Shown here: positions 1 to 64,000 of the stretch, one piece after another
How positions within the stretch are numbered: position 1 is the first letter of the stretch
Layout of the letters: every line of letters begins with the position of its first letter
Translations under genes and position numbers: made by a program
Notes under the pieces: model-generated
What the model was told of the DNA's origin: nothing
The model's input: only the letters and a program-made list of their open reading frames with translations
Databases searched by the model: none
Assembly (NCBI GenBank): GCA_003024785.1
Contig: PUQB01000021.1
Span: 467,009-531,008, forward strand
Source of the DNA: Selaginella tamariscina
Lineage: Eukaryota > Streptophyta > Lycopodiopsida > Selaginellales > Selaginellaceae
Length of the DNA stretch: 64,000 nt
Reading direction: 5' to 3'

Positions 1-695
1 ATATATAGTTAATTATAATTGTGATATGTATAGCTTAAAATCATAATAATCTTTTTGTGAATATACTGTCTTTGACATTGAAATGTATATTAGGATATAT
101 CTTATTTATTTACATTATTAAATAATTTAAAATAAAGTAATTTCATAATTAGATGAAAGCAAAAAAGCTTATAGTTGTCAAGCAGTGGCAGCCATAGTCA
201 TAGTATACATAATAAAGCGTGTGTATATATAAATATTTATATGTTTATTTATAACTATATATATACATATATTTTGTATGAGGCTGGACATGCGTTGATC
301 ACACAGAGTTATGTATAACTATATGCATACCTCTCTCTTTCTCTCTCACACGCACAAACACGCACGCACGCACCAACACACACATGATGGATGAAAAGTG
401 TTCCCGTTGTATTGTCAAACTGTAGTTGTATGATATTTTGTATTGTTTCTTTTTACTGTAATTCTATATATGATATATAATTAGTAACTTTCGTGTGTGT
501 GTTATGTGATATATATATATTACACTGGATAAATTACACAAGTCATATACCTCCTGGATAGAGTTAAGTATATTAAGTAATAAACGTATAGTATATATAT
601 ATATATATACACACTATATATAAGTATAATTATAACTAAGTAGTTCAATGTGTGTGTAAGTATATTTAACTAAAAAGTTGTGTATTTTCTTTTAG
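1..695. other. Duplicated non-coding flank of the XDH last exon
   Basis: AT-rich DNA with CA and TA runs and no gene. It matches, with small indels, 32617-33136, 40847-41573 and 47600-48245, so it is the intron or flank that precedes the XDH last exon in each duplicated unit. Bases 24-27 (ATAT) correspond to the target site that the Ty3 element occupies in the copy at 35923/40847, so this copy preserves the empty site. Confidence 0.75.
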
Positions 696-823
696 GATGC
701 ACCAAATCCAAATGCGATACACGTGTTGGAGAGCCACCATTGTTCTTGGTAGCTTCAGCCCCAGCTACACCCGAGAATGGGAGTTTCACACCTTTGGACT
801 ATCAACCGAAGATCAGTGTTTAA
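696..823 (+). pseudogene. XDH: Xanthine dehydrogenase last exon, decayed copy 1
   Basis: A splice acceptor (TTTTAG) precedes codons for DAPNPNAIH and then, after deletions, VGEPP and the tail DYQPKISV followed by TAA. XDH oxidises hypoxanthine and xanthine to urate with molybdopterin, FAD and Fe-S cofactors. The C-terminal segment SSKAVGEPP...GWF.LD.PATPE is typical of the molybdenum domain. Compared with the copies at 41574 and 48246, this one lacks the SSKA codons and about 70 bp in the middle and is out of frame, so it cannot encode the normal C-terminus. The rest of the gene would lie upstream of the window. Confidence 0.75.
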
Positions 824-948
824 TAATACTATTTACACATAATGATCATGCACACATGTTTATAGATGATTAATTAAGATACTAAGATTAACATAAACGT
901 TAAGTCCAATATAAGGCTTTGGTCTTGACTTAGTTCATGAGAGCATAT

Positions 949-3520
949 TTACATGCTGTACATAGTTCTTGAGAGGCGTTTTCGACGCACATCGAAAATG
1001 ATTCCCCATGGTTTGTTCCAGAATGCTATAATATATAGCATCAAAGAGAAACTAGTCACTGCAGCCAATGCAAATGCAGGCAGCGACATAAATTCCTCAA
1101 TCCTTTGCAGCATGCCATAATGAACCACCGCTTCTAAACGACTCGAGCTTGTACCGTTCACTGTTGATAAGCACTTACGTGGTAACATTGCACCGCACAA
1201 CTCTGGATTGCCTAGATAGCTGTCCAAGCCAAACGTATCAAACTGGGGACTTTCTGGAACTGGGCCTTGTAACTTATTGAAGGAAACATTGAAGTAGGCA
1301 AGAGAAGTCAGCTTGGACAATGTGGTTGGAATTATCCCACTGAATTGATTATAGGATAAGTCGAGGCTCTCCAGTTTTGTTAGGTTGTCCAAAGTCGGTG
1401 GAAGTTGACCGGAGAGCTTGTTATGTGAGAGATTCAGAAAGTGAAGACCAAAGATCTGACTCCCAATGGCCTCAGGAAGCTCTCCAAACAACTCATTTTG
1501 AGATAGATCCAAAAAGCCCATGTCCTGTGGAAGGTATTCATATGCCATTTCTCGCCCTTTCACATTGATATTAAACGTAGAATCAGGCCCTGTGAACGAA
1601 AGGTACGACCATAATGTGAGATTCAAGTTAGATGGAAGCCTGCCCCGGAGCTGGTTGTGTGAAAGATCTAGAAAACAAACACTTCGAAGATTCCAGATCC
1701 AACTGGGTATGCTTCCAATGAATTGGTTGTTTGCTGCAGAAAGTATCTCCAATTGGTCAATTGTATCATTTGCAGCCAAGGGAAATTGACCGGAGAATAA
1801 GTTGTTTGATATGTTGAGACTAACAAGATTCTGCGATAACCTTGGAAAGTTACCAGTCAAGAGATTTGATCCCAGATACAATGAATGAAGCGAACTTGGG
1901 TTGGAGTGAGATGTCCAGTCAAACGGTTGTTCTCAAGGTTTATCATGTAAATGTGTGGTAGTTCTGCAAAGCCCACATATAAGCAAGAGCATTATTGATT
2001 TTTAGAGCTTACCAGTAATGCTGGTCGGTATATGACCAATAAGTTGATTGTTGTCCAAGCGAAGTCGGCTTAAACCGCTACAATTCCCCAATGTGGAAGG
2101 TATTGTACCATGCAATCTGTTGGAACCTAAATTTAAAATGGCCAAGTTTTGTAGCAATCCCACCTCCGGAGGTATTTCACCAGTTAACATATTGTTGCTG
2201 AGATCTAAATCAAACAAATTCTGCATCATTCCCAAGTTCGAAGGAAGGCTTGTTAACATATTGTTGCTGAGATCTAAAAACTCCAAATTCTGCATCATTC
2301 CCAAGTTCGAAGGAAGAGGGCCTGTCAAATTATTGTTGCGGAGATATAATTCAACCAAATTCTTCATCATTCCCAAGTTCGAAGGAAGAGGGCCTATCAA
2401 ACTAGTGTTACTAAGTTGCAACCGTCTGATGCTCTTCATCTCACATACTAGTATGCTTCTCACTGACAATGAATTGGATGACAAATCAAGCTCTTCTAAG
2501 TGTGTGAGTTGAGAAATTTGTGATGGGATGGAACCGTTGAGTCGGTTGGAACCAAGATTCAAAATTGTGAGGCTCCTCAGTTCCCACAATGGCAATGGTA
2601 TGCTTCCTGAAAGTGAATTCCCTGCTAAACCCAACACTTCCAACTTTGCAAGTTGAGAAATGAGCGGTGAGATGGAACCATTGAACTTGTTCTCACTCAG
2701 ATCCAGATGCCTAAGGCTCTTCAGTTCCCACAATGGCAATGGTATGCCTCCTAAAAGTGAATTCCCTGCCAAACCCAACACTTCCAACTTTTAAATTGAA
2801 AAATCAAAGGTGAGATGGAACAGTTGAACATGTTAAAACTAAGTTCTAAATGCCTAAGGCTCTTTAATTCCCACAATGTCAATGGTATGCCTCCTGAAAG
2901 TGAATTCCATGACAAATCCAACACTTCCAACTTTGTAAGCTTAGAAATCAGCAGTGAGATAGAACCATTGAAGCTGTTACCATTAAGATCCAGATGCCTA
3001 ATGCTCCTTAGTTCCCACAATGTCAATGGTTGACTCCTGAAAGACACGACACAGTGTCTCCTGAAAGAAAAAAATTTTGTGACAAATCCAGCACTTCCAA
3101 CTTTGTAAGCTGAGAAATCAAAGGTGAGATGGAACCATTGAACCTGTTACGTGTAAGATTCAGATGCTTGAGACTCCTCAGTTCCCATAAGAACAAGGGC
3201 AAGCCGCCATGAAAAAAATTATGAGACAAATCCAACACTTGCAAAGAAGATAGTTTTGAGATTTGAGATGGTATTGAACCATAAAGGCCGATTGAGCCTA
3301 ACTCAAGTTTAACAACGTGGCCGGTGGCATTGTTGCATTCGACACCCATCCAAGAGCAATGGGAGACTTTTGGATTCCAGTCGAGTAAGATTGCTGTGTT
3401 GTTGTACATGGCTTGCTTGAGAGCAGTCAGTGCTTCAACCTCCTCTTTGTAGATAGAAGACTTGGTGGTAGCAACATAAATATGAAGAATGATTGCTAAA
3501 ATCAATGAATACGAATGCAT
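949..3520 (-). pseudogene. LRR receptor-like protein, frameshifted copy 1
   Basis: A cell-surface receptor-like protein without a kinase, of the Cf/RLP type that senses extracellular ligands with a co-receptor kinase. Start chosen at 3520 (MHSYSLILAI, a signal peptide). An LRR N-terminal cap with the CSWMGVEC cysteine pair follows, then about 20 plant-type LRRs (LDLS.N.L.G.IP), an island-like segment near NVKGREMAYEYLP, the C-terminal cap LCGAMLPRKC, and a transmembrane helix with a short basic tail ending at TAA 949-951. A 49-bp GT-AG intron at 1964-2012 fits the frame on both sides. Frame breaks near 3040, 2790 and 1905 interrupt the coding sequence relative to the LRR pattern and to the paralogue at 41875-44526. 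It may be a pseudogene, or the sequence may carry indel errors. Confidence 0.85.
1964..2012 (-). other. 49-bp intron in the receptor-like protein
   Basis: On the minus strand it reads GTAAGCTC...TTTGCAG. Removing it joins TSIT to ELPHIY in frame, and the same intron, of the same length, occurs in the paralogue at 42888-42936. Without removal an in-frame stop follows at once. Confidence 0.7.
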
Positions 3521-3594
3521 TCTTAACAAAAAAAGAGGAGATCAAATTCCTATTAAATGCAAACAGACTGCATCTCTACACACTTTTTATTACA

Positions 3595-3765
3595 AGACTT
3601 ATAGTGCCGCAGACCGGCGACCCGTGAAGACTACGTCACACACACAAACCACAAGACTTAGTGCCGCAGACCCGTGACCCGTGAGGACTACGTCACACAC
3701 ACAAACCACAAGACTTAGTGCCCCACACCCGTGACCCGTCACACACACACACACACACACAATAT
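3595..3765. repeat. Tandem repeat, about 60-bp unit, three copies
   Basis: The unit contains GCCGCAGACCCGTGACCCGT and then a GACTACGTCACACACACAAA stretch with ACAAGACTTAGT. It lies just upstream of the receptor-like protein start. The paralogous unit has about four copies at 44585-44815. It ends in a CA microsatellite at about 3740-3760. Confidence 0.8.
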
Positions 3766-3972
3766 AAGAACTGCTGCATGGTAATTCTTTATTATATAGC
3801 TTCACTTGTAAACCATATAAATCAATTAGTATATAAATAAAATTAATATATAATTATTTACCATTAAAAGCAAAATGTTAAACAAAAGAAACATTTATAT
3901 AATTTTAATTAAATATAAAAACATGAGTAAATTTAATGTTGAAATAAGCCTACAACTTAAATACCACATATA

Positions 3973-5095
3973 CTCCCCTTAAAGCATCTTGCAATAAATT
4001 TCTTCTGAATAATCGCACGGCCGCCCTCCTTATATGTGTGTGTGTGTTTTATATGGTTTATATATATATATATACATATATATAGCCTTACATAAGTACT
4101 TAATAAAATAAAAATTCTTACATTCTATCTAATAATCGTACTAAAGTTCTTCCTAAGTTAAACTAAGTTAGCATAGATACAATCTGATAAGCCAAGTATA
4201 TTATCAGTTATATATATGTATGTATATAGCTTACTTGCCAACGCAGCATCCTGTTTCCAATATTCCTCTCGTCAATAGCTTGATAACTTCGTAAGAATGA
4301 GTATGAGCTTCCGCACTGGCAACACCTCCACCACCTCTAACATATAACATATATAGATTTCACATATCATCGTAGCTAAGTAATATATCAATACACACAC
4401 ACACACACGTATATATACACAAACACATATTATTCACGGGGATATGGCATTTCTCTAGCCATTTCTTCTATTTCTTCCGATCCTGGAACGCTCAATCCAT
4501 ATAAACTCCTCCGTTCTGCAGCTCGGTCTCTATAAACTGGCTGTGGAGCTGTCTATGTGAACCTTTGTTTTTGCGAACAACTGCGATTTGTTGTTGTTGA
4601 ACCATGATCCGACGTCTTGAATGAAGTTGAGACTGAGTCAATAGTTCGAGCTTTTTGATGATGTACCATTGTTGGCATGTCGAGCTTTACTGGGGTCTTC
4701 ATCACAAACTTAGTATATAGAAATATGTTGAGCATATATATTTATACATACAGCTTATATAAAAGTGAAAATTATAATGTATATATGCACATAGAACTGT
4801 AAATCTATGTAGATACGTACATATGTAACTCTACATATCTATATGTACATAAAACTCCAAGTATATATCTATCTATACAAATATGTATATATGTGCCATA
4901 TATGAGTATGTATGTGTCTGTATAGCGCTCATACCTTCAGGCTCTTGTACAAACTCCTCGTTTTGTTTCTGCTTCCATGAGCTGAAAGCGTTAGCCATCG
5001 TTTTCTTGTTGAAGCCTGCACTCTTCAGTGACATTCTAACTTCTTTTTTCTCCCTCTTGGTCATAAGCATACCAGTAGGGATATCTTCTCGTTAA
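3973..5095 (-). pseudogene. SUA: SUA/RBM5-like splicing factor, 3' part, copy 1
   Basis: SUA (plant homologue of RBM5/RBM10) is a nuclear splicing regulator with RRM, OCRE and G-patch domains. Here only 3' exons are seen, read leftward: 5095-4935 (NAFSSWKQKQNEE), about 4690-4438 (YRDRAAERRSLYG ... MPYP), 4334-4235 (GGGVASAEAHTHSYEVI, then in a shifted frame AIDERNIGNRMLRW) and a last exon near 4032-3973 (RAIIQKKFIAR). These match my memory of the SUA C-terminus (YRDRAAERR, NIGNRMLR, IIQKKA.ARF). An in-frame stop before YRDRAAERR and a frameshift after SYEVI break it. The G-patch between GNRMLR and the last exon is not seen. Exon donors and acceptors are conserved in the copy at 45005-46165. 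Confidence 0.7.
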
Positions 5096-5220
5096 CATCG
5101 TTATTGTGAACTGCTAGTGGGGAATATATGTACAGCAAGTCCGATCTCTGACTTGAACCCCCTGTGGAGCCAGGTTGACCGTGGTTGAACGAGTCGACTG
5201 TGTCAAACGTGTCTTACCAG

Positions 5221-5445
5221 TTGTTTATCGGATACCGCAAAGTTGCAATGAGGAAGAGTGAGGTTTTAACGACGGTGTTTGTACCGTGGTTAAGGTCGTT
5301 TAAGCAATCGCACAGACGGTGACGATGATATCACCATAGTAAACGCGGGGTTCAGGAGTTTTCTTGAGAAAAATGAAGACGAAAACTGGATAGTTAAAAA
5401 AGGCGGGATAATTAAAACTAGCCGGCAAACCTTGGGTACGTTACA
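5221..5445 (+). pseudogene. XDH: Xanthine dehydrogenase FAD-domain exon, copy 1
   Basis: After an acceptor-like TTACCAG, the plus strand encodes LFIGYRKVAMRKSEVL, then FKQSHRR, and in a shifted frame DDDITIVNAGFRSFLEK and a short tail. This is the end of the XDH FAD-binding domain (FLGYRKV..EVL, E.VKEFKQ.HRRDDDIAIVN.G). The EFVKE codons are missing and there is a frame break, so this exon is decayed. It lies about 125 bp from a SUA exon on the other strand, as in the copies at 31050 and 46279. Confidence 0.7.
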
Positions 5446-6440
5446 TATATATAAAGGATAGTAAGACCAATATGTATATACGATTTATAATATACATATA
5501 TTACTTAATATATAAGATTATATATTCATACAGCATTAATACATACATACATATGTATATATATTATGTATGTATGCAAGTTGTAACTAAAATGGCATGC
5601 TATAGTCCCATTTCTTAATAATTAACAATTTTAGCTATTTAATTAGCATTTTCTAATATTAAAGGAATATTTTTTAGAATATATTTTAAAAACAGAATTT
5701 CTTTAGAATATTCTATTTTGTAATCGACCCTTTAATAAATTATAGCATTCATTGAACAAAAACTAATTACATTATAAAAGTAAAAGGTATAAATTATATA
5801 ATATATTATATTTAAGATGTATGGGCCTAATATAACAATTAAGGAAGAGCATAAAAGGTACATTATATAAATATTTTATGTTGTTATTAAAATATTAATA
5901 TTTAAATATAACATTATTAATTAAAATTTGTAGTAGTAATATATATATATATAATATACAAAACCTATAATAATATAGTCAATCTTCCATATCGTTTTAT
6001 AAATTTATATAGTTAAGTAAACAATTTGGTACTATTACTAAAGAGTTTATTAATAATTATGAATATTAAATATATGATATTTTATAATTCTGTAATTGCT
6101 TTAAGCTTCAGAAAACATACATTCTCTTGTAGTTTTGTTAATCGTGACTTTATCAACGCTTCTTGACATCCCCCATATCGAATGGATTTAACATTTATAA
6201 AACATGCTGGGTCTTTTTGATTGGGAGACCATTTTTCTCTAGGCATCCATTATATCTTTCGCTCTCCTTCTCATGTCGCCTTTTTTGTGGTTTTGAACCA
6301 TGCAACCTTAACCATACTCCTTTGTTCGTGAATTACTTCAGGTGTGTCGATAATTTGACCCATCCAAATAGGCTGATTATATGACACTTTGGAGTAATGA
6401 GACCATCATTAATTTTTGAAGATCCTTGCAGTAATCAAAG
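5446..6440. other. AT-rich non-coding DNA
   Basis: Long A/T runs and TA repeats. 6160-6400 is less AT-rich, directly downstream of the DUF7869 gene, and could be its 3' untranslated end. No other feature is recognised. Confidence 0.5.
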
Positions 6441-6449
6441 TATGCTTTA

Positions 6450-9244
6450 GGTTTTTGGTTCCTTTGTCCAAATAAAGTGTGGGGTTTGCACTTCCACATC
6501 ACTACTGACTTCTATGTCGTCTGTGCTCAGTGATGTCATTTCAATCTCCTCTCGCCACCTTGGTTTAGGCCAAAAAGGGTGTTGCAATTCTGTACTTGTG
6601 ACAGTAGGCCCTTCTAACTCTCGAACAACAGTCTCCCAATAGTCGATCACATGCTTATATAGTTTTGAGTAACCAGTTGCCTTATCAGAATTCTTTGGCA
6701 TCGATTTTTTGAACCCATGCCACATATTTTTTAAGGCCATCAATAATAATCTCTTGTTCCTTGAGCTGGGCACTCAATGGAATAGGGTCTGGTTGTCCTT
6801 CTGGGAGAAGTGGCTTTCCATCCTCTCCACTTTTTGAAGAGCATTAAGCCCTCTTTCGGTAACCACTCCTGCTCTTGATGGCCGTAACTTGTACTGCATA
6901 ATAGTATATACCATCTCGTATGGAGAAAAAGAATGTAGCGGCACAACAAGGTGACCAACTAAAGAATCACTCCCTTCTTTTTATATACTCCTTGAGAAAT
7001 TTTTTGAAAGTCTGGCACCTCAGTCACAAGCAAAGCACAACTTTTTTTGGAGATGCAATTTTCAAAAAAGTTCATCATATGTGTAAAGTAAGTGCACTTG
7101 TCCTTTTTGTAGAGTTGGAGACCTTGCTGAAGAATGCATCAATATCTTCATGAGTGTGACCAACCATAGAAGAAACTGAGCGTGATTGTGATTCAAACAC
7201 ACCTTTGGCAACAAGCATTGACAAGTATGCTAGCACATATCTAGAAAATAAAAGTAAGTATGAGCTTGAGAAACCCTTAAGTAAAATGATTTACCTATTT
7301 TTGTTCTCGCCTGCACAATTATCCATCTGTAAAAGCAAATGACGAGGAAGCTTATTTGATGTTGAGGACACATGTACACTATTTGAGCTAGATCCCTCCA
7401 CTGAACCAGAACTCTCAACAGGGCCATCTATTTTCTGTGCAGGCTGTTGACAATGCCTCTCATATTCCCAAGTAGCCTCAAGTGCAGACGTGTTCATGAG
7501 AGCATTATGTAAAGGTTGAAGGTGTTGTTTCTTCACTTTGAGATCACTGATAGGACTTGTCTGTGAGTGGGCTTCAAGGTTTCTGAAACACATGGCTAAC
7601 GACCCAATAGTGAAATTGGAGTCGCTAGACCAATGTGGAAGTGAAAAGTGTCCATATGACTCACAACCGTGTCCATGTGTTAGCACACCTGTCAATGAAA
7701 TCGGAAGTTTCATGACATTTCCAAGGCACTTTGGTGTTGCAAAGAGCTTTGGAATGCTGGTCTTTGAATGATCCATCTTGTCATGGATCAAGCACAGGTA
7801 CTCTGATGGGCGTGACACAGAAAGCATGCGGTGTGCATAGTACTGAGACCGGCAAGTTTGTTGTGCAATCATGTGGGCCTCCATCTTCTTTTGAATGGCA
7901 GTGATCTCCACCAAGGTTTTTGCACAAGCCTCTGCAGCCTTCAATGATGTACAAGTGTCACACTTGGAAAAGCTAGAGTGTTTTGCAATCTCCACATCCT
8001 TAAAATGAGTATTCCATATGTTGTTGAAGGTACCAGTGCAGATTGCTTGGAGCCCCCATCAAACTGAGGCACTTGTTCACATGTTCACACAGCTTCAATT
8101 GAGTGTAGATTGAAGGCAAAACCTTGAGATTTTCCCTGACCCCTGCATTTGTGGTTCGGCATTTGTGAGGCATCCTGTCTGCATTTGCTTCCACAAAAGC
8201 CTTGAGTATCTCTATGGCTGCCATGATGTGAGAGCGGGTTTTGACCAAGCGAGTGTTCCCATGAACTGAGGTTCGCGCTCCATCTAGCCACTCATCCCTC
8301 CGACGGTAGAACGTGGTCTTTGGGATCCCGTATATACTGTACCAAGCTTTGAAGCAGATGGCCACCTTATTAAATACCATGGATGTACTCTGATAACCTG
8401 TGTCCGAGGCCATTCCATCAATACACCCAGTTAGTGCAGCATATACAAACTCATGCCTTTGCTTTTGGGTGAGCATACGAAAGACATGTCTACATTGGGT
8501 AATTTCATTCCGGTCTGCCATCTGACAACACTTCTTCTTGCAACAGTCAATCGTGGAAATGCTCGTAACACTTTCGGAAGATGTAGGATCCATCTTTACC
8601 CTCTTGCTGAAACTTGCAGGGGAAGATCTACAACCCATGAATCGCCTTTTTCTTACAATAGGACCAATGCAAGGAACCTCTTCAAATATGAGTTGTTCTT
8701 CCGGGTTGTTATTATTGAAATCCAACCCAGAATATGTTGAACCATCTTGCCGTCTTAATTCAGATGTTCGCCACCTCACGAGGGATCCAGGATACAATGT
8801 GCCATTAGGTGAAACCTCTGTCACAACTACACCCACGAAGTCGGACCCTAGTTTCTCTTCTGACACTGCTTCCATTGGATTTATAGCTGTGATGATGCCT
8901 CTTCCGACTTCAATCTCACGAAGAAAGAGAATCACCTCATCCATCACAGCAGGCAAGCCATCATCTGGTAAACTCGTGCTACTATTTGTTTGTGACTCTG
9001 CATATTCTGTGTCAGCCTTGACTTCATCCAAATTCCACAATACAGGAGAACCCTCCTCAAATTCCATTCCCAGAACCTCAACATGCTTGTAAATGGTGTT
9101 CACCCATACGTACACACAAGATCCTTGGGCAATATTGTGACATGATGCATTATTATCTCGAACTTCCACAGTTCCAGTGCCAACTATCTCGTTGTTCCGA
9201 AGAAGACATACTTTATCTCCAGTATTAAACATATTGTCCTGCAC
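6450..9244 (-). CDS. DUF7869-type transposase-like protein
   Basis: A large protein of the DUF7869 family, which is repetitive in plants and other eukaryotes and is thought to derive from mobile elements. From 9244: an N-terminal region (residues 1-175) with two small repeated-looking modules (GDKVCLL..., then VGRGIITAINP...VVVTEVSPNG). Next comes a zinc-like CCKKKCCQMADR, then GIPKTTFYRRRDEW, FSKCDTCTSLK, HDKMDHSKTSIP, LLLQMDNCAGENKN and, after a 54-bp intron (7241-7294), YVLAYLSML...MVGHTHEDIDAFFS, the family signature. Regularly spaced Asp/Glu (KMD, QMDN, HEDID) suggest a nuclease-like fold. The C-terminal tail lies near 6960-6450. One extra T near 8000 shifts the frame (TCATTTTAAGG), and further breaks lie in the tail near 6770-7080, so the copy may be inactive. 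A palindrome array begins 134 bp upstream of its start. Confidence 0.8.
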
Positions 9245-9377
9245 ATAAATAATTGTATTATTTATGATATCTGTTTATGCAATATTTTAAGAAATCTGAA
9301 TTACGGTTACTTAATAATATGCATATGCAATAATACATAATTATGTTTAGAGATAATATCTCATGTTTGATTAATAC

Positions 9378-9905
9378 AACTGATGGGCGGGATTAATCCC
9401 GCCCACGAATCCCTCCGACGAGGAACGGTCGGCGGGATTAATCCCGCCGCCGACTCAACCCCTTCGGAGAGTCGGCGGGATTAATCCCGCCCACAATTCT
9501 TACGACGGGGAATGGGTGGCGGGATTAAACCCGCACATAACTCTCTCCAAAACTATGATTTCAAAGAGATCTCGGGATAAATCCTGTCCCCAAATCTTAA
9601 AACAGGGATGGTGGCGAGATTAATCCCGCCACCCCTTCCCTGCCTCCTAAAATGGTTGGCGGGATTAATCCCGCCGACAACTCTTTCTAATAAATTCTGG
9701 TAACTCTTCATCAGTTGAGAAGGTTATCGGCGGGATTAATCCCGCCACTCTTTTTCAGTGGCGGAGAAGCATTGCCCGAGAGATGGTGGCGGGATTAATC
9801 CCGCCACCTCTTCGAAGAGGCGAAAAAGAAATGGCCGGATTAATCCCGCCGCCCCGGTTAACCTAGAATATTAAGTTAAAAGGATATTTAAACGGGATAA
9901 ATCCC
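9378..9905. repeat. Palindrome array 1 (GGCGGGATTAATCCCGCC)
   Basis: About 11 copies of the 18-bp perfect palindrome or close variants; about six are exact by eye. Spacing is irregular, roughly 35-75 bp. Spacers differ but often begin or end with short GC arms that extend the stem (for example TGGTGGCGGG...CCCGCCACC). The array sits between the DUF7869 start and AT-rich DNA. Confidence 0.95.
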
Positions 9906-10469
9906 TAACGGAATATATTATAATCCTAATGCATTCCTAAACCCCTAAATTGTAATTTTAAGAGAGAATGTAAGAGAGTGAATCTTTATAAGTATTTTTA
10001 AATTTGTTTATAATACTTGTAAACAGCACTGAAGGCGCCGTGCTTTCCTATAAAGAATAGCACCCAATTTAATCTCGCTCCTGAGATGATCACTATGAAG
10101 AAAAAAGAAGATCTAAAGAGTGAAAAATACAGAAATGAAGAAACCCTTGCCGGAGAAAGAACCAGATCTGAATTTGAGTGGGAAATTAAATGCATTTTCA
10201 AATTTACATGTCAGACCGACAATACATATGTCAGAAATTCAAATTTTTTAAAAAGAACAGAAAATAAAATTTAAGATGAGTTGACACAAATATCCGACAC
10301 TCTGACATATATACTCTCCAGTTCCAATGAGTATTTTAAAATTGCATTTAATGTTATTCAAGTGATTCAAGCTGTTTAATATTACGAAATTTTAGACTAT
10401 ATTCTACATTCTTAGTATTCAAGTATATTTATATTATATATATATATAAATATATACTTATACAATAAA
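9906..10469. other. Non-coding DNA, no feature recognised
   Basis: Moderately AT-rich. Short open frames on both strands near 10000-10270 have no recognisable motif. Confidence 0.5.
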
Positions 10470-11210
10470 TAAATTGATATATTATTATGTATCATTTAAA
10501 ATATATTCATAGTCTGTTTATTATTATTATTTTCTTAATTACTCGAGTATTTAGTTTTCATTTCCTAGTATCAATGGGATATTCTTTATTATTTTATTAA
10601 TATTTGAAGAATATTCTAATATTAAACCTGATTATCATAATTAAATTAGTCTTGTTCTTAATTATTGCAGTAATTATTCTACATTTGTATATATTAATGG
10701 GATTTTCTCAATTAATTTGTTATTATTTCAAGAATATTCCTGTGTTAAACCTTATTATCAATATTAAATTAATATATATTATTAAAACTATATATGACTA
10801 TATATTAGATAAAATGATGTATTATTATGTATAATTTAAAATATGTTCATAGTGTGTATATTAATATCATTTCCTTAATTACTTGAGTAATTAATCTTCT
10901 TTATATTAATGGGATATTCTTTATTATTTTCTTATTATTCCAAGAATATTCCAATATTAAACATGATTATGATAATTAATTTAGTTAATTATTTGAGTAC
11001 TTAATTTACATTTGTATATATTAATGGGATTTTCTCAATTAATTTCTTATTATTTCAAGAATATTTCAATGTTAAACCTTTTTATCAATATTAAATTAAT
11101 ATATATTATTAAAACTATATATGGCTATATATTAGATAAAATCATATATTATTATGTATAATTTAAAATATGTTCATAGTGTGTTTATTAATATTATTTT
11201 CTTAATTATT
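10470..11210. repeat. Tandem repeat, about 335-345-bp AT-rich unit
   Basis: A block beginning TATTATTATGTATAATTTAA (first copy with C for A) recurs at about 10473, 10816 and 11147. Each is followed by TTCATAGT.TGT.TATTA and ATTACT.GAGTA, and an internal TAATGGGATATTCTTTATTA recurs too. Roughly two full units and a partial third. Confidence 0.75.
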
Positions 11211-11445
11211 CGATGTTTGTTTTGCACACATATATAAACACAATCATAAATTTACACACGCATTACAAGAACTTACAAAAACACATATGCACACACATGC
11301 ACAACCCTAAACCAAACTGAAGAAATATGTTGCTTCTTTATTGAAAACATCATGTTCAACGCATGTATGATATATGTACTCAATCTGTGTGTATGTAACA
11401 CATTGAATTTACATGTGTAATATTTATATTAAGCTTGTTGGGAGC

Positions 11446-11473
11446 AAACCCTAAACCCTAAACCCTAAACCCT
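11446..11473. repeat. Interstitial telomere repeat (CCCTAAA)4
   Basis: Four consecutive units of the plant-type telomere repeat, in C-rich orientation on the plus strand. Confidence 0.9.
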
Positions 11474-11537
11474 GTGTATACATGTGTGTACAAAAATAAT
11501 TTTTCAACACTCTCTCTTCACACCATGCATGATCCAT

Positions 11538-11563
11538 CCTAAACCCTAAACCCTAAACCCTAA
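11538..11563. repeat. Interstitial telomere repeat, about 3.5 units
   Basis: CCTAAACCCTAAACCCTAAA and one more partial unit, directly after GCATGATCCAT. Confidence 0.9.
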
Positions 11564-12000
11564 TATGTAACACAATGAATTTACTCATGTAATATGTATG
11601 TATGTCTGTGTGTATACACGTGTGTATGTATATATGTGTACTCTGTATGTATATATGTGTACTTTCTCTTCTCTCATACATACACACCATGCATGATCCA
11701 TGTTAATATGTACTGTCTCTCTTCTCTCAAACATACACACCATGCATGATCTATAATATGTACTCGGTCTCTCTAATATTATGTACTAATATGTATGTAT
11801 GTCTGTGTGTGTATAATACACACCATGCATGATCCATAATATGTACTGTCTCTCTTCTCTCATATACTATGTATGTATATCTGTGTATAATATGTGTAAG
11901 TATATATGTGTACTAATATATGCAATGTGTACAAAAATAATTTTTCAACACTCTCTCTTCTCTCATACATACACACCATGCATGATCCATCCTAAATCCA

Positions 12001-12016
12001 AAACCCTAAACCCTAA
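12001..12016. repeat. Interstitial telomere repeat, two units
   Basis: AAACCCTAAACCCTAA, again directly after a GCATGATCCAT block and one diverged unit. Confidence 0.8.
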
Positions 12017-12360
12017 TGTAATATGTATGTATGTCTGTGTGTATACACGTGTGTATGTATATATGTGTATTAATATATGCAATGTGTATGAATTTAATAC
12101 TTTAACACTCTCTCTTCTCTCATGCATACACACCATGCATGATCCATGTTAATATGTACTGTCTCTCTTCTCTCAAACATACACAATATGATCCATAATA
12201 TGTACTCTGTCTCTTAATATTATGTACTAATATGTATGTATGTCTATGTGTATAAAATATGTGTGTATGTATGTATTGATACACATGAAACTTTAACACT
12301 CTCATGGACACACACATGTTAAATCCCTGCATGATTTATATTTTTGGGGTGTATGTGATA

Positions 12361-12549
12361 CACCCACGCACACGCACGCGCTAATAATATAATGAAAGAA
12401 TATTCGTTTAGGGCGAATCTATATTTTATTCTTACTCAGAAGGAATATTTCTTAGGGTTAATATATATATTTAATTCCTTTAGGGTTTAGGTATATTCTT
12501 AGGGTTTCAAGAGGCGGCGGCTGTGAAATCGGCGGCGGCGTGTGCACAC
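12361..12549. other. Spacer with GGCGGCGG tracts
   Basis: Contains AGGGTTTAGG and AGGGTTTCAAG, related to the telomere unit, and a short GGCGGCGGCTG/CGGCGGCGGCG stretch. No gene is seen. Confidence 0.5.
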
Positions 12550-12559
12550 AGGTGAGATC

Positions 12560-12590
<31 letters not shown>

Positions 12591-13236
12591 ATATGTATAG
12601 GAGTGTGCGTATAATTTTATTTATTGATCTATCTCTCGCACACACACGCACACTCCTGTGTATATATATGTGTGTGTGGGTGTGTGTTTGTTTATCTGTA
12701 TGATTTTATTTGTTTCGCTCACACACGCATACACACGATATACATATACACACATATATATATACCTATATACATATATACATACATATATTATGTGTAC
12801 CAGTATCTATATAATTTTTTTTATTGATCTATCTCTCCCACACACACGCACACTGCTTTACATATATATATATATATATATATAATCAATGCATATTAAC
12901 AAATAGTATACAACACTAGTTTATATATATGCTTATATATTCATATGGGTTATATATCTATATACACACATATATATATGTGTGTGTTTATCTGTATAAT
13001 TTTATTTATTTATTAGTTTTATCTCTCGCACACACACGCACACTCCTGTGTATATATATGTGTGTGTGTGTTTGTTTATCTGTATGATTTTATTTGTTTC
13101 GCTCACACACACATACACACAATATACATATACACATATATTATACCTATATACATATATACATACATATATTATGTGTACCAGTATCTATATAATTTTT
13201 TTTATTGATCTATCTCTCCCACACACACGCACACTG

Positions 13237-13275
<39 letters not shown>

Positions 13276-13735
13276 CAATGCATATTAACAAATAGTATAC
13301 AACACTAGTTTATATATGCTTATATATTCACAGACTCTCTCTCTTTCTCTATGGGTTATATATCTATATACACACATATATATGTGTGTGTTTATCTGTA
13401 TAATTTTATTTATTTATTAGTTTTATCTTTCGCACACACACGCACACTCCTGTGTATATATATGTGTGTGTGTGTGTGTTTGTTTATCTGTATGATTTTA
13501 TTTGTTTCGCTCACACGCATACACACGATATACATATACACACATATATACCTATGTACATATATACACACATATATTATGTGTACCAGTACTGTATAAT
13601 TTTATTTATTTATCTATCTCTTGCACACACACGTACACTCCTATACATACACATACATACATACACATATATGTGTGTGTTTTTATCTGTATAATTTTTT
13701 TATTTATTAATTTTATCTCTCGCACACACGCTAAG
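12550..13735. repeat. Tandem repeat, about 400-bp microsatellite-rich unit, 3-4 copies
   Basis: The marker TCTCTCGCACACACACGCAC recurs at about 12632 and 13022, with a variant (TCTTTCGC) at about 13427 and partial units at about 13618 and 13706. Each unit carries CTGTATGATTTTATTTGTTT, a TATGTGTACCAGTA block and TA/CA tracts. Open frames rich in Tyr, Ile, Thr and His here are only translated microsatellite. Confidence 0.85.
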
Positions 13736-13739
13736 CCCC

Positions 13740-15510
13740 TCGAGCCGGGATTAATCCCGCCGCTATAGGACCGAAGGCGGCGGGATTAATCCCGCCGCCC
13801 ACCCATGCCCTGCGCGGAATGCGGCGGGATTTATCTCGCCGGCAATGGCCTGTGTGAAGGCCCTAATGGGCGGGATTAATCCCGCCGGATTCCGCGCAGG
13901 GCATTTACAGGGGATGGGCGCGGGATTAATCCCGCCGCTCATGAGGCTAACCGAAGAGCCTGCATGAAAGATCCTGCACGGAAGGCTAACCGAAGAGCCT
14001 GCATGACATGTCCTGCGCGTAAGGCGGCGGGATTAATCCGCCGCCCAGGGAATTCACGCAGGACATGAACGGCGGGATTAATCCCGCCCCATGCTCATGC
14101 CCTTCGCGGAGGGCGGGGGATTAATCCCGCCGCTCAGGCACTTCCGCAGGATATAAGCGGCGGGATTAATCCCGCCCCCACCATCCCTGTTCAAAATGCC
14201 GCGGGATTAATCCCGCAGCCAATATATATGTGTGAGCGCATGATTTACGAGAGGGCGGCGGGATTAATCTCTCCGAACCTTCTATGCCCGGTGGCGGGAT
14301 TAATCCCGCCACCCTTCTTTTTTTCCTCCATTGGTATGTTGAATCAATCCCGACTAACTCTGTCTGAGACGGAGAAGGTTTACAAAATACCAATGGAGGG
14401 AACTGAGAAGGGTGGTGGGATTAATTTCACCATCCCTTACATGGTGGGCGGGATTAATCCCGCCGCCTTTTTGGAGCCCCTGAAGGGATGTGAGAAATAA
14501 ATCCTGCCCAATTCTCTCTGAGAACGAGAAAGGTGGCATCCAGCGGGATTAATCCCGCCGCCTACAGCCGAAGTGAAGGGCCTGAGCGGCGGGATTAATC
14601 CCGCCGCGTACGCATGCCCTGCACGGAATCGGGCGGGATTTATCCCGCCGCCATTGGCCTGCCTGAAGGCCTAGGCGGCGGATTAATCCCGCAAGATTCG
14701 CATAGGGCATTGGCATCGACGGGATTAATCCCGCCGACTAAGGCCGAGTGAAGGGCCGGGCGGCGGGATTAATCCCGCCGCGTACGCATGAACTGCGCGG
14801 AATCGGGCGGGATTTATCCCGCCGCCATTGGCCTGCCTGAAGTGCCTAGGCGGCGGGATTAATCCCGCCCGATTCCGCGTAGGGCATTGGTGTCCGGCGG
14901 GATTAATCCCGCTGCCTAGGGCCGAAGTGAAGGGCCGGGGCGGCGGGATTAATCCCACTGCCCTGCGCGGAATCGGGCGGGATTAATCCCGCCGCCAAAG
15001 GACTGCCTAAAGGGCCTAGGCGGCGGGATTAATCCCTCCCGATTTCAAGCAGGGAATTGGCGTCCGGCGGGATTAATCCCGCCGCATAGGGACCGAGTGA
15101 AGGCCCTGGGCGGCGGGATTAATCCCGTCGAGTCTTCAATGCCTGTTGGAGGAATGAATCCCGCCACCCTTCGCTTTTTTCTCCATTGGTGAGTCGGACC
15201 AATCCTAAACGTTTCTGTCTGAGACGTAAAAGGTTTACAACATACCAATGAAGAGAATTGGGAAGGGTGGGGAAATTCATTTAACCATCCCTTACATGGT
15301 GGGCGAGATTAATCCCGCCTCCTTTCTGGAGTCACTGAAGGGTGTGCCAAATAAATCCTGCCCAGTTCTCTCTGAGACCGAGAAGGGTGGCAAAATTAAT
15401 TCCGCACTCCCGTTCAAGGCCTCCAGAAAGGTGGCGAGATTAATTCTGCCCACTCTTTCAGGAGGCATTGAAGGGGGTGGCGAGATTAATCCCGCCGCAC
15501 CTTCCATGTG
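13740..15510. repeat. Palindrome array 2, about 30 copies at about 44-bp spacing
   Basis: About 30 copies of GGCGGGATTAATCCCGCC or close variants (TTTATC for TTAATC, CTCGCC for CCCGCC); about a third are exact by eye. Starts at 14587, 14631, 14676, 14717, 14759, 14807, 14849, 14896, 14940, 14975, 15019, 15064 and 15109 give a regular 43-45-bp step. Spacers are not unrelated: ATGCCCTGCGCGGAATC and its reverse complement GATTCCGCGCAGGGCAT flank palindromes, and blocks around CGTACGCATG recur at 14607 and 14781, a 174-bp higher-order unit of four palindromes. A block of about 250 bp without dense palindromes occurs twice (14318-14535 and 15174-15400). Confidence 0.95.
14325..14399. repeat. 13-bp inverted repeat (hairpin) in the array
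   Basis: CCTCCATTGGTAT at 14325-14337 pairs perfectly with ATACCAATGGAGG at 14387-14399, around a 49-bp loop. A diverged copy lies about 855 bp further on (about 15180-15255, CTCCATTGGT / ACCAATGAAG). Confidence 0.8.
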
Positions 15511-15840
15511 AATATATATGTGTAATAGTATATATAAGTTGCATATTTCATTTTATTTACTTTTATCATCTTATCATAATATTTCGAGTAAAAGCTAGGA
15601 ATTTATGTAAAACTGTCCAGAGCTCACATTTGTGGTGGTTCTTAAAACGAAATGTTATCTTTCTTTTGCACTAGCACAAATGTGAGCTTCGGACAGTTAA
15701 TTACGTCTACTTCTCTCTGTGTATTATTTTTGTATATTCGGGTTTATACAAGTGTGTGTGCGTTTTTATATGATTTGTATTCATAGTGTATTATTTTGCA
15801 GAAGGACGATTTGATCAAACAAGGAGATCGAGTCATTAGT

Positions 15841-18800
15841 ATGGAGTCGTCGTCAAATTCTGGGTAAGAATTAAAATAAAATCTGTTATACTCGGATACT
15901 TGAACTAATCATTTTTGTATTCAGATGTGGAATTGAGGTGACATTAAAGACAAGAGCAGGAGAAGAGATGGGCAGGGGGATTCTGGAATCAACTTGGCCA
16001 TATTTTAAATAAACGGGAAGCGCATTGGAACAACCATGGTTGCTGTCAAATTAACCTCTGTCACATCGCATGGACAAGCAAAACAATGGAAAGTGGGTGT
16101 GCTAGTCAAGCACCCGAAAGCATGCTGTGAACCCAGATTGACGATGCTCGACACATATGCCTTGTTCCATCCAATGTCACGTTCTCGGATCCAGAGGTCG
16201 CCAGTTACAACATTAATTTCGGGTGGTTTTGTCGACTTGTGGATAATGACGTTCACGTGTTCACTAATGATGTTGACCTTGGAGTTCTTCTTCAACTCAA
16301 CGAAAGCCCATCTATGGAGGGGATCCATCTGGATGTCTACTTCGAAGATCTTCAGACTCATCGAGTAGGTGTATTGTCAGGAGATATTGCTTCACAATAC
16401 AGAAAATCAGCAAGTGGAGCAATCTTCCCTCTTCACATTGAAGAAGAACACAGCGACATCATAAAGAGAGAGGGTGGCTGGTCTCAGGTTCTTACAGATC
16501 ACGTTCAATTTGCTTAGAATTTCGGGAGCTGGAAGAGTGTGCCGAGAACACTAGAACATCATCGGGGATCACACATGTTGATTCGGATCGTAAAAAAATC
16601 ATAGTCGTTTTGTCAGCTGCACCTGTGGCATCCATGCTGCAATAAGCCACAAGGAAATGATGTTGGATGATAGATTTACCTGTAGGGTTAATATTGCAGC
16701 GTCAACCCAAACTTCAATTACAGGCCACTCAACCAGGAACGTGTAGCTGAGCTCATGGAGAAGATGAAGGACGACAATTCTATACCGTTCCACATAATGC
16801 TGTTTTGTGCCATACGAGAGAACAAAGGCGCTGACAAAGTGTGGATCACAACACCAACAAATGAGGAAGTTCAGACGGAGAATAGAAAATCTAAGTACTA
16901 CATCATTAGTGGCCAGCACACAATAACGGCAGCCCAACGACTTCTCGACGAACACAACAAAGGAACGATGGCAACAAAACTTTCCGAGCATACCCGTGAG
17001 AAGCTGACAAAAAGATCGGCGTTTTTAGCTAAGCCGAATCTCACAATCGAGCAGTACCATAAGTTATCGGCGGAATGGGACGCTGCGACACCAACCACTA
17101 CAACAGCAAAATATGGGAGAAGTTAAACACACGCGAGCCGTGTGGGAATCTCTTCAGCGACCACAAAGAGCTACCGCAGGGAATACACAATCTGCGGAAT
17201 ACCGGGTAAGCAAATTGTTTGGGCGGGATTTATCTCGCCGGTATATTAATCTGTCTTTTTCCTCAGAGAGTTGAAGAAATTGCAGTTGATTTTGCCCAGG
17301 TGGGCGGGAAGGAAACATCCTTTTGATGATGTTGATTTCTTGCCCCGAGATAGGATCTTTGCCAAATGGTTGGGGATTATGGAATCCTTTTCAAAAGGAA
17401 CACTGAAGAAGAAGCAGACAAGTGAAGGGAGCCCTCAGAAAGTCTGCAAAGAAACCCAGTAAGACGCCGAAGGCTAAGTCTGTTCAATCTATAAAGGATG
17501 TAGACAACGATTTCAAGCTCACATGGTTGAAGCCTTTAAATGGAACAACGATGGAGGAGATGGAAGTCTTGGCTGATTTGGTGATGATGGCAAATTACAA
17601 TTAACAACAGCAGCCCACCTCTCCTTTTCATCTCAAGGCAATGGAGTTGAAGACGGTCAGGCATTTCAAGGAGTGGTTGGGAATACACTGCCACAAACTG
17701 GGTTGGACCTCGCTTCAACATATGAAGAGGTCAGCAAATATTTGCATGTGACAAATGATGATATGCTTGTCGAATGGGTGAACCAATCGGAAGATCTGGG
17801 CAAGAATCTATTGCACGCCAACGCCAAAAAGGAGAACATTGGATGACGCCTTCTCTTATGGCAGTCCTTCAGCAGCGGAGAACCGAATTGAACCTTATAA
17901 AGGAGGATGCTACGAATCACGACAAGCCCTACAGATGTTTGTTGTTAGATTCGGAGACTTTATGGGGTAACATCACTGCTTGTAGGAAACCGTTTCAATT
18001 GTTCGTGATGGATCGGCGGGTGTCAAAAAATCTTCGACAGATAGGCACTAGAGGATTGGTGGAGAAACTTAGCCGTGCAAGCATGTACAAGAAGGTATTT
18101 ATTATTGAATTCATGCTTGCACTCTTCACTGATACCTACTTTTTCAGGTATTTATTTCTTGATTCTTGCTCATGTCACCGATACTTTGCCTTCCTTGCCA
18201 AGAGAATAACATCGTTGGACAGGATTTTATATGAACGATGCTAATCCAAGTGCATTGATTCGTTGTTCACTTGGTTGTTAGGAATGCGCCAAACAATTTC
18301 AACTTCCAAATGACTGGCCAGGCATCTGTTTGCACTCCAACGGCCCTGAACCTCCATCCGATACACCGATAGGAGAGTGACGTATTCGGCAATGTACGTT
18401 ATCCAAACATCACAAGTCAAGCGGCACGGAGCATCGTCAACTTGATCAGGGGTCCTCACAGTGATGCGTGGGTTTTTGACTACTGCACTAGGGGGTCCGT
18501 CTTGAAGGAGTGTTACCTTCGGCATACATGTGTATTTGCCGTTGAAAAGGATAAGACCATGGTTGAGGACCTGAACAAGTGGATAGATAGGTCTCAACTG
18601 AGTACCCCAACGAATCCATAAAGAGTATTTGAGAAAGTTCCCTCCAGATAAGTGCGATAGCTCTGAAGGTGAATCTGGTTCAATCTCGGAGTCTGAGAAC
18701 GAACTTCAATCAGATATTAGACCGGAAGTTATCTCGAGGAGTACAGAACATTCGCACACTCCAGGACCCATGGAAACATCAATAGAAGATGCAGAAGATC

Positions 18801-18886
18801 TTGAACCATCTCACAAGCGGCTTAGACCTTCTTCGCCTCACTCAGAAGGTAATAGCGAAGAAGAATTGTTAATGAATTGTTAGAGT
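15841..18886 (+). pseudogene. Degraded gene with ParB-like and methyltransferase-like parts
   Basis: A multi-exon gene, not firmly identified. It starts at 15841 (MESSSNSG); a 61-bp intron (15864-15924) leads to CGIEVTLKTRAGEEMGRGIL, then in another frame GTTMVAVKLTSVTSHG. This module resembles GRGI...VVVTEV in the neighbouring DUF7869 protein. Next come SDPEVASYNINFGWFCRL..., and at 16700-17100 YRPLNQ..VAELMEKM and ISGQHTITAAQ, which resembles the G-x-H-R/T-x-x-A box of ParB/sulfiredoxin-fold domains. A second 61-bp intron lies at 17206-17266. Near 18470-18555, VFDYCTRGSVLKE...CVFAVEKD resembles motif I and the acidic strand of SAM-dependent methyltransferases. An acidic tail (SSEGESGSISESENE) ends at 18881-18886. 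Frame changes are frequent, so it is probably dead, or the sequence has indel errors. Confidence 0.5.
17221..17240. repeat. Single palindrome variant inside an intron
   Basis: GGGCGGGATTTATCTCGCCG, a variant of the array palindrome, lies inside the 61-bp intron 17206-17266. It is identical in its core to the array variant near 13822 (GGCGGGATTTATCTCGCCGG). Confidence 0.85.
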
Positions 18887-19148
18887 GACGAATAGTTGTA
18901 AATGAGTGTAACATAAGGCATTTTTGTATATTTCTTTATATTTGTACAGAAAATAAATTCTCAAGGATTAATGAAGCTTTTAGTTCAAACATGGGTCACA
19001 CATTAACAAGGTAAATAATATACCTTGATAATTTTAAGGTCAGCTAATTATCATTTTGCAGATGTAATGAAAATTGAGAACATGGATTTTCAGCATTGCA
19101 TGAGGTAAGAGAGGGGTTTGGCGACAATTTCTTGTGCCACATGTCAGA
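18887..19148. other. Spacer upstream of the NIF-like gene
   Basis: AT-rich. GCATGAG|GTAAGAG near 19102 could be a donor of an upstream non-coding exon, but no acceptor was settled on. Nothing else is seen. Confidence 0.35.
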
Positions 19149-20189
19149 ATGACAGAGTTCATGCAGGAAATGGATAATAATGCAGCTCAAAACATCGTTA
19201 CCATGGGGGCCACTTCATCATCATTTTTATTGGCTTCAGTTCCGAAATCAATTTCTTCAGCGCATGCAATATCTGAATCTTGTAAGGATGATGTACAATT
19301 AAATGATGAAGGGATAGGCAACGAGATAGTGGCAACGGATAAATGTGAAAGGGAGCAAACAAGTGATTTGCAAAGTATTCAAGAGGCAACGCTATCTCAT
19401 GTTACTCATGGCCATATTGTGTTGTTGGATGTCAATGGTGTTCTGCTTCATCGACAAAGGCCCGAGGATAGGAAAAAAGAAATCAAACAAGGAGATTTCA
19501 TTCCTTGTCATGGTAAATTTCGATATGATATTATTTTTCGTCCAGGGTTGGATCGTCTCTTTCAAAAGCTTAAGGAGATGGGTGCGCTTGTGGGGATTTG
19601 GTCATGCATGCAGATTCATAACTTAACACCGCTGTTGAATTTACTTAAGAAACATTGTAGTGTTGCAGAAGAGGTGATTCGTAAAGATTGGATTTTTGAC
19701 CAGCGAATATGTTATAAACCTCTCGAATTTCACAATATAAGAAAGGAAAGCAAGCCATACTTCTTCAAGAATGAAAGAATAATTGGGACTCATGGGGAGA
19801 TCAGTCGCTTAAGGATAATGAAGAATGCACATATGTTAGTAGTAGACGACTCTCCTCAGAAGGCTATGCTCAACCAAAACATTGCTTGTATTCATCCAAT
19901 CACTTTCGATCCATATTCTGATACCGATATCATGGATGAGCTAGTGAACTACTTGGATACGTGCCTCAGAAAGAAGAATCTCGAAAATTTTTGTGAGCAG
20001 TATCCACCGTATCATACATTTCCTGAAGCTTTTCTTTCTCGTGATATTGAATTTTATAAAATGAAGGATAGCAACCGGGCGCTTTATAATATTATTCTTA
20101 AGGAACGTCAGTTTTTAGATGAGCCTTTATGCAGACCTTCTCACATCTTATGTATTAACAAGGATGGCAACTCCCAATTGCATTCGTGA
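19149..20189 (+). CDS. FCP1/NIF-like HAD-superfamily phosphatase
   Basis: 346 residues from the first ATG (MTEFMQEMDNN). Residues about 1-90 are low complexity; the rest is a NLI-interacting-factor (FCP1-like) domain. The order is HIVLLDVNGVLLHR (HAD motif I), FRPGLDRLFQKL, GALVGIWSCM (motif II region), KDWIFDQRICY and MLVVDDSPQKAML (motif III, DDSP). HAD phosphatases of this family usually have DxDxT; here the second Asp is Asn (DVN), as I recall for a plant NIF-like subgroup, so catalysis may be weak. After the stop, another frame continues as IRESVKWWQQHQDIDQ to a stop at 20287-20289, which may be the true C-terminus displaced by a one-base shift near 20165. The target and cellular site cannot be told. 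Confidence 0.8.
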   Translation: MTEFMQEMDNNAAQNIVTMGATSSSFLLASVPKSISSAHAISESCKDDVQLNDEGIGNEIVATDKCEREQTSDLQSIQEATLSHVTHGHIVLLDVNGVLLHRQRPEDRKKEIKQGDFIPCHGKFRYDIIFRPGLDRLFQKLKEMGALVGIWSCMQIHNLTPLLNLLKKHCSVAEEVIRKDWIFDQRICYKPLEFHNIRKESKPYFFKNERIIGTHGEISRLRIMKNAHMLVVDDSPQKAMLNQNIACIHPITFDPYSDTDIMDELVNYLDTCLRKKNLENFCEQYPPYHTFPEAFLSRDIEFYKMKDSNRALYNIILKERQFLDEPLCRPSHILCINKDGNSQLHS

Positions 20190-20289
20190 GAGTGTTAAGT
20201 GGTGGCAACAACATCAAGATATTGACCAAAATGATTTGATTAATCCGGAGAGTGATGATTTAGACAAAATAAAAGATTTCTTTGTATGA

Positions 20290-22022
20290 TAGGAAGAAAG
20301 TATTTATAAAAAATTAACATGTTGATAAGAAAATGATTTCATTTGTAATTATGTTTGATAGTATTTCTTCATTATTGTAAACTATTTTTAGAATAATATG
20401 AATATTCTAAGATATTTTAGGAATATTCCTTACTAAGTAAGGTTATTGAAGGATTAATTAATTAATTAATTAATATTTAAGGCTTAATTACATATTAATT
20501 AAATGATTAATTAATAATTAAAACTTAAGTATTAATTAGTAATTTATTTTATATTCCCATTTTCACGTATCATGCCCACTTTAGTTACAACGTGCATTAT
20601 GTATTATTTTTATTATTATGATTTTAAGTTTATACATATTGTATATACTAATATAATTAACTATATATAATATATGTATTATAACCACATTATAACTTCA
20701 ACTGTATATGTAATTAACATGCAATATATTTATAGATATTAGATCTACCAGAATAAATCTTAACCATCAAAAGAAGAAATAAAAGAAAGAAAAAGGAAAA
20801 AGGAAAAATGGTTTTTGATTATAGTACAAAAATAGGATATTTGATTTGAAAACAATATAATTAAATACGTGCACAGTGATATTCAATTTAATTAATTTTT
20901 ATGTATTCTAGCAACATGTGTATGTGCGTGTGCGTGTGTATGCGTATTTTGATATAATGTATATGAAGCTAAAACAAGCATAGTGAGGTGTTAATAGATG
21001 TGTACATTTGACACATGCACACGTACATACACATTATTTATAAACACTCTGTGTGTGTGTGGTGAAAGCAAATACTAAGCGTATTACAATTGACACACAC
21101 CCACATGGATATACTCACGCACACTCACACGTATACTCTGGTTTTCATCAACGTAGCGGTACATGAATAATTATTTTCATTATGTTATCAAATTTGTTAG
21201 TGGAAGTAAAATAATAACTTTTATAACTTGTTAGTGAAAGTAAAATAATAACTTTTATAACTTATATTTTCATTACGTTATCAAATTTGTTAATGAAAGT
21301 AAAATAAACGTACACAACAATTGTTGTGTGTCCAGAATATAAAACAGCATATTCCACAAAATTATATTATATTCTTTATAATTTTAAGCTGTACATATCA
21401 CATGTATATACTATTATATATACATATATGTAATATTCAATTTTTAACATTTATCATTATAGTGTGCGAATCCATTTAACCCACTTAAGTTAAGTTAAGC
21501 AAAACAACCCTTATTTAGAATAAATCTCAACCATATAATAAAAAATAAATATTAAAAATTGTAAAAAGAAAAGAAAGAGATGGTTTTGGTATACGTACAG
21601 ATAGGATATTTGACTTGAAAACAACATAATTAAATACGTGCACACAAAATCTTGACTATAAATAAATTGATAAAAAAAAAAGCTTAGAAAATTTGTAGTA
21701 TATATTTAAGACACACACAGACAGTGTGTGTGCGCGTGTGTGTAAATTTAATTAATCAAAAAAGTGACTTTGCACCAGTATATACTCGATATAAAGAATA
21801 TACTAACCAGATTTTAGAATAGCCTCGGTATATACTAAAAAGGTTGAAGAACAAGGAGTGAATTAATTATGTGTTTTAAACAGATAATTGGATTCCATAA
21901 GTTTGTTTCACGCCAGCGAGGTGAAGATTCTTCAGTTATTCCCAGGAATCTTTGCAAATAGACTAGTTGGTGCCCAATGCGGATGTGTAGAGCAGAAAAA
22001 GCAGGAATTTATACTGATGTTT
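20290..22022. other. AT-rich DNA with a local duplication
   Basis: A block of about 190 bp at 20700-20890 (AGGATATTTGATTTGAAAAC, AATTAAATACGTGCACA) recurs at about 21470-21650. A 40-bp direct repeat (GTGAAAGTAAAATAATAACT) lies at 21198-21300. A short non-AT-rich stretch at 21895-22010 has no clear reading frame. Confidence 0.6.
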
Positions 22023-22155
22023 TAGCTAAAACATCAGATTATATTTATATGGCCATATTGTTATATGTTAGGTTACGTTATCACACACGCACACGCACAC
22101 GTATACATTAATTATAATTGATTCATACATACGTACCATTACACCATACGCATAT

Positions 22156-22195
<40 letters not shown>

Positions 22196-22540
22196 TATAT
22201 ATAAATATATATTATATATATATAATATATATATATACAATATTACAAAGCATATAATATTGAAGTGGCGTCAATAACAGGCAAATGAATTACGTTATTG
22301 TTTACTAGGTGAAATAATAAAACAAATGTTAAATAATTTATTCATTTTTAGAGCGAAGCATTTATATTATAAATTAAACTTACTAATTTTTTTTAATGTC
22401 CTTTTCCTTAAAAAAGTTATATATACACACATAAACATATTTGTGTGTGGGTGTACATACATGTTTACATCAACACACACATATATTATACACATTCAAC
22501 TATATATAACAATTAAACATACAACCTTATTAGAACAAAT
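22023..22540. repeat. Duplicated unit segment, resumes after the insert
   Basis: Matches 46815-47255 and 31558-31870 (AGCTAAAACATCAGATTATA, TTAGGTTACGTTATC, GCGTCAATAACAGG, AGAGCGAAGCATTTATAT). Contains a TA run at about 22158-22240 that is longer than in the other copies. Confidence 0.75.
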
Positions 22541-23284
22541 CAATAACTTATGGATTTATGTACAAATGTACATTATAACATATATAAAGTTAAATAACAC
22601 AATAATTATGATTTTATATGTACTTATATTTTTACACACTCAACTAACATATATATTATATTGAGGGTTCTTTATTTTAAAACACATTAAATTATAAATT
22701 TGTTATACCTTCAAACAAGACGTTCGATTCTTAATTGGTTAAAAAGGTATTTAAAAAATTAAATTATAAAACATTTTTGAATAAACATATTTTCCTTCTT
22801 TTTATGTAAAAATAATTTTACGGTGGTAATGAAGAATATTCTGACCGTTGAACTTATATTAATAAATTATTCATCATATTATACAAGTTTATGTATTTAT
22901 TAAAAATTAATTATTCTTGGCATTTGCAAATTACATATATAGAGAATTTTGATATCATGAACATGTCCATGTAACACCCTAGGCACGTAGGATAGCTTTT
23001 CTTTTAATGTCAAAGAAAACTATACCGAATTATGTATTATTTTAAATAAAATAAACAAAAAGCATAACTATATAACGTGTATATATTGTTTAGATACATA
23101 TTTGTCATTTATGTGCATGCATTAATGTTTTTATACATCCATAAAATACAACTTAATAAATATAAAGATAATGTCAGTTGGCATATAATTTTATGTCGTG
23201 TGTGTTTTCATTAATTTAAGGACATTATTATATATTTATTTCATAGAGTATTATTAGTATTTTATAGAGTATATACATTGTTAA
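22541..23284. other. AT-rich non-coding DNA, partly duplicated
   Basis: 23100-23235 (CATATTTGTCATTTATGTGC ... TCAGTTGGCATATAATTTTA) matches 26109-26240, which flanks PP2C-NTPase copy A. No gene is seen. Confidence 0.6.
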
Positions 23285-23352
23285 GGTGTTGTGTGTAGTT
23301 GGTTCATCACGTCAGTCTAACATACTGAAGATCTCCAGTTTGAATATATTTC
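23285..23352 (+). repeat. tRNA-Val(AAC)-derived repeat, copy 1
   Basis: GGTGTTG, a D-arm-like GTGTAGTTGGTTCATCAC, a full anticodon arm TCAGT-CTAACAT-ACTGA with anticodon AAC, then AGATCTCCAGTTTGAAT. It follows plant tRNA-Val(AAC) closely to the T arm and then degenerates. The 3' acceptor half is lost, so it is not a working tRNA. Flanking TACATTGTTAA and TTAATATGACATCTACTAAA are shared with copy 2, so the repeat is larger than the tRNA part. Confidence 0.75.
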
Positions 23353-24091
23353 ATATTAATATGACATCTACTAAATTATATACGTGTGCGTATATATATG
23401 TAGAGATGTATTTGTTCTTGTATCATTAATATAGATTATATTAATATTGATATAAAATATTATATTATTAATACTAATTATTTTATATATTAAATTTCTA
23501 CATATTATGTATATTTAGTTAGCACTTTCTTGGTTTTGAGTTTAATAGAAAGGCTTAAGAAATACGGGTTCACCGCACACGCACATACATACGCTCGCAT
23601 GTGTATATACATAATAAGGTCCAGAGCCATTAATTAACATTATATAACTTGTTCAGGATTTCCCTTGTGGAATTCTTCAGGAAGTAAGTCCAATAAGTAT
23701 TTCATTATATACATAATTTTCGTCTTCTGTCTTCGTTAAGTAACATAGATGGGATTTCTGATGTGCTGAAGTGTTTTGTTTTCATTGATTACAATTGGAA
23801 TCAGTTTCAATCTCCATACCTCTCTGACAGGTTTGGTGTGTGGATATATCCATATATTATATTCTGAGCGTGTGTGTCCGTACCCAACCTTCTACGTGCC
23901 CACTCACCGCAAGCAGTCCAATCGCCAACAACAGCAAACACTCTAACATCAAACGACCCATCCTATCACCTACCCTTCCAAACAGGATTATATTAAATTT
24001 AGCACAATCCTTTTATAAGGTTTAAAAAGACATTAAATTAAAAATATATATGCATATAAAAATATAACTGATATTTTGCGTATGTCGTACA
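23353..24091. other. AT-rich non-coding DNA
   Basis: No gene is recognised. 23640-23830 is less AT-rich and has splice-like signals (CTCTGACAG|GT), but no motif could be read. Confidence 0.45.
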
Positions 24092-26080
24092 TTTCAATCG
24101 TTCAATCTCGTAAGCCTTGCGAACCAGGTATTCGCCGCAGATAGCCAAACACGGTTCCCTCTCACCAGCACCCACTCTCGCTAGGCCCGACTCAACCAGT
24201 TCCCGGATTTCAGCTTTGTGCCAATCTTTAAAGATACTAGGGCCTCCTGAATGCTTGAAGCAAGCCCAGCCGATGGTAGCCCGGCAAGCCCTTGGCAGAA
24301 AACTAGTCACGTCAGGGACACCATCCTCCGTGGTGGTATAACCTTTCTCAACGTACTCTGCTGCATCTCGCAGGTTGATGTCCCTCGACAGCATCACCTC
24401 CAACATAGAGACCAAAGGCGTGAACCTGCCTTTGAACCTCTTGAACACAAGTCCTCATAAAGTCTGCTTCCTCCTCGCTCATCTTTCACAGCAGCACCTG
24501 CTCACTGTACTCGATTGCCTCGTCTGCTGTGTGCCAGCATCCTTGGCAAACACTTGCACAATCTTGTTGTTGTAACTGCTGTATTGTATTTCTCAAGCAA
24601 ATCACGGTCGCCAGCGGCCCCGGAGAATACAACTCTGCCACCAAGTTCCTGGAAAAAAGCTCCCAGTGCTCTTGCCAACCCAAGCCCACAAGGTCATCTC
24701 TGTCACTGAAGCACCCGTGTAAAGCCATCCGGCATTGCTCAATGTCGTCTATCACACAAACGGGCATCTTACTAACAACTGAAGTAAACCCCTCCTTCAG
24801 CGTCCAGTGGTCACCGAGCTTATCCTTCTGCTTGCAAATCTTAGATTTTGAACACGTCTCCTGCTTCGCCAACTGGTGTACCATCTGAGTAGACTAACGC
24901 CCTGCATGTCGCCTGTAGCACCGGCCACTGCCTGTCACTCAGCCAAGTAGATTTTGAACACGTCTCCTGCTTCGCCAACTGGTGTACCATCTGAGTATGC
25001 ATGTCGCCTGTAGCACCAGCCACTGCCTGCACTCACCCTGTCTCTGCAGTACTCGTAAATCCTCATCCTCGCAGCCAGCAGCAGCTTCATTTGGTCTCCA
25101 ACCTTATTGGAAGGGAGCGAGTATATGAATGATTTCGTCGGCCATCTGGCCTAATCGGTCTGAGCAAGCCCGAAGGAACCTCCGTCACCAAGTACTCAAA
25201 GTCAGATGATCCGCAGTGCTCTTCTGATTTGCGAGCAGTCAAGTACAGACCACCTCTTCCTCCCTTGCTACACAGGTATTTGTAAAGCAGCCTTGTCTTT
25301 CCAGAACCATGTCCACCCGCAAGGTTGACCATTGAATTTGCAGCTTTTCTTCTAGGACACCCAAGTTCTCCTCAGTCTCATCACCCAGATGACTGAGGAC
25401 AAACATGGCTTGCCTTCACAGCTCACAACATGTGCACCACCTTGTACTTGACAAGACTCAGTTCCCCACTGGCATAGTCGTCCAACACCTGCTTTACTTC
25501 AACAGGTAGCTCAAAGTCTGTCTCTTCCGTCTTCTGCCTCCTCCACGAATCATTATTCAAGGAAGTCTCGTGCAGCATATCCTCGAGCTTACTCTTCAAG
25601 GCATCGTCATCTAACCCACTAAAGTATCTCTGTCCTCCCATCTTCTGCAGCCTAAGCAGGACCGATAAAACGTGTCCTCCGGCCTCCCAAAGAAATAGTA
25701 GGCCTCAGATTTCAATTTGGCTGCGATGCATGAAGCGAAGGTCAACACTTTGTGGGCCCACGTGTCCCAAAAACCAACAGTGGAGTCATCCACAACGAGT
25801 GACACCACCACCGTTATGTCATCTTCCTTCCATCCGTAACGCCCGAGCAGCATGAGGCTTGGCCAGAGAAGCTCCATCTCGAGCAAGGCCACTGGACACT
25901 ACAACCACCTCCTCCAGCGTCCTGCTATCGAAGAGCCCGTCGGTTGCACAGATGACAATGTCTCCTGACTGAACCGGCACCTTAAGCACCTCACCGAGCA
26001 TGACAGGGTCCATGGCACAAGGTTTCCTTGGCTCTCTGCGAGTTGCAAACCTGGTAAGGAAAATTGACGCGTTTTCTTGG
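24092..26080 (-). pseudogene. PP2C-NTPase fusion gene, truncated copy A
   Basis: A broken copy of the gene at 60656-63785. Reading leftward it begins inside the PP2C domain (KPCAMDPVMLGEVLKVPVQ) and continues through TDGLF, EDDITVVVS and the linker to HGSGKTRLLYKYL (Walker A), VCVIDDIEQ (Walker B) and FKRFKGRFTPLVSML. It ends near EYLVRKAYE. The first roughly 170 residues and the last roughly 250 are absent, and there are many frame breaks. A 106-bp segment is tandemly duplicated at 24842-25053. It is clearly non-functional. Confidence 0.9.
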
Positions 26081-27848
26081 AAGCGTGGCGCGTGTGTGAA
26101 GAGTATATACATATTTGTCATCTATGTGCATCTATTAACATAACATAAATATGAACACGTAATAAATATAAACATTATGTCAATTGGCATATAATTTTTA
26201 TGTTGTTTGTGTTTGCATTAATTTAAGAACATTATTAAGACCGATCTATATAGATTAGTGTTAATACCACTGCACTGGCAAAAATGAGAATGAATTTTTT
26301 GCATTATTTAAAATTATAAGCATGCAATTATGTACATACATGCACATAATATACTCTTTAAATCACTATTTTATACTTTTTAAATTTTTATGAATTATAT
26401 AGAAATTATAAACACACAGGTGAATATCATATCATTATTAATTATGTTGTGAAAAACGTTGCAAATCATTATCATATTTTTCTTATGTACATATATTTAT
26501 ATGTCTACTATATGTAGTATATTCATATGCACGTCTATATATATGTCTACACTGTAGCTCCCTCCTAACAGCCCGGATTTATCCCGAGAGATCTAATGGT
26601 GTTCGTATATATAACTACATTATATATAACGTAGCGTTTCATATACACACACATATACATATATCTTGTGTGTGTGTGTGTATGTATATGAAACAGTACA
26701 CATTGGAACATCTATCTATATTTACATATCTTTGTTTATACATGTGTAATATATATTATCTAGTTCTCTCTATCTCTCAAACACATGCATCATATAAACA
26801 CACACACACACACATGCAAAAGAAGTTCAAGGTCTTAGTTGCACTGCTTTCCTAAACTCTTATGTATACATACATACATACCCGTGTATATGTGTGTGTG
26901 TACTCAACATACATATATATAATATGTTACAACATTTTATATAAACATGTGATTGACAAAACATCAAGTGTACATACATTTATACATATATATCATGTAA
27001 TTGACATTATATAATTACATTATGCAACATATATTATATGTATCCCTTGGATGTGTGTAGTATTATATAGAAGACACATAAATATATTATATGAGCTGCA
27101 CATTCAAAAAATAATATAAGATAAAATATTTCAGTCAATTTAAGAAAATTATATATTTTAAGAAAGATTAAATCTTCTGTAAGACTCTACTTTGAGGTAT
27201 AAATACATGTGTACAGCGCACACACACACACACACATATGCATTTTGTGTATAAAGTACCATCAAAATGCACAATTTCTATCTATATAGCAACTACTTTA
27301 AAATTCACCAAATTGTATGTTTAAGCATATTCCATAAGTACATTCTGGCAAAAGACTGTATATTGATACGAATATAAAGGTAGTGTATTCTTAGACTTCT
27401 TTAATTCAATATGTGTACGTACACACACACATGTGTGTATGTATGTCTATGTATATGTTTGTGTATGCAGTATATCATATAAAACTAACAGTAATAGAAC
27501 TAGGTATGTGTATATGTAATTAGTTAGTAATAATTATGATACACATTCTATAAATATATAATATTAAAAATATGTAATCTTAATTAATGGACTTTATTGT
27601 GTATATACACATGTGCACGTAGGCATGTGCGTGTGCGTGTGCATGTCTTCAAGTGCTTGTTGACTTCTTATCAACTAAATATACATAATTTTAAAGAAAT
27701 TTAAAATATACCATAATAATTAGTTAATATTTTTATATGAATATTAATAATATGTATGTATGTATGTAAGGTAATAATATTGTGCTTTATTATAAGGCAC
27801 AAATACATGTCTACATTCTCATTTATTTTAGTAGATGTTATATTAATT
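26081..27848. other. AT-rich, microsatellite-rich non-coding DNA
   Basis: 26109-26240 matches 23100-23235. 27470-27640 (GTTAGTAATAATTATGATAC, ATATATAATATTAAAAATAT) matches 52515-52640, so the flanks of the PP2C-NTPase copies are duplicated with them. A partial palindrome CCCGGATTTATCCCG occurs at about 26573. No gene is seen. Confidence 0.6.
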
Positions 27849-27908
27849 GGCACTATCCAGGTTTGAACTGTGTTAGACTGACGTGATGACTAACTACACC
27901 ACAGCACC
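27849..27908 (-). repeat. tRNA-Val-derived repeat, copy 2
   Basis: On the minus strand: GGTGCTG TG GTG...CAC G TCAGTCTAACA, then CAGTTCAAACCTGG (B box GTTCAAACC) and ATAGTGCC, which pairs with GGTGCTG apart from a mismatch. The 3' half of the anticodon arm and the variable loop are deleted. Not a functional tRNA. Confidence 0.75.
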
Positions 27909-28076
27909 TTGACAATGTATTATTCAATCTTTATTAAAATATTAAATGAAATATTAAAATACTGATTATATGTGTATTTTTGGCTTTTTATGTTGCTTCC
28001 AGTGCTTCTATATATATATATTTGAAAATCTGAGTTTGAAGATGCTGGAATATAAGGTATATACCCTAAACCAATC
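27909..28076. other. AT-rich junction DNA
   Basis: Includes TGTGTATTTTTGGCTTTTTA, also found at about 53212, downstream of the tRNA-like copy 3. No gene is seen. Confidence 0.5.
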
Positions 28077-28980
28077 CCTGACAGCATCACCTCCAACATA
28101 GAGACCAAAGGCGTGAACCTGCCTTTGAACCTCTCGAACACACAAGTCCTCATAAAGTCTGCTTCGTCCTTGCTCATCTTTCACAGCAGCACCTGCTCAC
28201 TGTACTCAATTGCCTCGTCTGTTGTGTGTCAGCATCCCTTGGCAAACACTTGCACAATCTTGTTCTTGTTCTCAAGCAATTCACGGTCGCCAGCCGCCCC
28301 AGTCAGAGAATACAACTCTGCCACCAAGTTTCTGGAAAAAAGCTCCCAGTGCTCTTGCCAACCCCAAGCCCAGTCATCCCTGTCACTGAAGCACCCGTGT
28401 AAGCCATCCGGCATTGCTCAATGTCGTCTATCACGCAAACGGGCATCTTACGAACAACTGAGGTAAACCTCTCCTCCTGCTTCCAGTGGTCACGGAGCTT
28501 ATCCTTGTCTTGCAAATCTTGGTCAAGAAGATCTTGAACACATCTCCTGCTTCCCCAATTGGTGTACCATCTGAGTAGACTAACGCCCTGCATGCCGCCT
28601 GTAGCACCAGCCACTGCCTACCACTCAGCCTATGTCTGCAGTACTTGTAAATCCAGCCAGCAGCAGCTTCATTTGGTCTCCAACCTTAGTGGAAGGGAGT
28701 GAACATAGAAAGAATAAGGATTTCGTTGGCCATCTGGCCTAATCGGTCTGAACAAGCCCCAAAGAACCTCCGTCCCAAGTACTCAAAGTCAGATGATTCC
28801 CAGTGCTCTTCTGATTTGTGAGCATTCAAGTACAGGCCACCTCTTCCTCCCTTGCTACACAAGTATTTGTAAAGCAGCCTTGTCTTTCCAGAACCATGTC
28901 CACCCGCAAACATGACCATTGAATTTTGCAGCTTTTCTTCTAGGACATCCAAGTTCTCCTCAGTCTCATCAAGGAGCCAA
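28077..28980 (-). pseudogene. PP2C-NTPase fusion gene, fragment copy B
   Basis: Only the NTPase part remains. From 28980 leftward: VLEEKLQNSMVMFAGGHGSG (Walker A), KYLCSKGGRGGLYLNA, the VCVIDDIEQ Walker B region (about 28440) and ERFKGRFTPLVSMLEVM near 28090. No PP2C codons and no C-terminal domain. Several frame breaks and small deletions compared with 60656-63785. Confidence 0.9.
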
Positions 28981-29099
28981 CATGTGTAGAGCTATAAAGA
29001 AAGTACTGATAAGTATTGATTGGCTTTTGAAAAGTCTCAAAGTCAAGAATATCTGTGGTGGCAGACCTGGATGTTGAGGATGTTTACTTCCATAGAGGA

Positions 29100-30250
29100 G
29101 ACCTTAAACCATAATCTTGATCAAACTGCAAAGGCAACTAACCAATCATTGGGAGAATTACAGTCATTCATCTAGACTCATGTTCCATAATCAATATACC
29201 TCTCAAGGAAAAAGGGCCACTGTGAACAAAGAAAAAGACAAGCTTATATCACAGCAAAGTTGCTCCCCATGGCTATCCATGAACATGTTGGAAGAGTTCA
29301 CCATTGAACTCAACAAAATTCTGTTCAAGAACAAGTCTTTTGTTAACATAATGAAGTCATCATGAATAATGTGCCCAAACTTATCAAAGACAAACTTGTT
29401 AAACATGTAGAGTCCTTCTTATGTTGGAATGCTAGATACAAGGCTTCGACATTAAAGGTGAAAAGCAAGCAATGGGGGAGCCGAGTTACAGAGACGAGTG
29501 ACATCAAATCTGGTTGGTTGTTCCTTAAGAAGATTGACCAGCCGATGTGCAACCACATCAAGAGATGTTCCTAGATAAAACCATTGTAACTAGCAATTTG
29601 TTTGCCCTCACTAGATTCTTGTGGATCTTTGGGAGGATGTAGAGCTGGCACGGGCGAAAACCTGAGTTTGACTTGTGGAAGAAGATACCTGACGGTATTC
29701 TCATAGATCTAGGTGCAGCTTTTGTACTTTCTAATGAGGGACTCCAATCGTTCGTAAAGTAGAACAAACAAAAAACCTCGTCAACATATTTGTACACCAG
29801 AGGATCTTGAAGTTGTCTATAAGCCTCTTTTAGATACCAAAATTTGTTGAGGAGGACTACTACAAAATTCTTGTCTGCTGGTTTAATGACAATTGAGGTG
29901 TCCCGCTTCAATGAGAGAAGTGCCTATAGAAACTTACCCTTATGGAACATTTTTGGTGCCAGCTGTGGAACCTTGTGAGAAGGGCTTATTTCAAAGTCCT
30001 TAGCTCTACTTCCATCACAGGCGGAGCTCGAGGGGAACAAAAGATGGAATGTAGAACCTAGGTGCAAGAGTATCGTTGTCCCTAAAGAGCTAAGTGAGAC
30101 GAGCTGTCCTTACAAAATCATCGAAGACATGATGGATTTCTGTAAGGTTTGTGGGGATGTATTTGAGGCCGTGAGCAAGTAACCTATGTTCTGACGGTGA
30201 GAATTGTCATGAAAAGAGGTTGTGAACTGCCATGATCTCCACTAGCTGTG
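29100..30250 (-). mobile_element. Penelope-like retroelement fossil
   Basis: Reverse-transcriptase blocks are read on the minus strand: KPADKNFVVVLLN with a following YLKEAYRQL, then CQLYILPKIHKNL, LLFTFNVEALY and QNFVEFNGELFQHVHG. This order (ADKN..VV, LPK.HK, DVEALY, F.FNG..F.Q..GTAMG) is that of Penelope-like reverse transcriptases. No LTRs and no GIY-YIG domain are seen. The copy is broken in many places and looks old. The DNA from 30250 to 30660 may be its 5' part, but nothing there is recognisable. Confidence 0.6.
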
Positions 30251-30771
30251 AAACACGTTGGTTACCTGTTATCTTCAATACCGCCTGATGGAGGTCAATT
30301 AACGGGAGCCATAATGGACAAAGTTGCCCCTGCCTCTTGCGTCTGCGACCCCTTCCTCGTCCTTGACCTAGGCTGTTGCTCCTGCTTGGTTCTCGTTTGC
30401 TGGTCTTTGAAGGAGACCGAGACCATCCACGCTATCCATGCAGAGGTGTTCAGGAACCAGATCTCGTTGTAGATCTTTGGGCGGACCTGTTTGGAGAAGA
30501 CAAGGCGATTGAGCAGAATGAGTGTCTTTGGTCCTAGACGCCCCATTCTACTGCTTCCTATTTCCCTAGTGAGTGTTCTTCAGAATGGACTTGGGTTGTT
30601 CATCTGAGAAAGTGACTCGAGCAGTTGTCTTCATCTATGTTTTCCTCCACAAACTTGCCCTTGTCTTTGCTCTTGTTCTACACATGTAACTCTACAAACA
30701 TACATACCATCTGTATATCATATCTACATAAAACTTTAAGTGAGTATGTATGTGTCTGTATAGCCCTCGTA

Positions 30772-30950
30772 CCTTCAGGCTCTTGTACAAACTCCTCGTT
30801 TTGTCTCTGCTTCCATGAGCTGAAAGCGTTAGCCATCGTTTTCTTGTTGAAGCCTGCACTCTTCAGTGACATTCTAACTTCTTTTTTCCCCTCTTGGTCA
30901 TGGGCATACCAGTAGGGATTTCTTCTCGTTAACATCGTTATTGTGAACTG
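30772..30950 (-). pseudogene. SUA: SUA/RBM5-like exon, copy 2
   Basis: One exon of the SUA-like gene: MLTRRNPYWYAHDQEGKKE, RMSLKSAGFNKKTMANAFSS and WKQRQNEEFVQEPEG, then a GT donor at about 30771. It is nearly identical to the exon at 4935-5095 and is the only part of that gene kept in this unit. The XDH FAD exon follows on the other strand about 100 bp away. Confidence 0.65.
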
Positions 30951-31049
30951 CAGAAAGTCCGATCTCTGACTTGAACCCTCTATGGATATCTTGTGGAGCA
31001 AGGTTGACTATGGTTGACAAGTCCACTGGAGTCAAACGTGTCTTACAAG

Positions 31050-31195
31050 TTCTTTATCGGATACCGCAAAGTTGCAATGAGGAAGAGTGAGGTTTTAACA
31101 ACGATGTTTGTACCGCAGTTAAGGAGGCTGAGTTCGTTAAGGAGTTTAAGCAATCGCACAGACCGTCGCCGCGCTGTTCAGGGTTTTAAACTGGA
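31050..31195 (+). pseudogene. XDH: Xanthine dehydrogenase FAD-domain exon, copy 2
   Basis: FFIGYRKVAMRKSEVLTT with FVP, then in a shifted frame EFVKEFKQSHR. The exon then ends early compared with the copy at 5221, without the DDDI.IVN segment. Decayed. Confidence 0.7.
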
Positions 31196-32260
31196 GACTT
31201 TCATTATCCCATTACTTAATATATAAGATTACTAGCATTAATACATACATACATACATACATACATATGTATATATATTTGTATGTATGTCTATAATCAA
31301 ACAGATCATCATTATTTTTTTATATGTTATAAGTAGGTTTGCTACGTATTTTTATATGATATTTTTTAATTTAAGATGATAATGATAGTGACAGATGAAG
31401 TGGTATATATGTGTATATTATTAATATATATATTTGAAATATTCAGCTACATTATTTATATTTTTATTATATATAAATTGTATACATAATAACTATACGA
31501 TATGTTTACTCGGGTACTAATAGAATTGGACACTGTAAAAGAATATAAGAATAAGTTAAAACATCATATATATTTATATGGCTAAATTGTTATATGTTAG
31601 GTTACATGCACACATTAATTATAATCAATCATGATTCATACATGCATACCACTACACCATACGCATATCCATATATATATATACAATATTACAAGTGGCG
31701 TCAATAACAGGTAAATGAATTACATTATTGTTTTACTAAGTGAAATAATAAGACAAACGTTAAATATTTTATTCATTTATTAGAGCGAAGCATTTATATT
31801 TGTGTGTGGGTGTACATACATGTTTACATCAACACACACATATATTATACACATTCAGCCATATATTGACTATTTATGTGTGTGTATATAACATATTATT
31901 AATCTTCGTACAGACACAATATGTATATAATAATAATAGTAATATAAATTTGTACATACCTCCCTAATCTGTTTTAAACACAAATTAAAATAAGATTTTG
32001 TTCAACCTGCTTTTAGTAGTATACTGATGATATTCTAAGAATCTGATTGTATTCGTTATACCGAGTACTGTTGCTAGAATAAATTAAAAATTAATTAAAT
32101 TAAATATTATGTAATATAAATAAAAAATTATCTAAATTTCTACTACCAAATTTCTAAAGTTTCTTTTATGAATTTATTTATTTATTCCGTGCTACAACAT
32201 AACACGTACAAGCTGACTCTCAAGGAGTATAAATGGGGACGTGCAAACAAGGACACAGGT
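31196..32260. repeat. Duplicated unit segment
   Basis: Matches 46480-47600 with indels (ATGTTTACTCGGGTACTAAT at 31501, TTTTGTTCAACCTGCTTTTA at about 31997). AT-rich, no gene. Confidence 0.75.
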
Positions 32261-32261
32261 A

Positions 32262-32390
32262 GCAACCCATCTACCCACACACTATGAGAAAGTTCTTCTT
32301 ATGGTATGTTCTCTACACGCATGCATTTAGAAGATGCATACATATGTACACAGACATGTATATAGGATATTCGGGCATAACCCCCGCCCC

Positions 32391-32456
<66 letters not shown>

Positions 32457-32520
32457 CACACACTTCTTTTTTTCTTTTGCAATTTTTAATATTTCTTCTT
32501 TTGATTTATTCTGGTAGATC
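32262..32520 (+). pseudogene. NDX: Remnant of NDX exon 8 and its intron
   Basis: ATCTACCCACACACTATGAG ... TTCTTATG|GTATGTTCTC matches the end of the exon at 35514-35659 and its downstream intron (TATATAGGATATTCGGGCAT). It includes a (TC)n(AC)n microsatellite at 32396-32450. A stray copy upstream of the NDX fragment itself. Confidence 0.6.
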
Positions 32521-32616
32521 TAATATCTATAAATATATTGCTGTGGTTATAATACATATATTATATATAGTTAATTAAATTGTATCTTTTTGTGGAATAT
32601 ACTGTTTTTACATTGA

Positions 32617-33136
32617 AATGTTTTAGTGTGAAATCGTCCTATTTAGTTAAGAGAATTTTCAATAGATATTAGGATATACCTTATTTATTTACATTATTAA
32701 ATAATTTAAAATAAAGTAATTTCATAATTAAATGAAAGCAAAAAAGCTTATATAGTTGTCAAGCCGTGGCAGCCATAGTCATAGTATACAATAATAAAGC
32801 GTGTGTATACGTAAATATTTATATTTATATGTTTTATCTCCCTCTCTCTCACGCACACGCACGCACCAGCACACACATGATGGATTAAAAGTGTTCCCGT
32901 TGTATTGTCAAACTGTAGACTATTTTGTATTGTTTCTTTTTGCTGTAATTCTATATATGATATATAATTAGTTAACTGTCGCGTGTGTGTGAGAGAGAGA
33001 GAGAGTGAGTGAGAGAGAGAGAGAGAGAGAGAGATTAAATTACATACTCAGTTCAACCACGTCTCCTGGATAGAAATAAGTATATTAAGTACTAAGTAGT
33101 TAAATGTGTGTGTAAGTATGTTTAATTAAAAGGTTG
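32617..33136. repeat. Duplicated XDH-flank segment, cut before the last exon
   Basis: Matches 80-690 and 47610-48240 up to AAAAGGTTGTGT, where the XDH last exon should follow. Instead the sequence changes to the 5' end of an NDX-like gene at about 33137. GA-rich microsatellite at about 32990-33035. Confidence 0.75.
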
Positions 33137-33149
33137 TGTTAATTTAATT

Positions 33150-34525
33150 AGGCTTAAACTGAATTAAGGGAATTACAAGGAATTAGGGTTCTCCGGATTT
33201 TGCTGGATTCGTGTCGGTAATCGGCTGTTTGCAATGGATCGATCAATTCTGATAGGTATGTGTGTATCTACACATACGTATTGTTATTTTAAGGGAAGCA
33301 CTGAGCAGTAATCCTCTGTGTGAATATTGTATAATATGTTTGTCAAAATTAACTATATATAATTCTGGGTTTTTAGAACAGTAATATTTACGTATGTTAT
33401 TAATCCCATTACTATATAAATTGGGTTTTTTGTTGTATCAGTAAAACACTGTTTTTTCTAAGGGTTAAATACAAAGTGCAGTGAACTTATGAACTATATG
33501 TTATCTGGTTTTCTCGCTATACAAGTAAAGTGGAGGCAATACTACTTTTTTGGTGTATATATGTATTATACATTGTGTATTAACTTTTTGTGCATATAGT
33601 GATGGTATTTTCATGTGTCATAAATAAGGTGTAGTAGTATATGCATCTAACTGTTCTACCTGTATATATTTCAGTGTTTTCTGCTGGTATATTTAAATAT
33701 GTGTTTATTCATAGTCATATAAAATCAGTTAACTAAAGATTCTTTTTTTCTGTTTCGTGAGTAGCATGTGTGTGTTTTGACATACTGTACTGGTAATTTC
33801 ATGTGTAATAAGGTTGTGTTTACATGATATACGTATATTCATTATGTATTTTAAAATATATATGTATACATCAATTACTGTATATATATTCCGTGTTACT
33901 TTGATCATTTCAGAAATTGAGACGTAGTGTGTGTTCGTTCTGAATATATATTGTAATGTCGTCTGCCAGTAGCTTTGGTATGATAATTGTCACTAATTCT
34001 TTAAAATATAATGCTTCTATCTTCTGCTATGTTGGTTTTCACGCACACACACACACACTATGAGCCTTTTACGTTGGTTTTCACATATATCCTTGGTTCT
34101 GATTTGTAGTAGGCTACTATATATGAACACCTATATCGTGACATATGTTATTTATGTGTGCAAGTAAGTATAGTTCTTTAGTGACTGGTTTTCTTATGCA
34201 GACTCTTCTAACAAGATGGCGAGGGAGGACGGACGCATTGTAAGTTGTATAGTCCAGTAGATTTTACTAAACAATATACGTTATCATGTATAATATTCTG
34301 CATTTGTATTAGATAATATATGTATGCCTGTATTCTAGAATATATTTGTATTTAATACTTCTTTTTTGCAGGAGCTTGATATAAATACTGCGGTTGAGGA
34401 GCTTCACAGGTTTAGCTGCATGAAATGAAGAAATTTCTGAAGGATTCGCATCTCAGCGTGCTGCTGAACTGTGCAAAGGGTGCTCTTGTTAATGTATGTA
34501 TACACGATGTTCGTTCGTTCGTTCG

Positions 34526-34585
<60 letters not shown>

Positions 34586-34698
34586 TAGTCTGAGGTATTA
34601 TAACAATTTATATGCAGTGTATACCTAACAAGTACTAGTAATGGTCAAAATATATTGATAAAACTCTGTTTCTGGGTCTTATGAAATCGTAGCTGTAT

Positions 34699-34729
<31 letters not shown>

Positions 34730-35659
34730 CACATGCCAACAAAAAGCACACGCAGCACACACTTACATTGTGTTTGCAGGTCGATGTAGAGAAGCTTGCG
34801 AGTTACCTTCCCTTACACATTATTGGCATCTCTTGCCTCAAGCATGACGCATCCTCGATTCTCTCATCTCTTACGAGGTGTTCGTCTTCCACACTCTCTT
34901 AACATTCTGGCTTCTCGTTATCCAAAACTTGAACAGGTATCCGTCATATTAATTTTAGTATTAGTATAATTACGGTTTTAATTGTTTATTATACTTTAAT
35001 CAATGTTATAATCGTTGCATAATTTACCGTACAACTAAATATATATTAATTATACTTATTATGCTTTTATTTTCAGATATTGATGCTAGAAATCAAGATA
35101 CGTGAGCAAATACTTGACTTTGTTATTTTTACGCTTGTTGTTCTCGCAAACGGAGAACAGGTACATATACTAAAATGTTATATACTAATACAAGAGTGTA
35201 TACGCATACACATATATAATTATTAATTTGTTTAATGAAGGATGGCTGCTGGCGGAGCATTTTGGTAGGGTTACATGCGGGATTGGTTGTATTCTGCTTG
35301 CATTTGCTTACTGCTTTTGTTACACCTGAATGGCGTGACGTTGTACCTGTTCTTCTAGCTCATCTCAAGGTGCTTATGCGTGTCTATTTTATGTGTATAT
35401 AATTATTATATATATATATAGTATTATATACACGCACACACACACACACACACACACATACATACATAGATGTACGCGCGCATGTATGTGCGGGTTACTA
35501 ACTTTTATAACAGGCGGATGTTTTATGAATGCTGCATTTGATGCATTAAGGAAGGAGATTCATTCAGGTTTAAGCAAGTACATGCAAATCTGTCAAAAGA
35601 GAAAACACCCCCTGGTTATCTACCCACACAACATCAACCGCTTCTTAGGCTTCTACATG
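33150..35659 (+). pseudogene. NDX: NDX (NODULIN HOMEOBOX)-like gene, 5' fragment
   Basis: NDX is a plant atypical homeodomain protein; the Arabidopsis protein binds the FLC antisense promoter. Exons inferred from GT-AG sites: leader about 33150-33252; 33914-33977 (ATG at 33956, MSSASSF); 34202-34239; 34372-34493 (ELDINTAVEELHR, FLKDSHLSVLL); 34780-34936 (VDVEKLASYLPLHIIGI); 35077-35160 (ILMLEIKIREQILDFVI); 35241-35369 (LLTAFVTPEW, VVPVLLAHLK); 35514-35659 (MNAAFDALRKEI). The first coding junctions keep frame. One-base breaks occur near ATGAAATGAAG (about 34421), near 34880 and at GTTTTATG (about 35523). The match to the NDX N-terminal domain is from memory. The rest, including the homeodomain, is absent. 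Confidence 0.6.
34507..34585. repeat. Compound microsatellite (GTTC)n(TC)n(TA)n
   Basis: GTTCGTTCGTTCGTTCGTTC, then about 15 TC units, then TA units, inside an NDX intron. Confidence 0.9.
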
Positions 35660-35926
35660 GTATGTTCTCTACACGCATGCATTGAGAAGGCACACAGACA
35701 TGTATATAGGATATTCGGGCATAACCCCGCCCCCCCTCCTCTCTCTCTCACACACATACACACACACACAACATACATTGACCACACACTTCTTTCTTTC
35801 TTTTGAGGGTTAAGATTTTTAATATTTCTTCTTTTTGAGGGTTAAGATTTGCACGTTATTTAAAAATTGAATTTATAATGTGGTTATAATACATATATTA
35901 TATATAGTTAATTATAATTGTGATAT

Positions 35927-36127
35927 TGAAAGAGCCGATATATATTAAAAATGTCAGATCCATTAAGCTACAAAAACCCTGCTTATATCAGACCTCCTGC
36001 CACGTGGCACACATGCGACACGTGGCACTGACACATGGCGGCCAGATCACCACCCATGTGTCACTATGCATGTGTGTATATACACATGCGTATATACGTT
36101 ACATTACATAATATACAGTATCTTACA
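35927..36127 (-). repeat. 3' LTR of the Ty3 element
   Basis: In element orientation it starts TG (TGTAAGATACTG) and ends CA (GGCTCTTTCA). It holds two G-box/ABRE-like sites (CCACGTGGC, ACACGTGGC) at about 36000-36027. Nearly identical to 40643-40846. Confidence 0.9.
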
Positions 36128-39100
36128 TTATCCCCCCCTCTGCGGTTGTGTAGATGGTGATGGATCTGATGGTCCTGGATCCGTGTGAGTTGGGCCATCT
36201 AAGGTATGACCGAATGTAGTCAACGAGTTTCGAACAACAAACCGTTTCATTCGAACTACGTGAACTATTTCAACCTCATGAGATCCCACCAACTGTACCT
36301 GATACACCTGAGGACCAACCTTTCGGAGAACTCGATAGGGACCAAGCCACTTATGAATAAACCAGTTGCAAGCCCAGGTGCGGTTAACTTGGGAAAACGT
36401 ACCAGTACTAAGTCACCGTCAGCATAGTCTGGTGGAGTTTGATGTCGTGCATTGTAAGAAGATTGTTGCTGTATTTGAGCCCGACCAAGATGTTCAGCAG
36501 ACTCTGCACGCAGAAGAGGTAAGACAGCATCCAAATGTCGAGCCCACATTTTCGCATCCTCGGCACGTGGCAGATTTGATGATAATCCAATTCACTAGGC
36601 AACTTAGGATCATATCCATACAATGCCTTGAATGGAGAGATACCAATCGAACTCTGAATGCCTGTTACATAAGCAAATCTCAAGCATCGCAAATACCAAT
36701 CCCAGTCAGTGTGATTGAAGTTCACATACTTCGAGATCATACCCTTGAAGGTCCGATTCAATCGCTCCACCAAACCATCAGTTTGTGGATGATATGGAGA
36801 GGCAAATGAGTGTTTTACCCCTAACCTCTCACAACACTCGGAATACCTCTGCAATGAAAGCGGGGCCATTATCTGATAACATCCGCTCTGGACAAGAATG
36901 CTGCAAAACCACATTATCGAACAAAAACAAAGCTGTTGACAGGGCAGTTGCATCCGGAAGAGCACCAACCTCCACCCAACGAGTTAAATAATCAGATACG
37001 ACAATGATGTACTGGTTACCTTGAGAAGAACGTGGAAAAGGTCCATTAAATCCACTGCAATTAACTCAAAAGGGCGAGAGACGTTGATGGATTCTAACAC
37101 CCCATGGCCCGAGTCGTAGAGGAATTCCGAATTTGACAAATGGGACAACTCTGAATATACCTGATCACATCACCACGCATGCTAGGCCATAAAAGGATCT
37201 GCGGAGCTTCTCCAACACTCGTTGGTGACCAAGATGACCTCCAACAATAGGCGAATCATGATATGCTCGAAGAAGGTGTGGAACATATGTAGAGGGCACA
37301 ACCAATCGCCATCTGTCGTCTGGATTTGTCCCAAAAAATACAATAAACCATCCTGAAGTCGAAACTGAGCATGATATTGTCGAAACTGCGGTTCGGAAGA
37401 GGACTTGCAAACGCATCCCGTAATGCCTCGTCCACGGTTCACGTTTTTGGGCATCCTGCCACTGTTCCAAGGATGGTAAGTCGGCATCGAATACCTGAGG
37501 GCTTGTATCAAACGAATGCTGCAGCGACTGCATGAGCAGGCAAAGTGGAATCAGAAAGGGGTGCTCGAGAAAGTGCATCCGCATCCACCATTGTTCGCCC
37601 AGGCCTGTGCACCACCTTAAAGTTATATACTTGGAGACGTAATGCCCATCTGGCTACACGACCCACTAGATTCTTCCGTTTTAGCAAGGAAGTGACAGCA
37701 GCATGATCACACTCCAAAAGTGTTTCACTCCCATGTAAGTAGGCATGAAGTCGTTCAAACCCCAAACAGCAGCAAGGCATTCTTTTTCAGTAGTGGAATA
37801 ATTCCGCTCAGCCAGCGTGAGTACTCGACTAATGTAAGCCACCGGGTGTCGAATTGAAGAATCCACAGCATCAGTTTGCATCAATACACCACCAATACCA
37901 ACATCTGAGGCATCTACTCGTAAAATGAACGGACGAGTAAAATCTGGGTATTGAAGCAATGGTGGAGTTGTCAGGAACTCTTTTAACTGGTCAAATGCCT
38001 GCTGACACCTGCGAGTCCACCTGAAAGATACCTGTGGACGAACTAACTCCCGAAGAGGGGCAGTTCGATCAGTGAGATGATCGATGAATCGACCCAAGTA
38101 CTGCACCGTGCCCAAGAAACGCTGGACTTCCTGTACTGTACGAGGACGAGGGAACTCTCGAACAGCTCGCAACTTCATTGGATCCACCTGTAAACCCTCT
38201 CGAGATATACGGTAACCCAAGTAAGTGGTGTCGGTCGAACCAAACACACACTTTTCAAGTTTCAACTTCAGGCCAACTTCTCGAAATCGATCAAGAACGC
38301 GCCGTACATCACGAATGTGATCCTCCCAAGAACCAGACCCATGAATGAGCACATCGTCGATAAAATCGGCAGTGATATCAGGCATATCGGAAAGAAGCTC
38401 ATCCATCATGCGTTGAAAGGTGGCAGGAGCTGAAGTCAATCCAAAAGGCATGACCAAAAACTCGTAAAGACCAAATGGTGTCCGGAAGGCCGTTTTTGGA
38501 ATATCCTCCTCAGCCATAGGAACCTGCCAATATCCTGATGCCAAATCCAACTTAGTAAACCATCGACTCTGACCCAAACGATCTAATAGATCGGCAGAGT
38601 TCGGAAGTGGATAGACATCTTTGATGGTAACATCGTTAAGAGGTCGGTAATCCACACAAAATCGGAGAGATCCATCAGGCTTGGGAACCAAATGAGGTTC
38701 ACATGCCCATGGACTCCGTGACGGACGACACACTCGTTTACCAATCATATCAGTAACAGCTGTTCGCATGGCTGATAACTCCTTTGGTGACCTGCGTCGA
38801 ACCGGGACTTTGAAAGGCTTTGCATTGCCGGTGGGTATACAGTGTCGAGTCTTCACACGTGCACCTTGGGACAGATCAAATTTGAACAAACTTGCATACT
38901 GTTTCTTAAGTTGTTCGATGCAGTGTGCTCGACACTCAGGTGACGGATCCGGCATTTGAACCTGTTGAGATGAACACCACCCCAAGACCGGAATCAAAGG
39001 AGCTGTATGCGTGATACAAACAGCAACAAGCTTCTCTGGACGTAAAGGAACAGACTGCAAAGACACAGACTCCAAGCGTAATACAGGAGGAGAGAGTGAA

Positions 39101-40642
39101 AAATCACATGTACCTTTCGACTGCTTTAACCAATCACATCCCAGAATGATGTCAAAGACCTGGGAAGGGACAACCCTAAGAGACCCAGAGGGAAACTTAC
39201 AGTTGGCACCCATAACCAGCGTAGTCAAAGTGGTGTACTGTGATACTGCACGAGACTGCCCATTACCATATAAAATGTGCAAGACCTTATCTGCACGTCT
39301 TAAGGGTAATGAGCACCGATGCGCTAGAGAAGCAGTTATGGAAGACATACTGGATCCTGTATCCACAAGCACTGTGACTGAAAGATCATTCACCCGTGCA
39401 GAAAATGTGAAAACTGGATGATCTGGTGGAACTTGCAAACCTTGATATGCATAGCGGAAAAAACATGGAGGTGAAGTCTCCATCGCACGGGATCCCTCCG
39501 TCGCCCGTACGATTACTCGTTTTCCGCAACAGATCCACCTGCAAGAGAGGCTTCGTCGTCTGAAAGCTCATCATTAGCCATAATGGCCGCCACAGGCACA
39601 CCATCCGGAACATATGGTCGCCAGCCTGGATGTGGTGGACGCCAATCAGGATACACATCGCATGCCCTCAAGTATGTCCAGGCCCAACAGGCCCAACAAT
39701 GAACTTGATTGGGTCGACCTGCATTGTTCCGATTCCTCCTGTCACGAATCCGTGGATTTTGACCACCACGGGCAGGACTGGAGCAGGTGCAGGACGATTT
39801 CGTGGAGGTGGTCCACGGGGTGGGCCCCGAGGTCGACCACGAAAGGCTTGCGTGCGGGCACATATGCAGCAGCATCAACCTCCATTGGATCAGCACGCTG
39901 AACAAGAGGAGCAGGTAACCCAAGGGGAACACGGCCCTCACCAGGCACCAACTCAAAACGTTGAGCTAGTGCAAAAGCTTCCTCCAATGTGGTAGGACGA
40001 AGAGCCCGAACGAATCGAACAAGTTCGGGTCGCATAGTTGGCCATAACATACCGAGCTTAATGGCTCAGGCATGTTAGGATATGCACGCCGAACTAAATC
40101 CCCGAACCTAATACTGAACCGCATAACAGACTCACCAGGATGTTGTCGTATCGCATGCAGTTGTTGGAAAGCATCATCTGAATCCTCAACTTTGCCAAAC
40201 GTACGTTTGAGGCATTCCGTTAACCGATTACTATTGGCTTGAATCTCCGCAGCCAATCCATTATACCACTTGAGCGCAGGGCCTTCCAAACATGTAGGGA
40301 ATTCTCTGAGAGCACGGGCCTCATCCCAACCATGGTAACGAACAATGACTTGGAAATGATCAAACCAGTGGTATACATCATCTCCCGGATCACCACAAAA
40401 AGATCGGGGTCGAACCCTCGGATTTGTGGCCTGTGAAGAAGATGAAGGAGTACTAGAAGCAGATCCCCCGGCATGAGGCTCAGACGGGGAAGAGGAGGAC
40501 GAACCCTCAACAAAGCGCTCCAACAACTTTGTTTGTGCATCAATAGCAGTAGCAATAATGCTAAACGCCGTCTCCATATTCATCGTCATGAAAACACGAA
40601 AAGGAAAAGGCGGAAGAAAGGAATACCCAACTTCTCCACCAA

Positions 40643-40846
40643 TGAAAGAGCCGATATATATTAAAAATGTCAGATCATTAAGCTACAAAAACCCTGCTTA
40701 TATACAGGAGACCTCCTGCCACGTGGCACACATGCGACACGTGGCACTGACACATGGCGGCCAGATCACCACCCATGTGTCACTATGCATGTGTGTATAT
40801 ACACATGCGTATATACGTTACATTACATAATATACAGTATCTTACA
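40643..40846 (-). repeat. 5' LTR of the Ty3 element
   Basis: Same boundaries as the left LTR. The adjoining internal sequence on the minus strand, TTGGTGGAGAAGTTGGG, is where a primer-binding site would lie, but the tRNA was not identified. Confidence 0.9.
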
Positions 40847-40850
40847 ATAT

Positions 40851-41160
40851 GTATAACTTAAAATCATAATAATTTTTTGTGGAATATACTATTTTACATT
40901 AGTCCTATTTAGTTAAGAAAAGATATTAAGATATACCTTATTTATTTACTTTATTAAATAATTTAAAAATCAAGTAATTTCATAATTAGATGAAAGTAAA
41001 AAAGCTTATAGTTGTCAAGCAGTGGCAGCCATAGTCATAGTATACAATAATAAAGCGTGTTTATACTTAACAATATAAATATTATATATAATATTTATAT
41101 TTTATATAGCCATATGTATACATGCACACAGAGTTATGTATAACTATATGCATACCTCTC

Positions 41161-41195
<35 letters not shown>

Positions 41196-41573
41196 CGCAC
41201 CAACACACACATGATGATTGTCAAACTGTAGACTATATAATTGTATAATATTTTGTATTGTTTCTTTTGCTGTAATTCTATATATGATATAATTAGTTAA
41301 CTGTCGTGTGTGTGTTGTGTGTGTGTGAGATATATATATATATATAGCTTTATATATGACTCTGTGTGATCAACGTATGTATGTCCAGGATAAATATATC
41401 CTACATAAAATTACACAACTTTTTAGTTAAACATACTCAGTTCAACCACGTCTATCATACCTCCTGGATAGAATTAAGTATATTAAGTACATATATATTA
41501 AGTATAATTATAACTAAGTAGTTAAATGTGTGTGTAAGCATGTTTAACTAAAAAGTTGTGTATTTTCTTCTAG
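40851..41573. repeat. Duplicated XDH-flank segment
   Basis: Continuation of the unit after the Ty3 element. Matches 28-695 and 47600-48245. CA/CT runs at about 41155-41205; no gene. It ends at the splice acceptor TTCTTCTAG. Confidence 0.8.
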
Positions 41574-41777
41574 GATGCACCAAATCCAAAGGCGATACAC
41601 TCTTCTAAAGCTGTTGGAGAGCCACCATTGTTCTCGGTAGCTTCAGCGTTCTTTGCATTTAAAGCGGCAAGGCAAGAGAGTGGTATACACGGCTGGTTTA
41701 GTTTGGATACCCCAGCTACACCCGAGAATGGGAGTTTCACACCTTTGGACTATCAACCTTTGGAGATCAGTGTGTAA
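41574..41777 (+). CDS. XDH: Xanthine dehydrogenase last exon, copy 2 (frame open)
   Basis: An open terminal exon of 67 codons plus a stop after the TTCTTCTAG acceptor. It reads [48 protein letters not shown] and YQPLEISV. It matches the XDH molybdenum-domain C-terminus ([16 protein letters not shown]......GWF.LD.PATPE). It is an orphan: the nearest upstream XDH exon in this orientation is at 31050, and the interval holds NDX DNA and the Ty3 element. It cannot be part of a whole XDH gene here. Confidence 0.75.
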
Positions 41778-41874
41778 TAATAATATTTACACATAATGAT
41801 CATGCACACATTTTTATAGATGATTAATTAAGATGATAAGATTAACATAAACGACTTAGTTCATGAGAGCATAT

Positions 41875-44526
41875 TTACATGCTATACATAGTTCTTGAGA
41901 GGCGTTTTTCGACGCACACCGAAAATGATTCCCCATGGTTTGTTCCAGAATGCTATAATATATAGCATCAAAGAGAAACTAGTCACTGCAGCCAATGCAA
42001 ATGCAGGCAGCGACATAAATTCCTCAATCCTTTGCAGCATGCCATAATGAACCACCGCTTCTAAACGACTTGAGCTTGTACCGTTCACTGTTGATAAGCA
42101 CTTATGTGGTAACATTGCACCGCACAACTCTGGATTGCCTAGATAGCTGTCCAAGCCAAACGTATCAAACTGGCCACTTTCTGGAACTGGGCCTTGTAAC
42201 TTATTGAAGGAAACATTGAAGTAGGCAAGAAAAGTCAGCTTGGACAATGTGGCTGGAATTATCCCACTGAATTGATTATAGGATAAGTCGAGGCTCTCCA
42301 GTTTTGTTAGGTTGTCCAAAGTCGGTGGAAGTTGACCGGAGAGCTTGTTATGTGAGAGATTCAGAAAGTGAAGACCAAAGATCTGACTCCCAATGGCCTC
42401 AGGAAGCTCTCCAAACAACTCATTTTGAGATAGATCCAAAAGCCCATGTCCGATCGAAGGTATTTATATGTCATTTCTCGCCCTTTGATATTAACCATAT
42501 AATACCCTCCAAACGAACCATAGCCGGACGGAAATGTGAGATTCAAGTTAGATGGAAGCCTGCCCCGGAGCTGGTTGTGTGAAAGATCTAGAAAATGAAC
42601 ACGTCGAAGATGCCAGATCCAACTAGGTATGCTTCCAATGAACTGGTTATTTGCTGCAGAAAGTATCACCAATCGGTCAATTGTATCATTTGTAGCCAAG
42701 GGAAATTGACCGGAGAATAAGTTGTTTGATATGTTGAGCAGCATAAGATTCTGCGATAACCTTGGAAAGTTACCAGTCAAGAGATTTGATCCCAGATACA
42801 AGGAATCAAGAGAACTGTTGGGATGGAGATTGACATGTCCAATCAAACGGTTGTTCTCAAGGTTTATCGAGTAAATGTGTGGTAGTTCTGCAAGCCCACA
42901 TATAAGCAAGAGCAATTATTGATTTTTAGAGCTTACCAGTAATGCTGGTCGGTATATAACCAATAAGTTGATTGTTGTCCAAGATAAGTCGTCTTAAACC
43001 GCTACAATTCCCCAATGTGGAAAGTATTGTACCATGCAATCTGTTGGAACCTAAATATAAAAACATCAAGTTTTGTAGCAATCCCACCTCCGGAGGTATT
43101 TCACCAGTTAACATATTGTTGCTGAGATCTAAAATCTCCAAATTCTGCATCATTCCCAAGTTCGAAGGAAGAGGGCCTGTCAAACTATTGTTGCTGAGAT
43201 CTAAATAACCAAATTCTGCATCATTCCTAAGTTTGAAGGAAGAGGGCCTGTCAAACTAACGTTACTAAGATGCAACTCTGTGATGCTCTTCATCTCACAC
43301 ACTGATAACAGTATGCTTCCCACTGAGAATGAATTGGATGACAAATCAAGCTCTTGTAAGTGCGTGAGTTGAGAAATCTGTGGTGGGATGAACCGTTGAG
43401 TTGGTTGGCACGCAGATTCAAAATTGTGAGGCTCCTCAGTTCCCACAATGGCAATGGTATGCCTCCTGAAAGTGAATTCCCTGCCAAATCCAACACTTCT
43501 AACTTTGTAAGCTGAGATATCAACGGTGAAATGGAACCGTTGAACATGTTAAAACTAAGCTCCAAATCCCTAAGGCTCTTCAGTTCCCACAATGTCAATG
43601 GTATGCCTCCTGAAAGTGAATTCTGTGACAAATCTAACACTTCTAACTTTGTAAGTTGAGAAATCAACGGTGAAATGGAACCATTGAAACTGTTAATACT
43701 AAGATCCAGATGTTTAAGGCTCCTCAATTCCCACAACGTGAATGGTATGCCTCCTGAAAGTGAATTCCTTGCCAAAGTCAAAACTTCCAACTTTGTAAGC
43801 TGAAAAATCAACGGTGAAATGGAACCATTGAACATGTTAAAACTAAGTTCCAAATGCCTAAGGCTCTTCAGTTCCCACAATGTCAATGGTATGCCTCCCG
43901 AAAGAAGAATATTCCCTGATAAATCTAACACTTCCAACTTTGTAAGCTGAGAAATTAGTGGTGAGATAGAACCATTTAAGCTGTTACCATTAAGATTCAG
44001 ATGCCTAAGGCTCCTTAGTTCCACAATGTCAATGGTATGCCTCCTGAAAGATGCGACACAGTGTCTCCTGAAAGAAAAAATTTTGTGACAAATCCAACAC
44101 TTCCAACTTTGTAAGCTGAGAAATCAAAGGTGAAATGGAACCATTGAAGCTGTTACGTGTAAGATTAAGATGCTTGAGACTCCTCAGTTCCCATAAGAAC
44201 AAAGGCAAGCCGCCATGAAGAAAATTATGAGACAAATCCAACACTTGCAAAGAAAATAGTTTTGAGATTTGAGATGGTATTGAACCATTAAGGCCGATTG
44301 AGCTTAACTCAAGTTTAACAACGTGGCCGGTGGCATCGTTGCATTCGACACCCATCCAAGAGCAATGGGAGACTTTTGGAGTCCAGTCAGGTAAGATTGC
44401 TGTGCTATTGTACATGGCTTGCTTGAGAGCAGTCAGTGCTTCAACCTCCTCTTTGTAGATAGAAGACTTGGTGGCAGCAACATAAATATGAAAAATGATT
44501 GCTAAAATCAATGGATACGAATGCAT
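41875..44526 (-). pseudogene. LRR receptor-like protein, frameshifted copy 2
   Basis: Paralogue of 949-3520, with the same plan: signal peptide from ATG at 44526 (MHSYPLILAIIFHIYVAATK), CSWMGVEC cap, about 20 LRRs (LTKLEVLDLS.N.LSGGIPL repeats), island near NIKGREMTYKYL, LCGAMLPHKC cap, transmembrane helix and short tail, stop 41875-41877. The 49-bp intron is at 42888-42936. It has about one more LRR block than copy 1. Frame breaks lie near 44035, 43390, 43205, 42440 and 41906; the last is a T run one longer than in copy 1. The two copies are broken at partly different places, so their common ancestor was probably intact. Confidence 0.85.
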
Positions 44527-44584
44527 TCTTAACAAAAAAGAAAAAATCAAATTCTTATTAAATGCAAACAAACTGCATCTCTAC

Positions 44585-44815
44585 ACACTTTTTATTACAA
44601 GACTTATAATGCCGCAGACCCGTGACCCGTGAGGACTACGTCACACACACAAACCACAAGACTTAGTGCCGCAGACCCGCGACCCGTGAGGACTACGTCA
44701 CAAACACAAACCACAAGACTTAGTGCAGCAGACCCGGGAGCCGTGAGGACTACGTCACACACAAACCACAAGACTTAGTGCTGCAGACCCGTGAACCGTC
44801 ACATACACACACACT
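44585..44815. repeat. Tandem repeat, about 60-bp unit, four copies
   Basis: Same unit as at 3595-3765 (GCAGACCCGTGACCCGTGAG, GACTACGTCACACACACAAA, ACAAGACTTAGTG), with one more copy. Confidence 0.8.
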
Positions 44816-45004
44816 ATAGAAACTGCTGCATGATAATTCTTTATTATATAGCTTCACTTGTAAACCATATAAATTAATTAGTATATAATTACTATTAAAA
44901 GCAAAATGTTAAACAAAAAAAACATTTATATAATTTTTAATTAAATATAAAAACATGACTAAATTTAATGTTCCTACAACTTAAATATCACATATACTCC
45001 CCCT

Positions 45005-46165
45005 TAAACCATATCATGAAATCTTACAATAAATTTCTTCTGTATAATCGCACGGTAAGAATCACCTGGTTGTCCATTTACGTCCCGTCCTCTCACTTAT
45101 ATATGTGTGTGTATATATATATACATATATATATATAGCCCTAATAGAATAGAAACTCACTTAAAGGTGTAAACTCCAGTGCTTACATTCTATTTAATAA
45201 TCGTACTTCCTAAGTTAAACTAAGTTAGCATAGATACAATCTGATAAGCCAAGTATATTATCAGCTATATATATGTATGTATATAGCTTACTTGCCAACG
45301 CAGCATCCTGTTTCCAATATTCCTCTCGTCAATAGCTTGATAACTTCGTAAGAATGAGTATGAGCTTCCGCACTGGCAACACCTCACCACCTCTAACATA
45401 TAACATATTATAGATTTCACATATCATCGTAGCTAAGTAATATATCAATATATTAGCAGCTCTCTCCACACACACACACACACACACGTATATATACACA
45501 AACACACATTATTCACGAGGATATGGCATTTCTCTAGCCATTTCTTCTATTTCTTCCGATCCTGGAACGCTCAATCCATATAAACTCCTCCGTTCTGCTT
45601 CTCGGTCTCTATAAACTGGCTGTGGAGCTGTCTCTATGAACCTTCGTTTTTGCAAGCAACTGCGATTTGTTGTTGTTGAACCATGATCCGACGTCTTGAA
45701 TGAAGTTGAGACTGAGTCAATAGTTGGAGCTTTTGATGATGTACCATTGTTGGCATGTCGAGCTTTACTGGGTTCTTCATCACAAAACTTAGTATATAGA
45801 AATATGTTTGAGCATATATTTTATATATACAGCTTATATAAAAGTGAAATTATAATGTATATATGTACATAGAGCTGTAAATCCACGTAGATACGTACAT
45901 AAGTAACTCTACATGTCTATATGTACATAAAACTCCAAGTATATATCTATCTATACAAATATGTATATATGTGCCGTATGTATGTGTCTGTATAGCGCTC
46001 ATACCTTCAGGCTCTTGTACAAACTCCTCGTTTTGTTTCTGCTTCCATGAGCTGAAAGCGTTAGCCATCGTTTTCTTGTTGACGCCTGCACTCTTCAGTT
46101 CTTTTTTTTCCCTCTTGGTCATAGGCATACCAATAGGGATATCTTCTCGTTAACATCGTTATTGT
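45005..46165 (-). pseudogene. SUA: SUA/RBM5-like splicing factor, 3' part, copy 3
   Basis: Same exons as at 3973-5095. Leftward: about 46165-46006 (NAFSSWKQKQNEEFVQ), about 45780-45530 (QKRRFIETAPQPVYRDR, then EAERRSLYGLSVPG and MPYPR), 45395-45290 (SYEVI, AIDERNIGNRMLR in the next frame) and 45085-45005 (VNGQPGDSYRAIIQKKF, IVRFHDMV and a stop). The last exon closely fits the SUA C-terminus (QPGDSYK.LIQKKA.ARF). The KRRF...YRDR segment is open here, whereas copy 1 has a stop. An A-run change near 45735 and the shift after SYEVI break the frame, and the G-patch is not seen. Confidence 0.7.
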
Positions 46166-46278
46166 GAACTGCTAGTGGGGAATATATGTACAGCAAGTCC
46201 GATCTCTGACTTGAACCCCCTGTGGAGCAAGGTTGACCGTGGTTGACGAGTCGACTGGTGTCAAACGTGTCTTACCAG

Positions 46279-46455
46279 TTCTTTATCGGATACCGCAAAG
46301 TTGCAATGAGGAAGAGTGAGGTTTTAACGACGGTGTTTGTACGCAGTTAAGGAGGCTTGAGTTCGTTAAGGGGTTTAAGCAATGGCACAGACGGGACGAT
46401 GATATCGCAGTAGTAAACACGGTTTTTCTTGAGAAAAATAAAGACAAAAACTGAA
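46279..46455 (+). pseudogene. XDH: Xanthine dehydrogenase FAD-domain exon, copy 3
   Basis: After CTTACCAG, FFIGYRKVAMRKSEVLTT, then in other frames EFVKGFKQWHRRDDDIAVVN and FLEKNKDKN. It keeps the EFVK segment missing at 5221 but has its own frame changes. Same orientation as, and 1.8 kb upstream of, the last-exon copy at 48246; the molybdenum-domain exons between them are missing. Confidence 0.7.
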
Positions 46456-46669
46456 GACTTTCATTATCAATTACTTAATATATAAGATTACTATCGTTAA
46501 TACATACATATGTATATATATTTTGTATGTATGTCTATAATCAAACAGATCATTATTATTATTTTTATATGTTACAAGTAGGTTTGCTACGTATTTTTAT
46601 ATGATATTTTTTAATTTAAAATGATAATGATAGTGACAAATTAAGTGGTATATATGTGTATATTATTAA

Positions 46670-46711
<42 letters not shown>

Positions 46712-48245
46712 AATTCAGCTACATTATTTATATATAAACTGTATACATAATAACTATCCGTTATGTTTACTCGGGTACTAATAGAATTGGACACTGTAAA
46801 AGAATATCAGAATAAGCTAAAACATCAGATTATATTTATATGGCTATATTGTTATATGTTAGGTTACGTTATCACACACGCACACACGCACACATTAATT
46901 ATAATCAGTCATGATTCATGCATGCATACCACTACACCATACGCATATCCATATATATATACAATAGCATATAATATTGAAGTGGCGTCAATAACAGGCA
47001 AATGAATTACGTTATTGTTTTACTAGGTGAAATAATAAAACAAACGTTAAATAATTTATTCATTTATTAGAGCGAAGCATTTATATTATAAGTTAAACTT
47101 AATAATTTTTTTAATGCTCTTTTCCTTAAAAAAGTTATGTATACACACACAAACATATTTGTGCGTGGGTGTACATACATGTTTACATCAACACACACAT
47201 ATATTATACACATTCAGCCATATATAACAATTAACATACAACCTTATTAGAGCATAAAAGTGCCGCATATATTGACTATTTGTGTGTGTGTATATAACAT
47301 ATTATTAATCTTCATACAGACACAATATGTATATAACAATAATAGTAATAGAGATTTGTATATACATAAACATACAAACATCACCTCACTAATCTGTTTT
47401 AAACATAAATTAAAACAAGATTTTGTTCAACCTGCTTTTAGTAATATACTGATGATATTCTAAGAATCTGATTAGTATATTCGTTATACCGAGTATATGT
47501 TTACTTTGGTTTTATGCTGTTGCTAGAATAAATTAAATTAAATATTATGTAATATAAATTAAAAATTATCTTAAATTTCTACTACCAATTTTCTAAAGTT
47601 TCTTTTATGAATGTTTTGGTGTGAAATCGTCCTATTTAGTTAAGAGATATTAAAATATACCTTATTTTTTACATTATTAAATAATTTAAAATAAAGTAAT
47701 TTCATAATTAGATGAAAGCAAAAAAGCTTATAGTTGTCAAGCAGTGGCAGCCATAGTCATAGTATACAATAATAAAGCGTGTGTATACGTAAATATTTAT
47801 ATGTTTATATATATATACATATATTTTTACGAGGCTGGACACGCGTTGATCACACAGAGTTATGTATAACTATATGCATACCTCTCTCTCTCTCTCACAC
47901 ACACACACGCACACACACACAAACACGCATGCACCAACACACACATGATGAATGTTCCCGTTGTATTGTCAAACTGCAGACTATATAATTGTATAATATT
48001 TTGTATTGTTTCTTTTGCTGTATATATGATATATAATTAGTTAACTGTCGCGCGCGCGCGCGCGTGTGATCAACGTATGTCCAGGATAAACATATCCTGG
48101 ATAAAGTTACACAACTTTTTAGTTAAACATACTCAGTTCAACCACGTCTATCGTACCTCCTGGATAAAATTAAGTATATTAAGCATTAAGTAGTTAAATG
48201 TGTGTTTAAGTATGTTTAATTCAAAAGTTGTGTATTTTCTTCTAG
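46456..48245. repeat. Duplicated unit segment, non-coding
   Basis: 46480-47600 matches 31200-32180 and (after its insert) 22023-22540; 47600-48245 matches 1-695. Long TA run at about 46672-46706. No gene is seen. Confidence 0.75.
48045..48066. repeat. (CG)n tract
   Basis: Nine to ten CG dinucleotides in a row, where the paralogues have TG repeats (41301-41330, 492-502). An alternating CG run can adopt Z-DNA. Confidence 0.9.
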
Positions 48246-48455
48246 GATGCACCAAATCCGAAGGCGATACACTCTTCTAAAGCTGTTGGAGAGCCACCAT
48301 TGTTCTTGGCAGCTTCAGCGTTCTTCGCATTTAAAGCGCTGTCTCTTCAGCAAGGCAAGAGAGTGGTACACGGCTGGTTTAGTTTGGATACCCCAGCTAC
48401 ACCCGAGAATGGGAGTTTCACACCTTTGGACTATCAACCGAAGATCAGTGTTTAA
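48246..48455 (+). CDS. XDH: Xanthine dehydrogenase last exon, copy 3 (frame open)
   Basis: An open terminal exon of 69 codons plus a stop after [63 protein letters not shown] and DYQPKISV. Slightly longer in the middle than copy 2. The KISV end is close to the plant XDH end as I recall it. As with copy 2, the molybdenum-domain exons are missing between it and the FAD exon at 46279. Confidence 0.75.
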
Positions 48456-48636
48456 TAACATAATGATCATGCACATATGTTTATAGCTGATGAATTAAAA
48501 TAAGATTAACATAATCATTAAGTTCAATAGTTCATGAGAACATATTTGGTCGTTGTAAATCTATACGTCCTACGCTAGACTATATACACATGGGGTAAGC
48601 AAATTGAATATATGAATTGCTTTACATGCTCTAGAT

Positions 48637-48729
48637 AATTCTTGAGAGGCGTTTTCGACGCACACTTAAAATGATTCCCCATGGTTTGTTCCAGAATGCT
48701 ATAATCCATAGCATCAACGAGAAACTAGT
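48637..48729 (-). pseudogene. Receptor-like protein C-terminal tail, copy 3
   Basis: FSLMLWIIAFWNKPWGIILS and VRRKRLSRII match the transmembrane end of the receptor-like proteins at 949 and 41875. Homology stops abruptly at CTAGT|CTGG (48729/48730), where other sequence is joined. Confidence 0.8.
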
Positions 48730-48975
48730 CTGGCCGGGTTTGGTCCGTATATGGCTCTGGTGTTTGTACAGGCAGCATATGAACGCCTCCTGTGTAAGGA
48801 CCGGCTCCCCACGTATCCCATCGTGGGGATTGTGTATGGGATTTACAGGTTTAAGCAGCTTGCGAGGGCTATGGATTGTCATGGTCAGTTTTGTGAGGTG
48901 CTTATGGGGATCTCTATATTTTATTTGACTAGTTATTTTGGTTTTATTGCATGTACAGGATTAATTAAATCTTAA
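48730..48975 (+). pseudogene. Unidentified exon-like fragment
   Basis: An open frame on the plus strand: LAGFGPYMALVFVQAAYERL, LCKDRLPTYPIVGIVYGIYR, FKQLARAMD and then a hydrophobic end, with TAA at 48973-48975. Base composition is coding-like and two hydrophobic stretches suggest a membrane protein. I do not recognise the family. It begins exactly at the duplication breakpoint, so it is probably a piece of another gene brought in by rearrangement. Confidence 0.4.
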
Positions 48976-50099
48976 AATATTAATAAAACTCATACAAGCA
49001 TAAGAACATTATTCAGACTTGTTTGTTAATTTTAATAATAATAATAATAAATTATCAATTACTAAATTAATCATCGATATCTATATATATATATATATAA
49101 AATTTTAGGCCACTTCTTTGCAAGTATTGAATTATTAAAGCTAATTAAAAATTAATTATATAATTAATTTTTAAAAGATTATAATTTGCTTTTCTTTGTT
49201 ACTTATTATTTTTATATATCTATATCGGAACGATTATATATAGCCCTTCCATGACATTGCCTTCGGCATATCTGCCATGTCACTTTTAAGTTTCACAGTA
49301 GGTGATGTGGAAGACAGTGACACGACAGGTAATTTACATGTTCAAAGGTGTCGTCGGGTGTCGTCGGGACACTTGCAGAGCACGGCCCCCATTTAAGACG
49401 TGTATAAAAAAAAATGGAAAATTCACATTTACCTTAATTCCTAAGGGTTTCTTGCCTGTAACATACACTAAAAACCCATTTATAAATGCATTTAAATAAA
49501 AAAATATATTAATTCAAAAATGCATTAACCCTAAAGGGCATTACATTTTAATTTTCTAATTTTCAATAAGGATTTGATTTTTTTTAATTTATCTCATTAA
49601 ATTTTTCTCATGTAATGCCTCAGGGTGTCCTAAATCCCTCCTAAATAATATTGAGAATAGGGGGGCGCTGTGCCATGTGCCCCGCGTCTTCTCATGTGCG
49701 CCTCCTAATAAGTAGTAAGTAAGCAAGTAAGTAAGAACCCTGGGCCGTATTCTGCAAACTAGCCGGTTCCGTCAAGATGTTCTAAGATATAAAAATAAAT
49801 AATTAATGAATATATTCCGACAAGTTTGCATTAATTATATATATTCTTATATAAATAAAATACATTTTTATTTAATTAATACTAATTAAAACCTCTAGTC
49901 AGACATTATTTAAAACTTTTGATCAAGTTAGCCTATTTCTCACAAGTTCGTATATATCTTTATTTATATATGTTTTAAAACATAATTTACATATTTAAAA
50001 AGACATATGTGATTGCTTTATTTAATTATAAAAAGTACAAACACATAAGTAAAAGTAACGTTTTTACATTTAGCATTTAAATTTCATTTAGAAATATAA
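48976..50099. other. AT-rich non-coding DNA
   Basis: No gene is seen. A short GC-richer stretch lies at 49255-49400 (GTCGTCGGGTGTCGTCGGG direct repeat), and AAGTAAGTAAG runs lie near 49710. Confidence 0.5.
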
Positions 50100-52384
50100 G
50101 ATTCTTCGGATCATTGATGTTGGACTTCTTAAATCACAATCTATTCTTGATCCTTTGCAATCAACTGCTTTGTTGGATGCTCCTCACGTCCTGCAATGTC
50201 ATGCTTATCAAAACATGCCGATGCTCCATATTTCAAAATTTATACCCTTTGCTATCATCACAATAGCTAACAAAGATGCATTCCCTATTGTTATTATTCA
50301 ACTTGCTCCTTGTCTCCTTTGGGACCAACTTTTAAGTTTTGCATCCGAAGATTCTTAACTTGGACAAATCACATTGCTTATCACTCTATATAGATTCTAA
50401 TACAACATCTTACAGCAATTTAGTTGGAACTTGATTGGTATTGTACACAATTGTGTGCACATCCATCTCCTAGAACTTTGGCCCTAGACCTTTGTGCTTT
50501 AACATGGAGTTTACCTTCTCCACAATGGTGCGCATACATCTCTCCACAATGTCATTCTACCGTGATTGTAGGGAAGAAAAAATTGCCTTTTGATGTCGTG
50601 TTATTCACAAAAGCTCCCAAAAGCCTTGGATGTGAACACACCACCATTATTTATACTCAAACACTTGATCTTGTGTCTAGATTCCAACCTTGAACTGATG
50701 AAATATTTTAAACACCTCTGTTTTTTGTTGCATGGTGTAGATCCAGCACTTCTTATTGAAATCATCCACAAATAAGGAAATACCTTGCTTATGTCAATGA
50801 TGTGTGCTTGGCATGCCCTCACACATCCTTGTAAATCAGCTCCAAAGGTTCCTTTACATGACTTTGACTCCACTGCGAAAAGAGCTCATGATGTTGCTTC
50901 CTCAAGATGCAACCTTTACAAATCCTCAACTCACAGGATGTGAACTTCAAGCCCATCTCTTGCTTAAGCACTCACCTTAAACTCCACTCATTAAGGTGCC
51001 TTAACTGTTGATGCCATGTGGACAACTTCACGGAATCTTTCTTCAGAATTGTTGTAGATGCCTCCAAATTGGATGCCTTGAGCTTGTATAAGTCTCCCAC
51101 TCTTGTACCTTCTCCAACAACACACTTGCTGATGAAACCCACCACCAACACTCCTTGCTTGTTAAATTGCAACTCCAAATCCAAGTTTATCAACTTTGGC
51201 ACAAGGTAGACATTGTGCAACACGTTCAATTGGCACATATGTTGTTCTTTAGGGAACATATGCATGAGCACGAGCTCCACTAAAATTCAAAGTCACTTCT
51301 CCCTTGTTAACAATCCTTAACCGATGCTTGCCTCCAACTCTAATAGCATACTTCATCTCCAATAGTTGATACCCTTGAGCATTTTTTTGTTGAACGTCAT
51401 GAAGTGGGTGCAATATGAGTCAAACCACCATGACTCATCCTCCTCTTTGATCAGGGCATTTGCAAAACACACAAACACCTCAAATGCAAAGGTTGATGCC
51501 TCACTTTTTGATCCTTACTGTTGCTCTTAAATTCCAGTTTCACAATAAAACGCTTGTTTTGCTTCTTAATGTTATTGTTCTTGCTCTCGAAATCTGCTAC
51601 ATGCTCCTTTTGCTTCTCATTCGTAAGATTTGATTTTTTTACATAGACAGAATCTTGTAATGTGATCAAGATTGGATTTGCCCCATGTTTTCTTTCTTGA
51701 ATAAAAAGCTTGAGCCACAGTCGAATCCTCCTTCACACCATATATGCTCATGCAAGATCCTTTTTAGTAAATCATTGGTCTTCAAAGAATCCTTCCCATT
51801 GAGATTGAGATCTCATCATTGCCATAGGACGAGGCAGTCCTATTAGGATCATCATCATAACAAAGTATTTGAAAGTTTCGCCTACAAAATTATATTCAAC
51901 TAAGTGAACTTTACCTTTATTTCACTCACATACTGTAACGAATCTTCTCTTTCTTGCATCTTCTTAGTGAAGAATTCTTAAAATTGAGTTACTTAATAAC
52001 CAACGTCTTTCTTTTCGTAAGGCATCAAGCACTGTCTCCACACCTTAATTGCATCTATTGCTTAATAAATTGTTCCCAACTGAGAATTTTTAATATTGCA
52101 AACACATTCTTCGTTGGGCTTTTTTCTTCCACTCTTGTGCTTTGGATTAGTAAGATCTAATGGGCAGATAGAGGTTCCATTAAAGATTTTTCATACCTCC
52201 AGTCCTTCAACATGTTTTTCATCATATCAAACACATTTTTGTTATTCAATTATTAATCTTAACCTCAACTTAAAGTTCTTCTTAATCTTAATTATACAAT
52301 CCCACGAGTTAAATCTCTTGCAAAATCAACACACATTCTTCACGAAATAAAGAAAAACAAATTGCATAGGCTCTAATACCATGT
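50100..52384 (-). mobile_element. Ty1/copia LTR retrotransposon fossil
   Basis: Minus orientation. A primer-binding site TGGTATTAGAGCC, complementary to plant initiator tRNA-Met, lies at 52369-52381, so the 5' LTR end is just to its right (CACCTAACA). Leftward come gag-like sequence (about 51.4-52.3 kb), the pre-integrase region (LHNVYLVPKL, WHQQLRHLNEWSLR; about 51.0-51.3 kb) and part of the integrase core (NGGVFTSKAFGSFCE; about 50.6 kb). Reverse transcriptase was not seen; the element seems cut off on the left. Broken in many places and old. Confidence 0.75.
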
Positions 52385-53120
52385 TAGGTGCAAAATGAAC
52401 ACAATTTTGTTCTTTGCTATATTTTTTTTCATGATGCTACCACATACTTATTAATTTAACTAACTAAAATATTCCTCAATCTTATCTTTTAAAATATTCT
52501 TTTCTAATAGTGTGCAGTAATATATCATATAAACTAATAATAAGTTAGTAATAAGTATGATACACATATTATTAAATATATAATATTAAAAATAATATAA
52601 TGTTAATTAATGTCTAGACCTTATTGTTATACACATGTGTGCCTATGTTCAATTATGTTTTAACTTCTTATATGTGAACCTGTCAAAATATCTTAATAAA
52701 GTATCTGGATGATACTTCATTTATATTTATAATTTCTTTAAGTCCTTTTATTAAACTAATAAAAACCAAGAAAGTGCTAAGTATACATAATATCATAGAA
52801 ATTTAAAAATATACCAAAATTATATTTTATATCAATATTAATATAATATATATTCATGATATATCAATGAAATACAAGTATATACACACACACACACACA
52901 CGTATATTTGTAAAAGCAATATTCCATTATTAAGTAAAATAATTAGTATATATTTTATATCAATATTAATATAATATGTATTCATGATATGTCAATGAAA
53001 TACATGTCTACATATATACATATGTTAATCTTGTTCTAGATGTGAATTTATCAACATATATACATATATTAATATGAAAATACACGTTGTCGAAAGCATA
53101 TTCCATCATTGAGTAAAATT
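52385..53120. other. AT-rich DNA, partly duplicated
   Basis: 52515-52640 matches 27485-27610. It may include remains of the copia LTR near 52385-52500. No gene is seen. Confidence 0.5.
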
Positions 53121-53184
53121 GGCACTGTCCAGGTTTGAACTGAAGATGTTAGACTGACGTGATGACCGACTACACCACAGCACC
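53121..53184 (-). repeat. tRNA-Val-derived repeat, copy 3
   Basis: On the minus strand GGTGCTG pairs with CAGTGCC at the 3' end (7 bp with two wobble pairs). The D arm is GTG...CAC and the B box is GTTCAAACC. The anticodon arm reads TCAGTCTAACAT but its 3' strand and the variable loop are shortened to CTTCA, so it is not a working tRNA. Confidence 0.75.
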
Positions 53185-53549
53185 TTAACATACTAACATA
53201 AGAGATTTATATGTGTATTTTTGGTCTTTTATGTTGCTTCAATATATATATATATATTTTTAAAAAAATCTGAATTCGAAGATATTGTTAAAAACAGCAT
53301 CAAAGTAATTCTTATTTTTTGAAATCTAAACCGATTTGTGTTAAACCTAACTATGGGAGACCATGTTCTTATCGAATTAGTTAAATATATATAATATAGG
53401 TAACCGAGAAAACCTATATAACTATCTTATAAGATAATATTTTTGAGAGTGTGTGTGTGTGAATTACATTAACTTACGAATTTAATGATATGCAGCAAAG
53501 CTCTTGAATTATCTGAACTAACTTAAATAAAAATGAGCATGTACATATT
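53185..53549. other. AT-rich non-coding DNA
   Basis: Contains TGTGTATTTTTGGTCTTTTA, shared with 27965. A (GT)n run lies at about 53447. No gene is seen. Confidence 0.5.
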
Positions 53550-54382
53550 AGGGGGGTCAATCTTAAACTTTTGAAGGTGGATTTCGTGAAATCAGCCATG
53601 GCCAAATCAGATAAATTTTTTATATCAAATCCACCAAATTTGGTAAATTTCAAAATCTGCGCCTCTGGAGGTGCATTTTTGCAAATCCGCCAAAACATAT
53701 AAGTGAAATCCGCTAAAAGTATAAGTGAAATCTGTTATCTGCCTCACTACCCACATTGTCCTGTAGTACATCCTTTTTGCCAAATGCATCCTGCAAGGCT
53801 TCCGTGGTAGCTGGCATGTCGACGGGGCCAGGGCGCGGGATGGGACAGAGGTGGCCAATGCAATAAGCAGGGTAGTGAGAGCCTCATCCATCTTGGGGCC
53901 AGGGGCGCGGGATGGGACAGAGGTGGCCAATGCAATAAGCAGGGTAGTGAAAGCCTCATCCATCTTGGTTCCAGTTGGGAGGCAGCAGGCTGATTGGATA
54001 TAGGACTCTCTAACCAAAAACTAGGGACAACCACGGCATCTAGTGGAACGGTGCGAGACAAAGATTCAAACACGAGCATCAAATATAGAAGACAGTGCCA
54101 GTCAGATGTGAGTGTTGTCTCTCAAATCAATAAAATTTGTCTCAACTGGGAGACTTATTTGCTGAGTTTTTTGAGGAGGAGACCCCGGAAATCAGTTAGT
54201 GTTGTTTCTCAAATTAGCCAAATGTGTATCTGAAATCTGCCAATTTTCCTCGTAAAAAAATAGGGTACCTGAGAGACGGCAGGGGTGATTTAGTTCCCAA
54301 GCCTCAATTGATATCCACTTTAACCTCAGACTTAAAAAAGGCGGATTTTATTTTATACATTTCCTAAGATTGACCCCCCTAT
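53550..54382. mobile_element. MITE-like non-autonomous DNA transposon
   Basis: The ends are perfect 17-bp inverted repeats: TAGGGGGGTCAATCTTA at 53550-53566 and its reverse complement at 54366-54382. The outer TA on each side may be the target duplication, giving GGGGGGTCAATCTTA ends and a TA target as in Tc1/mariner-type elements. The interior (833 bp in all) is GC-richer than its surroundings, has degenerate repeats around AAATC.GC and TCTCAAAT, and encodes no transposase. Confidence 0.75.
53831..53974. repeat. 72-bp tandem duplication within the MITE
   Basis: GGGCGCGGGATGGGACAGAG begins at 53831 and at 53903. The following GCCAATGCAATAAGCAGGGT and CCTCATCCATCTTGG are repeated too, nearly unchanged. 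An open minus-strand frame across it just repeats the same peptide. Confidence 0.9.
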
Positions 54383-54620
54383 TATTATATATTTGATATG
54401 CACGATAGAACGCACATCACATATGTGTGTCCGTGTGTGTGTGCTCATGGTTTATTAATGACTGGCAGGAGTTTATGGGAAATAGTCAAGAAAATAATAT
54501 GGTACCTGCAAGTTAAGCTAATTCTAGTTTCAAGATTATATATATTATTGATATATATACTATATATATTTATCATATATCTTTATAGTTAATTATTATA
54601 ATATGTAATATATTACTAAT

Positions 54621-54658
<38 letters not shown>

Positions 54659-55387
54659 CGATATGTTTGTTTAAGTGTGCAATTGGAAATGCTGGTTTCG
54701 GAAGTTGAAAGTTTGAAGTTGCAAACTAACCCCGTCAAAATTAATAATAGTTAATATTAATATTAAGTGTAAGTAGCCAGTAAATTAAAATATGTATATT
54801 ATTGTAAATATTACCTCTGCTGGAGCAAATTTAAATGGGATAATTAACTTCACTTAATTGATTCCTTAGAATATGCGGTGGAATACTCAGGTTGTAGTTT
54901 CATATTAATAACTTAATTAATTAGAAATGTTGAAATTATGTTTTATATATACATATGAATTATCTAGTACTTACCATCCTAAAAGAACTTATATAATGCC
55001 ATAATGCATTATATTTTCCTTGATGGTGTAGTAATTCGGAGTTTATATATAAATATATATAATATATATATAAAGAGAGAGAGAGAAAGAGGAGTGTACA
55101 AAATTACAGGAAAAACATAATAGGGGATATATTACATATTTCAATATGTATTATTTGATAAAAAACATTATTAAAAGTCTTAATATTGAACATATTCATA
55201 ATCAATTTTCTAAAGTACGGAATATATTATATATGTGTGTGAATCTAGTCCTCAGTGTACTTAAACTATGTTTTACAATACAACAGTGTGTGTGTGGGTG
55301 GTTTGCTGAACATCTTGGTTCAAACACTGTGTATGCGCGCTGAACATATATCCCCAAACTTGTTTTTTATATTATTACTAATTTTTA
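54383..55387. other. AT-rich non-coding DNA
   Basis: TA and GA runs (54617-54658, 55065-55090). No gene is recognised. Confidence 0.5.
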
Positions 55388-58300
55388 TCATTTTCCATAA
55401 ACACGTCTGCGAAAACAAAAGTGGTCACATGTATCTCTCACTACCCCGATCTCTGCTTGAGTGAAGGCCAGTTTGATATTCTCATTGTCCAGCAGAAGAG
55501 TGACCTTGAGCTTTCCAGGGGCAACCTCTTCGAAGGACCACTTGGGCAATCCCTCCACTACCTGGAACGATCAACCAGCACAAAGCAAGGTAAACATCTG
55601 GAATCCAATCCCCCCCGGGTTCCATCCCCACAAGAATGACCTCCTCCTTGACAACAGCTCCTCCGAGTATACGTAGTTCTCAGGAAAGTGAAGATGATGG
55701 AAATAGCCAACACATGCCAGTGCCATCAAACACGATCCTCCCTGCTGCACTTGAAGTGGAGAAATCCTTGGCTATCCACTGTAGAAATGTGCACCTGGGC
55801 TGCTCATCACAGAAGAAGTCTTCAAGTTTCAGCCCGTCGCTCATTGGTAGCACACATTGTTCATTGTTCTCCAAGAAAGCACTCGTAGACTTGGACAGGA
55901 TTTTCAGCTGCATCGGGCACTTGTCGTCCTCTAGGAGCTCCTTGAAGATGGGCATGTCTTCTAATACCCCCTTGTACTCCTTCCACATTCTCAGGAAGCA
56001 GAAGGGAACTAAGTCATACTTTTCGGCCGACTTGGTGACCTCCGACTTGGTGGTCTCAACCCGTCCCTCGGGTTGAACAGGTTGCATCCATTCCGTGGAT
56101 GTGACTCCGTGCATGTTCTCGTAAGCCTTGCGAACCAGGTATTCGTCGCAGATAGCCAGACACGGTTCCCTCTCATCAGCACCCAGTCTCGCTAGGCCCG
56201 ACTCAACCAGTTCCCGGATTTCAGCTTTGTGCCAATCTTTGAAGACACTAGGGCCTCCTCCCAACACGGAATGTTTGAAGCAAGCCCAGCCGATGGTAGC
56301 CCGGCAAGCCCTTGACGAGGACGCAATGCTCTTGCAGAAACTAGTCACTTCAAGGACACCATCCTCCGTGGTGGTATAACCTTTCTCAATGTACTCTGCT
56401 GCATCTCGCAGGTTGACGTCCCTCGACAGCATCACCTCCAACATAGAGACCAAAGGCGTGAACCTGCCTTTGAACCTCTCAAACACACAAGTCCTCATAA
56501 AGTCTGCTTCGTCCTCGCTCATCTTTCTCAGCAGCACCTGCTCACTGTACTGGATTGCCTCGTCTGCTGTGTGCCAGCATCCCTTGGCAAACACTTGCAC
56601 AATCTTGTTGTTGTAACTGCTGTATTTGTATTTCTCAAGCAAATCACGGTCGCCAGCAGCCCCGGAGAATACAACTCTGCCACCAAGTTCCTGGAAAAAA
56701 GCTCCCAGTGCTCTTGCCAACCCCAAGCCCACAAGGTCATCCCTGTCACTGAAGCACCCGTGTAAAGCCATCCGGCATTGCTCAATGTCGTCTATCACAC
56801 AAACGGGCATCTTACTAACAACTGAGGTAAACACCTCCGTCGGCTTCCAGTGGTCACGGAGCTTATCCTTCTGCTTGCAAATCTTGGCCAAGAAGATTTT
56901 GAACACGTCTCCTGCTTCTCCAACTGGTGTACCATCTGAGTAGACTAACGCCCTGCATGCCGCCTGTAGCACCAGCACTGCCTGTCACTCAGCCTGTCTC
57001 TGCAGTACTCGTAAATCCTCATCCTCGCAGCCAGCAGCAGCTTCATTTGGTCTCCAACCTTCTTGGAAGGGAGCGAGTATGAATATGAATGATTTCGTCG
57101 GCCATCTGGCCTAATCGGTCTGAGCAAGCCCGAAAGAACCTCCGTCACCAAGTACTCAAAGTCAGATGATCCCCAGTGCTCTTCTGATTTGCGAGCAGTC
57201 AAGTACAGGCCACCTCTTCCTCCCTTGCTACACAAGTATTTGTAGAGAAGCCTTGTCTTTCCAGAACCATGTCCACCCGCAAGCATGACCATTGAATTTT
57301 GCAGCTTTTCTTCTAAAATTTGGAGGACACCCAAGTTCTCCTCAGTCTCATCACCCAGATGACTGAGGAGCAAACATGGCTTGCCTTCACAGCTCACAAC
57401 TTGTGCACCACCCTTGTACTTGACAAGACTCAGTTTCCCACTGGCATAGTCGTCCAACACCTGCTTTACTTCAACTGGCAGCTCAAAGTCTGGCTCTTCC
57501 GTCTTCTGCCTCCTCCAATTATTATTGAAGGAAGTCTCGTGCAGCATCTCCTCGAGCTTACTCTTCAAGGCATCGTCATCTAGCCCACTAAAGTATCTCT
57601 CTCCTCCCATGTTCTGCAGCCTAAGCAGGACCGATAAAACGTGGTCCTCCGGCTTGCCAAAGAAATAATAGGCCTCAGATACCAATTTGGCTGCGATGCC
57701 TGAAGCGAAGGTCAACACTTTGTTGGCCCACGTGTCCCAAAAACCAACAGTGGAGTCATCCACAACGAGTGACACCACCACCGTTATGTCATCTTCTTTC
57801 CATCCATAACGCCCCAGCAGCATGAGGATCTCGGCCAGAGCTTGTGGAGAAGCTCCATCTCGAGCAAGGCCACTGGACACTACAACCACCTCCTCCAGCG
57901 TCCTGCTATCGAAGAGCCCGTCGGTTGCACAGATGACAATGTCTCCTGACTGAACCGGCACCTTAAGCACCTCACCGAGCATGACAGGGTCCATGGCACA
58001 AGGTTTATCCTTGGGTCTCTGCGAGTTGCAAACCTGGAAAGGAAAATTGACGCCAGCCGTCTGGAAAGTGGACTTGGCAAGCAGCTTGCCATTCCGAATG
58101 ACCAAACAGCCAGAGTCGCCCATGTTTGCAATGTGGAGGACGTTTTTGCCGTCTGCCAAGCCTCCGGCAAGTAGCACTGTCGACGAACCAATGGACTTCG
58201 TTTGCCGCGTAGCCTCCACCATCACCTTGAGCAAACCATTGTCTTCGTCCTTGACATGTGGCTTCAGAGCCAGAATTTCCTTGCACTTGGTCATCAGCTC

Positions 58301-58456
58301 CCTTGCAAAGTCACCTGCATCGATGCGTTCTTCTGTGTACCAGGAACCCACGCCATCGGCAACCCCAACCCAGTCGCTGCCGATGAAGTACGCATCCTCG
58401 CTGCGCCTGCCCCCGCTCTTCGCTTCTGCGGCTGCTCCCGACCATAGGTTGGACAT
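55388..58456 (-). CDS. PP2C phosphatase-P-loop NTPase fusion, copy C
   Basis: Starts at ATG 58456 (MSNLWSGAAAEAKSGG) and aligns along its whole length with copy D. Residues about 15-260 are a PTC7-type PP2C with the metal-binding acidic residues: SEDAYF, GVADGVGSW, NMGDSGCLV, ATDGLFDS and KEDDITVVV. A linker follows, then GGHGSGKTRLLYKYL (Walker A, about 57.27 kb), VCVIDDIEQC (Walker B, about 56.8 kb), FKGRFTPLVSMLEVML and a C-terminal region to the stop at 55388-55390. The protein would dephosphorylate Ser/Thr and bind ATP; targets are unknown. Frame breaks: one missing C near 56976 (CAGCACTG versus CAGCCACTG in other copies) and small deletions from about 55715 on. Unlike copy D it lacks an N-terminal targeting-like leader. 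A telobox-like AAACCCTA lies just upstream. Confidence 0.8.
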
Positions 58457-58629
58457 CGCTCGCTCCTAAACCCTAGCCCTAATTAGCTGAATTAAATTTC
58501 TTTAGGAGTTAGATTTAGTTTCACACACACATATATATAACTCAGAAAGTGACAAGCCATGGATGGATGAGCTAACCAGAACTGTCGAAGGTAACTACAT
58601 ATACGGAGTGTGTGTGTGTGTGTGTGTGG

Positions 58630-58666
<37 letters not shown>

Positions 58667-58800
58667 GAGAGAGAGATAGGTATTCAGCTTATTATGAAAT
58701 ATTATTTAATGTTATATAAAGTTGAAGGTAGTCCAAAATCATATACACAGTATAATATATATAATAATATTTAATACTATTATTATATTGAGCTGTACAC

Positions 58801-58859
<59 letters not shown>

Positions 58860-59062
58860 ATGTATACACGTAAAAGTCAAACTCTGAGGCATATACTTAT
58901 TATTATTCCATATATAATATGTATACACCTCTCTCACTCTCTATATATTCAGCTTACCCGGGAGATATATACTATGAATACATAATAGCGATCTAGTTTA
59001 TACATACTTTTTTATCAAACGAACTTAATTAAATAAATAATATATGCAAAAATCATATGTTT

Positions 59063-59118
<56 letters not shown>

Positions 59119-60655
59119 AAGTTTCAAGTTGTTTGGCAAAATTATAATTTAGTACATCTATATATTATTAGTATATAGGAACAATTATAATTAATATACG
59201 AGATTATATTGCTGGACTTGAATACTGTATGGGCATTGCCAAAGTCTACACAGTCTGGATTAACTTAAATATGTTACTGTTTACTTATACTGCAAGTAAA
59301 TCTTATATATTTGTGTACTTTAAACTAAACTACTATCCATATGAATTAAAATAAACTAAAATACAAATCAAATTTGCATAACTATGTTATCTATATAATA
59401 CAAAATGATCCTCTATATATATATATATATATACTTAATTTGGTCTTTCGATGCTTTTCATACACTCCTTTCTTAAGCTGCCCACCGATAGAAACAAGTC
59501 CTGAACAAGATTATACTAGTTATGTAGGTACATATTGTATATATATTTATCACTATATTATATATTAGTCTGTATATGTTTGTTATATAAACTATATATA
59601 TATATAATATCATTGATTGAACACTTAAGATTAACAAACCTCAAGGGACATCGGAGTGTCTTATCGTTAATTTCCGGAAATAGTTAATATGAGTTTTCCG
59701 GTACCAGTTTTTGGGAAGAGCCTTATAGGACTAATATTTCTGGACTCTCCCGTCAAATATTTCCGGCTTGCACTGCTATTTAACGTCGTTCCATTACTGC
59801 AAATATTTATTTAATGAAAATTAATTAGTATACTAATGTGAAACTAATAGTATAGTTTAGTATACTCTAAACCTTTTACTGCTGAAGTTTAAAGGTTCTT
59901 ATTTCACATACGGTAATTCAACAATCTCAATAATCTTTCACATTTCTTTTTCATTTACAAACCATATGGGTTTGATAAAGCGTTTGAATCAGATTTTTAA
60001 GATATAATTATTAAGTATGTAAATCTTATTCAAAACCATTGAAATTGACATTTACAATAATTCAAAATTATTTTATTAAATAGCACTATTATAATATTAG
60101 TTTAAGAGTTTGTGAGTTTAAATTAAAACTGCATTATCAATATTTGAACATAAAAATACTCATTTCGGATTTACTTGAAGGTTGGAGTTTACCAAACTAT
60201 ATTATTACATTAGTATACTAATCAATATGTTTCTTGTAGAGATTTCATAAAGAAAGCATTTAACACAAAAAATGGCTCAGACAGTGGCAAGAGCATGAAC
60301 ATCTGTGCATATAGTGTGAATACATAGATAATATATTGTACATATCAAGTATATTTACTGTCACACTATGTTAATAGTTAGCTTTGTTTAATACTAATTA
60401 TAAAAATCATGGTGATTAAACAAATTAGCCATTTATAGTTAAATTTTATGTTAAGACATTTATTATATCAATTAGAATATTATAATAATAATATGATGAG
60501 TTTTTCCATCTTGAATATGGTAAATTATTATGTTATATTAATGAATTTCCTAGTATTATAAATAAATGAATATTAAATAAAACATTATAATTTATGAACG
60601 TGTTGTAAAAACATTGATCTCCACCGTTAAATTTAATCTTGATTTAGGGTCTAGG
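58457..60655. other. Divergent spacer between PP2C-NTPase copies C and D
   Basis: A head-to-head intergenic region of 2.2 kb, AT-rich with CA and TA microsatellites (58602-58665, 58796-58852, 59063-59112). AAACCCTAGCCCTAA at 58468-58482 resembles the plant telobox in front of copy C. TTTAGGGT occurs just before copy D. No other gene is seen. Confidence 0.6.
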
Positions 60656-63600
60656 ATGAGGTGGGCATTCTTGAATCGAGCTTTAGGCTTGACAACGGCC
60701 AAAAGCTTTTCAAAAAGCTCTTCAAGAAGCAATTTCCTATGGTCGGGAGCAGCCGCAGTCGCAGCACCGAAGAAGGAGGGCAGGCGCAGCGAGGATGCCT
60801 ACTTCATCGACAGAGACTGGGTTGGGGTTGCCGATGGCGTGGGTTCCTGGTACACAGAAGAACGCATCGATGCAGGCGACTTTGCAAGGGAGCTCATGAC
60901 CAAGTGCAAGGAAATTCTCGCTGTGATGCCACATGTCAAGGACGAAGACAATGGGTTGCTCAAGGTGATGGCGTTGGCTACGCGGCAAACCAAGCCCATT
61001 GGTTCGTCGACAGTGCTACTTGCCGGAGGCTTGGCAGACGGCAAGAACGTCCTCCACATTGCAAACATGGGCGACTCTGGCTGTTTGGTCATTCGCAATG
61101 GCAAGCTGCTTGCCAAATCCACTTTCCAGACGGCTGGCATCAATTTTCCTTTCCAGGTTTGCAACTCGCAGAGACCCCGGGATGAAACTTGTGCCATGAA
61201 CCCTGTCATGTTTTGAGGTACTCAGGGTGCCGGTTCAGTCAGGAGACATTGTCATCTGTGCAACCGACGGGCTCTTCAATAGCAGGACCCTGGAGCAGGT
61301 GGTTGTAGTGTCCAGTCGCTTTTCTCGAGATGGAGCTTCTCCACAAGCTCTGGCCAAGATCCTCGTGACGCTCGGGCTTAATGGATGGAAGGAAGATGAC
61401 ATAACGGTGGTGGTGTCACTCGTTGTGGATGACTCCACTGTTGCTATTTCGGACCACAAGTCGTGGATCGACAGAGTGTTGACCTTAGGTCCAGGCATCG
61501 CATCCAAATTGAAAGCTGAGGCCTACTATCGCTTTGCTAGTCCTGATGTCGAAGTTTTATGCGTCCTGCTCAGGCTGCAGAAGATGGGAAAGGAGAGATA
61601 CTTTAGTGGGCTAGATGACGATGCGTTGAAGAGTAAGCTCGAGGAGATGCTGCAGGGGACTTTCTTCGATAATGATCGGGAAGAGCCAGACTTTGAGCTA
61701 CCAGTTGAAGTAAAGCAGGTGTTGGACGACTATGCCAGTGGGAAACTGAGTCTTGCCAAGTACAAGGGTGGTGCACAAGTTGTGAGCTGTGAAGGCAAGC
61801 CATGTTTGCTCCTTAGTCATCTGGGCGATGACACTGAGGAGAACTTGGGTGTCCTAGAAGAAAAGCTGCAAGATTCAATGGTCATGCTTGCGGGTGGACA
61901 TGGTTCTGGAAAGACAAGGCTTCTCTACAAATACTTGTGTAGCAAGGGAGGAAGAGGTGGCCTGTACTTGACTGCTCGCAAATCAGAAGAGCACTGGGGA
62001 TCATCTGACTTTGAGTACTTGGTGACGGAGATTCTTTCGGGCTTGCTCAGACCGATTAAGCCAGATTGGCGAGGAAAGCGTTCATATTCACACTCGCTCC
62101 CTTCCAATAAGATTAGAGACCAAATGAAGCTGCTTCTGGCTGCGAGGATGAGGATTTACGAGTACTGCAGAGACAGGCTGAGTGACAGGCAGTGGCTGGT
62201 GCTACAGGCGGCATGCAGGGCGTTAGTCTACTCAGATGGTACACCAGTTGGAGAAGCAGGAGACGTGTTCAAAATTTTCTTGGCCAAGATTTGCAAGCAG
62301 AAGTATAAGCCGGGGGAGCGGTTTACTTCAATTGTTAGTAAGATGCCCGTATGTGTGATAGACGACATTGAACAATGCCGGATGGCTTTACACGGGTGCT
62401 TCAGTGACGAGGATGACATTGTGGGCTTGGGGTTGGCAAGAGCACTGGGAGCCTTTTTCCAGGAACTTGGTGGCAGAGTTGTATTCTCCGGGGCTGCTGG
62501 CGACCGTAAATTGCTTGAGAACCGTGAATTGCTTGAGAGCTATAGCGCGACCAAGAACAAGAAGAAGGTCGTGCAAGTGTTTGCCAAGGGATGCTGGCAG
62601 ACAGCAGACGAGGCAATCGAGTACAGTGAGCGGGTGCTGCTGCAAAAGATGAGCAAGGAGGAAGCAGACTTTATGAGGACATGTGTGTTCGTGAGGTTCA
62701 AAGGCAGGTTCACGCCTTTGGTCTCTATGCTGGAGGTGATGCTGTCCAGGGACGTCAACCTGCGAGATGCAGCAGAGTACATTGAGAAAGGTTATACCAC
62801 CACGGAAGATGGTGTCCCTGAGGTGACTAGTTTCTGCAAGAGCATTGCGTCCTTGTCAAGGGCTTGCCGGGCCATCATCGGCTGGGGTTTCTTCGAGCAT
62901 TCCGTGCTGGGAGGAGGTCCTATTGTCTTTGGAGATTGGCGCAATAATTGGCGCAAAGCTGAAGTCCGGGAAGTGGTTGAGTCGGGCCTAGCGAGACTGG
63001 GTGCTGGTGAGAGGGAACCGTGTTTGGCTATCTGCGACGAATACCTAGTTCGCAAGGCTTACGAGAACATGCACGGAGTCACATCTATCGAATGGATGCG
63101 ACCGGTTCAACCCGAGAAACAGGATGAGGCCCCCAACTCGGCCAGAGAGTATGACTTGGTTCCCTTCTGCTTCCTGAGAATGTGGAAGGAGTACAAGGGG
63201 GTATTAGAAGACATGCCCATCTTCAAGGAGCTACTAAAGGACGACAAGTGCCCGATGCAGCTGAAAGTCCTGTCCAAGTCCAGGAGTGCTTTCTTGAGCA
63301 ACAATGAACAATGTGTGCTACCAATGAGCGACGAGGTGAAACTTGAAAACTTCTTCTGTGATGAGCAGCCCAGGTGCACATTTCTACAGTGGATGGCCAA
63401 GGATTTCTCCACTTCAAGTGCAGCAGGGAGGATCGTGTTTGATGGCACTGGCATGATTGTTGGCTATTTCCATCATCTTCACTTTCTTAAGGAGCACGTA
63501 TTCTCTTGGAGGGAGGGAGCTGTTGTCAAGGACGGAGGTCATCTTGTGGAGATGGAACCCGGAGTGGATTGGGTTCCAGATGTTTATCTCTGCTTTGTGC

Positions 63601-63785
63601 TTGATCCGTTCCGGGTACTGGAGGGATTGCCCAAGTGGTCCTTCAAAGAGGTTGCCCCTGGAAAGCTCAAGATCACTCTTGTGCTGGACAATGAGAATAT
63701 CAAACTGGCCTTCACCCAAGCAGAGGTCCAAGTAGTGAAAGATACATGTAACCATTTTTCTTACAATCGCGGACGCATGGTTTAG
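60656..63785 (+). CDS. PP2C phosphatase-P-loop NTPase fusion, copy D
   Basis: The best copy, about 1040 residues. The start at ATG 60656 gives MRWAFLNRALGLTTAKSFSK, rich in Arg/Ser/Lys and without acids, like an organelle-targeting leader; PTC7 relatives are mitochondrial or plastid. PP2C motifs follow (SEDAYF, GVADGVGSWY, NMGDSGCLV, ATDGLFNS, EDDITVVVS). A two-base deletion at about 61210 (ATGTTTTGAGG) shifts the frame between VMF and VPVQSGD. From 61227 the frame is open for 852 codons: a linker rich in Asp/Glu, GGHGSGKT (61893-61916, Walker A), CSKGGRGGLYLTARKSEEH, VCVIDDIEQ (about 62350, Walker B), VVFSGAAGDR (possible sensor), FKGRFTPLVSMLEVML, and a C-terminal domain with cysteines (FFCDEQPRCTF). 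PP2C identity is firm. The NTPase clade is not; some features recall STAND or Crinkler-type NTPases, but that is a guess. Confidence 0.85.
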
Positions 63786-64000
63786 GTATATTTATAATTA
63801 TATTCCACAATACATTGTGATATGACCATCGTAATGTTGAAATTAGATTATCAAACTAATATTCTTATCAATGGAAATTTAATATGTTTTTTCCTGTAAC
63901 TTTGTATTATACATGTATATGTATGTATATGTATATAAACCTTATATGTATAACACATGTATAAAGATGTAGTTAATTAAGTTATTATCTATTTAAGCTA
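63786..64000. other. 3' flank of copy D
   Basis: AT-rich, with no gene. Copy C ends in a different downstream sequence, so homology between C and D stops close to the stop codon. Confidence 0.5.

Follow-up and report, generated by a model that had tools for sequence, protein, structure and literature searches.

Does Selaginella tamariscina encode a protein in which a PTC7-type PP2C phosphatase is fused to a large P-loop NTPase, and if so, to what kind of NTPase? The question arises from a locus in the 64,000-nt stretch of DNA that we analysed (the window, which corresponds to C516:467009-531008 in the numbering of contig C516; coordinates are those of the window unless a contig is named), where a preliminary description had placed one protein carrying the acidic PP2C motifs, Walker A and B motifs and a cysteine-containing C-terminal domain.

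Copies in the window and across the genome

When motif positions were checked, all of the named motifs were found at their stated place in this locus (copy A, 60656-63785): SEDAYF (60788-60805), ADGVGSW (60830-60850), ATDGLF (61260-61277) and EDDITVVV (61392-61415) of the PP2C, the Walker A motif GGHGSGKT (61893-61916) and the Walker B motif VCVIDDIEQ (62349-62375). The locus does not, however, read as one protein: counted between stops, there are two frames (60581-61216 and 61200-63785), and a 2-nt deletion near 61213, inside the PP2C part, is the cause. In alignments this deletion maps to 61210-61215 relative to copy B (see below) and to an intact copy on contig C577, and copy C is likewise ungapped there. 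An intron that would rescue the frame of copy A was considered and rejected by reasoning: copy B is open at this place without an intron, and an intron of usual length would cut conserved PP2C residues.

Up to the frameshift (60656-61213), copy A encodes an N-terminal stretch, the first 26 residues of which are basic and include no acidic residue, followed by the first part of the PP2C, which was assigned from its motifs and through the 89%-identical counterpart in copy B that served as query for the PDB search. The remaining PP2C domain with ATDGLF and EDDITVVV (61227-61436) leads into a linker (61437-61781), fast-changing as judged from A/B codon changes, then into a probable Crinkler-type NTPase core with a winged-helix-like region (61782-63071; hhalign E 4e-11 to three paralogues) and finally into a C-terminal region of ~237 residues (63072-63785; all on the plus strand), for which profile and pairwise comparison detected no relatives and which lacks PD...[DEQ]xK. 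Within the NTPase part we take GGRVVFSG (62469-62492) to be a sensor-like motif and the region that ends with CDEYLVRKAYE (63033-63065) to be akin to a winged helix. The C-terminal domain, previously put at about 250 residues with cysteines, comes to about 240 residues with some cysteines, after the winged-helix-like region.

Copy B lies head to head with copy A on the minus strand. Frames, motifs and a PDB match show that one uninterrupted frame of 503 codons (56945-58456) covers its PP2C, the linker and Walker A, and frames and alignment place the remaining NTPase and C-terminal region (55406-56984) past a 1-nt deletion near 56977; a cluster of indels marks its 3' end. The lesions of the two copies are complementary, copy B being open across the lesion of copy A and copy A across that of copy B. 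By alignment, copy C (24106-26121, minus strand) is a decayed copy reaching from a PP2C remnant to the winged-helix-like region and copy D (28075-28991, minus strand) a fragment of the NTPase core, both with many frameshifts. All four window copies are thus frame-broken in this assembly, and errors in assembling near-identical repeats may account for some of the frameshifts. The earlier mention of four copies of low divergence holds for copies A and B, which are 90.9% identical over aligned bases, but copies C and D are frameshifted fragments, with 96.7% and 94.4% identity, respectively, to copy B over ungapped bases. Together, copies A and B (55406-63785) constitute a ~3-kb inverted repeat, its arms separated by ~2.2 kb, which, if transcribed through, could yield double-stranded RNA.

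Several other features share the window. Two loci of the LRR receptor-like-protein type (949-3541 and 41882-44580, both on the minus strand; LRRNT_2 and LRR_1 in Pfam) have broken frames; they are duplicated with their flanks, lie ~41 kb apart with main blocks 84-91% identical, and are interleaved with the PP2C-NTPase copies. A GC-rich tandem array (13944-15131) is made of units that contain the near-palindrome GGCGGGATTAATCCCGCC. The remains of a Ty3/gypsy-type retroelement (36408-40682, minus strand) include aspartic protease, RT and RNase H domains (Pfam) as well as gag- and integrase-like frames recognized by eye, and an open frame at 19104-20189 (plus strand) encodes a NIF/FCP1-type phosphatase domain (PF03031, E 8e-12). 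Two frames at 7291-9274 (minus strand), the first with DUF7869 (E 2.8e-13) and the second without a Pfam match, are presumably transposon-like, and a short frame at 29558-29923 (minus strand), for which Pfam gave no match at 0.01, resembles what we take to be a Penelope-like reverse transcriptase.

The fused gene belongs to a larger family. In the genome (1391 contigs, 300.7 Mb), at least 101 match pieces were found when the NTPase and C-terminal part served as query, and at least 69 when the PP2C part did. Joining pieces by strand and by distance (<1500 nt) gave at least 42 clusters, of which 28, on 11 contigs, hold both modules, seven the NTPase only and seven the PP2C only. For three of the seven PP2C-only clusters (on C715, C901 near 167 kb and C1270), querying the genome with just the NTPase core, at a limit of E 1, revealed NTPase pieces downstream of the PP2C; these were left out of the count of 28. 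The recent local expansion proposed earlier is borne out by four head-to-head pairs on C516 (357-459 kb) at steps of 29-34 kb, to which the A/B pair of the window (522-531 kb) adds a fifth; C577 and C1070 carry one pair each. Copies of A type, with the basic N-terminal stretch, comprise window copy A and those on C577, C1070 and C516 near 456 kb; copies of B type are without it. Considered as a possible organelle-targeting sequence, the stretch has a helical moment of at most 0.48 and no acidic residues, and it is absent from the B-type copies read.

Thirty loci cut out from the NTPase/C-terminal search, some of them overlapping, were examined for five marks (two PP2C, two Walker and one C-terminal). 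Two of them, on C577 and C1144, hold all five in a single frame, the C1144 frame diverging from the other copies near its end. The C577 gene encodes a complete protein of 1043 residues with both PP2C and NTPase (P0001) and is identical to window copy A except for the 2-nt gap of the latter. The flanks are more diverged: 35 alignment columns differ within 1 kb upstream of the gene, and 47 downstream of it as far as the window reaches.

That two separate genes were joined by misassembly or by the reader could be argued from the two frames of copy A. Against this, copy B carries both modules in a single frame, the PP2C lies upstream of the NTPase in each of the 28 two-module clusters on their 11 contigs, and the joined frame is intact on C577. 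Misassembly, which the preliminary description had raised as a possible cause of the fusion, is therefore excluded at the DNA level; two separate genes are extremely improbable, and we regard the fusion as real with near certainty.

Uneven constraint between copies A and B

Gaps and codon changes between copies A and B were counted over A 60737-63455; the 5' ends, which are unrelated, and everything 3' of A 63455 were left out. Eight of the ten gaps in this part are multiples of three (P 0.0034); against copy B, the corresponding figures are 5 of 19 for copy C and 2 of 11 for copy D. Beyond A 63455, copy B has gaps of 2, 7 and 1 nt and copy A one of 2 nt, none a multiple of three, and copy B is decaying at this 3' end.

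Among the 885 codon pairs compared, 119 codon changes are nonsynonymous and 45 synonymous. Changes of the first kind are clustered (variance/mean 2.75, a value as high being reached in 0/2000 shuffles), those of the second kind are unclustered (variance/mean 0.8, p 0.75), and the two differ in this respect by label permutation (p 0.0004). The linker holds the largest share of changed codons, with 30 nonsynonymous against 7 synonymous codon changes from A to B in 61437-61853 (linker and onward), and there are no A/B changes inside the Walker A motif. Strong purifying selection between the two copies is not shown, because dN/dS over the whole gene is 0.757 (bootstrap 0.55-1.08), a value not distinguishable from 1, and substitutions are spread 70/57/72 over the three codon positions. 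Constraint between copies A and B is uneven rather than strong.

These numbers bear on whether the family is dying, that is, whether one accidental join, multiplied by segmental duplications in the neighbourhood of LRR genes, survives mostly as functionless pseudogenes. Such an account would fit the broken frames of all four window copies, the 28 of 30 (partly overlapping) loci without a frame holding all five marks and the global dN/dS that cannot be told from 1. It fits poorly with the intact 1043-residue copy on C577 and with the A/B comparison, where eight of ten gaps are in frame, nonsynonymous changes are clustered and Walker A is unchanged. The lower divergence of the gene than of its flanks between C577 and the window likewise speaks against it, although recent copying or conversion could also explain this. 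On balance we consider general decay an unlikely, if serious, account of the family.

The phosphatase, the NTPase and the C-terminal region

The assignment of the phosphatase to the PTC7 type was confirmed by PDB searches, in which residues 14-210 of the copy B frame matched 6ae9 (entitled 'Probable protein phosphatase 2C 1') with E 1.4e-15, as against 1.4e-3 for the next best PP2C, PPM1H; the intact P0001 matched the same 6ae9 chain with E 7.7e-14. We take 6ae9 to be a member of the PP2C7 group. The SEDA, ADG, DG and DD aspartate motifs, which include the residues that we assume to coordinate metal, are present both in the single frame of copy B and in P0001. Pfam PP2C models stayed below their cut-offs for these two frames. 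Outside the family, the nearest PP2C7 relative in the genome is 44% identical and lies on C1226 (L051, C1226:169200-172000), where PP2C7-like motifs occur twice within 2.8 kb in split frames, suggestive of a pair of domains or of an intron-containing tandem duplication; weaker PP2C relatives were found by genome search as pieces on C604 and C1337.

Standard models say little about the NTPase. No Pfam or NCBIfam model reached its cut-off for the family and no PHROGs profile matched at E 0.1; the best NTPase match in Pfam was the sub-threshold, AAA-type AAA_16 (E 0.011). Neither NB-ARC nor NACHT matched in Pfam up to E 10, a range in which HMMER filters drop most weak matches, and P0001, the N-terminus of which is the PP2C, gave no LRR and no Crinkler model in Pfam at E up to 1. 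PDB searches with the second half of the fusion returned nothing below E 0.1, structure predictions were unusable (mean pLDDT 31.7 and 38.9), and the PADLOC profiles that matched around the P-loop were mads_8 (E 0.0045 and 0.047) and GajB (E 0.058). Two further candidates were rejected: a match to the MspI endonuclease (E 0.18 and 0.17) lies over the NTPase and not over the C-terminus, and L008, a locus resembling a phage protein that scored E 1.4e-4 among 11 Walker A-pattern loci (31% identity over 95 columns with 29 gaps), aligns in the surroundings of the P-loop and was judged a chance match. Protein scans of viral contigs and genome contigs found no relatives outside the source genome.

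A search of the source genome with the NTPase core at low threshold was more informative. Outside the family it returned several contigs with weak matches sharing one segment and, besides these, an open frame of 728 codons on C531 (27% identity, E 0.26), which, used as query, led in turn to open frames of 710 and 742 codons on C1187 and C1377 (31% identity). These three intact frames (L052:93-2276 on C531, L054:148-2277 on C1187 and L055:109-2334 on C1377) share a layout of a P-loop NTPase, a helix-turn-helix-like region and a C-terminus with SGPD[VI]M...[VI]PVF.Q[FL]KLR; C531 itself has a sub-threshold match to AAA_22 in Pfam (E 4e-4) and nothing in PDB below E 0.8. From this layout, compared with published descriptions of CR proteins, we take them to be putative Crinkler-type (CR) proteins.

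The stretch over which the fused family aligns with these three paralogues begins ahead of Walker A and takes in the whole winged-helix-like region. By pairwise blastp, two of them matched (E 8e-6 for C531 and 8.5e-6 for C1377), with no match to C1187 at 1e-3. Profile comparison with hhalign gave E 2.3e-6 for C531, E 9.9e-7 in a further comparison (score 53.5, the highest score among 60 shuffles being 25.8) and E 4e-11 (probability 97%) for the three-member profile of C531, C1187 and C1377; a piece on C1227 (328 codons open) aligned over 53 columns with E 8.1e-7. The comparison with the three-member profile lends support to the early guess that the NTPase is Crinkler-like, and a kinship of the fused NTPase with the CR type is, as judged from these alignments, quite likely. 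The alignment starts upstream of Walker A, in the linker, where residue 315 of P0001 pairs with residue 43 of C1377; the PP2C-NTPase junction therefore probably falls between residue ~255 of P0001, at which the PP2C ends, and residue 315.

According to an excerpt of PMC5289972, which reports Zhang et al. 2016, CR proteins have an NTPase+HTH+REase layout and occur in land plants; their N-terminal header varies, and NTPase+REase is a prevalent C-terminal layout. Since CR headers vary, the missing Crinkler header does not by itself exclude CR membership. The last ~237 residues are another matter, with no relatives found in Pfam or by profile and pairwise comparison. Set against the CR-like paralogues, they gave an hhalign E of 0.9 and a score of 16.4, below the shuffle maximum of 22.0, and the PD...[DEQ]xK motif that all three paralogues carry is absent from the C-terminal region of P0001. 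As far as sequence can tell, the protein combines a PP2C7 with a Crinkler-type NTPase and has no recognisable nuclease; lacking this defining part, the fused family is not a full CR member.

The same comparisons bear on a reading in which the protein is a CR-type conflict protein, the PP2C being its header (an address label or a phosphorylation regulator) and the C-terminal region an effector that has diverged, perhaps a nuclease whose active site has changed. The variable CR header with the NTPase+REase at the C-terminus (PMC5289972, excerpt) and the homology that reaches into the linker would agree with it; a C-terminal region that scores no better than shuffles against the paralogues' C-termini and lacks the motif found in all of them does not. 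We consider this reading, too, unlikely, if serious.

Proposed gating and known systems

Taken together, the data are best explained by a protein in which a PTC7/PP2C7-type phosphatase precedes a CR-type P-loop NTPase, a segment resembling a winged helix and an orphan C-terminus, and which may be gated by nucleotide; we hold this explanation with some confidence. ATP binding (and hydrolysis) by the NTPase would alter the conformation or oligomeric state of the protein and so gate the phosphatase; by analogy with nucleotide-switch NTPases, binding of ATP might rearrange the NTPase-HTH unit and thereby expose or order the PP2C. The PP2C would be the output, in place of the nuclease of ordinary CR proteins, and sensing may fall to the linker, which changes fast, and to the C-terminal region. 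In CR proteins, regulation of the nuclease has been attributed to the NTPase (PMC5289972, excerpt); in the fused protein, the enzyme on hand to be regulated would be the phosphatase. Resting as it does on analogy, this nucleotide-gated phosphatase is offered as a tentative working mechanism, the likeliest in our view.

A role in immunity or in conflict with invaders, inferred more weakly than gating, is doubtful. More speculative still is the wider picture that, within a plant, a CR NTPase which once switched a nuclease came to switch a phosphatase, its nucleotide state setting an organelle-type PP2C on or off. The result would be a receptor-like phosphatase that diversifies in gene clusters next to those for LRR receptors and that parallels NLRs while acting through dephosphorylation. 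CR-type proteins are best known as pathogen effectors. For some plant CR proteins it has been proposed, in the excerpt of PMC5289972, that they target invasive DNA. The missing recognisable nuclease, together with a well-understood enzyme as possible output, would make the family a testable handle on the CR NTPase switch.

How does this architecture compare with known systems? The earlier claim that no plant PP2C joined to a STAND NTPase had been described is not supported, since PP2C is listed among NLR-fused domains in strawberry, barley and two wheats (PMC4759884, in part). These proteins share with the fused family a plant PP2C joined to a nucleotide-switch protein, but they are NLRs of flowering plants, whereas for the fused family Pfam showed neither NB-ARC nor NACHT at E values up to 10, and no LRR. 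With PP2C7/PTC7 phosphatases (PMC4524716; PDB 6ae9) it shares the catalytic domain and the aspartate motifs. Of 251 PP2C7s in the survey, 228 (~91%) have no known accessory domain and the PP2C is typically C-terminal, whereas in the fused family it is N-terminal with ~790 residues after it; an NTPase, which the fused family has, is not among the accessory domains named in the text section of that survey (PMC4524716).

Akin to CR proteins as described in the excerpt of PMC5289972, the fused family has an NTPase and winged-helix-like part, homologous to three same-genome paralogues of CR layout, but it differs in having a PP2C in place of a known CR header and in that a nuclease is not recognisable. 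Algal TIR-PP2C7 proteins, reported in Chlamydomonas and Volvox in the same text section of PMC4524716, also combine PP2C7 with an immune-signalling domain, the partner being a TIR there and an NTPase here. In Selaginella, NACHT-like NTPases have been proposed as additional P-loop STAND NTPases of a lycophyte (PMC4773052, in part); a Walker A described there for Selaginella STAND NTPases reads GA[GS]GAGKT, as compared with GGHGSGKT and no NACHT match in the fused family. We found no report of a PP2C7 paired with a CR-type NTPase in the open-licence literature searched.

Within the parts of these sources consulted, fusions of PP2C with a plant nucleotide switch (NLR-PP2C, PMC4759884) and of PP2C7 with an immune-type domain (algal TIR, PMC4524716) are already known, and what appears to be new here is a CR-type NTPase architecture with a PP2C7 in front and without the defining nuclease. 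If true, this would give plants a further way, apart from NLRs, of linking nucleotide switching with dephosphorylation.
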